A stretch of 53,990 bases of DNA from Candidatus Aminicenantes bacterium (GTDB taxonomy: Bacteria > Acidobacteriota > Aminicenantia > UBA2199): contig DSBM01000030.1 of assembly GCA_011049425.1 (NCBI GenBank), positions 1 to 53,990 on the forward strand, given 5' to 3'. Under the pieces are notes generated by a model that was not told the origin of the DNA, ran no database searches, and was given only the letters and a program-made list of their open reading frames with translations. The translations under genes and the position numbers were made by a program. How positions within the stretch are numbered: position 1 is the first letter of the stretch; each line of letters starts with the position of its first letter. Shown here piece by piece: positions 1 through 53,990 of this stretch.

Positions 1-449
1 CGGGGAAAACCCGCTTGATTACTGAGCTCATAAAAGCGTTCCGTTCCCGGGGTCTGCGGGTACTGGCAGTAAAGCACACCGGACACAGCGCTCAGCTCGA
101 ACCCGAAGCCAAAGACTCCCGCACCTTTCTGGAAGCCGGTGCGAATAGCGCGGCCGTGCTGTCGGGAGCGGAGTTGATGCAGGTGCGGCGTTGTACCGAT
201 GCGGCTGAAGCGGCACGGTTGCTGCGCAACCAGTGGACGGCATACGACGTGGTACTACTGGAAGGCCGGGCATTCACGGACGTGCCCTTTCTGGAAGTAC
301 TGTCAGAAGACAGGCCTGAGATCCGCGCGCCGGGTGAGCGGCTGGCCGCCGTAATCTCGGACCGCCAAGATGACTTCCCCCGGCCGCGATTCGGCTGGAA
401 CGATATGGACCGCCTGACAAGATTCATGGAGGAATACAATGGATTATGA
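1..449 (+). CDS. mobB: MobB, molybdopterin-guanine dinucleotide biosynthesis protein B (5' truncated by window edge)
   Basis: The reading frame is open from the first bases of the window. It begins with the tail of a Walker A loop (GKTRLITEL, codons from position 3), so the true start lies upstream and a TTG at 15 is not the start. MobB is a small GTPase-type P-loop protein that helps MobA attach a nucleotide to molybdenum cofactor. Motifs consistent with it are VLAVKHTGHS soon after the P-loop, the D-S-R-T segment, and YDVVLLEGRAFTDVPFLEV, a Walker-B-like stretch corresponding to the 'ixEGfk' region of the family. About 149 codons are present, close to a complete C-terminal part. It overlaps the next small ORF by 11 bases. 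No MobA or molybdoenzyme is in view. Confidence 0.8.
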   Translation, partial: GKTRLITELIKAFRSRGLRVLAVKHTGHSAQLEPEAKDSRTFLEAGANSAAVLSGAELMQVRRCTDAAEAARLLRNQWTAYDVVLLEGRAFTDVPFLEVLSEDRPEIRAPGERLAAVISDRQDDFPRPRFGWNDMDRLTRFMEEYNGL

Positions 450-612
450 AATCAACCTCAAGGTCAACGGCAAAGACATTGCCTTAAATCCCTTTGTGAG
501 CAGAATATTTTGTGGTGTCTGCGAGGGCCTGGTGGATTCCCTGGATCGCCTACCCGAGGATCGCGACCGGGTCGAGATCGTGTTAACCCGGAAGTCTCAG
601 GGAAAGCAATAA
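439..612 (+). CDS. 57-residue hypothetical protein overlapping the mobB end
   Basis: An ATG at 439 lies inside the last codons of mobB and opens a 57-codon frame ending in TAA at 610-612. GGAGG at 428-432 sits six bases before the ATG, a well-placed ribosome binding site within mobB. The protein starts MDYEINLKVNGKDIALN, has a Cys pair in IFCGVCEGLVDSLDRLPED, and ends in a short beta-like segment (RVEIVLTRKS). The alternating hydrophobic pattern (beta, beta, helix, beta) looks like a small folded domain. I do not recognise a family. The overlap with mobB suggests translational coupling and a joint operon. Confidence 0.6.
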   Translation: MDYEINLKVNGKDIALNPFVSRIFCGVCEGLVDSLDRLPEDRDRVEIVLTRKSQGKQ

Positions 613-701
613 CCCGGCCCGACTGTTATAGATTACCCAAAAAGCATGCGTGGGCGTATGGGAACGCCTTCATCAGTTCTCCAGAGAAGATGGATCCAGC
701 C

Positions 702-1349
702 TCAGCGGCGCCTTCCCAGCAACCGCTCCAGCAGGGATAAGCGCCGGTCATTGGAGTCTTTGCCGGATTTGCCCTTTTTGTCAAGCGTTTTGATGCGAGC
801 GGCAATACCCGACAGTGAAGGGTTGAGCGCCAATGCCCTGCGTAAAGCAGCTTGCGCCGCCCCGGGTTTGCCGGCCTGTTCATAGGTTTCCGCCAGGTAC
901 AGCCAGGGAGCGTGGTTGTCGGGAAGCAATTCAGCTGCGTCCCGCAGGTACTTCTCCGCAGCATAGAAGCTGTGCCGCTTGAGCAGCAGGATCCCCAGGT
1001 GCAGCAGGACCAGGGGATTGCGAGGCTGGATGCGGTCGGCTTCCTGAAATTTTTCCCCCGCCCGCAAAAAATTCTGATGGATCATGGCGTAAACGCCTTG
1101 ATTGTACAGCAACTGCACGGTGTCCGATGTAGAGGAGGGCGCGGACACTTCAACTCCGGTTTGGGCCAATTCGCGCATCAGGGTGATGTAAGCCTCGTGA
1201 AGACGGGAAAATTCCTGACTCAGTGACAGGTCCTGGACTATCACATCCTGAAATCGGGGTTGCGTGGTTCGCGCCAGGTAAGCCTTGCGGATTTCCCCAG
1301 ACCCCGGATCCCCTGACAACCCCAATTTCACCAGGGCCTCACTGTCCAT
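702..1349 (-). CDS. TPR-repeat protein with degenerate J-domain-like N terminus
   Basis: A 215-residue protein. The ATG at 1349 is chosen because GGAAGGAGA stands just upstream; longer in-frame starts lack a site. Residues about 1-55 (LGLSGDPGSGEIRKAYLARTT) resemble the start of a DnaJ-type helix pair but lack the HPD motif. Residues about 80-185 form tandem tetratricopeptide helices: LLYNQGVYAMIHQNFLRAGEKF, then LLHLGILLLKRHSFYAAEKYL, then APWLYLAETYEQAGKPGAAQ, each followed by a P at the TPR position. The C-terminal tail is basic (KKGKSGK, RRR). There is no signal peptide, so it is probably a cytoplasmic scaffold. It lies 39 bases downstream of coaE on the same strand and may be co-transcribed with it. 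Confidence 0.75.
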   Translation of the reverse strand: MDSEALVKLGLSGDPGSGEIRKAYLARTTQPRFQDVIVQDLSLSQEFSRLHEAYITLMRELAQTGVEVSAPSSTSDTVQLLYNQGVYAMIHQNFLRAGEKFQEADRIQPRNPLVLLHLGILLLKRHSFYAAEKYLRDAAELLPDNHAPWLYLAETYEQAGKPGAAQAALRRALALNPSLSGIAARIKTLDKKGKSGKDSNDRRLSLLERLLGRRR

Positions 1350-1388
1350 AACCGGTCTCCTTCCATCCCCCCCCAATTGTACCACAGT

Positions 1389-2006
1389 TCAGTCAAGCTT
1401 AAAACGCTTGCGCAGGAAGTGGTACGTTTCCAGGGTCTGGGCCTCCGCTTTTTCGAAAGACCCGGTGGTATCAATGGTAAAGTGGGCCACTTTGAGTTTT
1501 TCACTCAGGGGAAACTGCGAGCGGATACGCGATTCGGCTTCTTCACGGAACAACTGATTTCGCTCCATCAAGCGCCGGATCTGCTCATCCGCGTGGGCGA
1601 ACACCACAACCACAGCGTCAAAATCACGCCATATCCCCGACTCCACCATCAAGGCGGATTCATAGACAAAAATGTCGTATACCGTGGTCTTGCCGATTTC
1701 CTTGATCAACTTCTCCCGCTCAGACCGGACCAGGGGGTGGACCAGCTTGTTGATGTAATCACGTTTTGCTTTGTCCTCAAACAGTATCCGCGAGAATGCT
1801 TCACGGTCGATCTCTCCCGTGGCCCTGTTCAGGATCCCGGCGCCGAAATTATCCACAATCGCTTTCGCCACCGGCGAATCCGGCGCAAAGATAATCTTTT
1901 GTGACAATTCGTCCGCTTGTAGCGTGTAACACCCCAATTTCTTGAATATTTCCAATACAAATGTTTTGCCGGTGCAAATGCCGCCGGTCAGTCCGACCTG
2001 AATCAT
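1389..2006 (-). CDS. coaE: Dephospho-CoA kinase
   Basis: CoaE phosphorylates the 3' hydroxyl of dephospho-CoA, the last step of coenzyme A synthesis in the cytoplasm. The 205 residues match family length. The protein opens MIQVGLTGGICTGKT, a Walker A loop, followed by the CoaE-typical LQADELSQ (D of the substrate-binding Asp), LVHPLVR, and the VYESALMVESG segment (family: 'v.d.pLL.E.g'). VVVVFAHADEQIRRLMERN matches the nucleotide-base region. The family consensus GGIGSGK has a Gly where this protein has Cys; the loop otherwise fits GxxxxGKT. Its ATG overlaps the stop of the preceding gene as ATGA (2003-2006), indicating coupling. Confidence 0.93.
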   Translation of the reverse strand: MIQVGLTGGICTGKTFVLEIFKKLGCYTLQADELSQKIIFAPDSPVAKAIVDNFGAGILNRATGEIDREAFSRILFEDKAKRDYINKLVHPLVRSEREKLIKEIGKTTVYDIFVYESALMVESGIWRDFDAVVVVFAHADEQIRRLMERNQLFREEAESRIRSQFPLSEKLKVAHFTIDTTGSFEKAEAQTLETYHFLRKRFKLD

Positions 2007-2968
2007 GACGCGGCTCCATTCAATGCATGAGAAAGGTGGCCCTGGTCACGAAGATACTCCAGGGTGCGAAACAAACCGCGCCCATCGACGAGTTTGCGGC
2101 CGTTTTCTCCCCACTGACGCAACGTGTCCCGATTGGGTGACTCCAGGGGTTCTTTAAAAGAAGTCAAAACCATTCCCATACCCAGAGCCTGCAGTTGAAC
2201 GGCGATATCCCGCTCCCCGGCATTGCGGCTGAAGTAGAATGCCGGCGTACCGGCGGCCGCGGCTTCAAGGGCCGCCGCCCCCGGTGCGACAATGGCGGCA
2301 TCCGCTTCAAAAAGGGGGCGCGCCATACATTCCACGGCGCCGACCCAGCGGATTCCCGGGTATTTTCTGGATAGGGCCCGTTTCAGGTTGTCCCGCACAA
2401 GAAAAGTCGGGCCGATGCGCAGGCGATATCCCAGGCGCCACAGGCAATCAATCAGGTCACGCAGTTCCCGGTATCCCAAACGGTCTTCCAGGTTCAGCAA
2501 AATTTTGCGTACCCGCCGCGAATAGGTTCGCCTGGCACGGTTAACGTGGCGAAAGCGGGGATGGAGAATCGCCCAGGCCGGTCCCGGCGGTGATTGGGAA
2601 TCCCCTCCAGGCGGCCATCCTCCCAGACAGCCTTCTTTCCACTCGAAAGCGGGATCGCCGGGATCACGGATTGGAATCACGGGGATTTCCCGTTCCCCGC
2701 ACATGGCAACCATGCGCAGAAACGGTTGATTGTACTGTCCCACATCCACGATGGTTAAGCGAACCACCTCCGGGAAATCCCGCAATACCTGTTCATGCCA
2801 AACAGCGGGTACGCGACGAGCGGCCAGATATTTTTCCACCCTGCGACTTCGAGGCGCGGCCACCACCAGGTGACGGCGTGGAGCCGCATGAACCCCGAGG
2901 TTGACACTGCGCTCCAGCCGGGGCCAGCCGCCCGGAGCGGCCGGATCCGTCCAGAATAGAATCATCAC
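2003..2968 (-). CDS. PseG/SpsG-like GT-B fold protein (sugar-nucleotide hydrolase or glycosyltransferase-like)
   Basis: About 321 residues. The start is either GTG at 2968 or the next codon ATG at 2965; the GTG overlaps the rocD stop as GTGA. The N-terminal half has two short Rossmann-like strands (MMILFWTDP, HLVVAAPRSRRVEKYLAAR) and TIVDVGQYNQPF. The C-terminal half contains FEADAAIVAPGAAALEAAAAGTPAFYF, which matches the nucleotide-sugar binding motif of the PseG/SpsG/MurG group ('aDlvIt.gG.s..E....G.P.i'). A proline- and glycine-rich stretch (about residues 110-130) is unusual. The exact activity cannot be deduced: a UDP-sugar hydrolase, a glycosyltransferase, or a surface-sugar enzyme are all possible. 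It is coupled to rocD upstream and coaE downstream. Confidence 0.55.
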   Translation of the reverse strand: MMILFWTDPAAPGGWPRLERSVNLGVHAAPRRHLVVAAPRSRRVEKYLAARRVPAVWHEQVLRDFPEVVRLTIVDVGQYNQPFLRMVAMCGEREIPVIPIRDPGDPAFEWKEGCLGGWPPGGDSQSPPGPAWAILHPRFRHVNRARRTYSRRVRKILLNLEDRLGYRELRDLIDCLWRLGYRLRIGPTFLVRDNLKRALSRKYPGIRWVGAVECMARPLFEADAAIVAPGAAALEAAAAGTPAFYFSRNAGERDIAVQLQALGMGMVLTSFKEPLESPNRDTLRQWGENGRKLVDGRGLFRTLEYLRDQGHLSHALNGAAS

Positions 2969-4170
2969 GCAAGCACGGCGCGAATGCGCTCAAGCGCCCA
3001 GTCAAGCTCATCTTGCGTCACGGTCAACGGTGGTGCAAAGCGGATGATCCAATCGTGGGTTTCCTTGGCCAACACACCGGATTCCTTTAAAGCCGTGGTG
3101 TATTTTCGGGCCTTACCGGCTTCGCGTTTCATAACCACGGCATTCAAGAGGCCTTTGCCGCGGATGATATCCACTTTGGGTGAATTCATGCGCCGCAGGC
3201 TTTCGCGGAAGTGTTCACCAAGACGCTGGGCGTTTCCTGCCAGGTCTTCATCCAGCAGGACATCGATTGAGGCCTCGGCAACCGCGCAGGCCAGGGGATT
3301 TCCACCGAAAGTAGAGCCGTGGGAACCGGGAGTAAAAACCTCCATTACGGCTTTGTCGGCCGCAATGGCGCTGACGGGATACACACCGCCTCCCAACGCC
3401 TTGCCCATGATGATGATATCGGGAACGATTCCTTCATGCTCATAGGCAAACAACTTACCGGTACGGCAGAAACCGGTCTGCACTTCATCACAGATCAACA
3501 AGCTGTTGCTGTCATCACAGACCTCTCGCAGGCCGCGCAGATAACCGTCATCCGGAACCATCACGCCGGCTTCGCCTTGAATGGGTTCAACCAGAACCGC
3601 GACTGTATTGGGGGTAATGGCGGAGCGAACCGCCTCGACATCGTTGTACGGAACCAGTTTGAATCCGGGGGTATAGGGCCCGTAATTTGTACGGGCCACT
3701 TCATCAGTGGAGAAACTGACAATGGTTGTGGTGCGGCCATGAAAATTTTCACACATCACGATGATCTCCGCCTGATCCGCGGAAACACCCTTTTTCTCGT
3801 AACCCCAGCGTCTTGCCGCTTTTATGGCCGTCTCTACCGCCTCAGCACCCGTGTTCATGGGCAGTACCATCTCTTTGCCCACCGTCTGCGCCAGCTTGCG
3901 GGCGAACTGCGGCCAGCGGTCATTATAAAATGCCCGGCTGGTCAGGGTCAGTCGATCGGCCTGATCCTTCAATGCCTGGATGATGCGCGGATGGCGATGG
4001 CCCTGGTTGACCGCGGAATACGCGGCCAGGCAGTCCATGTACTTGTTGCCCTCCGGATCCCACACCCACACCCCTTCCGCCCGGGCGATCACTACTTCCA
4101 GGGGATGATAGTTGTGGGCACCAAATTCATGCTCCATTTGCATGAGTTGTGAAGACGTGTATTCAGCCAT
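2965..4170 (-). CDS. rocD: Ornithine aminotransferase (class III PLP aminotransferase)
   Basis: A 401-residue cytoplasmic PLP enzyme, predicted to convert ornithine plus an oxo-acid to glutamate semialdehyde plus an amino acid. The ATG at 4170 follows GCGAGGTGAAC; an in-frame GTG at 4176 is less likely. It shows the class III pattern: NTGAEAVETAIKAARRWGY (phosphate binding), ENFHGRTTTIVSFS, ILVEPIQGEAGV-type segment, LLICDEVQTGFCRTGKLFA (the Asp that contacts pyridine N), and IIMGKALGGGVYPVSA with the Schiff-base Lys. HGSTFGGNPLA is the TF/GGNP loop. The N-terminal HNYHPLEVVIARAEGVWVWDPEG is typical of ornithine aminotransferases rather than acetylornithine or GABA enzymes. A good promoter lies just upstream, so this likely starts the rocD, PseG-like, coaE unit. 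Confidence 0.88.
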   Translation of the reverse strand: MAEYTSSQLMQMEHEFGAHNYHPLEVVIARAEGVWVWDPEGNKYMDCLAAYSAVNQGHRHPRIIQALKDQADRLTLTSRAFYNDRWPQFARKLAQTVGKEMVLPMNTGAEAVETAIKAARRWGYEKKGVSADQAEIIVMCENFHGRTTTIVSFSTDEVARTNYGPYTPGFKLVPYNDVEAVRSAITPNTVAVLVEPIQGEAGVMVPDDGYLRGLREVCDDSNSLLICDEVQTGFCRTGKLFAYEHEGIVPDIIIMGKALGGGVYPVSAIAADKAVMEVFTPGSHGSTFGGNPLACAVAEASIDVLLDEDLAGNAQRLGEHFRESLRRMNSPKVDIIRGKGLLNAVVMKREAGKARKYTTALKESGVLAKETHDWIIRFAPPLTVTQDELDWALERIRAVLA

Positions 4171-4214
4171 GTTCACCTCGCTGTTGGATTGCTTCGCTGG
4201 ATATTACCGCGAAC

Positions 4215-5105
4215 TCATATTGTATCAGTTTCCCTTTCGGCGTCAAGTTCAGGGGGAAGATGGATCGGATACTCACCTGCAACCCGGGTTTCCGCATGCA
4301 TAAAAACGCTTTTGAAAAAATAACGCATCCACATCAGCACCTGAAATCCCGCAAACGTGACAATATGCGGCAAAGGTCCGGCGATATCTGAAAATGCCGA
4401 AGTTAAGCAAAAGATCAACAACAGCGGGACCAGGAAAAGAAAAAAGAGCGTGATCAACACGAGAACGTGGCGGTGGACAAAGTTCATGCCGGAACGAAAA
4501 GACTTCCAGGTCCCCCTCACTCCTTGCAGTCGCCGGATACGGGAAAGATCGTACACGGCCATGGTGTAGCCGATCATGATCAGCGTCACCCCGCCCCAGG
4601 TGAGAAACAGCCAGCGAAACAGTGTTTCGTTGCCTGATTCACGAAGAAACCCGGCCAGCAAGACAAACCCCAGCAGGGAAACGGCCAGCATCGGAATCCA
4701 GATCAGCCAGCAAGTCAGAAACAGTTTAAAGAAAGCCGGCAAGTTTTTCCAGGCACGGCTCAGGAAATTAAACAACCGTGGTGAATCGCGAGACACAAAA
4801 ACACCATACACGCCGCCCGAAAGAAAAAGAGAAAAAAGCGCAAACACCAGTACCAAAACTCCCAGTTGATACAAAAGCAAGCGAAAACCCATTTTGCCAC
4901 GAGAGAACAACTCCAACCATACGGTAAAGGATCCGTATTTTTCAGTCATTTCCAGAAGCAGGCTGTCGCCAAGGGTAGATGAGATCAAGCGCGAAAATCC
5001 CAGGTAAGCCGGCAAACTGAAAATGAGACCGGCCGCCCAGAGATAAACCGCCACGGCAACGGTTCGCCCGCGAAAACTCGCCACATAGGCTTGAACTGCT
5101 TTCAT
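4215..5105 (-). CDS. Six-helix integral membrane protein, function unknown
   Basis: A 296-residue protein. The ATG at 5105 follows AAGAGGTCACACC, a good site. Hydrophobic segments run roughly at residues 16-36, 76-104, 128-158, 163-186, 214-240 and 248-270, so six membrane spans are likely. The short N terminus (MKAVQAYVASFRGR) looks cytoplasmic, and a charged loop (RIRRLQGVRGTWKSFRSGMNFVHRH) precedes the fifth span. The C-terminal tail is acidic and soluble. The general look is that of DUF4013/DUF6159-like multi-span proteins that lack catalytic motifs. I see no transporter or enzyme signature. It starts 12 bases after the M1 peptidase gene and is probably the last gene of that series. Confidence 0.7.
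   Translation of the reverse strand: MKAVQAYVASFRGRTVAVAVYLWAAGLIFSLPAYLGFSRLISSTLGDSLLLEMTEKYGSFTVWLELFSRGKMGFRLLLYQLGVLVLVFALFSLFLSGGVYGVFVSRDSPRLFNFLSRAWKNLPAFFKLFLTCWLIWIPMLAVSLLGFVLLAGFLRESGNETLFRWLFLTWGGVTLIMIGYTMAVYDLSRIRRLQGVRGTWKSFRSGMNFVHRHVLVLITLFFLFLVPLLLIFCLTSAFSDIAGPLPHIVTFAGFQVLMWMRYFFKSVFMHAETRVAGEYPIHLPPELDAERETDTI
4219..4246 (-). promoter_or_regulatory. Sigma-70-type promoter for rocD
   Basis: Read on minus: TTGACG (4246-4241), a 16-base spacer, TACAAT (4224-4219). The predicted transcript starts near 4212, giving a roughly 40-base leader with the SD of rocD. The elements overlap the last codons of the upstream membrane-protein gene. Confidence 0.55.
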
Positions 5106-5117
5106 GGTGTGACCTCT

Positions 5118-7043
5118 TTACATAAACAGCATTCCCAGCAGGGTCTGGAACAAAAAACCCAGTTTCAAGGCAGCGCCTTGCGATTCTCTGCGCGCTGGTC
5201 GCGCGGTCTTGGAGTTGTTGATCAGGTCATGGTCCAGGGGAATTCGGAATTCCGGGTCAATCACAACGGCATGAAGCGGAGACTCGTGTGTGAATTCCAG
5301 GCGTTTCCAACGGCCCGGATCTTTCCACAAGTGGCGTACCTCGCGACCGTTGCGCAGGCGAATCAACACCTCGGCGGGGAAAAACCCCTCTCTGCGTAAC
5401 AGGAGGACTTCGTTGCGATAACTAACCGGATCACTTTCCAGCCGTTGCGACGAAAGGGAATGGACCGCCAGGTCGAGCCGCCCGGTACCGTTGATGAATT
5501 GCTCGAACGCCCACCCCAGATCCCGGCCGGTGACTTCGTTTAATGTGGTGACGAAATCATGTGTGGAAGGATGCCGCCATGCATATTTTCGTGCATACTG
5601 GGCAAAAAAATCGTAGAGTTGCTCTTTTCCCAGATAACCTTTCAAGGTATCGATAAACACAGCGGCTCGGTTGTACACATGGTTGGAGTAATTGCCGCCC
5701 GACAGAAAATGCCAGGACGGCTGGTTCACCCGTTCCACCACCGGGATACCCTTAAGCGGGCCGCGGCGGCTTTCAGCATCCCCGATACGGATACCGAACC
5801 AATCCAACAGTGACGGGCTTTCCTTGAAATAGGCGTCCATGATCTCGCCCTCAAAAAAGGTGTTGATGCCTTCATCCAGCCAGGCTTCACGGAACTCGTC
5901 ACTGGCGATCAGGCCATACCAGAACTGGTGGCCGAATTCATGGATGGTTACCATTTCCGTAAAATGCATCCCGTCGGGCAAAAAAGAGATATGCCCCCCG
6001 GTAATCAGGGTGGGGTATTCCATACCCATTGCGCCGGCCGCTCCCAATGGCGGATCCACCACGGTAATGCGATCATAAGGATAGGGAAACAACTTTTCCG
6101 ATAAAAAACGCATGGCGAATATGACGGAGTGAAAGTAACGGTCCCGGGCGTCCTCGTGTTGCGGATCCAGAAGCAGCACGACTTCAACGGGCCGCTCCCG
6201 CCCGGGCACCGTCGCATTGCGCCGCAATTGTTTGAATTGCGGCCAGGCCGTCCAGGCGAAATCATGAATGCGGTCCTGAGCAAAGGTGTGGGTCACCGTA
6301 CCATCCGCGTGGTTGACGGCCGAAACGGAATTTCCCGTGGCACCGACCACGTATTCCTCCGGCAGGGTAACGGCAACCCGGTATCGACCAAAATCCGCGA
6401 AGAACTCGGAGTTGGCATGAAACTGATGGCAATGCCAGGTCCCATCCGACTGAAACACACCGATCTTGGGAAACCATTGACCCATGAAAAAGAAATCCTT
6501 CCAGCAGCCGGTGCGGACAAAAATTTCAGGAATTTTCAGTTGGAAGCGGAAGCGCAGGCGAATGACATCGCCCGGTGCCACTGGTTCCAGTAATGGCACT
6601 TCAATCACTGTACGATCATTTTCGTTGTTGTCATCCGGAGCCATAAAAGTGATTTTTTTCGTCAGGTTTTCTCCGCCGATACGATTCAACTCCAGGATAT
6701 CGATCCCGCCGTAGCGCCGCTCCCTGTCTTTCTTACGGCTTTTGAACCTCCGTAGGCCATGTTCCCGCATGAAAGTTGTTTCCGGGCCGCGGAAAGCGTT
6801 GTAATACAAATGGAAACGCAGGGTCTTTGCCGCAATTTGTGTCGGGTTGCGCCAGGTCAGAACCTGTGTGGCTTCCAGGTCGCGGTTGGCCGGCAGCAGG
6901 CGCGCGTCAATGGCGTATTCCACTACCGGTTCCGGCCCGTCGGACGGGTCAACGGTTTCAGCAACCGTTCGTGCCCCGCAAGTCAAAGAAGCGAGCAAAA
7001 GCGCCACCGGAAATATCCTGCTTGCCATGGATGTCTTGTTCAT
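5118..7043 (-). CDS. M1-family metallopeptidase (aminopeptidase-type), exported
   Basis: A 641-residue zinc peptidase. The ATG at 7043 is fixed by an ATGA overlap with galE's stop. The N terminus MNKTSMASRIFPVALLLASLTCGA is a signal peptide; a Cys after LTC may make it a lipoprotein, so it acts in the periplasm or envelope. The active site is clear: IHEFGHQFWYG (HExxH) and, 18 residues on, WLDEG (third zinc ligand Glu). The exopeptidase motif GxMEN appears as GMEYP, as in several divergent M1 members. RAAVFIDTLKGYLG with a Tyr-rich downstream part follows the M1 plan. It probably cleaves amino-terminal residues of peptides, but the GMEYP variant leaves the true substrate uncertain. Confidence 0.85.
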   Translation of the reverse strand: MNKTSMASRIFPVALLLASLTCGARTVAETVDPSDGPEPVVEYAIDARLLPANRDLEATQVLTWRNPTQIAAKTLRFHLYYNAFRGPETTFMREHGLRRFKSRKKDRERRYGGIDILELNRIGGENLTKKITFMAPDDNNENDRTVIEVPLLEPVAPGDVIRLRFRFQLKIPEIFVRTGCWKDFFFMGQWFPKIGVFQSDGTWHCHQFHANSEFFADFGRYRVAVTLPEEYVVGATGNSVSAVNHADGTVTHTFAQDRIHDFAWTAWPQFKQLRRNATVPGRERPVEVVLLLDPQHEDARDRYFHSVIFAMRFLSEKLFPYPYDRITVVDPPLGAAGAMGMEYPTLITGGHISFLPDGMHFTEMVTIHEFGHQFWYGLIASDEFREAWLDEGINTFFEGEIMDAYFKESPSLLDWFGIRIGDAESRRGPLKGIPVVERVNQPSWHFLSGGNYSNHVYNRAAVFIDTLKGYLGKEQLYDFFAQYARKYAWRHPSTHDFVTTLNEVTGRDLGWAFEQFINGTGRLDLAVHSLSSQRLESDPVSYRNEVLLLRREGFFPAEVLIRLRNGREVRHLWKDPGRWKRLEFTHESPLHAVVIDPEFRIPLDHDLINNSKTARPARRESQGAALKLGFLFQTLLGMLFM

Positions 7044-8050
7044 TTTTTCGCCTTCCCGGAATGAAGTTTCTGCTCCCATGCCCATGCCGCGCGAACGATT
7101 TTTTCCAGGTTGTCATGCAGGGGCGACCAATTCAGTTCTTTACGCGCCCGGCTGGAATCCGCCACCAATACGGGAGGATCTCCTTGCCGGCGGCCGGCCT
7201 TACGCACGGGGAAATCAACGCCCGTCACCTGCTTTACGGTCCGAACCACTTCATTCACAGAGAAACCGTGACCATATCCGCAGTTCATAACCAGGTTTCC
7301 GGGGCGTTCCAACAGGGCATCAAGCGCGTGCACATGCACGGCGGCGATGTCTTCAATGTCAATGTAGTCACGCACGGCCGTTCCATCCGTGGTGGGATAA
7401 TCCGTACCGAACACCGCCAGTTCCGGACGCAAGCCCAGGGCGGCGCGCAACGCCAGGGTGATCAGGTGGGTTGCCTGCGGATAGCATTGTCCGATGCGCC
7501 CCCCCCTGTCCGCCCCGGCCACGTTAAAGTAACGCAGGGCCGCGTAATGAAAATCCGGCAGGGCCGCGGCCATGTCCTTCAGCACCATCTCCACCATCAC
7601 TTTGGAACGGCCATACGGATTTATGGGGCGTAAAGGGGCTTCTTCGGAAATAGGCAACTTTTCCGGATTCCCGTATACCGCCGCGGTGGAAGAAAAAACC
7701 ACTGTGCGCACACCGTTTTGCGAACAGGTCCTGAGCAATTGCAGGGTACGACAAACATTGTTTTCGTAGTACTTCAAGGGGAACCGGACCGATTCCTCAA
7801 CCTGGATGGCGGCGGCAAAATGCAGAAGGGCGCGGATCTCGTGTTCTCTGATGAGAGAAGCGACCCGGCCGTTGTCCGCGATATCCGCGTGAATCAACGG
7901 AAAATCCACCACATGTGCGGCGTTTCCGGTACTCAGGTTGTCAAGCACCACGGGACGATATCCGGCCGCGGCCAGCGCCTTGGATACATGGCTGCCGATA
8001 TATCCGGCCCCTCCCGCCACCAGCACGCTTCCACGATCAGCGCGGTTCAT
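7040..8050 (-). CDS. galE: UDP-glucose 4-epimerase
   Basis: GalE interconverts UDP-glucose and UDP-galactose using bound NAD. The 336-residue protein begins with the Rossmann loop VLVAGGAGYIGSHVSKAL, followed by LDNLSTGN (NAD ribose Asp). The catalytic triad is visible as VVFSSTAAVYG (Ser/Thr), INPYGRSKVMVE (Tyr-xxx-Lys). Further family marks are FNVAGAD, YPTTDGTAVRDYIDIEDIA and NCGYGHGFSVNEVV. The ATG at 8050 is preferred over the in-frame GTG at 8077 because it overlaps the stop of a bridging ORF as ATGA. The product would feed galactose-containing surface glycans; the polysaccharide cluster lies about 12 kb away. Confidence 0.93.
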   Translation of the reverse strand: MNRADRGSVLVAGGAGYIGSHVSKALAAAGYRPVVLDNLSTGNAAHVVDFPLIHADIADNGRVASLIREHEIRALLHFAAAIQVEESVRFPLKYYENNVCRTLQLLRTCSQNGVRTVVFSSTAAVYGNPEKLPISEEAPLRPINPYGRSKVMVEMVLKDMAAALPDFHYAALRYFNVAGADRGGRIGQCYPQATHLITLALRAALGLRPELAVFGTDYPTTDGTAVRDYIDIEDIAAVHVHALDALLERPGNLVMNCGYGHGFSVNEVVRTVKQVTGVDFPVRKAGRRQGDPPVLVADSSRARKELNWSPLHDNLEKIVRAAWAWEQKLHSGKAKK

Positions 8051-8139
8051 TCCGGACTCTCGTGCGATTCCTTCCACATGTCATCAACCGAAACAATGTT
8101 CTGTTTTCCCGGAATGTGCCGATAGAATTTATCAATCAC
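8047..8139 (-). CDS. 30-codon ORF bridging sdhB and galE
   Basis: A GTG at 8139 overlaps the sdhB stop as GTGA, and the TGA at 8049-8047 overlaps the galE ATG as ATGA. The 30 residues are VIDKFYRHIPGKQNIVSV followed by DDMWKESHESPE. There is no other gene in the 85 bases between sdhB and galE. The double overlap would let ribosomes run from sdhB to galE without leaving the message. Composition (balanced charged and aromatic residues) looks protein-like, but a role as peptide, as opposed to coupling only, is unproven. I recognise no family. Confidence 0.45.
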   Translation of the reverse strand: MIDKFYRHIPGKQNIVSVDDMWKESHESPE

Positions 8140-8843
8140 AGTGAGTTGTCCACCACCCGGTTCTTCAGGTGGGAAATACAACCGGTGATGTCGATGTGTT
8201 TCGGGCACGCCTCCACACAATTGAAAATGGTGTGGCACCGCCACAAACCGTTGCGATCGTTAATGATATCCAGGCGTTCGTCCGTGCCGTCATCCCGGCT
8301 GTCGAAAATGAAGCGATAGGCTTTCAGCAGGGCGGCCGGCCCCAGGTAGTTCTCATTGGCCCAGAGGCTGGGACAGGATGAGGTACACGCTCCGCACAGA
8401 ATACAGTACGCGGATTCCCGAATACGGGAAAACGCCTCGGGACTCTGGAGAAACTCCTTGTCCGGTATCGGCTTGTCGACGACCATGTACGGTTTTACCC
8501 GCTGCAGTTTGTCAAAAAATCCTTCCATATCCACAATCAGGTCTTTAATAATGGGAAAACCGGGCAAAGGTTCGATCTTCAGCTTGTGGCCCCGGAACTG
8601 ATGCATCGGGGTTTCGCAGGCAAGCACGTTTCGCCCGTTGACCTTCATGGCGCATGATCCACAAATGGCACTGCGACAGGAACGCCGGTAGGCCAGGGTC
8701 CCATCGTGGTGCCAATGGATCTCGTTCAGGATATCCAGGATGGTGGAATCCCCGGACACATCTAGGCGATACGTCCGCCAACGGGGTTTTTCATCCTTTG
8801 CCGGTTGATAACGCAGTATCTTTACAATGACTGATTCTTTCAT
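8136..8843 (-). CDS. sdhB: Succinate dehydrogenase/fumarate reductase iron-sulfur subunit
   Basis: A 235-residue subunit that carries electrons from the SdhA flavin to the membrane quinone site. It holds the [2Fe-2S] cysteines CRSAICGSCAMKVNGRNVLAC in the N-terminal ferredoxin domain. The C-terminal domain has CILCGACTSSCP (for [4Fe-4S]) and CHTIFNCVEACPKHID, which complete the [4Fe-4S] and [3Fe-4S] sets. The order and length match SdhB. The gene lies 9 bases after sdhA with GGAGGCC before the ATG, and its stop overlaps a small ORF that leads to galE. Confidence 0.96.
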   Translation of the reverse strand: MKESVIVKILRYQPAKDEKPRWRTYRLDVSGDSTILDILNEIHWHHDGTLAYRRSCRSAICGSCAMKVNGRNVLACETPMHQFRGHKLKIEPLPGFPIIKDLIVDMEGFFDKLQRVKPYMVVDKPIPDKEFLQSPEAFSRIRESAYCILCGACTSSCPSLWANENYLGPAALLKAYRFIFDSRDDGTDERLDIINDRNGLWRCHTIFNCVEACPKHIDITGCISHLKNRVVDNSL

Positions 8844-8852
8844 GATGGCCTC

Positions 8853-10592
8853 CTAGTACTTGCGTTCCTGGGGCGGGAAGCGATCCATATAAATCACAAC
8901 TTCCTTGTCATGACTCAAGCGAACTCCTGAATCGGTTTTCCAGGCCAGGGTATGTGCCAACCATTTCTGATCGTCCCGCTTGGGATAATCTGTACGGAAA
9001 TGCGCGCCCCGGGACTCGGTCCGTACCAGCGCCCCTTCTACGATGACCTCGGAGAAATTCAACAGATGCCCCACTTCCAGGGCTTCGATGAGGTCCAGAT
9101 TAAAAGGCTGGTCCGCATCGTCTATGCGAACATTGCGGTAACGCTGCTGGAGTTCCCGAACCGTTTTCTGCAATTGCCCCAGGCCCTCGGCGTTACGGAA
9201 CACACCGGCGTGACGGGTCATGTTTTCCTGGAGTTCTTCCCGAAGCCGCGCGTGCCTTTCCGTTCCGTTGCCTCCCGAGATCAAACGCTCGATTCGTTCT
9301 GTCGCTCGATCCAGGGGATTGGAAGACACAGGGGAAAATCCGGCTTGACGAATAAAACCGGTCATGCGCCCGCCGGCCAACCGCCCGAAAGTGGCGGCGT
9401 CCTGGAGAGAGTTGGTTCCCAGTCGATTGGCCCCGTGAAGCGACAGGCAGGAAGCCTCCCCGGCGGTGTACAGGCCCGTGACCACGTCTCCGGCCGCATT
9501 GAAAATCACTTCCGTATGGATGTTGGCCGGGATTCCTCCCATGGAGTAATGGGCCGTGGGCTGAATGGGAACCGGGGCTTCAATGGCATCCACCTTGAGG
9601 TAGTTCAAGGCCAGTTCCCATACCTGGGGCAGGCGGTCCATGATCTTTTCCCGCCCCAGGTGGCGCAGGTCCAGATAGACATAATCCATGCCGCCCACAC
9701 CCCGGCCCTCGTTGATTTCCGTTTGCTCGGCCCGGGAAACCAAGTCGCGCGGAGCCAGTTCCATCTTTTCCCTGGCATAGGTTGCCATGAAGCGGTCTCC
9801 CTTGCCGTTTAAGAGGTAGCCGCCTTCTCCGCGAGCCGCCTCAGACAACAGGATACCGTGCTTGTACAGGCCGGTGGGATGAAATTGAACGAACTCCATA
9901 TCTTCCAGCGGCAGCCCGGCCTCCAGGATCAGAGACAGGCTGTCCCCGGTATTGGCATGCGCGTTGGATGTGATTTTAAATGCGCGGCCGTAACCGCCCG
10001 TGGCCAACAGCACGGCTTTGGCGTGAAACACGTGCAATCCCCCGTGGCGGATGTCCCAGGCCACGACGCCGCGGGATACATGGTCCTCGATCATCAAAGA
10101 CACCGCCTGGAACTCGTTGAAAAAATGCACGCGGTGGCGCACGCATTGTTCGTACAGGGTATGAAGCAACACATGCCCGGTAATGTCGGCGGAAAAGCAG
10201 GCGCGGGGGGAGCTGTGTCCGCCGAACGGCCGCTGATTGATGCGTCCGTCTTCTGTTCGGGAGAACGGTACACCCAGATGCTCGAAATCATACACGGTTT
10301 TGCGCGCTTCCTGCACGAACAGCTCAATCACATTCTGGTCTCCCAGGTAGTCGCTGCCCTTGATCGTGTCGAACATGTGCAGTTCCAGGGAGTCTTCCGC
10401 CACATTGGCCAGGGCCGCGGCAATGCCGCCCTGTGCGGCCCCGGAATGGGAGCGGGTGGGATAGACTTTGGTCAGCACCGCCACCTCGATGCCGTTGCGG
10501 GCCAGTTCCAGCGCGGCCCGGAGACCGGCGAGCCCGGCGCCCACAACCACGGCATCGATCTGGTGCATATGTCTGGCTTCTTCTGGTCTCAT
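8853..10592 (-). CDS. sdhA: Succinate dehydrogenase/fumarate reductase flavoprotein subunit
   Basis: Catalytic subunit, 579 residues, oxidising succinate to fumarate at a covalently bound FAD. The ATG at 10592 overlaps the sdhD stop as ATGA and has GGAGGAG upstream; the frame is open further upstream but that part is the sdhD region. Visible marks are the dinucleotide loop [14 protein letters not shown] (residues 15-28), [11 protein letters not shown] with the likely flavinylated His49, [13 protein letters not shown] with the active-site His, [10 protein letters not shown] and the HYSMGGI active-site region. [13 protein letters not shown] is the C-terminal FAD contact. Confidence 0.96.
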
Positions 10593-10969
10593 TGTGATAC
10601 TCCTCCGGGATAACCCGCGTTCAGTACAGTCGAAGTACCTCCGTAAAGCAGGAGCAAACCCAGCAGTAAAAGAATCGCGGCCAGCACCAGGCGTGGCGCC
10701 CGCTGGTGAATATAGTCTTCCGTCACCATCCACACGCCGTTCAGGCCGTGGAAAAGCGCGGTGACAAGAAACAGGATCTGGGCAAGGTTGAACCAGGGTG
10801 AAGCCATCTTGGCAATGATCCTGTCATAAGTTATGGTCCCGTCACCAATGAAGTGATAGGTCACGTAATGGATGATCAGCAACACAAAAATAACCACTGC
10901 CGATACACGTTGCAGCAACCAGAGCATTCCGCCCCGGCGCGAAGTTTCACGATAGTTTTTTCCCGGCAT
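10589..10969 (-). CDS. sdhD: Succinate dehydrogenase membrane anchor subunit
   Basis: A 126-residue protein with three hydrophobic helices (about 15-40, 58-80, 92-112). It anchors SdhAB and helps bind haem b and quinone. [20 protein letters not shown] and [14 protein letters not shown] place histidines at the usual haem and quinone positions. [12 protein letters not shown] near the start matches the 'W..QR.tg' motif of the family. The next gene, sdhA, overlaps its stop by four bases; sdhC lies 12 bases upstream. Confidence 0.88.
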
Positions 10970-10981
10970 TGTCCTCTCCGT

Positions 10982-11356
10982 TCAGTGAATATGGCCGATA
11001 ATGACCGCACTGCCCGCAGCCCACAACAGAAAGGCCACGGCGATCAAAACAAAGAACAGTTTCTTCTGGGCCAGGGACCCGCCGAAGAAATCCACGATGA
11101 TCACCCGGACTCCGTTAAAGGCATGGTACAGGATGACGCCCCACAGCCCCGCTTCCAGGATGCGGAAAAGCGGAGACGTGAGAAAGGCCATCAGCTTGTT
11201 AAAAGATTCCGGACCCAGTGTGAGGGTATGAATGACCCAGACATGCAAGCAAAGGTAGAAGATCAGCGCCAGTCCCGACAATCGGTGCAAAAGCCAGGCC
11301 CATGAGCCGACAAAATGTGTGTAGGACAAATCATAGGGTTTTCGCGGTTTGTACAA
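10982..11356 (-). CDS. sdhC: Succinate dehydrogenase cytochrome b subunit, TTG start
   Basis: A 124-residue three-helix anchor. The start is TTG at 11356, preceded five bases earlier by AAGGAGGTGA, a near-perfect ribosome binding site, and there is no ATG nearby. LLHRLSGLALIFYLCLHVWVIH is the SdhC first-helix motif (H-R-x-S/T-G) and LYHAFNGVRVIIVDFFG carries the haem-ligand-type His followed by R and D. Third span: FFVLIAVAFLLWAAGSAVII. It is the first gene of the sdhCDAB order and shares a short divergent region with the diguanylate cyclase. Confidence 0.92.
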   Translation of the reverse strand: MYKPRKPYDLSYTHFVGSWAWLLHRLSGLALIFYLCLHVWVIHTLTLGPESFNKLMAFLTSPLFRILEAGLWGVILYHAFNGVRVIIVDFFGGSLAQKKLFFVLIAVAFLLWAAGSAVIIGHIH

Positions 11357-11393
11357 CTCGTCACCTCCTTAATCGTTTCACGTCCACGTTACA

Positions 11394-11434
11394 AAAAGGT
11401 ACATCCATTCTATAATGCAAAAAGAAAAGGTACA
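11394..11434. promoter_or_regulatory. Divergent control region between sdhC and the diguanylate cyclase, with a 10-base direct repeat
   Basis: The 119-base region 11357-11475 holds AAAAGGTACA twice (11394-11403 and 11425-11434), 31 bases apart, which is about three helical turns. Between the copies is a TATAAT-like sequence that reads as TATAAT on plus (11411-11416, with TTACAA at 11389-11394) and as TATAGA on minus (11414-11409). Either strand could use it, so which promoter serves sdh is unclear. The paired repeat looks like a site for a dimeric regulator. Confidence 0.4.
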
Positions 11435-11440
11435 ATCGGT

Positions 11441-11469
11441 TTGACATTTTCCCCGAGAAAAAATATTTT
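11441..11469 (+). promoter_or_regulatory. Promoter of the diguanylate cyclase, leaderless geometry
   Basis: TTGACA (11441-11446), 17-base spacer, TATTTT (11464-11469), then six bases to the ATG at 11476. No ribosome binding site fits between. Transcription would begin at or next to the start codon. Confidence 0.6.
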
Positions 11470-11475
11470 GAAACC

Positions 11476-12642
11476 ATGACCGGCGAGATGCCCGCAACGC
11501 CTGCCGAACCGCTGGACCCCGAAAACCTGGCGGAGTTGCAGATACGAGACAAAAACCGCTGGCTGATCAACCTGCGCTGGGTTTTCGCGGGTATCCTCGT
11601 TTTGCTGTGGGGACTGGTATCACTCTTTCCGCAACCCGGATTCGCTCACCCGGACCAACTCCTCCTGGTTGTTGCACTGTTGATCATGGGCAACCTGATG
11701 CTGCTGTGGTGGTTGCAAAAACCCGCATGCGCATCCGGAAACGCCTACCGCCACCTGTACCAGCTAACCTCCCTGCAATTGGACTTTGACCTGGCGGCGA
11801 TCGCAATCGTGGTGTACTTGACCCACCCCGTCAACAACCCGCTCTGGGTTCTCTTTATTTTCCACATCGTGGTTTCCGTGTTTTTTCTGGTTTTTGAGAA
11901 AGCGTTGCGCAACACCCTGGCCATCATGTTTTTGTTCACACTGTTCGTGTTGCTGAGCGACGGGCTGTTGCTTTCTCAAGCGCAGTTGATCCGGCTGTTG
12001 TTGAGCAACCTGCTTTTCCTACTGGCTTTCCTGCTCTCTTACAGAACGGCCCGCCACGCCTTCCGCAAGGAGAGGCTTTTTCAGGATCTGCTGGAGAAAA
12101 CACGGGAACTATCGGTAGCCGACGGCTTGACCGGCCTGTTCAACCAGACCCACTTTTTTCATTTACTCACGAAACAGATCACGGAATCCCGCGCACGGAA
12201 CCGTCCATTCTCTCTGGTCATTTTCGATGTAGATAACTTCAAGAACTACAATGACCGTAATGGACACATCCGTGGTTCCCTCGCCCTGCAACAGCTGGGA
12301 AAAATCATGAAGCGTGCTTTCCGCAAAAGCGACATTCTGGCAAAATACGGAGGAGACGAATTCGTAATGATTCTGCCGGGAACAGATAAGGTCGGAGCTT
12401 ACCTGGCCGCGGAGCGATTGAGGGAGCGGGTGGAAAAAGAAGTGTTCAGCGGAGGTGAATTTCAGCCTCAGGGCCGGGTGACCATCTCGTTGGGCATCTC
12501 CAGCTTCCCCGAACACGGGGACACGGAAGACACCGTTCTCGACCGCGCGGACCGGGCCATGTACGTTTCAAAGGAAACCGGCCGCAACCGCACCACCATT
12601 TACTCGTCCGATCTGGAGAACCTGGACCTGGAAGATGTTTGA
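11476..12642 (+). CDS. Membrane-bound diguanylate cyclase (GGDEF)
   Basis: A 388-residue enzyme that makes c-di-GMP from two GTP. About six membrane helices fill residues 25-190 (for example LINLRWVFAGILVLLWGLVSLF and LLLVVALLIMGNLMLLWWL), followed by a short coiled linker (RKERLFQDLLEKTRELSVADGLTGLFNQ). The cyclase domain shows VIFDVDNFKNYND, then the active-site loop YGGDEF (G292) and, five residues ahead of it, R283-K-S-D286, the RxxD product-inhibition site. ISLGISSFP and DRADRAMYVSKETGRN complete it. All catalytic residues are present, so it should be active and feedback-inhibited. The N-terminal sensor region is not one I recognise. Confidence 0.92.
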   Translation: MTGEMPATPAEPLDPENLAELQIRDKNRWLINLRWVFAGILVLLWGLVSLFPQPGFAHPDQLLLVVALLIMGNLMLLWWLQKPACASGNAYRHLYQLTSLQLDFDLAAIAIVVYLTHPVNNPLWVLFIFHIVVSVFFLVFEKALRNTLAIMFLFTLFVLLSDGLLLSQAQLIRLLLSNLLFLLAFLLSYRTARHAFRKERLFQDLLEKTRELSVADGLTGLFNQTHFFHLLTKQITESRARNRPFSLVIFDVDNFKNYNDRNGHIRGSLALQQLGKIMKRAFRKSDILAKYGGDEFVMILPGTDKVGAYLAAERLRERVEKEVFSGGEFQPQGRVTISLGISSFPEHGDTEDTVLDRADRAMYVSKETGRNRTTIYSSDLENLDLEDV

Positions 12643-12647
12643 CCCCC

Positions 12648-13208
12648 TCACTCCTCGGAATATCGCTCCAGCAACATGATCTTTTTCAAAGGATGGCGCT
12701 CGGGTCGTTCGCGCTCGCTGACCAGTTGAGACGCGTTCAACAAATCTTCAGGGTTTTTTGCCCTCTGTCCACAAATTAACAGCGTAACCAACATCTGATC
12801 CTGCGGAATTTCCAGGATTTCACGCACGAGATCTGTCTTGAATCCGGCGATGGCATGGGCCACCAGCCCCAGCTCCGTGGCTTTCAGCATAAGCAGGGCC
12901 GTGGCCATACCGGTATCAAAGAGGTAGTACTCCCGCCCTTTCACGACGCAATCATCTTTCTTGCGGGCACAAACCGCGATCACGAGCGAAGCATGATGAG
13001 CCCATTCGTTGCCTTTTGAGAAAACCTGCTTCAGCGCTTCCAACCGGGCCTGATCCCGGACGAACACGAACCGCCAGGGCTGATTGTTAAAGCAGGAAGG
13101 GGCCAATGAAGCCGCCCGGACCATTTCCTCGACATCCGATACGCTTACGGATACCTGCTCAAGCGCACGCAAAGAGCGCCTCGTTTTCAAAACCTTTTCC
13201 AGATCCAT
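12648..13208 (-). CDS. Nitroreductase-family FMN oxidoreductase
   Basis: A 186-residue flavin enzyme; the family reduces nitro groups, quinones or other acceptors with NAD(P)H. The ATG at 13208 follows GAAAGGAGGCGAT. KTRRSLRALEQVSVS is the FMN-phosphate motif near the N terminus, APSCFNNQPWRFVFV is the second FMN contact (family: 'aPS..N.QPw.f'), and FDTGMATALLMLKATELGLVAHAIAGF is the helix with the conserved Gly. The C-terminal segment is shorter than in NfsB-type enzymes, so the substrate is uncertain. It ends 5 bases from the diguanylate cyclase stop, converging on it. Confidence 0.85.
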   Translation of the reverse strand: MDLEKVLKTRRSLRALEQVSVSVSDVEEMVRAASLAPSCFNNQPWRFVFVRDQARLEALKQVFSKGNEWAHHASLVIAVCARKKDDCVVKGREYYLFDTGMATALLMLKATELGLVAHAIAGFKTDLVREILEIPQDQMLVTLLICGQRAKNPEDLLNASQLVSERERPERHPLKKIMLLERYSEE

Positions 13209-13335
13209 ATCGCCTCCTTTCCACTACGGTGCAAGCAGCACCACGCCGCTTAGTATGCACTCTCCATAAGGCGGCTTCAAGCAAATCGCGCAAGTCGCTT
13301 GCCGACCGCGTGGCAATTGCTCTCTGCGCGCAGCC

Positions 13336-13365
13336 TTGACATTGTTTCGGTCTTTCATTTATAGT
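13336..13365 (+). promoter_or_regulatory. Promoter of pepD
   Basis: TTGACA (13336-13341), 18-base spacer, TATAGT (13360-13365). The start site would fall near 13372, so an in-frame GTG at 13368 is excluded and AGGAG (13381-13385) is the ribosome binding site for the ATG at 13392. Confidence 0.65.
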
Positions 13366-13391
13366 CGGTGGTTGACATAAAGGAGAATAGC

Positions 13392-14852
13392 ATGAATATC
13401 AACCACGCCAAGACCCAGGAGATCCTGGATGTTTTCGAAAAGATCGCGGCCATCCCCCGGTGTTCCAAGCACGAGGAAAAGATCGGTCGCTGGCTTATGG
13501 ACTGGGCGGCCGAAAACGAGTTTCCCGCCCGCATGGATGATGTAGGCAACATCGTTATTGAGGTTCCGGCTTCGCCGGGATACGAGGATGTGCTCTCGGT
13601 TGTATTGCAAGGCCATCAGGACATCGTGTGCGAGAAAACCAAGACATCCACTCACGATTTTTCCAAAGATCCCATTCGCTTTGTATATGACGGGGATTGG
13701 CTTACGGCGGACGAAACCACGCTTGGTGCCGACAATGGAATCGCCATCGCCATGGCCATGGTCATGGCCACGGATAAAGACACACCCCATCCCCCCCTGG
13801 AGTTGCTGTTTACAGTTGATGAAGAAACCGGCCTGACCGGGGCCAATGCGCTGCAGCCCGGTTTCATCAAGGGCAAGATCCTCATCAACATCGATTCCGA
13901 AGACGAAGGCATCTTTACCGTCGGCTGTGCCGGCGGCATCAACACTTCCCTTAGCCTGCCCATGGTTCCAGTTGATCTTGGGCAAAAACACGTAACCTTG
14001 AGGCTTGAGGCCGGCAACATGAAAGGCGGCCATTCCGGCATCGACATCGCCCTGGGCAAGGCAAACGCCATTATCGTCATGGGCCGGCTGCTTCGCGAAG
14101 TGGCCAAGTCGGTCAAGTTCCTGTTGGTAGACATCAAGGGCGGAAGCGCGCACAACGCCATCCCGCGCGATTGCGAAGCCATAATCGCGGTGCCGGAGGA
14201 AGCCCGTGAACAGGTCACCGGGATTGTCCGGGATTTCGAAGCCGTGGTGAAAAAAGAGTATCGCAGCAATGAACCCAACCTCTTCCTGAGTGCGGAAAAA
14301 ATTGATCCGCCTGGAGCTGGAGCCTACTCCAGCGCCACCACCTCGCGGGCCATCCAGATGATTCTGGCCATGCCCCACGGCGTAGCCGCCATGTCTCCGG
14401 ACATTGAAGGACTGGTAGAAACTTCCAACAACTTCGCCAATATCCGCATTGAAGAAAACATCATGCGCGTTCTGAGCAGCCAGCGGAGCTCTGTGATGTC
14501 CCGCTTGGAAGCCCATACCGCCCGTATTGAGTCGGTCGCACTGCTGGCGGGCGGTCACGCCCTGAGCGGTGAAGGCTATCCACCCTGGCCGCCCGACATG
14601 GATTCCGCCCTGTTGAAGCGCAGCATCAAAGTGTACCAGAAACTGTTCAACAAGGAGCCCGTGGTCGAAGTGATCCACGCCGGTCTGGAATGCGGCATAA
14701 TCGGGGACAAATACCCGGGCATGGACATGATCTCAATCGGCCCCACCCTCAAGTATCCCCATTCCCCTGACGAAAAAGTATCCGTCAGTGACATCGGCAA
14801 AATCTGGGACTTCGTGGCAGCGCTGTTTGCGGACCTCAAGTCCGAAGCGTAA
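13392..14852 (+). CDS. pepD: Aminoacyl-histidine dipeptidase (PepD, M20 family)
   Basis: A 486-residue cytoplasmic zinc peptidase that hydrolyses Xaa-His and other dipeptides. Metal and catalytic residues are visible: GHQDIVCEK (H75), TLGADNGIAIAM (bridging D114), FTVDEETGLTGA (E144 base, E145 ligand), NIDSEDEG (D168) and, near the C terminus, YPHSPDEKVSV with the last His. GGHSGIDI marks the lid/dimerisation domain. NHAKTQEILDVFEKIAAIPRCSKHEEKI matches the PepD N terminus. A promoter and SD lie upstream, and a hairpin terminator lies just after the stop. Confidence 0.94.
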   Translation: MNINHAKTQEILDVFEKIAAIPRCSKHEEKIGRWLMDWAAENEFPARMDDVGNIVIEVPASPGYEDVLSVVLQGHQDIVCEKTKTSTHDFSKDPIRFVYDGDWLTADETTLGADNGIAIAMAMVMATDKDTPHPPLELLFTVDEETGLTGANALQPGFIKGKILINIDSEDEGIFTVGCAGGINTSLSLPMVPVDLGQKHVTLRLEAGNMKGGHSGIDIALGKANAIIVMGRLLREVAKSVKFLLVDIKGGSAHNAIPRDCEAIIAVPEEAREQVTGIVRDFEAVVKKEYRSNEPNLFLSAEKIDPPGAGAYSSATTSRAIQMILAMPHGVAAMSPDIEGLVETSNNFANIRIEENIMRVLSSQRSSVMSRLEAHTARIESVALLAGGHALSGEGYPPWPPDMDSALLKRSIKVYQKLFNKEPVVEVIHAGLECGIIGDKYPGMDMISIGPTLKYPHSPDEKVSVSDIGKIWDFVAALFADLKSEA

Positions 14853-14866
14853 AACACGCAATGAAG

Positions 14867-14910
14867 CCGGCGGGCGACATCCCGCGCCCGCCGGTCAGGT
14901 CTTTTTTTTT
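14867..14910 (+). terminator. Hairpin terminator after pepD
   Basis: CCGGCGGGCG (14867-14876) pairs perfectly with CGCCCGCCGG (14885-14894) around an eight-base loop. A T-run begins at 14902, seven bases past the stem. The T-run also encodes the lysine tail of the opposing gene. Confidence 0.6.
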
Positions 14911-15944
14911 GCTCGCTGCTGAATAAAGCTCAGGGCCAGCCCGCGGATTACCGGGCTGGCGTTCTTGTTGGCCTGCAGCATCCGCAGATCACGTTCGTGT
15001 AGTTTTTTTATGAATCCCAGTGCGTCTTTAACCGGAGTTTTGGGGTTGTTGAGCAGTTCCACTACCAGGTTGTAGTTTTTCGTCCACTCCCGGTTGGCGG
15101 CGATACGTTGAATGATATCTCCCGAAATGCTGCGGTTTCGTACCACCAGCAGCACTTCGTCCTCGCTGATCTTCGGACTCTCTATCACAGCCACAGAGAC
15201 CATCTTGTTGGCGTCGCGAATCAGGATCAAGCGTTCCGTTTTGCTCCCGGTCAGGGCCAGTTTGATGCGATCTGAGACGGGCATCTGATTGATACGCTGC
15301 AACGTGGTCTGCACCTGCTCTTCGATCAGTTCGTCCAGATTGTCGCTATCTTCCCCTTGAGCCCGTTCCGTTTGCTCTTCACTGATTGCTTCCTTCAAAT
15401 CCTCAATCACCTCATCCGCCGGAATCTCCTGCGCCGGGACATCGCTCAGGTAGCTTTTGTGGATATCCTGGATCCGTGCCTGGATAAAGGAGCCGCAAGC
15501 GGGGTTTGCGGCCATGACATCCATGATTCCGGGATAGGCGATCAACTTGATCTGGTTTTCGAGAAGACACTCCAGCATGGTTTCATCGCCGTGTTGGGCG
15601 ATTTTTTTTAAAAACTCCGGTGGCAGAGACTGATTGTGAACCGCGCCGGCAATGGCTTCCATGTCTTTGCGGTTCACGCCGTCCACCATCACGTAATAAG
15701 CCACCCGGTGATCGCAGTTGCGCTTACGCACGTATGTGGACTTGGTTCCCGGAGACAACTCATTCAGGAGCTGGCGGGCCCTTGCGGAATTCTCCGGGTT
15801 TTTCATGCAATAGACGAGGGCTTCCAGATATTCCTCCTCGGTCAGGGGCAACTGACGGGAAAGCAGCATGGCCGTCAGATCCGCACCCGCATCAGCGGAA
15901 ACCACCTGCTCAACCAGCGGATTACGGGACAGGATCGTGCTCAT
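14895..15944 (-). CDS. Unrecognised alpha-helical protein with an acidic linker
   Basis: About 349 residues from the ATG at 15944, which lies inside the rodZ-like end; a GTG at 15980 is an alternative and no strong ribosome site picks either. The sequence is nearly all helical, with repeated short helices (LTEEEYLEALVYCMKN, PPEFLKKIAQHGDETMLECLLEN, ILLVVRNRSISGDIIQRIAANREWTKNYNLVVELLNNPKTP) that resemble HEAT/ARM-like or DUF2336-type repeats. A very acidic stretch (EEQTERAQGEDSDNLDELIEE) separates two halves. The end is basic (RAKKKT). No signal peptide or catalytic motif. It overlaps the rodZ-like gene, so the two are likely a functional pair. Confidence 0.65.
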   Translation of the reverse strand: MSTILSRNPLVEQVVSADAGADLTAMLLSRQLPLTEEEYLEALVYCMKNPENSARARQLLNELSPGTKSTYVRKRNCDHRVAYYVMVDGVNRKDMEAIAGAVHNQSLPPEFLKKIAQHGDETMLECLLENQIKLIAYPGIMDVMAANPACGSFIQARIQDIHKSYLSDVPAQEIPADEVIEDLKEAISEEQTERAQGEDSDNLDELIEEQVQTTLQRINQMPVSDRIKLALTGSKTERLILIRDANKMVSVAVIESPKISEDEVLLVVRNRSISGDIIQRIAANREWTKNYNLVVELLNNPKTPVKDALGFIKKLHERDLRMLQANKNASPVIRGLALSFIQQRAKKKT

Positions 15945-16743
15945 GAGTCTGTGTTTGGAATGGAGAAAGGGGTTGTACACGGACCGTTACCGGGTGGCTC
16001 TGTGACCGATAACCGGATTCCTCCCGCCCGTTCAAGGTCAGCTTGACCACCGAGGGATCTCCCAGGCTGAGTTGAAGATCGTATCCATTCACCACGAATT
16101 CTTCACCGGGCAGAAACACCCGCGATATCTCCACCCGCCCCCCGCGGCGAACCTGCGCCCAGCAGCGGGAGGAAAACCGTGCATATATGGCGGCGGGAGG
16201 GGTGGCAACACCCCAGACCCGGGTTTCCTGATCCAACCAGGTGCAAAGACTGCCTTTACGCCGGGGCTCGACAGGCGTTTGCAATCCGGGCTGCATCCAT
16301 CCCGGCTCAAAAGCCGCGCCGGTTAAGTGGAAATCGGGCGCAGCGGCAAACCAGTTAAACACACGATTGCGGTTTGTCGCAAAGAGAAATGCCGCGGCAA
16401 CCACCAGCAGCAATACAACCAGCAGGAACCTCAGCCGGTAGCGGCGACGGAACCGATATACCTGGATTTTCTCAACAGTATGGGCGGCATGGCCTTCTCC
16501 GGTTGGAGAGGAAGGCGGTTGAATCGGGTACCGGGCCAAAAACGATGCGGGATCCTCTCCCAAAGCCCGCAGGTACTCACGGATAAAATGATGGCGATAA
16601 AACTGCCCCCGAACGGAATGAAAATCACCCGCTTCCATTTCCGAGAGTACGCGTTCAGATATCCGGGTACGGCGGGAAAGTTCCTCCAGGGAACACTCGT
16701 GACTGACGCGGATCTCCCGCAAAGCCTCTCCGACTTTCTCCAT
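15922..16743 (-). CDS. RodZ-like helix-turn-helix membrane protein
   Basis: A 273-residue single-pass protein. Residues 1-75 are an Xre-type helix-turn-helix of the RodZ kind (EALREIRVSHECSLEELSRRTRISERVLSEME, then the conserved REYLRALGEDP). A membrane span lies near residues 104-124 (LRFLLVVLLLVVAAAFLFAT) after a basic patch (RFRRRYRLR). The outer part (about 190-255) contains CWAQVRRGGRVEISRVFLPGEEFVV, the start of the DUF4115 beta domain. RodZ links MreB to the cell-wall machinery and cell shape. No other shape genes are in view, so the symbol is withheld. The promoter geometry suggests a leaderless message. Confidence 0.8.
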   Translation of the reverse strand: MEKVGEALREIRVSHECSLEELSRRTRISERVLSEMEAGDFHSVRGQFYRHHFIREYLRALGEDPASFLARYPIQPPSSPTGEGHAAHTVEKIQVYRFRRRYRLRFLLVVLLLVVAAAFLFATNRNRVFNWFAAAPDFHLTGAAFEPGWMQPGLQTPVEPRRKGSLCTWLDQETRVWGVATPPAAIYARFSSRCWAQVRRGGRVEISRVFLPGEEFVVNGYDLQLSLGDPSVVKLTLNGREESGYRSQSHPVTVRVQPLSPFQTQTHEHDPVP

Positions 16744-16752
16744 GATAGATAT

Positions 16753-16780
16753 ATTGTAGAAAAAGCAATCGGGATGTCAA
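16753..16780 (-). promoter_or_regulatory. Promoter of the RodZ-like gene, near-leaderless geometry
   Basis: Read on minus: TTGACA (16780-16775), 16-base spacer, TACAAT (16758-16753), then nine bases to the ATG at 16743. The intervening bases are ATATCTATC, with no ribosome binding site. Confidence 0.6.
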
Positions 16781-16846
16781 CCGGGAAAAGTTGGAGAAAA
16801 GGTGTCAGGTTACGGGGTAGGGGCGGTTCGCTGTGAGAAATGAGGA

Positions 16847-17725
16847 CTAAGACATGAGCTGGGAGCGAAACCCTTTCCCCAGCACTGCATAGGTGTCGGA
16901 AATCACCACAAAAGCCTCGGGATCGATCTCTTTGACGAACTCACGCAACTCGGGAATCTGCTTGCGATGGATCACGGACATGAGGAGTTCCCGGTCGCGT
17001 TTGAGATACATGGAACGGGATTTCAACGCCGTTCCTCCGCGGTGCAGAGAAAACAGGATAAACTCCTCGATCTGTTTGCCCTTGTTTGAGTTGATAAAGA
17101 CCATCTTGCTGTGATTCCATCCCTCCAGGATGCGGTCGATCACCCAGGTGGAAATATACAGCACAATGTAGCCATAAAGGGGCGCTTCCCACGAACGGAA
17201 CGACAGCCCCGATGCGGAAATGATCACGAAATCCACTGCCATGATGGCCATTCCCACCGTCATTCCCGTCCACTTGCTGATGACCTGCCCCAGGGTATCG
17301 GTACCCCCGGTGGACGCCTTGCTGCGAAAAATGATTCCCAGCCCGACACCGATGCACACCCCCGAATAGATGGCAGCCAGCAGGGGGTTGTCCGTGGCGC
17401 CCGGCAGTTTCAGAATCTCGTAAAAAAAGTCGATCAGCAGGGAAGAGAGCACCATGCCAAACAAACTCTTGACCCCGTAACGACTGCCCATCACCCGGAT
17501 TCCCAGGACAAAAACCGGGATATTGAAAATCATAATGAGGATGCCGACCGGAAGGTTGAAAAAATAGTTCAGGATAATGGCAATGCCGGAAACGCCTCCC
17601 GGAACCAGGTGATGAGGAATCAGGAACAAGGCGTAGCCCAGTCCCATAATCAGGCTCCCCAGCACGATCTTGACCATGTCCCTGGCTTGCTTCCAGGCAA
17701 ACATATGTCTGATATTCGCGTTCAT
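16847..17725 (-). CDS. YitT-family membrane protein (DUF161-DUF2179)
   Basis: A 292-residue protein. The ATG at 17725 is used because AAGGA stands seven to eight bases upstream; a GTG at 17743 is an alternative. Five or six spans run from residue 16 to about 185: IVLGSLIMGLGYALFLIPHHLVPGGVSGIAIILNYFF is the YitT hallmark, followed by FRSKASTGGTDTLGQVISKW. The C-terminal soluble part (about 205-285; SLHRGGTALKSRSMY, MSVIHRKQIPELREFVKEIDPEAFVVIS) is the cytoplasmic DUF2179 domain. The family is widespread, and its substrate is not known. Confidence 0.88.
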   Translation of the reverse strand: MNANIRHMFAWKQARDMVKIVLGSLIMGLGYALFLIPHHLVPGGVSGIAIILNYFFNLPVGILIMIFNIPVFVLGIRVMGSRYGVKSLFGMVLSSLLIDFFYEILKLPGATDNPLLAAIYSGVCIGVGLGIIFRSKASTGGTDTLGQVISKWTGMTVGMAIMAVDFVIISASGLSFRSWEAPLYGYIVLYISTWVIDRILEGWNHSKMVFINSNKGKQIEEFILFSLHRGGTALKSRSMYLKRDRELLMSVIHRKQIPELREFVKEIDPEAFVVISDTYAVLGKGFRSQLMS

Positions 17726-17813
17726 TTGTTTTCCTTGATTCACGGCGGCCGACTCCCCGTGATGAAAGCTGTATTGTATGTGCTTCGGTCGCCGGGATCA
17801 AGATGCGGAAGTG

Positions 17814-17842
17814 TTGATTTTTCATCTTTCAAGCCCTATAAT
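17814..17842 (+). promoter_or_regulatory. Promoter of the 17859 membrane protein, short leader
   Basis: TTGATT (17814-17819), 17-base spacer, TATAAT (17837-17842). The transcript would start near 17849, leaving about ten bases before the ATG at 17859 and no Shine-Dalgarno sequence. Confidence 0.6.
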
Positions 17843-17858
17843 TGCCGCCGACACCATC

Positions 17859-18755
17859 ATGAAAAGATATCACGTCTCAATTCTGTTATGGATCATCGCG
17901 TTCTGCCTCACCTTGGCGATCGCTGTTTTTCAGCGCGTCACCGGACCGACCTGGCCGGTCCGTGGAGAGGAAAAGGTCAACAACATGCCGGTCCAGTACC
18001 GCTTTTTGCGCAGTCAAACGGCCCATACGCCTCTGGAGGTGCGCGTAAAAACCCGGCATAACGGGCTGAATCTGGCATTAAAATATCGCCGTTTCCGCGC
18101 TAACGAAGAGTGGCATGAAACGGTCATGCACTGGGACGGTGACGGTTACGTGGCCCACATATCGGGCCAACCCCCGGCCGGAAAAATCGAATACCAGGTC
18201 TATTCCGGCACTGCCGCAGAGTTAAAACCGTTGCTGCCTTCTTCAATCGTGGCGCGCTTCAAGGGACACGTGCCCACGGTTTGGCTCATTTTTCACATCC
18301 TGTTCATGATGTCCGCCATCTTGTTGTGCGCCCGCACGGGCCTGGAATGTCTGCGTCCGGATGCCCGCCTGTCGCGGCTGGTGGGGGTTACCCTTTCCGC
18401 CGTAATCCTGGGCGGCCTGGTCTTCGGCCCTCTGGTTCAATATTTTGCTTTCGGCGACCTTTGGACCGGTTTCCCCGTGGGAACCGACCTCACGGACAAC
18501 AAAACTCTGGTGATGGTCCTGTTCTGGCTGGCAGCCTTTTTTCTTTACCGTCGCAGCCGTTGGTGGGTTTTTGCCGCGGCGGTATTGATGCTGGCCGTTA
18601 CCCTGATCCCGCATTCCATGTGGGGATCCGAGCTGGATTACGCAAGCGGGGAAATGCGCAACAAGTTCTCTCGCCCGGCCATGGCACCGTCTTTCCCAGC
18701 CCCGGGAAGCGGCATGCGGAATCGCCTGGACCGGTTCAAGTCCAGACAAGCGTAA
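17859..18755 (+). CDS. Multi-span membrane protein with an extracytoplasmic domain, function unknown
   Basis: A 298-residue protein; the ATG at 17859 follows the promoter by 16 bases, and the open frame upstream would precede the transcript start. A first span (about 6-24) is followed by a 110-residue soluble region with a beta-rich look (TPLEVRVKTRHNGLNLALKYRRF, YVAHISGQPPAGKIEYQVYSG), resembling an Ig-like or carbohydrate-binding fold. Four more spans follow (VPTVWLIFHILFMMSAILLCA; LVGVTLSAVILGGLVFGPL; LVMVLFWLAAFFLYRR; WWVFAAAVLMLAVTLIP). The tail is short and basic. I do not recognise a family and see no catalytic residues. Confidence 0.7.
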   Translation: MKRYHVSILLWIIAFCLTLAIAVFQRVTGPTWPVRGEEKVNNMPVQYRFLRSQTAHTPLEVRVKTRHNGLNLALKYRRFRANEEWHETVMHWDGDGYVAHISGQPPAGKIEYQVYSGTAAELKPLLPSSIVARFKGHVPTVWLIFHILFMMSAILLCARTGLECLRPDARLSRLVGVTLSAVILGGLVFGPLVQYFAFGDLWTGFPVGTDLTDNKTLVMVLFWLAAFFLYRRSRWWVFAAAVLMLAVTLIPHSMWGSELDYASGEMRNKFSRPAMAPSFPAPGSGMRNRLDRFKSRQA

Positions 18756-18795
18756 GGGTGCGGATGGGGGGCATGCCCGCCAGAGCATGAAAGAC

Positions 18796-19053
18796 TTACT
18801 GCTCCGGTTCCCGGCTGATCACGCCCCGTTCGATCAGCAGGTTCATCTGCTTGTTCACCGCTTCAGCAAAACGCAGGAAATGGGGGATGGTCAAATGCAG
18901 GTAGGAATGAACATTGACCACATCCGGATCACGGATGTCACGGATACCAAGTCCCATGCATACTTCTTCGGGATTGGTATTAAAAGAGATCAGGTTGGCA
19001 TAGAGGTGCTCGGCCCCCTCGTCAATCAATTCAAAAGATTCTTTTTCAGACAT
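18796..19053 (-). CDS. Small DUF3467-like protein
   Basis: An 85-residue protein. The ATG at 19053 follows GGAG with five bases between; a GTG at 19059 is less likely. The pattern YANLISFNTNPEEVCMGLGIRDI, then VVNVHSYLHLTIPHFLRFAEAVNKQMNLLIER, matches the small DUF3467 family ('YaN.v.i...peEf.l.F', then 'v..tP.hakrl...L...l..ye'). These are small cytoplasmic proteins of unknown role. The gene lies 20 bases after the sulfotransferase gene on the same strand, and the two are probably one transcript. Confidence 0.6.
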   Translation of the reverse strand: MSEKESFELIDEGAEHLYANLISFNTNPEEVCMGLGIRDIRDPDVVNVHSYLHLTIPHFLRFAEAVNKQMNLLIERGVISREPEQ

Positions 19054-19073
19054 AAACACTCCGGTAATGAGAA

Positions 19074-19781
19074 TCAGCGGGAACGCAAGCTATGGCGCTC
19101 GAGTTTCTGCAACAGCCGATAAAGGCGCTGCTCTGGTTCGGTCAATACCAAACGGCTGCCCGCCTGTGTGCGGAAAGACTGCTTGATCACGCCCAAATCC
19201 ACGGAAAAACCCAGGCGCTGGAAGGCCTCACGAATGCGCGGGTGACCGTGAATCAGCGATTCGTAGCTGATCACAATGCTCTTTTGAATGTTCTCGTGAG
19301 CCGCAACCAAAGCGTTGTTATTGGCAAACCAATCCAGGCGAAAACTGGAAATCCCCCGCCTGAGCATGCTGCTGTACACATCGGCAGGGTGACGGAAAAT
19401 CAGCACCGTCCGAATGTTCTTGCTGATATGGCGGTAAAAAAACAATGCGGGGATATGGACGATCTTCAGTCCGGCCAATCCCCGGGTGTTGTTGAGCAAC
19501 CTCACCACCCGGTTCATGACGGCAGTGTTCTCCGTCGTCATGGCATGGCTGATCAACTCCTTTTCCAACTCCTTGGCCTCCGCCAGCTCGAAATACCCGT
19601 CCCGATTGTAGTGATCCGCGCTGAGGTCGGACGGAAAATGGACTCCGGCGCTCTGCAATAACTTGCAGGCCAGTGAAGTGCCGCTGCGGGGATGACCCGC
19701 GACAAAAATGCCGTTGTTCAACACAACCGGTTCTTCACTTACGGGCGAGCGATGTGTACTGCTCACATAAACCCCCATCAT
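19074..19781 (-). CDS. Sulfotransferase-family protein
   Basis: A 235-residue cytoplasmic protein predicted to transfer sulfate from PAPS to a carbohydrate or other hydroxyl. FVAGHPRSGTSLACKLL (about residues 26-42) is the 5'-phosphosulfate loop (family: 'RSGTt.l..lL'), and IRTVLIFRHPADVYSSMLRR holds the 3'-phosphate Arg and Ser (family: 'R.P.dv..S'). A start at ATG 19781 or the adjacent ATG 19778 is possible, and no SD is clear. It sits back-to-back with the polysaccharide locus, which fits sulfation of a surface glycan, although the acceptor is not shown by the sequence. Confidence 0.75.
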   Translation of the reverse strand: MMGVYVSSTHRSPVSEEPVVLNNGIFVAGHPRSGTSLACKLLQSAGVHFPSDLSADHYNRDGYFELAEAKELEKELISHAMTTENTAVMNRVVRLLNNTRGLAGLKIVHIPALFFYRHISKNIRTVLIFRHPADVYSSMLRRGISSFRLDWFANNNALVAAHENIQKSIVISYESLIHGHPRIREAFQRLGFSVDLGVIKQSFRTQAGSRLVLTEPEQRLYRLLQKLERHSLRSR

Positions 19782-19862
19782 TCAAACTGGCGAAACCACC
19801 AGGAGATGAATTGTACCACAGCCGAAAAGCCAAATACAGGGCGTCATTTGAGACAAACGCGG

Positions 19863-19892
19863 TTGACACCCACATCGCGGTTGGGCTAAGAT
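19863..19892 (+). promoter_or_regulatory. Promoter of the NusG-like gene, leaderless geometry
   Basis: TTGACA (19863-19868), 18-base spacer, TAAGAT (19887-19892), then six bases to the ATG at 19899. No ribosome binding site. This is probably the promoter of the polysaccharide operon. Confidence 0.65.
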
Positions 19893-19898
19893 TGAGGC

Positions 19899-20417
19899 AT
19901 GGAAAGGGAACGGGAGGATCAGTGGTTTATTATCCATACCCGCCCACGCCAGGAATCGGTGGCTGAGTGCAGCCTGTTGTCTTTAGACATCCGGGTATAC
20001 CTACCTCTTTACTACGCCCGTATCAAACGCAATAAAACCAAAGTTCCTATCCTGTCCCCCCTTTTCAAAGGCTACCTATTCGCCCAGTTCCCCGTGGAAT
20101 CGTTATTCCACAAAGTTCGCTACTGTCGGGGTGTCAAAACCGTCCTGGGTGGCCAACACGGGCTATGGACCATTGATGATGTCCTGATCCAGAGTATTCG
20201 TGAGCGGGAAAAAGACGGCGTGGTGGTACTAAAAGAGCGTCCACAACGTTTTTCCCGCGGAGATGTGATCCGGGTGGATGAAGGGGATTTTGACGGCTGG
20301 GAAGGAGTATTTTACGAAGAACTGCCCGATAACGAGCGCGCGGTCATTCTTTTAACCAATGTTCATTTCTCAAGCAAGCTGATCGTTCCAAAGAGTTACC
20401 TGGTGGCCGAGAAATGA
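19899..20417 (+). CDS. NusG/RfaH-type transcription antitermination factor, first gene of polysaccharide cluster
   Basis: A 172-residue specialised NusG paralogue. The NGN domain spans about 1-105 (WFIIHTRPRQESVAECSLLSLDIRVYLPLYY; LFKGYLFAQF; VRYCRGVKTVLGGQHG). A KOW-type C-terminal domain follows (RFSRGDVIRVDEGDFDGWEGVFYEELPDNERAVILL). Such factors (RfaH, UpxY, LoaP) help RNA polymerase through long polysaccharide or natural-product operons, and placement as gene one of such a cluster is characteristic. It is followed by the phosphatase-like gene after 25 bases. The leaderless promoter leaves no 5' leader in which an ops-type recruitment element could sit. Confidence 0.82.
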   Translation: MEREREDQWFIIHTRPRQESVAECSLLSLDIRVYLPLYYARIKRNKTKVPILSPLFKGYLFAQFPVESLFHKVRYCRGVKTVLGGQHGLWTIDDVLIQSIREREKDGVVVLKERPQRFSRGDVIRVDEGDFDGWEGVFYEELPDNERAVILLTNVHFSSKLIVPKSYLVAEK

Positions 20418-20442
20418 ATCTGGGAACCCGGCCACCCCGGCC

Positions 20443-21735
20443 ATGAGCCGAATCCACCACCCCAACCACTTGCTGATCATCGGCCTGGATGGTGTCCCTG
20501 TTGAACTGGTGCGACAATACACTGAAAACGGCACCATGCCCGTCTTGGGTGAATTGCTGCGGGGCCATTCCCCGCAAGCCATGACGGTCAGCCTTCCGGA
20601 TGTATCCGCGGTTTCCTGGTCCGGTTTCATGACCGGCCGGGATTCAGGTTATCACGGAATCTTCGGGTTTACCGACCTGGAAGAGCACAGTTACCGGGTG
20701 CGGTTCCCCGACTCACGGGACCTGCGGGAAACGCCCTTTTTTATGCAGGGAAACAGGCGCTCCATTGTAGTCAACCTGCCGGCGACCTATCCCGCCCGGC
20801 CGTTCAAGGGGATTCTTATTTCCGGATTCGTAGCCCCAAACCTGCAGAAAGCCGTATGGCCGCAGGAACTGTACCCCCTGGTTAAAAAATCCGGCTACGT
20901 TGTTGACGTCGATTTCGGACAGGCGCACAAGGAGCCGGAAAGATTCCTGTCAGATCTCTACACCACCCTGCGACAACGATTGAATTTGTCCCTCCACCTG
21001 ATGCGTCATGAAAAGTGGAACCTTTTCATGTTCACGGTTACGGGAACGGACCGGTTGCATCACTTTTTTTTCGATGCCTGGAACCGCAACGATCATCCCC
21101 GGCACAAGGACTTCGTCGATTACTACATGGAACTCGACAAAGTGCTGGGCGAACTGCTCATGGAAGCCCGCCGCCACAAACCCCTGGAATGGCTGATCCT
21201 GTCCGATCACGGGTTCGAATCACTGGTTACGGAAGTCAATATCAACCCACTTTTGCGCGAATGGGGATATGCCATGCCTGAAGCTGCGGATGCGGAAGGG
21301 ATGCGCCTCCCGGTAAGTCACAGCCATGCATTTGCACTTGACCCGGGGCGGATCTACCTCAACACCAGAAACCGATTCCCCTCAGGCCGGGTGGAACCGC
21401 GAGAGAAAAAACGCCTCATGGATGAACTGACCACCGGCTTTTGTGGCTTCCATTTTAACAACAGGCCGGTGATTCGCGCGGTTCACCGCGCCGAAGAGAT
21501 TTACGGACTTCCCCTGCGACATCGCGGGCCGGATCTGGTACTGGAAGGCATGCCCGGATTTGACCTCAAGGCCGGTTTTTCACGCCAGTCGGCATTCCAC
21601 TCAGACAGGTTCCGCGGCACTCACCGCCGCGACAACGCCTTTATTTCCTGCTCGCAACCCGGCCTGATTCCCCGGAATCCCACCATCTTCCAGGTTCGAA
21701 ATGTCATCGAGCAAATGCTCGAAAGCCGGGATTGA
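20443..21735 (+). CDS. Alkaline-phosphatase-superfamily enzyme (type I phosphodiesterase-like)
   Basis: A 430-residue protein with no signal peptide. LLIIGLDGVPVELVRQY (metal-binding Asp), DVSAVSWSGFMTGRDSGYHGIFGF (nucleophile Ser/Thr region), TGTDRLHHFFFDAW (Asp and His metal ligands), EWLILSDHGFESL (Asp-His) and the C-terminal GTHRRDNAFI supply the two-metal site. It resembles the nucleotide pyrophosphatase/phosphodiesterase branch. Such enzymes are found in polysaccharide loci, where they may act on phosphodiester or nucleotide-sugar intermediates, but the substrate is not shown. The gene follows the NusG-like gene by 25 bases and ends before a new promoter for the fucose-synthase gene. 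Confidence 0.75.
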   Translation: MSRIHHPNHLLIIGLDGVPVELVRQYTENGTMPVLGELLRGHSPQAMTVSLPDVSAVSWSGFMTGRDSGYHGIFGFTDLEEHSYRVRFPDSRDLRETPFFMQGNRRSIVVNLPATYPARPFKGILISGFVAPNLQKAVWPQELYPLVKKSGYVVDVDFGQAHKEPERFLSDLYTTLRQRLNLSLHLMRHEKWNLFMFTVTGTDRLHHFFFDAWNRNDHPRHKDFVDYYMELDKVLGELLMEARRHKPLEWLILSDHGFESLVTEVNINPLLREWGYAMPEAADAEGMRLPVSHSHAFALDPGRIYLNTRNRFPSGRVEPREKKRLMDELTTGFCGFHFNNRPVIRAVHRAEEIYGLPLRHRGPDLVLEGMPGFDLKAGFSRQSAFHSDRFRGTHRRDNAFISCSQPGLIPRNPTIFQVRNVIEQMLESRD

Positions 21736-21840
21736 AGCCGCTTGTTCAGCAAGCAACCCCTGGATTCAAAGGTGAAAGCCAAATAAAGATTCACATTCCT
21801 CCCATAGAGAGAAACAGGCCTCCCGGCTCCGGCAAAAAGA

Positions 21841-21869
21841 TTGTCAATCACTAGCTATAGTGCTAAAGT
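21841..21869 (+). promoter_or_regulatory. Promoter of the GDP-fucose synthase gene
   Basis: TTGTCA (21841-21846), 17-base spacer, TAAAGT (21864-21869), with TGC directly before the -10 (extended type). Start near 21876, giving a leader of about 33 bases with AGGAGG (21898-21903). Confidence 0.5.
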
Positions 21870-21908
21870 CTGATTCCGGCAATTGGTGATTGTGCACAGG
21901 AGGATAAT

Positions 21909-22976
21909 CTGAACCGCGAGAAAAAAGTTTTCGTGACCGGACACAGAGGCCTGGTAGGCTCAGCGATGGTACGCCGATTAAAACATGAAGGGTACACAAA
22001 CATCCTCACCCGTACCCACAACGAGCTCAACCTTGAAAACCAAGCTGACGTAAATGCCTTTTTTAAAAAAGAAAGACCCGACTATGTTGTCCTGGCTGCC
22101 GCCAAAGTCGGTGGCATTTGGGCCAACAAAACCCAGCCTGCTGAGTTCATTTTCAGCAACCTTTCGATTGCCGTCAATGTGGTGGATGCCGCTTATCGAT
22201 TCAAAGTTCAGAAACTCATGTTCCTTGGCAGTTCTTGCATCTATCCAAAACTAGCTCCACAGCCTCTTAAGGAAGAGTACTTGCTCACTTCACCACTGGA
22301 ACCCACAAATGAGGCCTACGCGATCGCCAAGATAGCCGGCCTGAAGATGTGTCGCTATTACAACGAACAATATGGCACCAACTTTATTTCCGTCATGCCA
22401 ACTAACCTCTTCGGCCCAAACGATAATTATGATCTAAAATCATCCCATGTTCTTCCCGCAATGATCCGTAAATTCCACCTGGCGCGCTGCCTTGAACGCG
22501 AAGACTGGGCGGACCTGCGTCGTGATCTGTCGCATCGACCCGTGGATGGTGTGACTGGCCAAAGTGATGAGAATGATATTCAAGGCATCCTGAAGAAACA
22601 TGGCATCCGCAGTGGGGGCAAAGACGTCCAGGTGATTTTATGGGGTTCCGGATCACCAAAACGCGAATTTCTGTACGTAGACGACCTGGCGGATGCCTTG
22701 CTGTTTCTCATGGAAAATTTCAACTACAGCGATGTGGGTGAAATCATCAACATCGGAAGCGGTGAAGATCTCTCTATCCGCGAATTGGCAGAGATGGTTG
22801 CGGTCATTGTGGGTTTTTCCGGTAACATTAATTGGGACACAAAGAAACCGGACGGCACCCCGCAAAAATTGTTGGATGTATCCCGCCTGCGCAATCTCGG
22901 CTGGTCGCCGGGGCATGAACTTGAAGCCGCGATTCGGACCACCTATGTAAATTACCGTTCATGTACTTGCTTATAG
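21909..22976 (+). CDS. fcl: GDP-L-fucose synthase, apparent CTG start
   Basis: The enzyme (GDP-4-keto-6-deoxymannose 3,5-epimerase-4-reductase) makes GDP-L-fucose. Rossmann loop KKVFVTGHRGLVGSAMVRRL, catalytic GSSCIYPK (Ser) and NEAYAIAKIAGLKMC (Tyr-xxx-Lys), plus NLFGPNDNYD and LYVDDLADALLFL, are all family marks. A 45-residue insert (about 200-250, HRPVDGVTGQ) matches a longer subtype I know from some bacteria. There is no ATG at the N terminus: CTG at 21909 sits five bases after AGGAGG, while the next start, GTG at 21933, would remove the first beta strand. The C-terminal end is odd (TTYVNYRSCTCL). The first half is visibly more AT-rich than its neighbours. The partner GDP-mannose dehydratase is not in view. 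Confidence 0.87.
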   Translation: MNREKKVFVTGHRGLVGSAMVRRLKHEGYTNILTRTHNELNLENQADVNAFFKKERPDYVVLAAAKVGGIWANKTQPAEFIFSNLSIAVNVVDAAYRFKVQKLMFLGSSCIYPKLAPQPLKEEYLLTSPLEPTNEAYAIAKIAGLKMCRYYNEQYGTNFISVMPTNLFGPNDNYDLKSSHVLPAMIRKFHLARCLEREDWADLRRDLSHRPVDGVTGQSDENDIQGILKKHGIRSGGKDVQVILWGSGSPKREFLYVDDLADALLFLMENFNYSDVGEIINIGSGEDLSIRELAEMVAVIVGFSGNINWDTKKPDGTPQKLLDVSRLRNLGWSPGHELEAAIRTTYVNYRSCTCL

Positions 22977-23082
22977 CTCGATATAAAGCATCGCCTTTCG
23001 CCTTGGCATGGATCAAGAGCAACATCCAATTGGAAAGGCGGAATAAAAAAATGCCGAAAGCGAGGAAATGGAAGTAGATTAT

Positions 23083-23850
23083 ATGAAACCAGATTGCCGT
23101 GGGATGGGACTTCCCATTTCTTCCTGTAACTTTTCCACACTGAAAACGAATATGCTGGAATGGATTCGTAAAAGGCGCTGCCACACAGTGATGACCATGA
23201 GTTTCCCAATGCTGGCACCGTACCAACAAGATGCGGATTACCACGACGCCATTGATCACAGCGAAGTGGTTCTGCCTGACGGCATGGCAGTTGTTTGGAT
23301 GTCGAGATGGTGTGGGGACCCAATCCGCGAACGTCTTTCCGGACCGGACTTTTTCGAGCTTTTCTCGCAGACAGCTTCAATGTATCAAATGCGTTATTGC
23401 CTGCTGGGATCAACTCCCGAGGTACTAAAAGCCATGCGATTGCGCCTACTGAATGAATACCCGGGTATCACGGTAAGCGCATCTATTTCCCCGCCGTTCG
23501 GAGATTGGGAAGAACAGGTAGATCGGGAACTGGTAACCGCGGTGAACAACAGCCACGCGGATATTCTCTGGGTGGGAATCACGGCCCCCCGCCAGGAGGT
23601 CTGGCTGCACCGTCAGCGCAACCAGTTAACCGTTCCCGTGGCGGTTGCCATCGGTGCGGCATTTGATTTTTTCGCCGGAACAAAAAAAAGGGCCCCGAAT
23701 TGGATGCGGCGATGCGGCATGGAATGGTTGTATCGGATTATGCAGGAGCCCCTGCGCATGTTGCCCCGTTACCTGCGTAGTCTGCCGACAGCTGTAAAGA
23801 TTCTCATTTCCTGTCGGCGCTCGTTTCCCGGCCAAAAGAGAGAACCATGA
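23083..23850 (+). CDS. WecG/TagA/CpsF-family glycosyltransferase (GT26)
   Basis: About 255 residues; the ATG at 23083 follows GGAAG by eight bases, while ATG 23068 is an alternative with a poorly spaced site. The family adds N-acetylmannosamine-type sugars (for example N-acetylmannosaminuronate) to lipid-linked glycans at the cytoplasmic face. SEVVLPDGMAVVWMSR carries the catalytic Asp motif, LWVGITAPRQEVWLH corresponds to the 'G.gaPkQE' loop, and IGAAFDFFAGTKKRAPNWMRRCGMEWLYRI is the C-terminal basic/aromatic region. The gene overlaps the next as ATGA (23847-23850). Confidence 0.88.
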   Translation: MKPDCRGMGLPISSCNFSTLKTNMLEWIRKRRCHTVMTMSFPMLAPYQQDADYHDAIDHSEVVLPDGMAVVWMSRWCGDPIRERLSGPDFFELFSQTASMYQMRYCLLGSTPEVLKAMRLRLLNEYPGITVSASISPPFGDWEEQVDRELVTAVNNSHADILWVGITAPRQEVWLHRQRNQLTVPVAVAIGAAFDFFAGTKKRAPNWMRRCGMEWLYRIMQEPLRMLPRYLRSLPTAVKILISCRRSFPGQKREP

Positions 23851-24554
23851 CCCGGCAACCGCGAATGTTGCTGATGGTCCCGCTCCCTCCCCCTGTGCAT
23901 GGCGCCGGCCTGATCAGCCGGCAGGTCGTAAATTCCCGCCTGCTGAAAAGGTTTTTCCAAATCCGGGTGCTGCCCTTGCGCTTTACAGAGCAGCCGGCAT
24001 CGCTGGGTCGATTCTCCCCAATCAAGGTGTTCCATGCCCCGGGCATTTCACTGAAACTGGTGGGGGAGCTGGTTTTTCACCGTCCCGACCTGGTTTACGT
24101 GGTGGTGACTCCCCGAGACTACTCCCATTCCCGCGACCTGGTCGCCTGGGTTTCTTCTGAGTGTTTGCATGCCGTGCCCAACGGACTCCCCGATCTGCCT
24201 GAGCCGGAACGGGAGAGAATCCCGCTGAAGAAACCGCCCATGTTGCCGTTCCTTTCCAACCTGAAGGTCAACAAGGGGGTTCATGTGTGCCTGGAAGCGC
24301 TGCGGACCGGCCTGCCGGTTGTGGCCACTCGTGAAGGCTCCATACCCTGGATTGTATCGGAGGGAAAAAGCGGTCTGCTGTGCCGCAAAAATGATGCGCA
24401 CGACCTGGCCGCCTGCATCGAGCGCCTTCTGATAAAGAGCGAGCAGTGTGCGCAAATGGGCAGGGCCGGGCGGGAACGGTTTCTGGAACGCTTTACCCTC
24501 GAACGATTCGAAAGCCGCTTGCTTCATGTCATACGAATTGCCCTGAAAAAATGA
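23847..24554 (+). CDS. GT4-family glycosyltransferase with two apparent in-frame internal deletions
   Basis: A 235-residue protein where GT4 relatives have about 370. The start MLLMVPLPPPVHGAGLISRQVV is the classic GT-B N-terminal loop; PDLVYVVVTPRDYSHSRDLV leads abruptly to VSSECLHAVPNGLPDLPE, skipping the region that normally completes the N-terminal domain. Then FLSNLKVNKGVHVCLEALRTGLPVVATREGSIPWIV joins the 'KG' loop of the C-terminal domain directly to its 'EA..sGlPVV' motif, dropping the donor-binding strand block. The reading frame is intact. It could be a decaying gene, a regulatory remnant, or an assembly artefact. Its ATG overlaps the previous stop, and the flippase gene begins just after. 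Confidence 0.6.
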   Translation: MTRQPRMLLMVPLPPPVHGAGLISRQVVNSRLLKRFFQIRVLPLRFTEQPASLGRFSPIKVFHAPGISLKLVGELVFHRPDLVYVVVTPRDYSHSRDLVAWVSSECLHAVPNGLPDLPEPERERIPLKKPPMLPFLSNLKVNKGVHVCLEALRTGLPVVATREGSIPWIVSEGKSGLLCRKNDAHDLAACIERLLIKSEQCAQMGRAGRERFLERFTLERFESRLLHVIRIALKK

Positions 24555-24555
24555 A

Positions 24556-25791
24556 ATGTTGAGACGATTGTTCAACACTTCTGTTTTTGTTTCCCTGTCG
24601 CGGGCTTTGACCACGGGAACGAATCTGGGGGTGATGTTTTTCGTGGCGCGATGCCTGGATGCCGAAAGTCTGGGCGTTTACGGAATCTGCTTCGCCGTGA
24701 TGTACCTGGTCTATACATTAACCTCCTTCAACCTCGAGGTGTTCCTGGGCAAAGAGGCAGCCGTGGCCAGGGACAACCTGCAGCGGATGCAAAACCTCTT
24801 CGGCAAAGCAGTCACGGCCACTGCGATCGGATCGGTCATCACCCTACCTGTATGGGGGGCGGCCCAATGGATATACGGGGATGTCTCAGGGGGATTGCTA
24901 GCCCTGGCCGCGGCCTGCGGTGCGCTGTTGGGCCTGGACATGAACCTGAACGGTTTTTTGCTGGGACTTGAGCGGACGGAAGTGGAAACCGCGGTCAACC
25001 TGGGCTCTTCACTGGCTCTGCTCCTGCCCCTGGCGATCTGGTCCAGCCATATCGGGTTGGCCGGCGTATTCGCTTTAAGGGCCGCGGGATCAACGCTGGG
25101 AATCGGGGTGAAAGCCGCGGTTCTGCAACCATACTGGCGGAAAGGTATCACCCTGCCCCGGATGAGCTGCTTCCGCGACATCCGTTACTACTGGCTCGAC
25201 CATATCGCGGGATATTTCCTGCGCCAGGCGGACATCCTGCTGCTCTCGCTCTTCGTGGGCCTGAAAGAGCTGGGAGTGTATTTCCTGGCCCTGCGCATCT
25301 ACCTGGCCGTGGGCATCTTCGCCGAAGTCGGGACCCGCGCCCTGGTGCCCTTCTTTTCCCGCACCTACCATGGCATGGAGTCCCTCGCCATGGGAAAACT
25401 TCTGCGGCACATGTTGCTGATCTTCACAGGCTGCGGGCTTCTGCTGGGGATCCTCCTGGGTGTGTCCGGGAATTGGCTGATCTCGTTGTTCCGGCCGGCA
25501 ATTGACACCGGAGGAGTGTGGCTGCGCTGGCTGGCCCTGGCGGTTCCGTTGCGCATGGCGGCATTCACCTTGGGTGCATTCATGAGTTCTTCCCGCTATC
25601 AGAAACAGCAATTTATGATTCATCTCGCCGGCGCCGGAACGCTGATCCTGTTGACCGTCGTTCTGGGAGTTTTTCTCTCTGCATCCGGCGTACTCGCGGC
25701 CCGCCTGATCAGTGAAGCATGCGGGTTCAGCCTGGCAATGGCGGTGGTGTTCTTCAGATTGCCGGAGAGTCCGGAACTCAGGCATAGTTAA
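24556..25791 (+). CDS. Wzx-type polysaccharide flippase
   Basis: A 411-residue integral membrane protein of the MATE-like Wzx/O-antigen flippase group, predicted to move lipid-linked oligosaccharides across the inner membrane. Hydrophobic spans cover most of the length (about 12 helices). LRRLFNTSVFVSLSRALTTGTNLG and ARCLDAESLGVYGICFAVMYLVY are the typical N-terminal helix and 'lG.yg...a...l' signature; YYWLDHIAGYFLRQADILLLSLFVGLKELGVYFLALRIY is the mid-protein repeat of that motif. The start is ATG 24556, two bases after the GT4 stop. No Wzy polymerase is recognised in the locus. Confidence 0.87.
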   Translation: MLRRLFNTSVFVSLSRALTTGTNLGVMFFVARCLDAESLGVYGICFAVMYLVYTLTSFNLEVFLGKEAAVARDNLQRMQNLFGKAVTATAIGSVITLPVWGAAQWIYGDVSGGLLALAAACGALLGLDMNLNGFLLGLERTEVETAVNLGSSLALLLPLAIWSSHIGLAGVFALRAAGSTLGIGVKAAVLQPYWRKGITLPRMSCFRDIRYYWLDHIAGYFLRQADILLLSLFVGLKELGVYFLALRIYLAVGIFAEVGTRALVPFFSRTYHGMESLAMGKLLRHMLLIFTGCGLLLGILLGVSGNWLISLFRPAIDTGGVWLRWLALAVPLRMAAFTLGAFMSSSRYQKQQFMIHLAGAGTLILLTVVLGVFLSASGVLAARLISEACGFSLAMAVVFFRLPESPELRHS

Positions 25792-25839
25792 TGGATGAAT
25801 CATCCCGGCCACGCACCGCCCCACATGGTTCCCACCTCT

Positions 25840-25880
25840 CCCAGAGGCCTGCACAGGCTCGTGATGCGCTCTGGGGGTTT
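25840..25880 (+). terminator. Hairpin, possible terminator after the flippase
   Basis: CCCAGAG (25840-25846) pairs with CTCTGGG (25869-25875), followed by GGTTTTCG. The T-run is short, so this may only reduce read-through. A new TATAAT lies at 25901-25906. Confidence 0.4.
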
Positions 25881-25942
25881 TCGCCCATAAGCGTTCCGGG
25901 TATAATGGTCCATCCTGGATCAAGGAATCCACGAGGAGCTGC

Positions 25943-26449
25943 ATGAGCAACAAACAGGTGTCCATCACTGAAGAGAATGTACGAATCGTGAATGTATGTC
26001 TTGGCCGCGATGTGCGCTGGTACGGCTTTATTAACCTGTACGGCTGCGAAATCGGTGACGAAACCCGGATCGGCACTTTCGTGGAGATCCAGAAAAACGC
26101 CGTGATCGGCAAGCGCTGCAAAATTTCTTCCCATACCTTCATATGTGAAGGAGTGGAAATCGAAGATGAAGTTTTCGTGGGACACAATGTCACTTTTATC
26201 AACGACAAATATCCCCGGGCCTGCAATCCGGACGGAAAACCCCAGACGGAGGCTGATTGGAAAGTGGAAAAGACACGAATCGGCCGACGGGCTTCACTGG
26301 GTTCGAGCGTGACCATCCTCGGAGGCGTCACCGTGGGAGAGGGGGCCATCGTGGGCGCCGGCTCCGTCGTTACACGCGATATCCCCGCCAACGCCGTGGC
26401 GGCGGGAAATCCCGCCCGGGTGTTGCGATTAATGAAACAGAATGAATAA
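25943..26449 (+). CDS. WbpD-like hexapeptide-repeat acetyltransferase
   Basis: A 168-residue left-handed beta-helix acyltransferase. Many hexapeptide repeats are visible ([LIV]-G-x-x-x-x: CEIGDETRIGTFVEIQKNAVIGKRCKISSHTF). VFVGHNVTFINDKYPRACNP matches enzymes such as WbpD/WlbB that acetylate a 3-amino-sugar nucleotide, and GEGAIVGAGSVVTRDIPANAVAAGNPARVL is the usual C-terminal coil. GAGGAG stands upstream. The likely role is making a 3-acetamido sugar donor; with the Gfo/Idh protein in the same locus it would fit a UDP-GlcNAc3NAcA-type path, though the aminotransferase was not seen. Confidence 0.85.
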   Translation: MSNKQVSITEENVRIVNVCLGRDVRWYGFINLYGCEIGDETRIGTFVEIQKNAVIGKRCKISSHTFICEGVEIEDEVFVGHNVTFINDKYPRACNPDGKPQTEADWKVEKTRIGRRASLGSSVTILGGVTVGEGAIVGAGSVVTRDIPANAVAAGNPARVLRLMKQNE

Positions 26450-27827
26450 ACAGGGCCTTTACCTGGCATTCGCCGATATCCTGGCTTTCATCGGCACTTA
26501 TGCCGGATTGCGGACCCTGTTCAAACGTCCGGCCATCCCCGTTACCGCTGCGGTACTGCTCGGCCTCTTCCTGGTGGTTTTCTGGTACTATCGCTTGTAT
26601 CGGGTAGAGGTGTTTTTCAACCGCCTGCAATACGCTTCGCGCGTCATGCGCACCGTACTGGTGGTGTTCGTGTTGTTCTGGGGCACATGGTGGTTCCTGC
26701 TCAAAACCCAATGGCCGGAGGCTTCACGCCTTCTCCTGGTCGGATTGTTCATGGGATTCGGACTCTTGTACCCACTTACGCTGCGCATGGCGATTGGACG
26801 CTGGTTGTTGCGGCGAACCCCGACCCGGTATCGATTGTCAACCGTGCTTAGAGACCTGCTAGTGAAAGGACCGGGCCGCATCCTCACGCGACTGGAAGCG
26901 ATGGATCCGGGAGAGCCCCCAGGTACCATGCGCGGCGGTCTTTTGCTGCTGGAATTTCAACCTTCGGCCCGCGCATCGACCCGGGCCGACTTGTGGCGGG
27001 AATACAGCGATTTTCTCAATACCGCCAAAAAAGAAGCTCTGGCTTACCGGGCAACCGTTATCATATTCAACCTCTACAACACGGAACTGAACCACGAGGG
27101 AACCATCATGGCATTGGGTGATTTCGGCGGGTTGCCCTTGTCCGGACATGGGCATAAGTGCTACCGCCGCATGGCCAAGCCTATGCTGGACCGGGTCTTG
27201 GCCATGCTGCTGCTACCCCTGCTGGCCTTGCTCCACCCCTTCGTGGCCCTGGTGGTGCGCCTGGAATTCGGGAAGCCGATCATTTTCCGTCAAATCCGGC
27301 TGGGGCGCCGGGGGAACCCCTTCCGCCTTTTCAAATACCGCACCATGCGGCTGGTATCTGGTTCCAATGCCGGAGATGTGGATTCACGTCACCGTGAATA
27401 CATCGCAACACTTCTGCAAGAAGAGGAACAGGCACGCCTCGATTCCGGCCGCCTCGTATCCGTTGACCAGCGGGTGCGCAAAATGCGCCACCGGGAAGAG
27501 ATCAGTTTCCCCGGCGCGATGTTGCGCAAGACCAGCCTGGATGAGCTGCCTCAAATCATCAACGTCCTGGCCGGACACATGTCTTTTGTGGGACCGCGTC
27601 CCGCCCTTCCCTATGAAGTCGAGATGTACCCCGCCTGGGCCGGAAAGCGCCTGGATTCCCCCCAGGGCATCACCGGGCTGTGGCAGGTGTCCGGCAGGGG
27701 AATGATGCCCCTGCATACATCCCTTTTCCTGGATGGCTATTACACGATGGAATATGATTTTTGGCTGGACTTGCTTATTTCCCTTCGGACACTGCGATCG
27801 GTTTTCGCTTTTTCCCGGGTATACTGA
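26442..27827 (+). CDS. Membrane sugar-phosphate transferase (WbaP/WcaJ-like)
   Basis: A 461-residue enzyme predicted to start polysaccharide synthesis by moving a sugar-phosphate from a nucleotide sugar to undecaprenyl phosphate. Four spans lie in about residues 5-125 (LYLAFADILAFIGTYAGL; AVLLGLFLVVFWYYRLY; VMRTVLVVFVLFWGTWWFLL; LLLVGLFMGFGLLYPL). The catalytic C-terminal part begins KPMLDRVLAMLLLPLLALLHPF, then FRLFKYRTMRL, LRKTSLDELPQIINVLAGHMSFVGPRP with the Asp-Glu pair, and GITGLWQVSGRG. The 120-residue middle is not a standard CoA-binding-like domain. It overlaps the acetyltransferase by eight bases. Confidence 0.88.
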   Translation: MNKQGLYLAFADILAFIGTYAGLRTLFKRPAIPVTAAVLLGLFLVVFWYYRLYRVEVFFNRLQYASRVMRTVLVVFVLFWGTWWFLLKTQWPEASRLLLVGLFMGFGLLYPLTLRMAIGRWLLRRTPTRYRLSTVLRDLLVKGPGRILTRLEAMDPGEPPGTMRGGLLLLEFQPSARASTRADLWREYSDFLNTAKKEALAYRATVIIFNLYNTELNHEGTIMALGDFGGLPLSGHGHKCYRRMAKPMLDRVLAMLLLPLLALLHPFVALVVRLEFGKPIIFRQIRLGRRGNPFRLFKYRTMRLVSGSNAGDVDSRHREYIATLLQEEEQARLDSGRLVSVDQRVRKMRHREEISFPGAMLRKTSLDELPQIINVLAGHMSFVGPRPALPYEVEMYPAWAGKRLDSPQGITGLWQVSGRGMMPLHTSLFLDGYYTMEYDFWLDLLISLRTLRSVFAFSRVY

Positions 27828-27839
27828 ACCGGTTCCTCA

Positions 27840-27848
27840 TGCTATAAT
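27840..27848 (+). promoter_or_regulatory. Extended -10 element for the Gfo/Idh gene
   Basis: TGCTATAAT (27840-27848). No convincing -35 is present, consistent with an extended -10 promoter. The leader of about 48 bases carries AAAGGAGG before the ATG at 27903. Confidence 0.45.
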
Positions 27849-27902
27849 GGTGCCCCATTCGGTTGGCTCTCTACAAAGGAATCAGCAGATAAAGGAGGCG
27901 GC

Positions 27903-28880
27903 ATGCGCATAGGCGTGATCGGTACCGGCTACTGGGGACGGAACATCGTGCGAAATCTCTCGCGCCAAAGGGAAGTGGATTCCCTGGTGGTTTGCGACCG
28001 GGATCCGGGAGCTTTGCGTTCCATTGCCGCCGCATTCCCTACAGTCGAGACCGTCCCAGATATTTCAGTTTTCCTTAATGATCCGGAACTGACCGGCGTT
28101 TTCGTTGTTACTCCGCCGGAAACGCATTATGAAATGGGATGCCGCGTCCTGGATGCGGGCAAGCACCTGTATATCGAGAAACCCTTTGCCATCTGCAGCG
28201 ACCATGCGCGCGACCTGGTAAAACGAGCTGCGAAACATTCCCTGCAACTCATGAGCGGCCACACATTCCTGTATTCCCCACCCGTACGCGAGATCAAGCG
28301 CATTGTTGAACGGGGCGACTTGGGCCGGGTGGAGTTCATCTCTTTCCGTCGCATCAATCTCGGTATCCATCAGCGGGCGGTAAACGTGCTGTGGGATCTT
28401 CTGCCCCATGATCTTTCCATGGCGCTTTACTGGTTGGGCGACGTGCGACTGCGCCACGCACGCTGCTTTCTGAAGACTTCAGTGGGAAAGCATCCCGATG
28501 TGGGATTTGTGTTCATGGAATTTGACAACGCCACCATGATGGAAGGCCTTGTCAGTTGGCTTTCGCCACGCAAACTCCGTGAAACCATCATTGTGGGCAA
28601 CCGGCGCATGCTGATCTACAACGACACGGAGCCGGAAGAAAAAATCAAGATTTACGATAAAAAAGTGGAAGAGTTGGAACCCGGCGATTTCGGTGAGTTT
28701 CAATTGGCATACCGGGTGGGGGATGTAATCAGCCCGCGTATCGATTCATCCGAGCCCCTCAGCCTGATGGTGGCGGATTTCATTTCCGCCATTCGTGAAG
28801 GCCGCCCACCCCTGAGCGATGGAGAATTCGGCCTGCGCATCACGGACATGATCGAACAGGCCCTTCAGGACTCAAATTAA
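27903..28880 (+). CDS. Gfo/Idh/MocA-family sugar dehydrogenase
   Basis: A 325-residue NAD(P)-dependent oxidoreductase. The N-terminal Rossmann domain reads MRIGVIGTGYWGRNIVRNL, with VFVVTPPETHYEMGCRVLDAGKHLYIEKPFA giving the conserved EKP (catalytic Lys). The C-terminal substrate domain has a His (VLWDLLPHDLSM) in the expected place. It is most like the WlbA/WbpB group that oxidises the 3-position of a UDP-sugar, but that assignment is inference from context. A strong AAAGGAGG precedes the start. It is the last gene of the locus. Confidence 0.82.
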   Translation: MRIGVIGTGYWGRNIVRNLSRQREVDSLVVCDRDPGALRSIAAAFPTVETVPDISVFLNDPELTGVFVVTPPETHYEMGCRVLDAGKHLYIEKPFAICSDHARDLVKRAAKHSLQLMSGHTFLYSPPVREIKRIVERGDLGRVEFISFRRINLGIHQRAVNVLWDLLPHDLSMALYWLGDVRLRHARCFLKTSVGKHPDVGFVFMEFDNATMMEGLVSWLSPRKLRETIIVGNRRMLIYNDTEPEEKIKIYDKKVEELEPGDFGEFQLAYRVGDVISPRIDSSEPLSLMVADFISAIREGRPPLSDGEFGLRITDMIEQALQDSN

Positions 28881-29154
28881 GCCCGATTCCTTTGCAAATG
28901 TCCCCGTTTCTTCAACTCGTTCTCGTGATGAGATCGTTCAAGTACTTGTGATGGGGACTCCCGAGTGCTTGTGATGAGAAAATCTTCGGACCTGTGATGA
29001 AAAAACAAAAGCTATGAATAACGAATAGATAATAAAAAAGCCCTCCACTGGCCATTTCGGTACTTGTAGAAGGTAGAATGTAGAAAAAAGCAGAATCTCG
29101 AAAGTACGCGGGTTATACTTTCAGCTTTTCAACTTTTCACTTTTCACTTTTCAC
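28881..29154. other. Gene-free interval between the Gfo/Idh gene and metH
   Basis: No gene is visible in 274 bases. The first part repeats CTTGTGATG and similar phrases (28947-28998). A hairpin (GAAAGTA 29100-29106 with TACTTTC 29116-29122) is followed by a T-rich stretch. This could end the plus-strand polysaccharide transcript, though it lies 220 bases from the stop. Confidence 0.5.
29125..29154 (+). repeat. Short tandem repeat CTTTTCA
   Basis: A 7-base unit CTTTTCA is present three times in a row (29133-29153), with one more copy at 29125-29131 separated by a single base. It abuts the metH stop codon on the opposite strand. A related stretch (TTCAACTTTTCTACTTT) occurs after the histidine kinase near 44588. 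Confidence 0.7.
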
Positions 29155-32100
29155 TTAATGCCTTCCTGTCACCTTCTTTTCAACTTTATACCTCGGCACC
29201 ACCAGGGCCGTGACCGAAGCCTCGGGCACCAGTTGCCAGTTTTCCGTCAGTTCCAGTTCCAGACGCGGAAAATCCAGCAGGCGCGCCAACACCCGCTGCT
29301 CGGAGAGATCCGGCCAGGAGGGATATCCCGGGCTGAAACGCCGGCTGTCGCGGCGGGTTATTTTCATTTCATCCACGATAATCTGGTGAACGGCTTCGGC
29401 CATGGCTTCGGCCAGTTGGGCGCTGAACCCATACCACAAGAGGTAACCCACATAGTCTTGCGCAGCAAAACGCTGTTGCACCAGTGATGCCAGAAAAGCC
29501 CCAGTAGTCACGGCCAGTAATGGCACCACATCCCGCTCGCGGCAAAACCAGGCGGTCGGCGGAATGGGGGCGGGGGCAAAAGTCAGCGCTTCACTGTTCG
29601 CCTCAAGGGCCAGAACATTGCCGTTCGCGGTAACCCGGCCACTGAAATATCCGTAGGTTGCGGCAAATTCCGTACAATCCTTTTGCCGCAATCTCTCTAA
29701 AATCCCTTCCAACTGCGCCGCCGACTCGCTGCCCTCACCCATTTTCCAGCGCGTGCGAAACAGGGTCCCGCGATCCAGGAAAGATAGGATCTCATCCAGG
29801 GTCAGCGAGATCCGGCGCACCCCCCGGAAAGGCGCGTTCAGGGATTCGGTGGGGGTCACGGCCCGCCTGGGAGGGGGCGGGGAAACATGCGATGGCCCAG
29901 GCTGATGCGGTGCCGGCGCGGCGTTTCCCTGCAGAATGCGCAAGGCTTCGAACGCATCAGCCGCGTAATGGACGGGACCGGAATAAACCGGGACGAGTTC
30001 CTTGCAAACAAAATCCCGGGTCAGGGCGGCGCCGCCGCAGATCACGGGCAAAGACAAATTCTTTCTCTGCATCTGCAGCAGCAATTCCCTCATCTCGTGG
30101 ACGGATTGCACCAGCAAGCCGCTTATCCCCAGGGCGTCGGGACCATGTTCGCGCACGGCGTCGATAATGTCGTTACTGCCTTGGTTGATTCCCAGGTTCA
30201 CGATACGGTAACCGTTGTTGCTCAAAATGATATCCACCAGGTTCTTGCCGATATCATGAACATCGCCGCGCACCGTTGCCAGCACCATGGTCCCCCGGGT
30301 GACCCGTTGCGCTGATTCCAGGTCGGGAGCCAGGTAGTCGACCGCCGCCTTCATTACCTGGGCGGATTTCAGCACAAAGGGCAATTGCATGCGACCGGAA
30401 CTGAACAACCCGCCGACTCGTTGCATGGCGGGCAACAGGTGCCGGTTGATGATGTCGAGCGCGGAAAGATTCTGGCGGGCCGCGGCCAATATGGCTTCAA
30501 GGCCGGCGGTGCGCCCTTCCACAACCGCCGCGGCCAGGCGTTCCAGCACGGGTTCCAATGGAGTTCCCGTTGCGGGAAGGCTGTCTTTTTCGCGGGAAAA
30601 ATGATCCAGGACCCTCTCCAGGGGAAGAACGCTCGCAGAGGAGCGGTTAAATATCAGGTCCTCAGCCAGCCCGCGTTCGTCGGCCTTGATCATGTTCAGG
30701 GGCAGGACCTTGCCGGCATGAAAAATGGCGGCATCGAGACCTTTGCGCACCGCATGGTATAGAAACACGGCGTTGATGATCCTGCGCGCGGCCGGTTTCA
30801 GTCCATAGGAAATGTTGCTGACACCCAGGATGGTGCGGGCTTGCGGCAAGTAGCGACGCAACAGGGGCAAGACTTCCAGGGTCTCAATCCCCGCGTCGCG
30901 CAGCCCCTCATCTCCGGAAGCCAGGGTGAACGTCAGCGGATCAAAAAAAAGCGCCCCCGGTGAAATGCCGGCTGACATGCACAAGTCATACAGGCGACGG
31001 CAGACCGCCAGCTTGTGTTCCCGGGTCCGGGCCATGCCTTCTTCGTCAATGGCCAGGCAGATCAGACCCGCGCCATAGCCTTTCGCGAGTTCAATAACCC
31101 GGGCGGCACGCGTACCGCCGTCCTCGAGGTTGATGGAATTGATCAAGGCGTGACCGCCGTAGTGCTTCAGCCCGGCCTCCAGGGCGTCGGTGTCCGTGCA
31201 GTCAAACACCACCGGGATCAGCAATTCCCGGTTCAGGCGCCGGGTCACGGCCGCCATGTCGGCGGCTTCGTCGCGCCCCGCATAGGCAACGGACAAGTCG
31301 AGCATATGGGCGCCCTCATCCTGCTGAAGGCGCGCCATTTCCACCATTGCGTCCACGTCTTCGGCCAGCAGGGCGCGGCGGAAGGCGCGGCTGCCGTTGG
31401 CGTTCGTCCGTTCGCCGATGATCAGCGGCGCCGGCTCCACCCGGCTGGCCTGGTGCAGAAACAGCGATGTAAATTCGGGTTGATATTCCGCTGCATGAAA
31501 AGAGGGGGTTATGCCTTCAAGCGCTTGCTGTAATGAGCGGATATGCGCCGGAGTGGTTCCACAGCAGCCTCCCAGAAGGCGAACCCCGCAATCACGCGCG
31601 AATCGACTCATGGTCACGGCGAAGTCACCGGGAGACAAATCAAATACCGGTACACCATTCTCAATTCGGGGCATGCCCGCGTTGGGAACCACGATCAGGG
31701 GTAAGGGGCAATGACGGGACAGACGCTCCACCGCTTCCCCCATTCCTTCCGGCCCGGTGCCGCAATTAATGCCGATGGCCGCCGGTTTCAGGGGCAGCAA
31801 AGTATGCATGGCCGTCAGCACATCACTGCCCAGAAGCATTTTTCCGCCTTCAAGGGTAACCTGCAGAACCAGGGGCATGGAGCGTCCACATTCTTTAAAC
31901 GCTTGCCGTACCCCGGCAACTGCGGCCTTGACCTGAAGCAGGTCCTGGGCGGTCTCCACCTGGATCAGGTCGACCCCCCCCTCCACCAGGCCCAGCGCCT
32001 GCAGGTAATATGCATCGCGCAAGGTGTCGAACCCCACGTGCCCCAGGCTGGGTAACAGGGATCCCGGGCCCATGGATCCGGCCACGAAGCAAGGCCGGCC

Positions 32101-32448
32101 GGAACGGGAATGGGCTGTCGCGCATTCCCGCGCAAGTGCGGCGGCAACACGATTGATTTCCCGGGTACGCCCTCCAAGACCGTGATTCTCAAGCGTCAGG
32201 CGGTTGCCCCCGAAAGTGTTGGTCTCAACCACGCGGGCGCCGGCATCCAGAAAATCATTGTGGATATCACGAATGGTTTGGGGATTGCTGATGACCAGGT
32301 ACTCCTGGCAATTCGGATACCCTCCCCAGGCGCCGGGCGGAAGGTTCCGTTGCTGGATGGACGTACCCATGGCGCCGTCCCAGAGCATGACGTCCCGCCG
32401 CAGGCACTGCTCCAATTGCGGGGAACGATTCGCAGCCATCTGGTTCAT
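29155..32448 (-). CDS. metH: Cobalamin-dependent methionine synthase
   Basis: A 1097-residue enzyme that moves a methyl group from methyltetrahydrofolate to homocysteine through B12. Domains in order: homocysteine-binding barrel (1-325; WDGAMGTSIQ, GINCGTGP, GGCCGTTPAHI with the zinc cysteines), pterin-binding barrel (about 345-610; GERTNANGSRAFRRALL, LDLSVAYAG), cobalamin region (650-870; RGDVHDIGKNLV with the B12 His), and the reactivation domain (from about 910; SRRFSPGYPSWPDLSEQ). It is shorter than the E. coli enzyme (1227) mainly in linkers and the last domain. The ATG at 32448 or 32439 is possible. It is last in the recD2-DUF2892-metH series. Confidence 0.95.
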   Translation of the reverse strand: MNQMAANRSPQLEQCLRRDVMLWDGAMGTSIQQRNLPPGAWGGYPNCQEYLVISNPQTIRDIHNDFLDAGARVVETNTFGGNRLTLENHGLGGRTREINRVAAALARECATAHSRSGRPCFVAGSMGPGSLLPSLGHVGFDTLRDAYYLQALGLVEGGVDLIQVETAQDLLQVKAAVAGVRQAFKECGRSMPLVLQVTLEGGKMLLGSDVLTAMHTLLPLKPAAIGINCGTGPEGMGEAVERLSRHCPLPLIVVPNAGMPRIENGVPVFDLSPGDFAVTMSRFARDCGVRLLGGCCGTTPAHIRSLQQALEGITPSFHAAEYQPEFTSLFLHQASRVEPAPLIIGERTNANGSRAFRRALLAEDVDAMVEMARLQQDEGAHMLDLSVAYAGRDEAADMAAVTRRLNRELLIPVVFDCTDTDALEAGLKHYGGHALINSINLEDGGTRAARVIELAKGYGAGLICLAIDEEGMARTREHKLAVCRRLYDLCMSAGISPGALFFDPLTFTLASGDEGLRDAGIETLEVLPLLRRYLPQARTILGVSNISYGLKPAARRIINAVFLYHAVRKGLDAAIFHAGKVLPLNMIKADERGLAEDLIFNRSSASVLPLERVLDHFSREKDSLPATGTPLEPVLERLAAAVVEGRTAGLEAILAAARQNLSALDIINRHLLPAMQRVGGLFSSGRMQLPFVLKSAQVMKAAVDYLAPDLESAQRVTRGTMVLATVRGDVHDIGKNLVDIILSNNGYRIVNLGINQGSNDIIDAVREHGPDALGISGLLVQSVHEMRELLLQMQRKNLSLPVICGGAALTRDFVCKELVPVYSGPVHYAADAFEALRILQGNAAPAPHQPGPSHVSPPPPRRAVTPTESLNAPFRGVRRISLTLDEILSFLDRGTLFRTRWKMGEGSESAAQLEGILERLRQKDCTEFAATYGYFSGRVTANGNVLALEANSEALTFAPAPIPPTAWFCRERDVVPLLAVTTGAFLASLVQQRFAAQDYVGYLLWYGFSAQLAEAMAEAVHQIIVDEMKITRRDSRRFSPGYPSWPDLSEQRVLARLLDFPRLELELTENWQLVPEASVTALVVPRYKVEKKVTGRH

Positions 32449-32460
32449 GGATAAAGAACC

Positions 32461-32637
32461 TCAGTGGCGGGAGGGAAAACGCACGACCAGCGGACAGGTT
32501 CCGCTCAACGCGCTCAACAGCGTTACCAGCCCCAGCAGGCCCACCCAGTTGGACGTCCACAAGCCATAACCGATGATGGCCAGGGAGAGTACGATCCGCA
32601 AAACCTGCGTGAATGATGCGCGCCGAGTTGCATTCAT
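32461..32637 (-). CDS. 58-residue DUF2892-like membrane protein
   Basis: A 58-codon ORF (MNATRRASFTQVLRIVLSL, then two short helices). The ATG overlaps the recD2 stop as ATGA, and it ends 12 bases before metH. VLRIVLSLAIIGYGLWTS and WVGLLGLVTLLSALSGTCPLV are two membrane helices; the SGTCPLV end is the hallmark of the small YgaP-type DUF2892 family. Its role is unknown in that family. A TATAATGCC sequence lies just upstream inside recD2, six bases before this ATG, so a private leaderless promoter is also possible. Confidence 0.7.
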   Translation of the reverse strand: MNATRRASFTQVLRIVLSLAIIGYGLWTSNWVGLLGLVTLLSALSGTCPLVVRFPSRH

Positions 32638-34853
32638 ACAGGCATTATACCATACTCATCCGCGCTTGCCTCCGGACTCCGGTTTTCAAAGGTCTCCCTG
32701 AGGCGTTGGGGCAAACGGGTCCGGCGACGATTCGGAGTGGAATTGGCCAGGGCCGGCTGCAGGGCCGCCTCATGACTGACCAGGAAAAGACGCTTGCGGG
32801 CGCGAGTCACCGCCGTATAGAATATTTCACGATTCAGCATCATTGCATGCTGGGGCAAAAGAACGAGAATCACACAATCGTACTCGGAGCCCTGGGACTT
32901 GTGAATCGACATGGCATATGCCAGGGTCAAATCCTCAGTCTCATCCACCGCGTACTCGGTGAACCGGCCGTCGAAATCAACGATGATCTTTTTCTCATCG
33001 TCATTGAAATCAGTCACCACGCCCTGCTCACCGTTAAACACATCCCGGTCGTAATCGTTCTTCAGTTGCATGACTTTGTCGCCGCGCTTAAACCGCATCT
33101 GCTCCCTGGATAGGCAAACCGGTTCCGGGTTGAACCGCTCCTGAATCACGGCATTGAGACGGTCGATCCCGGCCTCGTCCCGGTACATGGGCGCCAGAAT
33201 CTGCAGCTCCGCCGAGTTGACCATATAACGGGGCGCCAGGTGTTCCAGTATGCCGAGCACCTTGGACGCCGCCTGGGCTGGAGTGGACACCCGCACAAAA
33301 ACAAAATCAAGCTCCGGGCCATAGGGCTTCAAGACCAGGGAATCTCCGGAGTTGATGCGGTAGGCGTTTTCCACGATCAGGCTGTCACCGGTTTGACGGA
33401 AATTGCGATGCAGGGAAACCAGGGGGAAATACCCGCTCTGGATCATGTCCCGCAACACATTGCCCGGCCCCACGGAAGGAAGCTGGTCTTTGTCACCGAT
33501 AACCACAAGGCGTGTACGGGCATCCAGGGCCCGTAGCAGGGCGTAAAACAGGTGAATGTCCACCATGGAGAATTCATCCACCACCACCGCATCCACCGGC
33601 AACGGGTTGCTCTCGTCATGGGTAAAACGCCGTGTCTCCGGACTGACTTTCAGCAATCGGTGGATGGTGGACGCGGGAAAACCGGTCGCTTCCTCGATCC
33701 GTTTGGCCGCCCGTCCGGTCGGTGCCGCGACTTTCACCCGCAAGTGGGACATGGAGAAGGTTTCAATTACGGCCCGGATAATGGTGGTCTTCCCCGTACC
33801 CGGACCTCCGGTGATCACGGTGACCGGATGGGAAACCGCCGCGCTTACCGCATCGCGTTGTTCCGATGTCAATGGGGGGTCAATACCCTTCAGGGCCGGA
33901 CCCAAATCGGAGACGGCCTTCGAAATTTCCCTGTCAACCATCCTCTTTAACATCCGGGCGGATTCCGCTTCCACCCAATGGTTGCGCAGACTCAGGACAA
34001 GGGGCTCCGTATCCCTTTCCTCAACCAGTCGACCGCGTTCAATCTGATTCTGAACCGCATCCAGAACCAGTTCTTCATCGACATCAAGTAAGCGCACCGC
34101 GGCGACAACCAAGCGATGGCGCTCCATAAACAAGTCGCCGTACTGGTTTTCCGCCTGCTCCAGCACATGATCGATTCCGCGGTTTAAGCGGCGCGGATCC
34201 TGGGCCGGAATCCCCATTGCCCGGGCGATGGTATCGGCAATGCGGAATCCGACTCCGCGCACGGAGTCAACCAAGACATAGGGATCGGATTCCAATACCA
34301 GCAACGATTGTTCACCATATTCCCGCACGACACGCAGAATAGTGGCCGTGCCGATACCCGCTGGAGCCAGGCGCACCGTAAGCTCTCTCAAGATCCGCCG
34401 GTCTTTGAACGAGGTGCGGATCTGTTCAACCAGGGATCGCCCCACGCCTTTCACACGCAGCAGATCCTGTGGACGTTCTTGAAGTATCTCTAAAGTTTCC
34501 TTGCCGAATTGGGCAACGATTTTTTCAGCTGTCTTTCGCCCCAGGCCCCTGATGCCCCGGGAAGAGAGATAGGCCGTAATGCCCGCATGATCTCCGGGCA
34601 TAACCGCGCGATATTCCTCAACGCGGAATTGCTCTCCGAATCGGGAATGGTGGATAAAACGGCCCTTGACGTCCAAGGTGTCCCCTTCAGACACATCCAG
34701 CAACTCGCCTACGATTACGCGGTTTTTTCCGGCGGGTAACCCGCTGACACGGAAAACACCGAAACCCGTGGTCTCGGAATAGAAAATTCTTTTTTGAATC
34801 CGGATTCTGAACGTCGCTAGATCGATGGTATTTCTCCCAGGTTGTTTTTCCAT
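32634..34853 (-). CDS. recD2: RecD2-type 5'-3' DNA helicase
   Basis: A superfamily 1B helicase of the RecD2/AAA group, about 739 residues. The N-terminal oligonucleotide-binding part (FRIRIQKRIFYSETTGFGVFRV) is followed by helix-hairpin-helix repeats (GIRGLGRKTAEKIVAQFG; LLRVKGVGRSLVEQI). Motor motifs: VITGGPGTGKTTIIRAV (Walker A), AAPTGRAAKRI, VVVDEFSMVDIHLFYALL (Walker B), LVVIGDKDQLPSVGPGNVL, and the C-terminal SH3/UvrD-like segment with TLAYAMSIHKSQGSEYDCV and YTAVTRARKRLFLV. The start is unsettled: ATG 34853 is used, while ATG 34910 would add 19 residues; neither has a good ribosome site. Confidence 0.92.
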   Translation of the reverse strand: MEKQPGRNTIDLATFRIRIQKRIFYSETTGFGVFRVSGLPAGKNRVIVGELLDVSEGDTLDVKGRFIHHSRFGEQFRVEEYRAVMPGDHAGITAYLSSRGIRGLGRKTAEKIVAQFGKETLEILQERPQDLLRVKGVGRSLVEQIRTSFKDRRILRELTVRLAPAGIGTATILRVVREYGEQSLLVLESDPYVLVDSVRGVGFRIADTIARAMGIPAQDPRRLNRGIDHVLEQAENQYGDLFMERHRLVVAAVRLLDVDEELVLDAVQNQIERGRLVEERDTEPLVLSLRNHWVEAESARMLKRMVDREISKAVSDLGPALKGIDPPLTSEQRDAVSAAVSHPVTVITGGPGTGKTTIIRAVIETFSMSHLRVKVAAPTGRAAKRIEEATGFPASTIHRLLKVSPETRRFTHDESNPLPVDAVVVDEFSMVDIHLFYALLRALDARTRLVVIGDKDQLPSVGPGNVLRDMIQSGYFPLVSLHRNFRQTGDSLIVENAYRINSGDSLVLKPYGPELDFVFVRVSTPAQAASKVLGILEHLAPRYMVNSAELQILAPMYRDEAGIDRLNAVIQERFNPEPVCLSREQMRFKRGDKVMQLKNDYDRDVFNGEQGVVTDFNDDEKKIIVDFDGRFTEYAVDETEDLTLAYAMSIHKSQGSEYDCVILVLLPQHAMMLNREIFYTAVTRARKRLFLVSHEAALQPALANSTPNRRRTRLPQRLRETFENRSPEASADEYGIMPV

Positions 34854-34889
34854 TATACCGGGTCCCGGAGCGTATTGAAATCCACCGGG

Positions 34890-34918
34890 TTTACTTTTTG
34901 CCCGGCTCATGTTACTAA
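34890..34918 (+). promoter_or_regulatory. Promoter of the 34925 barrel gene, leaderless geometry
   Basis: TTTACT (34890-34895), 17-base spacer, TACTAA (34913-34918), then six bases (CTGGGC) before the ATG at 34925. No ribosome binding site. It overlaps the possible upstream start of recD2 on the other strand. Confidence 0.45.
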
Positions 34919-34924
34919 CTGGGC

Positions 34925-35476
34925 ATGAAACGCTTGCACCCGCTCCTGCTTTTCCTTTTCATGGCAGCCGTGACCCTGCCGGCCAGGGGCGTGAAGTTCG
35001 GCGCTTACGTGGGGGGATTCCTTCCCCGAGACGCCGTTTTTCAACAGATTTACGGCGAGGACCCGGATCTGACCTATGGGCTGGAGCTTGATGCCACAGT
35101 TTGGCGGGGTTTTTCGCTGCGTCTGCGAGCGGGGCATTACCAGCGCAACGGCGAAACATCATTTACCGGAGAAATCAGCCGCCTCAGACTCTATCCGCTG
35201 ACGCTGGGATTGCGCCACACGTTCCGGTTGAAGCGCGTGCAGCCCTTTCTCGAAGCCGGGTATCACTACCTGCTGGTTACGGAAACCTCGGCCATTGGGG
35301 AAACCAACGAACAGGGCGGAGGATATGACCTGACGGTGGGGGCCGGATTTCCCCTGTCTTCGCGCTTTTCTATTGAGATCGCCGTTCATTACACCGATGC
35401 CTCCATTACCGCTGTCACGGAAACCATTCAAATGGGCGGCTTCTCGGCGGGATTGGCATTTCTTGTACTTCTTTGA
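34925..35476 (+). CDS. Small outer-membrane beta-barrel protein
   Basis: A 183-residue protein with a signal peptide (MKRLHPLLLFLFMAAVTLPARG). The mature part alternates polar and hydrophobic residues in about eight amphipathic strands: KFGAYVGGFLP, TYGLELDATVWRGFSLRLRAGHY, LRLYPLTLGLRHTFRL, VQPFLEAGYHYLLV, GGGYDLTVGAGFPLS and RFSIEIAVHYTDA. The pattern is that of OmpW/OmpX-type small barrels; no porin-specific motif is present. The final residues (GFSAGLAFLVLL) resemble a barrel end but lack a C-terminal Phe. Function unknown. It stands alone between recD2 and dnaG. Confidence 0.75.
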   Translation: MKRLHPLLLFLFMAAVTLPARGVKFGAYVGGFLPRDAVFQQIYGEDPDLTYGLELDATVWRGFSLRLRAGHYQRNGETSFTGEISRLRLYPLTLGLRHTFRLKRVQPFLEAGYHYLLVTETSAIGETNEQGGGYDLTVGAGFPLSSRFSIEIAVHYTDASITAVTETIQMGGFSAGLAFLVLL

Positions 35477-35482
35477 CCGGCC

Positions 35483-35520
35483 GCAGTGTGTCAACGCAGT
35501 GTGTCAACGCAGTGTTGACA
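35483..35520 (+). repeat. 13-base direct repeats and inverted repeat before dnaG
   Basis: GCAGTGTGTCAAC is present twice in a row (35483-35495, 35496-35508), followed by a partial third copy GCAGTGTTGAC. Within it TGTCAAC (35502-35508) is an inverted match of GTTGACA (35514-35520), and TTGACA (35515-35520) looks like a -35. A -10 (CATACT, 35541-35546) is 20 bases away, which is long, so the promoter is tentative. Confidence 0.6.
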
Positions 35521-37325
35521 AATCCCCTTAATTATCACAACATACTTGGTTGTTCACTTTTTTTTCATGGACACCAAAGAACAGATTAAAAGAGGTCTAT
35601 CCATAATTGACGTGGCATCCCTCTACGTACAGTTAAAACCATCCGGAAAAAACTTCAAGGCCTTGTGTCCGTTTCATAGTGAAAAGACCCCTTCCTTTTC
35701 CGTTATGCCGGAACGCAATATCTTTCATTGTTTTGGATGCCACAAATCGGGTGATATCTTCACCCTGGTGCAGGAAATGGAAAACCTCAGTTTCCCTGAA
35801 GCCATGGATTTTCTGATCGAGCGCTTCAACCTTCCGATTGAGCGACAACGCAGAGAAGCCGGTTCCCCCCGCCCCTCCCTGGACGCCTACGTGACGGCCA
35901 ACGACAGCGCTCTGCGCCACTTCCGGGCCAATCTGCTGGATGGTGTTGAGGGGAAACACGCCCGCGACTACCTGGCGAAACGCGGCATCACCGAGGCCAC
36001 CAGCGAATCATTCGCCCTCGGCTATGCCCCAAGCAGCTGGGACTCCCTGCTTCGGCACCTGCAAAAAGACGGAGCGGACCTGGACAAAGCGGTGGAAATC
36101 GGCTTACTGGGCCGCGGCCGTGAAGGCCGGGTTTACGACCGCTTCCGTGGCCGTATCATGTTCCCGATTCTCTCGGAATCCGGAAAAATAATCGCCTTCG
36201 GCGGACGGACCCTGTTCGATGATTCCGCTAAGTACCTGAACTCGCCTGAAAGCCCGCTATTTCACAAAAGCCGCCATTTGTACGGATTTCACCAGGCCCG
36301 GGAACACATTCGTGAATCCGGACGAGCCATTCTGGTCGAGGGTTATTTCGATGTGATCACTCTGCATCAGTTCGGTGTCCGCAACACCGTGGCCGCCTTG
36401 GGGACCGCACTCTCCGGTGAGCAGGTCCACTTGCTGAACCGTTATACCGATGAGATTTACCTTTTCTACGACGGCGATAACGCCGGCGTTCACGCCACCC
36501 TGCGGGGCGTGGAATGCATGCTGACCCACAATGTCAGCCCCAGGGTAATGGACTGCGGCAAAGACAAGGATCCCGATGATTTCGTGCGTTCAAAGGGAGC
36601 ACGCGGTGTAGAGGAAAGGATCGCGACGGCTGAAGACGGGTTCCGCTTCCTGCTCAATCACTTCATGGAAGAGATGGATCCCCGCCATCCCGAGCACAAA
36701 CGCGGCGCCCTGGATCAGGTGTTGCGCGTCGTGAACGAGATCTCCGACCCCATTGTCCGTCAGGAATACCGGCGCCGTACGGCTGACGCGTTCCAGGTGG
36801 ATTTGCATCACCTTCCCCAAAGGCATGTCCACTCCCCATCTGTCTCAAATCGTGAATCCCGGCAACCCTTGCTGATTTCCCCCTCGGAAAAGGAGTTTTT
36901 GCAATCCCTGTTGGCCAGCCCGGCGATACTGAGCGAAATCCGCCCCCTGCTTCAGGACGAACTTGTGAACATCCTTACCTGCCGCAATCTTTTGCGTCAA
37001 TTGATGCAACGCTACAACGGTGCCGCCCAATGTTTTGAACAGATGGACGGCATATGGAAAGATCTTTCCGGGCCCGAGGCCGCGTTGCTGCAGGAAATGT
37101 TGCTGGCCGCCCAGGAAATCCCAGTCGACCAGGAAGCCAATTGTAGACAGGTCCACAATTGTTTTCTTTCTTTCCAGGAACGGTTGAACAAAGCACGGAT
37201 CCGAGAAATCAACGCCCGCATCCGCGTAGCGGAAAGAGACAACAATTCCGCCGAGGCTTTGCGCTTGATGCAACAGAAATCCCAATACCTGAAAAAGAAA
37301 TACAAGGTATCCAAGGAGGAGCCCT

Positions 37326-39209
<1,884 letters not shown>

Positions 39210-39303
39210 CGCACACCCGCTCCCACCTCGAAACCGGGCACCAAAAGCTCCATGGCTGATTCGGAGCCTGGTTCCCTGGTTTTATCCGCGGGTTGGTGCC
39301 GGG

Positions 39304-40278
39304 CTATTTATCTTTTTCCGGATCCATTTCCTGTGGGGGGGCGTCTCCGCCGCGGGGGTGGAATTTTTCATAGTGGGAGCGGATCTTACCGCGGGAGACG
39401 TGGGTGTAGATCTCCGTGGTGGTGATGGAGGCGTGACCCAGCATCATCTGCACGGAGCGCAGGTCCGCCCCCTCCTCCACCAGGTGGGTGGCAAAGGAGT
39501 GGCGCAGGGTATGGGGCGTCAGCTCCGTGGAAATCCCCAGTTCCCGGGCGTAACCCTTGATGATCTTCCACAGCCCCTGGCGGCTCAGGCGCCGCCCGCT
39601 GCGGTTCACGAACATCTCCGCCGCCGCCCTACCCTTGAGCAGCATCGGCCGCGCGTTCTCCACGTAGCGGGTTATCCAGGAAACCGCGGTGTCGCCGCAG
39701 GGAACCACCCGTTCCCGCCCGCCCTTGCCGGTCACGCGCAGAAAGTGCTCCGCCAGGTAGACATCTTCCCGGCGCAGGCCGCAGACCTCGGAGATGCGCA
39801 GGCCGGTGCCGTACATCAACTCCAGGATCGCCTTGTTGCGCAGGCCCAGGGGGGTGGAAACGTCGGGGCGTTCCAACAGATCGGTGACCTGCTCAACCGT
39901 CAGGTATTGCGGCAGAGACTTCCAACGCCGCGGCAGGGGGAGCCCGGAAAACGGGTTCCCCGGCACGGCTTCATCCGCCAGCAGATAGTTGTAGAAATTG
40001 CGCAACGCCGAAATCAACTGCGCGCGTGAAGCCACGCCGTGACCCCGCGACGCGTGGTAGCGCACAAACTCCACCACCAAAACGTCGGGAATCGCGAGAT
40101 GATGGCAGTTGCGCTTTTTCAGCCATTGTCCCCAGTGATCCAGGGCGTTGGCGTACGCACACGATGTGTTTTCCGCCAGGCCGCGCTCCATGCGAAGGTA
40201 GGCCATCCAGTTGCGCCGGTCCCGCTCAAAGGCGGCATCGCTCCAACCCGTGCCCTTGCGCACCCGGTCATTCATCAT
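39304..40278 (-). CDS. Xer-type tyrosine recombinase
   Basis: A 324-residue site-specific recombinase. The ATG at 40278 (or the next at 40275) follows GGAG. The N-terminal SAM-like domain (WMAYLRMERGLAENTSCAYANALDHW) is followed by the catalytic domain: TGLRISEVCGLRREDV (Arg), TGKGGRERVVPCG (Lys), HTLRHSFATHLVEEGADLR (His-xx-Arg) and LGHASITTTEIYTHV (His and the nucleophile Tyr). XerC/XerD resolve chromosome dimers at dif; XerC and XerD cannot be told apart here and no dif site was found. It sits downstream of gpmI and the metallo-hydrolase, which is a housekeeping context and not a phage one. Confidence 0.85.
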   Translation of the reverse strand: MMNDRVRKGTGWSDAAFERDRRNWMAYLRMERGLAENTSCAYANALDHWGQWLKKRNCHHLAIPDVLVVEFVRYHASRGHGVASRAQLISALRNFYNYLLADEAVPGNPFSGLPLPRRWKSLPQYLTVEQVTDLLERPDVSTPLGLRNKAILELMYGTGLRISEVCGLRREDVYLAEHFLRVTGKGGRERVVPCGDTAVSWITRYVENARPMLLKGRAAAEMFVNRSGRRLSRQGLWKIIKGYARELGISTELTPHTLRHSFATHLVEEGADLRSVQMMLGHASITTTEIYTHVSRGKIRSHYEKFHPRGGDAPPQEMDPEKDK

Positions 40279-40291
40279 GATGACTCCGATA

Positions 40292-40921
40292 TTACATGAA
40301 AGGGTTATGGCGCAGTTCCCGCTCCAGGATGGACTCTTCTCCGTGACCGGGCAGGATGCGAGTATGGGGCGGCAGGGTTTTGAGCCGATCCAATGACGCC
40401 TGCAGCAGGGCAAAATCTCCTCCAGGCAGATCTGTGCGGCCCACGGAACCGGCAAACAAGGTGTCACCGGAAACCAGCAGGTCAGCGCATAGCAGGCAGA
40501 TTGAGCCCGGCGAATGACCCGGTGTGTGCCACACCCGCCATGACAGCCCGGCAACGCTCAGCACCTCATCGTCCCGGAGAAGGCGGTCCGCGGCCGGGGG
40601 CAGGTCCAACCCGAAAGCGGCTGCCATCTCGGCGTTGAACGGATTCTTTAGCAAGGGAGCCGCCTGTTCGTGCGCAGATACAGGAACCGAGTACCGCCGT
40701 GCCAATTCGCTTGCAGCCCCGGTGTGATCGATATGACAATGGGTCAACAAGATTAAAACGGGAATGAGTTTCTGTTGCTCCAGACTGTCCCGGATCCGCT
40801 CCGGCTCTGCCCCGGGATCCACCAACAGACAATCAGCGGAACCGGGTGCATGCAGGAGGTATGTATTGGTTTCCAGTTCACCCACGGGAATGCGGATATG
40901 GCGGACTCTGGAACGATTCAT
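40292..40921 (-). CDS. Metallo-beta-lactamase-fold hydrolase (glyoxalase II-like)
   Basis: A 209-residue hydrolase. LLTHCHIDHTGAA is the HxHxDH two-metal site, with WHTPGHSPGSICL (third His), SGDTLFAGSVGRTDLPGG (bridging Asp) and LPGHGEESILERE (last His). The family includes glyoxalase II-type thioesterases that hydrolyse S-lactoylglutathione-like substrates; the substrate here is unproven. The ATG overlaps the gpmI stop as ATGA, so it is translationally coupled to glycolysis, a source of methylglyoxal, which would suit a glyoxalase-type role. Confidence 0.85.
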   Translation of the reverse strand: MNRSRVRHIRIPVGELETNTYLLHAPGSADCLLVDPGAEPERIRDSLEQQKLIPVLILLTHCHIDHTGAASELARRYSVPVSAHEQAAPLLKNPFNAEMAAAFGLDLPPAADRLLRDDEVLSVAGLSWRVWHTPGHSPGSICLLCADLLVSGDTLFAGSVGRTDLPGGDFALLQASLDRLKTLPPHTRILPGHGEESILERELRHNPFM

Positions 40922-42450
40922 TCGTTCTCCTCATCAGCCAGGACCAGCAATGATCTGCCCGTCATTTCCGCGGGGGGGTCGATGCCCAGCAATTTGAGGA
41001 AAGTGGGCGCGATATCGGCCAGGCCGCCGCCGCACCGCAAGCGTGGGGGTTCCTTGGCCACCAGCGTCAGGGGTACGGGATTCGTGGAATGGGAGGTCAT
41101 GGGTGATCCGTCTTCCAAGCGGGTCTGCTCAGCATTGCCGTGATCCGCCGTGATCAGGCACACGCCCCCCTTGGCCAGCACGGCTTCCACCACCCGGTGA
41201 ACACATTCGTCCACGGTCTTCACGGCACGCACGATGGCGGGATAATCCCCCGTATGTCCCACCATGTCGCAATTGGCGAAATTGCAGATCACCGCCGGGT
41301 GACGCAGATGTTCGATGTCGTCAACCAGGCGGTCCCGCACTTCCGGCGCGCTCATTTCCGGCTGCAGATCGTAGGTGGCCACGCGCGGGCTGGTGACCAG
41401 GATACGGTCTTCAGCAGCGAAAGGCTCGTTGCGCAAACCGTTAAAGAAAAAGGTCACGTGGGCGAATTTTTCCGTTTCCGCGATGCGCAACTGTTGGATT
41501 TGGTTGAGAGAGAGCACCTCGCCCAGAACATTTTTATGCTCCAGTTCCGGAAAAGCCTCTTTGAAATTGCCGTTGTCGTAGTAATGGGTCATGGCCACAA
41601 AGTACAGGTCCCTGCGCTGAACCGGAAATTCACTGAAATCCGGTTCCACCAGGGCACGCGTCAACTGGCGCGTACGGTCAAAGCGGAAGTTGAAAAAAAT
41701 CACCGCGGCCCCGTCTTTCAGGCCCGGGTAATCCGGCAGTACCCGCGGCCGGATGAACTCATCGGTTTCATTTTCTTTATACGCCCGGGATACGGCATCT
41801 CTCCAGTCGGAAGCGGAAAAGCCCCTGGCCGCGGCCACGGCTTCATACGCCAGTTGTGTGCGATCCCAGCGTGTGTCCCGGTCCATGGCGTAATAGCGGC
41901 CCATTACCGTCGCAATTCGGCCCACGCCGATACGCTCCATTCCCTGCTGCAAAAATTCCAGGTGTTTGCGGGCGGATTGGGGCGGTGTATCCCTCCCATC
42001 GGTGATGGCATGGATCCATACCCGGTCCAACCCTCTTTTTGCACAGATTTCAAGAATGGCCAGGGCGTGGCGGGTAGCGGCATGGACGCCCTCTTCCTGG
42101 ATCAGCCCCATCAGGTGGAGCCAGGTGCCGTTGCGCCTGGCAATCTCGACCGCCGCCACTAACTCCTCGTTCTCGTAAAAGTCTTTGGACTCAATGGCCT
42201 GATCAATGCGCGTGAGGCTCTGGTACACGACACGACCGGCGCCGATATTCAGGTGTCCCACCTCGCTGTTTCCCTGGTACCCCGGCGGCAGGCCGACCGC
42301 CCGGCCTGAAGTTTCCACCAGGCAAGTGGGATACCGCGCCTGGTAATAGTCGGTGTGGGGAGTCTGTGCGTTCAGGATGGCATTGCCCGGCCCCGGGGGA
42401 CCCCAACCCCAACCATCGCGGATAATCAGGCAAACAATGGGATACTTCAT
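40918..42450 (-). CDS. gpmI: 2,3-bisphosphoglycerate-independent phosphoglycerate mutase
   Basis: A 510-residue cytoplasmic enzyme interconverting 3- and 2-phosphoglycerate using two metal ions. LIIRDGWGWGP (metal Asp), YQGNSEVGHLNIGAGRVVYQ (phosphate-carrying Ser), HAITDGRDTPPQSA, FFNFRFDRTRQL and the C-terminal ITADHGNAEQ (Asp-His) and HSTNPVPLTLV (His) match the family, and length is typical. AAAGGAG stands upstream. The gene heads an operon with the metallo-hydrolase and Xer gene. Confidence 0.95.
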   Translation of the reverse strand: MKYPIVCLIIRDGWGWGPPGPGNAILNAQTPHTDYYQARYPTCLVETSGRAVGLPPGYQGNSEVGHLNIGAGRVVYQSLTRIDQAIESKDFYENEELVAAVEIARRNGTWLHLMGLIQEEGVHAATRHALAILEICAKRGLDRVWIHAITDGRDTPPQSARKHLEFLQQGMERIGVGRIATVMGRYYAMDRDTRWDRTQLAYEAVAAARGFSASDWRDAVSRAYKENETDEFIRPRVLPDYPGLKDGAAVIFFNFRFDRTRQLTRALVEPDFSEFPVQRRDLYFVAMTHYYDNGNFKEAFPELEHKNVLGEVLSLNQIQQLRIAETEKFAHVTFFFNGLRNEPFAAEDRILVTSPRVATYDLQPEMSAPEVRDRLVDDIEHLRHPAVICNFANCDMVGHTGDYPAIVRAVKTVDECVHRVVEAVLAKGGVCLITADHGNAEQTRLEDGSPMTSHSTNPVPLTLVAKEPPRLRCGGGLADIAPTFLKLLGIDPPAEMTGRSLLVLADEENE

Positions 42451-42461
42451 GGATCAGGCTC

Positions 42462-42484
42462 CTTTGGATAACCAAAGTATACCA
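42462..42484 (-). promoter_or_regulatory. Extended -10 element for gpmI, with a small inverted repeat
   Basis: On minus, TGGTATACT (42484-42476) stands about 25 bases before the gpmI start codon, with AAAGGAG (42466-42460) in between. CTTTGG (42462-42467) and CCAAAG (42472-42477) form a six-base inverted repeat touching the -10. No good -35 is seen. Confidence 0.35.
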
Positions 42485-42525
42485 TAACCGGTTCATGATC
42501 GCCGAAGTGTCGCGTTTTGGATATG

Positions 42526-42554
42526 TTGAAATCATTTCAGTACAATAGTAGAGT
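42526..42554 (+). promoter_or_regulatory. Promoter of the hybrid histidine kinase
   Basis: TTGAAA (42526-42531), 17-base spacer, TAGAGT (42549-42554). The transcript would start about 18 bases before the ATG at 42579, where only a weak GAGA could serve as ribosome site. Confidence 0.45.
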
Positions 42555-42578
42555 AAAACCTCGACCGAGATATTCACA

Positions 42579-44573
42579 ATGGCAAAAAAGAAACCGGTTC
42601 ACAATAAGGATGGCCCGCATCAATCCACCCTGACCGGTTCATTGCGCAGTCTGCCCGGATTTGAACTGGAACGCGCCCAACTCTTTTTAAATATGGCGGG
42701 AGTCATGATACTGGCGCTGGATAATTCCGGCCGGGTTGCCATGATCAACCGCCGCGGTTGCGAGATACTGGGAGGCCAAGCGGAAGAGATCCGGGGACTG
42801 GACTGGTTTGGCCATTTCATTCCTGAACCGCGACGCGCCCAGGTGCGAAATGTTTTCCAGGACATCGTGCAGGAAAAAAAGAAAAGTCGTGAATACCAGG
42901 AAGGCCCGGTCCTGACCCTGCGGGGCGAGCAAAAACTGATTGCCTGGCACAACGCCGTTATCAGGGACGATCACGGACAAATTATCGGCACACTTTCTTC
43001 CGGTGAGGACATTAGCGAAATTCGCCGGGCGGAAGATGAGTTAAAGGAAAGCCGGCAATTGTACCAGGCCTTCATAAACGCCAACCGCGACATGATCTTT
43101 GTGAAAGACGAACAATTCCGTTACGTAGTCGTCAACGATGCCATGGTGGCGTTCTTTAAACGTTCCCGCGAAGATGTACTCACGCGAACGGATTTCGAGT
43201 TAATGGAAGTTTCCGCGGCCGAAAAACGCCGGGAATCTGACCTGCGCACGCTGAATACCCACTCGGTTGGGGTAACGGAAGAAAACATCGGCCACAGGGT
43301 ATTTGAAACCACCAAGTTTCCCATCCTCCTGAAAGGCGATCGCATGGGAGTCGGGGGAATTATCCGGGACATCACCGAGCGTCGTCACGGCGAAGAGGAG
43401 CGGGAATATTTGCGCGAGCAAATGGCCCAGGCCCAGAAAATGGAATCCATGGGACGACTGGCGGGTGGTGTCGCGCATGATTTCAACAACATCCTGAGCG
43501 TGATCAAGCAACATGCCGAAACAGCAATGGAGAAAGTTGATCCCGCCGATGACCTGCATATGGAATTAAAGGAAATCCGACGCGCGGCCCGGCGTTCCGC
43601 GGATCTGACCCGTCAACTAATGACATTCACCCGAAAACAAACGGCAATGCCCCGAAGATTGAACCTGAATGACACCATTGCCGGCATGGTGCGCATGCTG
43701 AAACATTTGATCGGCGAGCATGTGCAATTGTCCTGGCAACCCGGTGAACACGTGTGGCCGGTACACATCGATCCCACCCAGGTCGACCAGATCCTGGCCA
43801 ACCTGTGCATCAATGCCCGTGACGCCATCTCCGGGAAAGGCCGGGTCACAATTGAAACAAAAAACCTGACGGTGGAGAATGAACAGCTAAACCTCCATGC
43901 CGGCTTTCTGCCGGGTGAATACATCCGCCTCTCCATAAGTGACAACGGCTGCGGCATGGACCGGGAAACACTGGCCAACGTGTTTGACCCTTTTTTTACC
44001 ACCAAGGAAACAAACATGGCCCCCGGATTGGGTTTATCCGCTGTCTATGGCATCGTGAAACAGAATGGAGGATTCCTCCACGCCTACAGCGAGCCCGGCC
44101 GCGGATCCACTTTTCACATTTACCTGCCCAGACATATTGAGAGACCATCCATTGCAGGGCCGGATCCGGAACCGAGTGCACCCAGGCAACGGAAAGAAAC
44201 CATCCTGCTGGTTGAGGATGAGCCGCCCATATTGAAACTGGGGCAACGCATGCTTCAGGAACTGGGTTACCACGTTCTGACGGCCGACAGTGCGGATGAA
44301 GCCATTGAAGTCTCCTGCGGATTTTCCGGCGGGATTGACCTCCTGATCATCGACGTCATCATGTCCGGCATGAACGGTTGCGAACTTGCCGCCGAACTGG
44401 CGCGCAACCGCCCGGACAGTAAAATCATGTTCATGTCCGGATATTCAGAGGAGATCATTGACAAACAGATCAGTCTAAAAAACAAAACCCTTTTCATCCA
44501 GAAACCGTTCACCATTCGCGAACTTGCCGCCAAGGTGCAAACAGCCCTGAAAACAAAAGAACCGAGAAGTTGA
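42579..44573 (+). CDS. Hybrid PAS-PAS histidine kinase with receiver domain
   Basis: A 664-residue soluble sensor. Two PAS domains (about 35-150, MILALDNSGRVAMINRRGCEILG, and 160-270, DMIFVKDEQFRYVVVND) are followed by GRLAGGVAHDFNNILSVIKQH with the phospho-acceptor H300. The ATPase domain has NLCINARDAI (N box), ISDNGCGMD (G1), FDPFFTTKE (F box) and APGLGLSAVYGIVKQNGG (G2). The C-terminal receiver carries IDLLIIDVIMSGMNG with phospho-acceptor D592 and ends KPFTIRELAAKV. No membrane spans, so the signal is likely cytoplasmic. No paired regulator is adjacent; the nearest response regulator is the HD-GYP protein at 48310. Confidence 0.93.
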   Translation: MAKKKPVHNKDGPHQSTLTGSLRSLPGFELERAQLFLNMAGVMILALDNSGRVAMINRRGCEILGGQAEEIRGLDWFGHFIPEPRRAQVRNVFQDIVQEKKKSREYQEGPVLTLRGEQKLIAWHNAVIRDDHGQIIGTLSSGEDISEIRRAEDELKESRQLYQAFINANRDMIFVKDEQFRYVVVNDAMVAFFKRSREDVLTRTDFELMEVSAAEKRRESDLRTLNTHSVGVTEENIGHRVFETTKFPILLKGDRMGVGGIIRDITERRHGEEEREYLREQMAQAQKMESMGRLAGGVAHDFNNILSVIKQHAETAMEKVDPADDLHMELKEIRRAARRSADLTRQLMTFTRKQTAMPRRLNLNDTIAGMVRMLKHLIGEHVQLSWQPGEHVWPVHIDPTQVDQILANLCINARDAISGKGRVTIETKNLTVENEQLNLHAGFLPGEYIRLSISDNGCGMDRETLANVFDPFFTTKETNMAPGLGLSAVYGIVKQNGGFLHAYSEPGRGSTFHIYLPRHIERPSIAGPDPEPSAPRQRKETILLVEDEPPILKLGQRMLQELGYHVLTADSADEAIEVSCGFSGGIDLLIIDVIMSGMNGCELAAELARNRPDSKIMFMSGYSEEIIDKQISLKNKTLFIQKPFTIRELAAKVQTALKTKEPRS

Positions 44574-44605
44574 GAACTTTCCAACTCTTCAACTTTTCTA
44601 CTTTA
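44567..44605 (+). terminator. Possible terminator after the histidine kinase
   Basis: AAGTTGA (44567-44573, including the stop codon) can pair with TCAACTT (44589-44595), followed by TTCTACTTT. A weak, AT-rich stem. Confidence 0.35.
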
Positions 44606-44625
44606 ATCTTGTGAAATGTTAACGT

Positions 44626-44654
44626 TTGCAAATGCAAACCGTTTTGATTATAAT
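44626..44654 (+). promoter_or_regulatory. Promoter of the FadL-like porin
   Basis: TTGCAA (44626-44631), 17-base spacer, TATAAT (44649-44654). The leader of about 25 bases carries GAGGAGG before the ATG at 44687. Confidence 0.55.
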
Positions 44655-44686
44655 TTCCGGGACTGCAATTTGAGAGAGGAGGTTGC

Positions 44687-45913
44687 ATGAAACGCATTCT
44701 GAAACAAGCTTTTGCGGTTGCCGGGGTTCTGCTTCTCAGCACGAGCCTGGCGGCCAATGGACTCAACCTGAACAGCGTCGGCTCCAAGGCCATCGGGATG
44801 GGAGGCGCCTTTGTGGGCCTGGCGGATGATTACAGCGCCATTTTCTGGAACCCCGCCGGCATGATCAAGCAGGAAGGACCGATTTTCTCGCTTTACGGCA
44901 GTGCCATTATGCCCCACGGGACCTATGAATTCGCAATGGCCGGAATCAACACGGAAACGGAAAGCAAAGCCTATCCATCGGGCGCCATCGGCTACATCAA
45001 ACCACTTTCCGACAAAGTGGTGGTTGGCATCCTGGGCTACGTGCCCTCCGGTTCCGGGGCCACCTGGCCCGGCGCCGATCTGACTCCGCTGTCCTCCGGC
45101 ATTGTTTTGGAATGGGAGAGCATGGTGGGCATCATCGCCTTATCTCCGGCCGTGGCTGTACGCGTGACCGACCAGCTTACCCTGGGAGCAGCCTTGAACA
45201 TTTACTACGGACTGCTGAAGATCAAACGCCCGGGACTCGTGCAATACGAGGAAGACCTGACCGGTATGGCCGTGGGCGGAACCATCAGCGCCATGTTCCA
45301 GCCCTCTGAGATGTTGAGTTTCGGCTTGACCTTTAAAACTCCCATCAGCGTGAAAATGAAAGGGGATGCAACCATGAGCGGTGCCGGCATCCTGGGGCTT
45401 TCCGTTACTTCGGATGCGGAACGTTCCGCCGACTGGCCCATGTGGATTGGATTCGGTGTTGCGGTTAAACCCATGGACCGCCTCACCATCACTGCGGACC
45501 TGCAGTACACCGACTGGAAAAAACTGACGGATATTCCGGTCACTTACGAGAATCTGGCCTGGCAGGCGGCATTTGCCAAAGCCGGCAAGTTCGAACTGCA
45601 GTGGGAGAGTAAAATCCAGTGGCGCTTCGGCATGGAATACCGCCTGAACGACATCTGGGCCCTGCGTGCCGGATACTATTACGATCCCGCTCCCGGACCG
45701 CTGGAAACCGCCAATATCCTGTTGCCGCAATTTACCTACAACTGGGCGACTGTGGGCGTGGGCTACCACACGGATTCAATCAGCCTGGACGTGGCGGTGG
45801 AGTTCGGATTCGGAGAGGATCGCGAGGTTCCAGTGGGCCTTAAACACGGTATGCCGGGAATTCACGGCATGTCCATGGTGGTACCCAATATCGCCTTTAC
45901 GTATCGTTTCTAA
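44687..45913 (+). CDS. OmpP1/FadL-type outer-membrane transporter
   Basis: A 408-residue outer-membrane barrel. The signal peptide (MKRILKQAFAVAGVLLLSTSLAANG) is followed by LNSVGSKAIGMGGAFVGLADDYSAIFWNPAGM, the hatch-domain signature of the FadL/TodX family, which moves fatty acids or aromatic hydrocarbons. The rest alternates in beta-barrel fashion, with clear strands such as LSFGLTFKTPISVKMKG and RLTITADLQYTDWKKL, and ends in TYRF, a typical barrel C-terminal Phe. The substrate is not known. It has its own promoter, a strong SD and no close partner. Confidence 0.9.
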   Translation: MKRILKQAFAVAGVLLLSTSLAANGLNLNSVGSKAIGMGGAFVGLADDYSAIFWNPAGMIKQEGPIFSLYGSAIMPHGTYEFAMAGINTETESKAYPSGAIGYIKPLSDKVVVGILGYVPSGSGATWPGADLTPLSSGIVLEWESMVGIIALSPAVAVRVTDQLTLGAALNIYYGLLKIKRPGLVQYEEDLTGMAVGGTISAMFQPSEMLSFGLTFKTPISVKMKGDATMSGAGILGLSVTSDAERSADWPMWIGFGVAVKPMDRLTITADLQYTDWKKLTDIPVTYENLAWQAAFAKAGKFELQWESKIQWRFGMEYRLNDIWALRAGYYYDPAPGPLETANILLPQFTYNWATVGVGYHTDSISLDVAVEFGFGEDREVPVGLKHGMPGIHGMSMVVPNIAFTYRF

Positions 45914-45990
45914 ACACGGAATTGGCTGGCGGGGGAGACATCACTTCGTCTCCCCCGCACCCGCCTTGAATGATTGATTTCTTTCTTGCC

Positions 45991-46028
45991 TTGAAAAATC
46001 CTTCCTGATTGCGTAGTATGCAATCAGG
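45991..46028 (+). promoter_or_regulatory. fba promoter with a 9-base inverted repeat over the -10
   Basis: TTGAAA (45991-45996), 17-base spacer, TAGTAT (46014-46019). CCTGATTGC (46004-46012) and GCAATCAGG (46020-46028) are perfect inverted repeats flanking the -10. The transcript would begin near 46026, so the repeat lies in DNA and not RNA, as an operator would. AGGAGG (46026-46031) is the ribosome site. Confidence 0.6.
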
Positions 46029-46036
46029 AGGCTGTC

Positions 46037-46948
46037 ATGGAAGATCAGTTCAATATTCCCGCCGATGTGCCCAATGACCGGATCAACGAGTATATCAACA
46101 ACTACGACGACATCACTCTGGGATCCGATCGCTTGATGTTGTTTGCCGGCGACCAGAAAATCGAACACCTGAACAAGGATTTCTTTGGTGACGGAATCGC
46201 CGCGGACGACAATGACCCGGAACATCTGTTCCGCATCGCCGACACCGCGGAAGTCGGGGTGTTTGCCACCCAGCTGGGATTGATCTCCGCTTACGGCGGG
46301 GATTATCCGGAAGTTCCGTACCTGGTAAAATTGAATTCCAAGACCAACCTGGTGAAAACGGTCCAGCGTGATCCGGTATCACTGCAGATGGTGGACGTCG
46401 AGCAGGTGGTTACGTTTAAGCGGCGTTCCGGACTCAATGTTCTCGGTGTGGGCTACACCATCTATTTGGGCAGCGAATTCGAACACCTGATGCTGCGTGA
46501 AGCCGCCCAGGCGGTATTCCAGGCGCATCAGCACGGATTGATCACCGTACTTTGGATTTATCCCCGGGGACAGGCGGTAAAAGACGAAAAACACCCGGAC
46601 ATCATTGCCGGTGCGACCGGCGTGGCCGCCACTCTGGGAGCGGACTTCGTCAAGGTGAACTATCCAAAACTGGAAGGAGAAGATTCCAAAGAGGTTTTCA
46701 AACAGGCCACCCGCGCCGCCGGTCGCACAAAAGTGTTGTGTGCCGGCGGTTCCAGTATCGAACCCAGGGCATTCATGCAGATGCTGCATGATCAGATTTT
46801 TGTCTCGGGAGCCGCCGGTAACGCCACCGGGCGAAACATCCATCAAAAACCCCTGGATGAAGCCGTACGCATGGCCAACGCCGTAACCGCAATCACGGTT
46901 TACGGCAAATCGGTTGAAGAGGCCTTCGCGATTTATTCCGGGAAGTAA
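46037..46948 (+). CDS. Class I fructose-bisphosphate aldolase, DhnA type
   Basis: A 303-residue Schiff-base aldolase of the DhnA/FbaB type, predicted to cleave or form fructose 1,6-bisphosphate in glycolysis and gluconeogenesis. LMLFAGDQKIEHLNKDFFG matches the N-terminal motif (family 'llalDqg.eh'). YLVKLNSKTNL and GADFVKVNYPKL supply the active-site lysines (the second being the likely Schiff base), and KVLCAGGSSIEPRAFMQMLHDQIFVSGAAGNATGRNIHQ is the C-terminal phosphate-binding strand-loop. The start has AGGAGG upstream, and the promoter is overlapped by an operator-like repeat. Confidence 0.87.
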   Translation: MEDQFNIPADVPNDRINEYINNYDDITLGSDRLMLFAGDQKIEHLNKDFFGDGIAADDNDPEHLFRIADTAEVGVFATQLGLISAYGGDYPEVPYLVKLNSKTNLVKTVQRDPVSLQMVDVEQVVTFKRRSGLNVLGVGYTIYLGSEFEHLMLREAAQAVFQAHQHGLITVLWIYPRGQAVKDEKHPDIIAGATGVAATLGADFVKVNYPKLEGEDSKEVFKQATRAAGRTKVLCAGGSSIEPRAFMQMLHDQIFVSGAAGNATGRNIHQKPLDEAVRMANAVTAITVYGKSVEEAFAIYSGK

Positions 46949-47011
46949 TACCTGTGATCATGCCGAACCGCCCGGCAGCCAGGCGGATGGCTCCCGGCTG
47001 CCGTGGCCGCA

Positions 47012-47051
47012 TTGACACCTACCCGGTTTTTTGCTAATATTGACAGTCAAT
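47012..47051 (+). promoter_or_regulatory. metK promoter with a 13-base palindrome at the transcription start
   Basis: TTGACA (47012-47017), 17-base spacer, TAATAT (47035-47040), with TGC before the -10. ATTGAC-A-GTCAAT (47039-47051) overlaps the -10 end and the start. The leader is only about 33 bases, with GGAGG before the ATG at 47080. Confidence 0.6.
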
Positions 47052-47079
47052 CCTGTCTCTTTTCCTGGAGGAAACCGAA

Positions 47080-48234
47080 ATGGTCAAAGGAACCTATCTG
47101 TTTACATCTGAATCCGTAACCGAGGGGCATCCGGACAAAATCTGCGATCAGATCTCCGATGCCATTCTCGACGAATGCCTGCGCCAGGATCCCGAATCCC
47201 GGGTTGCGGTGGAATGCCTTACAAAAACGGGAATGGTCGTGGTGGCGGGTGAGTTGACGACCACCGGCTACATTCACATCCCCCACATCGTGCGCAAAAC
47301 CCTGACAGACATCGGCTACACCCGCTCATCGTATGGAATCGATGCCGAAACCTGCGCTGTGCTGGTACACTTGGAAGAGCAGTCCCCGGATATCGATCAA
47401 GGCGTGACCGCCACCAGTGAGCACGAGCAGGGCGCGGGTGATCAGGGCATGATGTTCGGCTTCGCCTGCCGAGAAAATCACGAGTTCATGCCTCTGGCCA
47501 TCCACCTCTCCCACAAGTTGACCCAGCGCCTGGCCGAGGTACGCAAATCCAAAGAACTGGACTACCTGGGTCCGGACGGCAAGTCCCAGGTAACTGTGGA
47601 GTACCGGGACGGAAAACCCACGCGGGTGACCGCGGTGGTGATTTCCAACCAGCATGATGAAGGTATTCCCCATGATCGCATCGAGGCAGATGTCATCGCA
47701 AAGGTGATCCGGCCCGTCTGCGGTGACTGGCTGAACGGAGATACACGTTTTTATGTCAACCCCACAGGCCAGTTCGTGCGTGGCGGTCCGTTTGCCGATG
47801 CCGGCCTTACGGGACGTAAGATCATTGTAGATACTTACGGCGGCATGGGACGCCACGGCGGCGGAGCGTTTTCCGGCAAAGACCCGTCAAAAGTGGACCG
47901 TTCCGCTACCTACGTAGCCCGTTATATCGCCAAGAACCTGGTAGCCGCGGAAATCGCCGACAAATGTGAAATCCAGTTGGCCTACGCCATCGGCGTAGCG
48001 GAACCGGTTTCGGTAAATGTCAACTTCTTCGGCTCCGGCAAGATAACGGAAGAACGCGCGGTTCAGATCGTGCGCCAGGTCTTCCCCTTGAAACCCGCCG
48101 ACATTCTGAGGGAATTGGACCTGAGGCGACCCATCTACTTGAAAACAGCATCATACGGACATTTCGGTCGCGACACCTTCCCCTGGGAACAGGTAAACCG
48201 CGTCGAAAAAATCCGTGAGTTGGCCGGAATCTGA
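47080..48234 (+). CDS. metK: S-adenosylmethionine synthetase
   Basis: A 384-residue enzyme that makes SAM from methionine and [26 protein letters not shown] is the N-terminal ATP site, [15 protein letters not shown] is the hexapeptide signature loop, and [26 protein letters not shown] holds the catalytic and K+-binding lysines. Length is typical. It makes the methyl donor used by methylases; metH, which recycles homocysteine to methionine, is separately located at 29155. Confidence 0.96.
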
Positions 48235-48273
48235 TTCTCGGGATTGCCGGATATCCGGTTGTTTGAACTGTTA

Positions 48274-48302
48274 TTTACTATGCATGGCGGATATGCTAAA
48301 TA
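48274..48302 (+). promoter_or_regulatory. Promoter of the HD-GYP regulator, leaderless geometry
   Basis: TTTACT (48274-48279), 17-base spacer, TAAATA (48297-48302), with TGC before the -10, then seven bases to the ATG at 48310. No ribosome binding site. Confidence 0.45.
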
Positions 48303-48309
48303 GATATCC

Positions 48310-49398
48310 ATGAACAAAGGTACAATCCTCATCGCCGATGACGAGGAGGATATCCGCGAATTGCTCGGGGATTTCATGAGTGGAGAGGGTTACCAATGCC
48401 TCCTGGCGGCGGACGCGTTTGAAGCCCTGGAAAAGTTTCGCAACATCCCCGACATCGATTTGATCATGTCCGACATTCGCATGCCCGGTCGTACGGGCAT
48501 CGAATTGCTCGACGACGTCAAGAAACTGGACGATGATGTGATGGTGGTAATGATCACCGCGGTCAAAGACGTGGAATCTGCGATTGCCGCCATGTCAAAG
48601 GGTGCATATGACTATGTATCCAAACCTTTCAAACTCAATGAAGTCGCGGCCATTGCCGGCAAGGCCATTGAGAAACGCCACCTGATCCTGGAGAACCGTG
48701 AGTACCAGCGTGGACTGGAGCGCAAAGTTGAGGCGCGCACCATTGAACTGCGACATGCACTCAAGGAACTGGACAAGACCTATCGGTTCACTCTGAGCGC
48801 GCTGGTAACCGCACTGGACACACGGGATACGGAAACCCAGGGGCATTCCTTCCGGGTCATGAGTTATACCATGGAATTGGCCCGCCGATTAGAGCTGAAT
48901 GATCCGGAATTCCTGAAAGCTCTGGAGTACGCCGCACTTTTGCACGATATCGGAAAAATCGGCATCCCGGATGCCATCCTGCGCAAGCCCGGCCGCCTTT
49001 CCCCCCTTGAATGGGAAATCATGAAAACCCACCCGGTCCTGGGATATGAAATCCTGTGCAAAATCAAGTTCCTTGAAGAATCCGCCCAGATCGTTCTTCA
49101 CCACCACGAACACTTTGACGGCAGCGGCTATCCGGATGGATTACGTAGAAAAAAAATCCCGCTGGGATCGCGGATCTTTGCGGTTGCCGACGCATTTGAC
49201 GCCATGACGACCAAGCGCCCCTACAGTGATGCCGTGACATTTCAGGTCGCTTTGGATGATTTGCAGGAAAACAAAAGCAAGCTTTTTGATCCCGTCGTGG
49301 TGGAAGTTTTTGTCGATGCCGGCCTGGAATTCTGGCAGAGAGAAAGGGAAACATTTGACCGCCGCGTCAAGGCGGACCCCGATTTTTACCTGCGCTGA
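48310..49398 (+). CDS. HD-GYP response regulator (RpfG-like c-di-GMP phosphodiesterase)
   Basis: A 362-residue two-domain protein. The receiver (1-120) has the acidic pair ADDEED, phospho-acceptor D55 (IMSDIRMPG) and YVSKPFKLNEV. A coiled linker (about 125-165) leads to the HD-GYP domain: AALLHDIGKIGIPD (H212-D213), HPVLGYEILC, and HHEHFDGSGYPDGL with H268 and the GYP motif (272-275). ADAFDAMTTKRPY is the conserved C-terminal part. HD-GYP proteins cut c-di-GMP to GMP or pGpG, opposing the diguanylate cyclase at 11476. The likely kinase partner could be the hybrid kinase at 42579, but that is inference. Its end overlaps rimI's end by 13 bases. Confidence 0.92.
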   Translation: MNKGTILIADDEEDIRELLGDFMSGEGYQCLLAADAFEALEKFRNIPDIDLIMSDIRMPGRTGIELLDDVKKLDDDVMVVMITAVKDVESAIAAMSKGAYDYVSKPFKLNEVAAIAGKAIEKRHLILENREYQRGLERKVEARTIELRHALKELDKTYRFTLSALVTALDTRDTETQGHSFRVMSYTMELARRLELNDPEFLKALEYAALLHDIGKIGIPDAILRKPGRLSPLEWEIMKTHPVLGYEILCKIKFLEESAQIVLHHHEHFDGSGYPDGLRRKKIPLGSRIFAVADAFDAMTTKRPYSDAVTFQVALDDLQENKSKLFDPVVVEVFVDAGLEFWQRERETFDRRVKADPDFYLR

Positions 49399-49826
49399 CG
49401 CCACACCATGCACACCGCGTCTTCTTGGGGGTTGCGGTAGTAATCTGAGCGGATTCCGGTTTGCACAAAACCGGCTTTCCGGTATAGTCGCCGGGCAACT
49501 TCGTTTGAACGGCGAACCTCCAGAAACACTTCACGCGTTCCTTCGCTTTGAGCCGTTTTCAACATATTTTCCACCAATTGAACACCGATACCCTCGTTGC
49601 GGCGTTCCATGGGCACGGCCATGCGCAATATGTCGGCCTGGGGCGGCAGGCACCAGAACAAGAGAAATCCGCTGACTTCGCCGTATTCTTCCGTCACTAT
49701 CAGACGGGCGATGGGATTCGCAATCTCATCCCGGTAATAATCCGCACTCCAGCCGTCGCGAAAACATGCGTGGTCGATTTGAGTAACCGCGGTTACGTCT
49801 TCGGGTTGAGCGGGCCGGATGATCAT
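49386..49826 (-). CDS. rimI: Ribosomal-protein-alanine N-acetyltransferase (RimI)
   Basis: A 146-residue GNAT acetyltransferase. The acetyl-CoA loop is RRNEGIGVQLVENMLKTA (Q/R-x-x-G-x-G), and FLEVRRSNEVARRLYRKAGFVQTGIRSDYYR is the conserved RimI C-terminal strand-helix with the aromatic YY motif. RimI acetylates the N-terminal Ala of S18 or similar targets. The ATG overlaps the tsaB stop as ATGA. A tsaB-rimI pair is a common bacterial arrangement. The gene converges with the HD-GYP gene. Confidence 0.86.
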   Translation of the reverse strand: MIIRPAQPEDVTAVTQIDHACFRDGWSADYYRDEIANPIARLIVTEEYGEVSGFLLFWCLPPQADILRMAVPMERRNEGIGVQLVENMLKTAQSEGTREVFLEVRRSNEVARRLYRKAGFVQTGIRSDYYRNPQEDAVCMVWRQRR

Positions 49827-50512
49827 TCCCGCCTGGTCGCTTCCGCATCGGGTGGACGCAGGTAAAGCGGCTGGAGGTCTTCAAGGCGAGTGATCGATTC
49901 ATTGCGCGCGTGACGGATAACCGAAATGCGACAGATCTCCGATGCCAGGAAAGAGGAGCGGCCCCTGGAGCGAAAACCGGGGAACATGGCATTCAGTTCC
50001 CGCCTGTACGCGGAAACGCCGTTACCGGTGAAACGCATTTCCTTCCAATCCGAAAGGATATCCGGCAACTCGTCTATGCAGACCAGCCTTGGAGCAAGAA
50101 CCTCTTCCGGAAGGTCATCGCCGCTGAAACGGTAGGCGGCCATGTACACTTCCCGACGCCGCGCGTCGATCAGCGGCACCAGGACACGCCGGGACTGGCG
50201 CAGCTTCCAGGCCAGCGCTTCAAGGGTGACCACGGGGACCACCGGGCGGGGATCCGAAAAGAGCAACCCCTTCAGGGTCGTGAGACCGATACGTAAGCCG
50301 GTAAACAACCCGGGGCCGACACCAATCCCGAAAAGATCGATGTCGCGTACAGCTACACCGACGCTGTTGAGCACGAAAGAAATCGCGGGAACCAGGGTGG
50401 CCGACAACTCGTCACGGGTTACAAAGTTATATTCAATGACGAGTTGGTCGTCGCGGACCAAAGCGATTGAGGCATGGCGTGAAGTGGTATCCAGTCCGGC
50501 TACCAGGCTCAC
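49823..50512 (-). CDS. tsaB: tRNA t6A modification protein TsaB, GTG start
   Basis: A 229-residue ASKHA-fold partner of TsaD in threonylcarbamoyladenosine formation at position 37 of ANN-decoding tRNAs. LVAGLDTTSRHASIALV is the first nucleotide-binding strand-loop, and FGIGVGPGLFTGLRIGLTTLKGLLF is the hallmark TsaB motif. The middle (VPLIDARRREVYMAAY) is the conserved 'DARR.evy' segment. The start is GTG at 50512, overlapping the stop of the rsbW-like gene as GTGA, and the end overlaps rimI. TsaD and TsaE are not in view. Confidence 0.88.
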   Translation of the reverse strand: MSLVAGLDTTSRHASIALVRDDQLVIEYNFVTRDELSATLVPAISFVLNSVGVAVRDIDLFGIGVGPGLFTGLRIGLTTLKGLLFSDPRPVVPVVTLEALAWKLRQSRRVLVPLIDARRREVYMAAYRFSGDDLPEEVLAPRLVCIDELPDILSDWKEMRFTGNGVSAYRRELNAMFPGFRSRGRSSFLASEICRISVIRHARNESITRLEDLQPLYLRPPDAEATRRE

Positions 50513-50928
50513 AGTCGCTTTTCCATGGTGATCACCGAGCCCTCGGTAGTGGACTCAAAACTCAATGAATCCATGTAACTCTGCATGAGAAGCATTCCAC
50601 GACCGCTGGGACTAAGTACATCCTTTTGCTCCGCTTCGCGGACGAGGCGTTCGAAATCCACGTCCTCGGGATTTTCGTCCCGGATGCGGATACGCAGATA
50701 CTCACTGTTCCAGGAGAAACTGACATTTACCCGCTTTTCGGGATCTGAACGATTGCCGTGAACAATGGCGTTGTTTATGACTTCCCTGAGTGCGATCTCA
50801 ATCTGAAAAAACCGCTCATCGCTGATCTGCAGCAAGTTGCCCAGATACTCCATAACCAGAACAGAGAACTCGGTATACTTCAAATTACTGGAAAAATTCA
50901 GGTTAACCGTGTCATGCGGACGTGGCAT
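50509..50928 (-). CDS. RsbW-type anti-sigma serine kinase (HATPase)
   Basis: A 139-residue soluble GHKL ATPase of the RsbW/SpoIIAB class. IEIALREVINNAIVHGN is the N box (with Asn for Mg-ATP), IRDENPEDVDFERLV is the G1-type loop, and GRGMLLMQSYMDSLSFE is the G2 loop and last strand. These proteins usually bind a sigma factor or phosphorylate an STAS anti-anti-sigma protein. No RsbV-like protein or alternative sigma factor is nearby. It is coupled by GTGA to tsaB, which is an unusual neighbour. The promoter has leaderless geometry. Confidence 0.87.
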   Translation of the reverse strand: MPRPHDTVNLNFSSNLKYTEFSVLVMEYLGNLLQISDERFFQIEIALREVINNAIVHGNRSDPEKRVNVSFSWNSEYLRIRIRDENPEDVDFERLVREAEQKDVLSPSGRGMLLMQSYMDSLSFESTTEGSVITMEKRL

Positions 50929-50936
50929 TTGCGGAT

Positions 50937-50966
50937 ATTATAGCAGATTGATGAAGTGATTTCCAA
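50937..50966 (-). promoter_or_regulatory. Promoter of the rsbW-tsaB-rimI operon, leaderless geometry
   Basis: On minus: TTGGAA (50966-50961), 18-base spacer, TATAAT (50942-50937) with TGC before it, then eight bases to the ATG at 50928. No ribosome binding site. Confidence 0.6.
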
Positions 50967-50975
50967 AACGCAACC

Positions 50976-51005
50976 TTGGGAGCCAGGCTCGCCCTGTGCT
51001 ATAAT
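50976..51005 (+). promoter_or_regulatory. Promoter of mutS, leaderless geometry
   Basis: TTGGGA (50976-50981), 18-base spacer, TATAAT (51000-51005) with TGC before it, then six bases to the ATG at 51012. No ribosome binding site. It lies back-to-back with the rsbW promoter inside an 83-base region. Confidence 0.6.
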
Positions 51006-51011
51006 TTGGAT

Positions 51012-53648
51012 ATGCCGGATCGCTCGCTGACACCCATGCTGCGGCAATACCTGGCAATCAAAAAAGAGTACCCGGATGCCATTCTTTTTTTTCGCATGGG
51101 GGATTTCTACGAAATGTTTTTTGAAGACGCCCGTACGGCTGCGCCGTTGCTCGAAGTAGTACTCACCACGCGCGACAAAAACAAAGTCAACGCTGTTCCC
51201 ATGTGTGGTGTGCCTTACCACGCCCTGGATGGTTATGCCAGGAAACTGCTGAACCGCGGCTACAAGGTGGCCGTATGTGAACAGGTCGAAGATCCGGCCG
51301 TGGCGAAAGGAATCGTGAGGCGGGAAGTCACGCGTGTCCTGACTCCGGGAACAGCCCTGGAAATGGATACCGGAGACACCGAGAACCGGGTGGTGGCGTC
51401 GCTTTTCCTGGACGATGTGCATGGCGCGCTGGCCACTACGGACATTGCGGCAGGGGAATTCGAAGTGAGAAGTGTCGACTGCGGGGATTTGGCGTCCCTG
51501 GCGGATGAACTCTACCGCAAGGCCCCGAATGAAGTCATCATCCCGGAAAACAATGAAACGGACTGGCGCGAACTGGAACGGCTGGTTCCGGAGTTGACCC
51601 GGATTCCCATAACCAGAATGGCATCGCATGAATACCACCAGGTGGAAAACGAAACACGCCTGACCACCCAGTTACAGATCGAAAGCATCGAAGGTTTGGG
51701 CTTATCCGGATTTGGCGCGGCAATATGCGCCGCCGGAGTACTGATCAAGTACCTGCAGTCCGTGCGCAAAACCGCGCTGAAAAACATCACTTCACTGCGA
51801 TTTGTCCCCCTGGCTTCACACCTGATCCTGGATGCCGTTGCCTATCGCAATCTGGAGATTTTAAAAAATCTTCGTACTCAGACAAACCGGGGCAGTTTAT
51901 TATGGGCGGTTGATTTTACGGTTACGCCAATGGGAAAACGGCTGCTGCGCAACTGGCTTTCCTACCCTCTGGCAGACCCCGCAGCCATTGAGCGACGCCT
52001 GGATGGAGTTGAAGCCTGTGCCGGCGACTTGATCACGCGTACGGAAATCCGCCGCGTATTAAAGGATGCCGGAGATCTTGCCCGCTTGAATTCTCGCATT
52101 TCACTGAACGTGGGTCAGCCTCACCACTTGATAAAGCTGGCGGATGTATTGCGCCGCATACCTGAACTGCGGGAACTCGTGAGCGCATTCAACACGGCGA
52201 TTATCAACGATATCCACTCCGGATTGGACCCCCTGGAGCCGATTGTGGCCATGATCGATGCGGCCGTTGATACTGATCCCGCCCCGAACCTGAATGAAGG
52301 ACGAGTGATCCGCCCAGGATACCACAAGGAACTGGACAACTTGCGTGCAATCAGTCGCGATGCGCGCGAACTCATCGCCGCATTGGAGAGGGAAGAACGC
52401 AGAAAGACCGGAATTTCTTCTCTGAAAATCAAGTACAACAGAGTGTTCGGGTATTTCATCGAGGTCACCAAGACCCATCTGGCACTGGTCCCGGACACCT
52501 ATACACGCAAACAGACCCTGGTCAATGCCGAACGCTTCGTCCACGCTGAGCTCAAGGAATTGGAAGATCGTATTTTGCGGGCTGAAGAAAAAAGCATCCA
52601 ATTGGAAAAAGAGTTGTTCGCAAAGATCATATCGCGAATCCAGAACCATGCCGCAATGCTGGCGCGAAACTCAGAGCTGATGGGTCGACTCGACGTGTTG
52701 ACGGCCGCCGCGGAATTGGCGCGGCGGAGAAATTACGTCCGCCCGGCTGTGAGCGATCATTGCCGCCTCCATATCAGCGGGGGCCGACATCCCGTAGTCG
52801 AGACCAATCCGGAAGTGAACTTTGTCCCCAACGACACAAAAATGAACGGGAGCGGGGAACAGGTGCTGGTCATCACCGGACCGAACATGGGGGGGAAATC
52901 CACCTACCTTCGTCAGAACGCCCTCATCGTCATCATGGCCCAGGCCGGCTTGTTCGTCCCGGCCGAGAGCGCGGAGATTGGAGTATGTGACCGGATTTTT
53001 ACTCGAATCGGTGCCTCGGATTCGTTAATGGAAGGCAAATCCACTTTCATGGTGGAAATGATCGAGACCGCTGTCATCCTCAACAACGCCACGGCTCGCT
53101 CCCTGATCCTGCTGGATGAGATCGGCCGCGGCACATCGACCTATGACGGGCTTTCCATAGCCTGGGCGGTGATCGAAACCCTGCACGAATCTCCACCGCG
53201 ACCCAGAACCCTGTTTGCCACGCATTACCACGAATTGACGGCGCTGGCCCACATATTCGACGGGGTGCGCAATTACCATATTGCGGTGCGGGAATGGCAA
53301 GACAACGTGGTTTTCCTTCATAAAGTCTCGCCGGGAGCCACGGACCAGAGTTTCGGCATCCACGTCGCGCGTATCGCCGGCATCCCGGATACCGTCATCG
53401 AACGCGCCAAAGAGGTGTTGCTGAACCTTGAAAAGAAAGAACTCAATCGCCTGATCACCGAACGCATCTCCGGACGGATCAAGGAAATCCGGCCGCAAGC
53501 CGGCAGCCTTTTCCCGGATTCAGCGGTGATAGAGGCCTGGGACGACATTCGCGGACGTCTGAAAGAGATTGATATCTCCACCATCACCCCCTTGCAGGCC
53601 ATGCACCTGTTGAATGAACTCAAAGCCCGCAGTGAAAAACTGAAATAG
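51012..53648 (+). CDS. mutS: DNA mismatch repair protein MutS
   Basis: An 878-residue MutS. The N-terminal mismatch-binding domain has FFRMGDFYEMFFEDA, with the F32-Y-E34 residues that contact the mismatch. The core and clamp domains follow (RGSLLWAVDFTVTPMGKRLLRNWL; GVFRFIEVTK-like segment FGYFIEVTKTHL). The ATPase has VLVITGPNMGGKSTYLRQNALIVIMAQ (Walker A), MVEMIETAVILNNATARSLILLDEIGRGTSTYDGLSIAWAV (signature and Walker B) and FATHYHELTAL. No MutL is in view. The start is ATG 51012; the upstream in-frame region precedes the transcript. Confidence 0.96.
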   Translation: MPDRSLTPMLRQYLAIKKEYPDAILFFRMGDFYEMFFEDARTAAPLLEVVLTTRDKNKVNAVPMCGVPYHALDGYARKLLNRGYKVAVCEQVEDPAVAKGIVRREVTRVLTPGTALEMDTGDTENRVVASLFLDDVHGALATTDIAAGEFEVRSVDCGDLASLADELYRKAPNEVIIPENNETDWRELERLVPELTRIPITRMASHEYHQVENETRLTTQLQIESIEGLGLSGFGAAICAAGVLIKYLQSVRKTALKNITSLRFVPLASHLILDAVAYRNLEILKNLRTQTNRGSLLWAVDFTVTPMGKRLLRNWLSYPLADPAAIERRLDGVEACAGDLITRTEIRRVLKDAGDLARLNSRISLNVGQPHHLIKLADVLRRIPELRELVSAFNTAIINDIHSGLDPLEPIVAMIDAAVDTDPAPNLNEGRVIRPGYHKELDNLRAISRDARELIAALEREERRKTGISSLKIKYNRVFGYFIEVTKTHLALVPDTYTRKQTLVNAERFVHAELKELEDRILRAEEKSIQLEKELFAKIISRIQNHAAMLARNSELMGRLDVLTAAAELARRRNYVRPAVSDHCRLHISGGRHPVVETNPEVNFVPNDTKMNGSGEQVLVITGPNMGGKSTYLRQNALIVIMAQAGLFVPAESAEIGVCDRIFTRIGASDSLMEGKSTFMVEMIETAVILNNATARSLILLDEIGRGTSTYDGLSIAWAVIETLHESPPRPRTLFATHYHELTALAHIFDGVRNYHIAVREWQDNVVFLHKVSPGATDQSFGIHVARIAGIPDTVIERAKEVLLNLEKKELNRLITERISGRIKEIRPQAGSLFPDSAVIEAWDDIRGRLKEIDISTITPLQAMHLLNELKARSEKLK

Positions 53649-53707
53649 CAATTAGTCGACCCGGAGTGCGCATACTCAATCCGGATAAGCAGGCGGAATG
53701 CTGCTTG

Positions 53708-53727
53708 GCCGGGATTGCGCTCCCGGC
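53708..53727 (+). terminator. First hairpin after mutS
   Basis: GCCGGGA (53708-53714) pairs with TCCCGGC (53721-53727), loop TTGCGC, followed by a short AGATTTT tail. Confidence 0.4.
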
Positions 53728-53738
53728 GGCAAGATTTT

Positions 53739-53770
53739 CCGGCGGACCGTTACCGGCCCGCCGGCTGTTT
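53739..53770 (+). terminator. Second hairpin after mutS
   Basis: CCGGCGG (53739-53745) pairs with CCGCCGG (53758-53764), followed by CTGTTT. With the first hairpin it probably makes a tandem terminator for mutS. Confidence 0.45.
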
Positions 53771-53990
53771 ATCCTAACCTGTGTTTCCCACAAGGATTGT
53801 CGCGAAATGGCGTAGATGGTTGTAGTGACAAGGCATGCGACAGGCATTATTCGAAGGCATAGCAGCACTATGGCTGAGAAGAATGACCGAGCATAACGCC
53901 GTCAATGCGGCCATATCCGCCATTGCAGCAGATCGTTGTGAGAAATGCAGGTTAATAACGGTAGTGGTCCGATTTGTACGGTCCGTTCAC

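Follow-up and report, generated by a model that had tools for sequence, protein, structure and literature searches.

The gene at positions 23847-24554 of the window (the whole stretch of DNA analyzed, 53,990 nucleotides) is probably a recently inactivated GT4 glycosyltransferase gene, a loss-of-function remnant in a decaying surface-polysaccharide operon. Its reading frame is uninterrupted, with no internal stop or frameshift, and it differs from the full-length ortholog of the one other genome of the same genus (G001) mainly by two in-frame internal deletions with short direct repeats at their ends. That it is a remnant kept for translational coupling, a new minimal protein or an artefact is in each case less likely than a recent loss of function. 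The genes and junctions of the locus are listed below.

23068-23850, plus strand: WecG/TagA/CpsF-type glycosyltransferase; its stop codon overlaps the GT4 start (ATGA, 23847-23850).
23847-24554, plus strand: GT4 (group 1) glycosyltransferase remnant, 235 aa; uninterrupted open reading frame with a partial match to Pfam Glycos_transf_1.
24134-24141, plus strand: junction 1 (CGACCTGG); 162 bp are absent relative to G001, where they lie between two copies of GACCTGGC.
24291-24298, plus strand: junction 2 (CTGGAAGC); 234 bp are absent relative to G001, where they lie between CTTGAAGC and CTGGAAGC.
24556-25791, plus strand: Wzx-type flippase; starts 1 base past the GT4 stop (TGA A ATG, 24552-24558).
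25795-25890, plus strand: 31-codon stub, left by a third deletion of about 1.2 kb; the G001 counterpart encodes 442 aa (AMP-binding / CoA-ligase-like).
25943-26449, plus strand: hexapeptide acyltransferase, intact.
26442-27827, plus strand: polyprenyl-phosphate sugar phosphotransferase, intact.

Relatives were searched for in 100 genomes, the window's own included. G001 was the one other genome of the same genus found among the matches listed, and the three pieces of the remnant match a single unbroken frame of 360 codons in it at 67-73% identity (among the matches listed). The DNA of the two genomes was compared over a 19.9-kb piece of the window. The ortholog (P0002, 360 aa, contig C91) occupies the equivalent position relative to the downstream genes of the operon; the contig end removes its first nine or so residues, so that these and the upstream gene are not comparable. 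In the DNA and codon alignments the two genes differ by two large gaps and by a single codon, and their C-termini diverge slightly; amino-acid identity is 73.8% over 225 aligned codons, and the retained pieces are collinear. The first gap comprises 54 residues (P0002 89-142, 162 bp) and follows residue 96 of the window protein. The second comprises 78 residues (P0002 191-268, 234 bp) and follows approximately residue 147; its edge can slide within the repeat. A preliminary description, made from the window alone, had read the gene as a GT4 gene shortened by two clean in-frame deletions near residues 100 and 150, with the remaining parts in order, and had proposed an alignment with a full-length relative. 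That alignment, two large gaps against one 360-codon frame of the same genus with shared downstream gene order, agrees with it on each of these points. Two features were not visible from the window alone: the in-phase direct repeats at both joints, and the third deletion, which took most of the next gene but one.

Among 142 genomes of the class, 11 have matches to the complete G001 protein at E <= 1e-25 (the window genome and G001 counted). Apart from the window's own, every one of these matches falls in a frame of 337-428 codons, in some cases truncated by a contig end; the match in G034 is listed with a TGA within the aligned stretch. Long frames are likewise seen in all six homologs drawn from the family and class. 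Gene order was inspected in ten outgroup regions, and in four of them (L060, L062, L063 and L065) a full-length GT4 gene stands beside WecG-type, hexapeptide-transferase and sugar-phosphotransferase genes. On this comparison the long form is ancestral and the short form derived, and the homology of the retained parts together with the conserved gene neighbourhood identifies the remnant as GT4 by descent. Protein scans of genome contigs and viral contigs returned no close relative of the remnant and one distant match in one scan; with an alignment of the full-length proteins as query, nine distant GT4 proteins of viral contigs were found, a set too small and too divergent to serve as an alignment for structure prediction. 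The missing segments have no close copy elsewhere in the window assembly, where distant paralogs only were detected.

These searches bear on the proposal that the gene encodes a new minimal protein with its own function, for instance as a catalytically inactive partner of the other glycosyltransferases still present. The open frame and the purifying-type substitution pattern described below would suit such a protein, but no truly short homologue was seen in the related genomes (the 100, among the matches listed, and the 142 of the class, own genome included). Three short-frame matches that were inspected (L067, L068 and L069, in genomes G027, G033 and G097) begin at contig ends; the matches listed also include a frame of 70 codons in G042:C96. 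The preliminary description had named a family of similarly short homologues with a defined fold as one finding that would overturn its reading of a shortened gene, and none appeared in these searches; its own suggestion of a minimal protein loses ground for the same reason and with the loss of the catalytic signature. A minimal protein is an extremely improbable explanation.

Each half of the protein has lost conserved blocks. The first deletion removes the block around CSVHERG and ALVKSP. The second removes a block that in G001 begins near KGVYVC and extends to FPTLKEAFGN, and with it the first glutamate of E-x7-E, the catalytic signature motif of GT4 enzymes. This motif reads EAFGNVLLE in G001; the window retains only the second glutamate, at LEAL. 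Six outgroup homologs share 47 invariant columns that G001 also has, and 16 of these are deleted in the window. The Glycos_transf_1 match of the remnant is limited to model positions 107-172 of 172 (protein 146-211), while that of the G001 ortholog extends over 9-172; the missing 54 and 78 residues include most of this domain, and the complete domain is absent from the window protein. Relative to the full-length ortholog, residues essential for the ancestral activity have been lost. Single-sequence structure prediction of the 235-aa protein gave a mean pLDDT of 32, a failed model that is uninformative either way. The loss of the first glutamate and of the invariant columns makes a working GT-B enzyme very unlikely, and judging from the sequence the remnant very unlikely catalyzes sugar transfer. 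The product would lack the central part of its N-terminal domain, along with the greater part of the C-terminal Rossmann domain.

In G001, direct repeats flank both lost segments, and one copy of each is left in the window. The two copies of GACCTGGC are identical over 8 bp and 162 bp apart. CTTGAAGC and CTGGAAGC, 234 bp apart, correspond to CT(T/G)GAAGC, i.e., 8 bp with one mismatch and 5 bp exact. When all deletions of 30-600 bp within the G001 gene were enumerated, 0.02% of the 437,957 possible ones had end homology of at least 8 bp and 0.7% of at least 5 bp. The junctions most likely bear the mark of short-homology deletion, for instance by replication slippage: two slips between repeats of about 8 bp, by slippage or other RecA-independent short-homology recombination, would have removed the 162 and 234 bp. 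In the available part of one report, variable segments between repeats of less than 30 bp in bacterial genomes are ascribed to short-homology recombination (PMC2884548). The present case resembles the short-homology-dependent illegitimate recombination or replication slippage described there in that the deletions lie between direct repeats well under 30 bp; relative to that part of the report, its sole addition is that both repeats of each pair share a codon phase.

Both members of a pair are translated in one common frame into identical residues, D-L-A (RDLA/SDLA) for the first pair and L-E-A (CLEA/LLEA) for the second, and both deletions are therefore in frame by construction; the reading frame would have survived the two slips for this reason. 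Exact repeats 60-400 bp apart were counted in 23 open reading frames of the window chosen as likely genes. In phase were 489 of 796 repeats of at least 7 bp (0.61), 168 of 256 of at least 8 bp (0.66) and 46 of 70 of at least 9 bp (0.66). Since most short repeats are in phase, two in-frame events have a prior chance of around 0.4 instead of 1/9, and no selection is required to explain why the frame is intact.

This result weighs on the alternative that the frame has been kept by selection because the flippase requires translation up to the GT4 stop (coupling, or avoidance of polarity), the protein itself being idle. The arrangement of the genes is in its favour: the remnant frame is intact, its start overlaps the upstream gene (ATGA), the flippase follows after a gap of 1 base and lacks an evident Shine-Dalgarno sequence, and a crude scan from WecG to the flippase found no promoter-like site, with fewer sites than in shuffles. 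From the gene spacing and the lack of a promoter-like site, selection against polarity may help to keep in-frame alleles, but it is not needed, as in-phase repeats already account for the frame. Moreover, an open frame suffices for coupling, so that constraint at the residue level is explained no better than by recency. Selection for coupling is an unlikely explanation overall. The ATGA coupling that the preliminary description reported exists with the upstream WecG-type gene, whereas the downstream flippase follows after a 1-base gap; of the three options it had offered, remnant kept for coupling, minimal protein or misassembly, the remnant is favoured, though without the need for selection on coupling.

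For the retained GT4 part, pN/pS between the window and G001 is 0.277 (bootstrap 95% 0.207-0.370). The corresponding values are 0.255 for the flippase, 0.227 for the sugar phosphotransferase, 0.113 for the hexapeptide transferase and 0.097 for Gfo/Idh. At outgroup-invariant columns the window departs in 4 of 31 cases and G001 in 5 of 31, and profile scores show no difference between the two (permutation p 0.49; 23 homologs, 58 differing columns). The profile test used at most 25 homologs per gene and dropped columns filled by less than half of the homologs; as controls, the hexapeptide transferase and the phosphotransferase were each scored on four outgroups, while the flippase and Gfo/Idh were left unscored with too few outgroups. 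None of the pN/pS, invariant-column and profile tests gave a sign of relaxed selection after the loss. The GT4 codon alignment yields Ka 0.166 and Ks 0.942, from which the neutral share of the window branch is at most about 35% (a hand estimate with half of Ks per branch, this ceiling assuming that all non-synonymous changes postdate the loss and belong to the window lineage). As the retained part is no more decayed than the sister gene, the loss of the GT4 gene is probably recent. The absence of decay would fit a recent loss, but a retained function or an artefact would explain it just as well, and in this respect it counts against the reading as a remnant. It is very improbable that the purifying pattern reflects a present function, with a stably folded 235-aa protein kept in the polysaccharide machinery in a role without catalysis, or with the gene serving as an obligatory coupling leader of the flippase.

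Large losses in the region are concentrated in the GT4 operon. The 442-aa gene of G001 sits between the flippase and the hexapeptide transferase; its PF00501 match (E 0.00018) lies under the Pfam cut-off, and NCBIfam CoA-ligase models score far below their cut-offs on it. The window keeps only its first and last bases, in a stub that shares the G001 stop codon, and apart from this stub the window genome contains just one relative of the gene, a paralog with 25% identity. The source of the 39-base middle of the stub is not assignable, as 319 of 500 shuffles score as well. An insertion in G001 instead of a deletion in the window was considered and rejected, since the start and the last codons of the 442-aa gene both have homologous DNA in the window. 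This gene, the next but one to the GT4 gene, was almost wholly lost in the same lineage. Over 18.5 kb of aligned flanks (15662-16797, 16799-21699, 25851-29131 and 29191-38397) there is a single gap of at least 9 bp, of 26 bp and on the G001 side, as against three deletions in the operon.

Upstream of the GT4 gene, no counterpart of the WecG-type gene turned up in G001, whose draft genome has a listed completeness of 78%. G001 contigs C187 and C91 end at the borders of the segment 21700-23870 (fcl and WecG genes), which is either an assembly gap or a variable segment in G001. A GDP-L-fucose synthase-like protein of 347 aa is encoded at 21933-22976; it matches a 308-position model in two stretches, and about 40 residues appear to be inserted near residues 190-232. 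Downstream of the operon, 28916-29190 is AT-rich and intergenic, and is made of pieces that are dispersed in both genomes of the genus. Within the window's own genome it has 34 matches at E <= 1e-4, counting the stretch itself, and many others occur in G001. A search with Rfam over 21000-30000 identified no RNA family.

The third, more eroded deletion within the same operon also argues against an assembly or population artefact, i.e., a minor allele chosen by the assembler or an amplification product. The assembly of the window genome is a draft in 171 contigs, and the retained part is without decay, both of which would be compatible with an artefact. Homologies of 8 bp are, however, far shorter than assembly k-mers and too short to mislead a k-mer assembler, and no intact allele was found on other contigs of the assembly. 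An artefact is a quite improbable explanation.

Pseudogenization of a glycosyltransferase in a glycan pathway is documented for pglP of Neisseria (PMC6959607, from the available part of that paper). Both cases are lineage-specific inactivations of a glycan-pathway glycosyltransferase; the Neisseria pglP pseudogenes, as described in that part, carry frameshifts and an inserted repeat element, whereas the window gene carries two in-frame deletions on short repeats. The remnant offers a clean example of how a bacterial gene can be shortened internally twice and stay in frame with no selection acting on the frame, in what is otherwise ordinary decay of a surface-polysaccharide locus. As repeats in coding sequence are mostly in codon phase, slippage deletions would tend to leave open frames, and annotation pipelines would label such a remnant a short glycosyltransferase.
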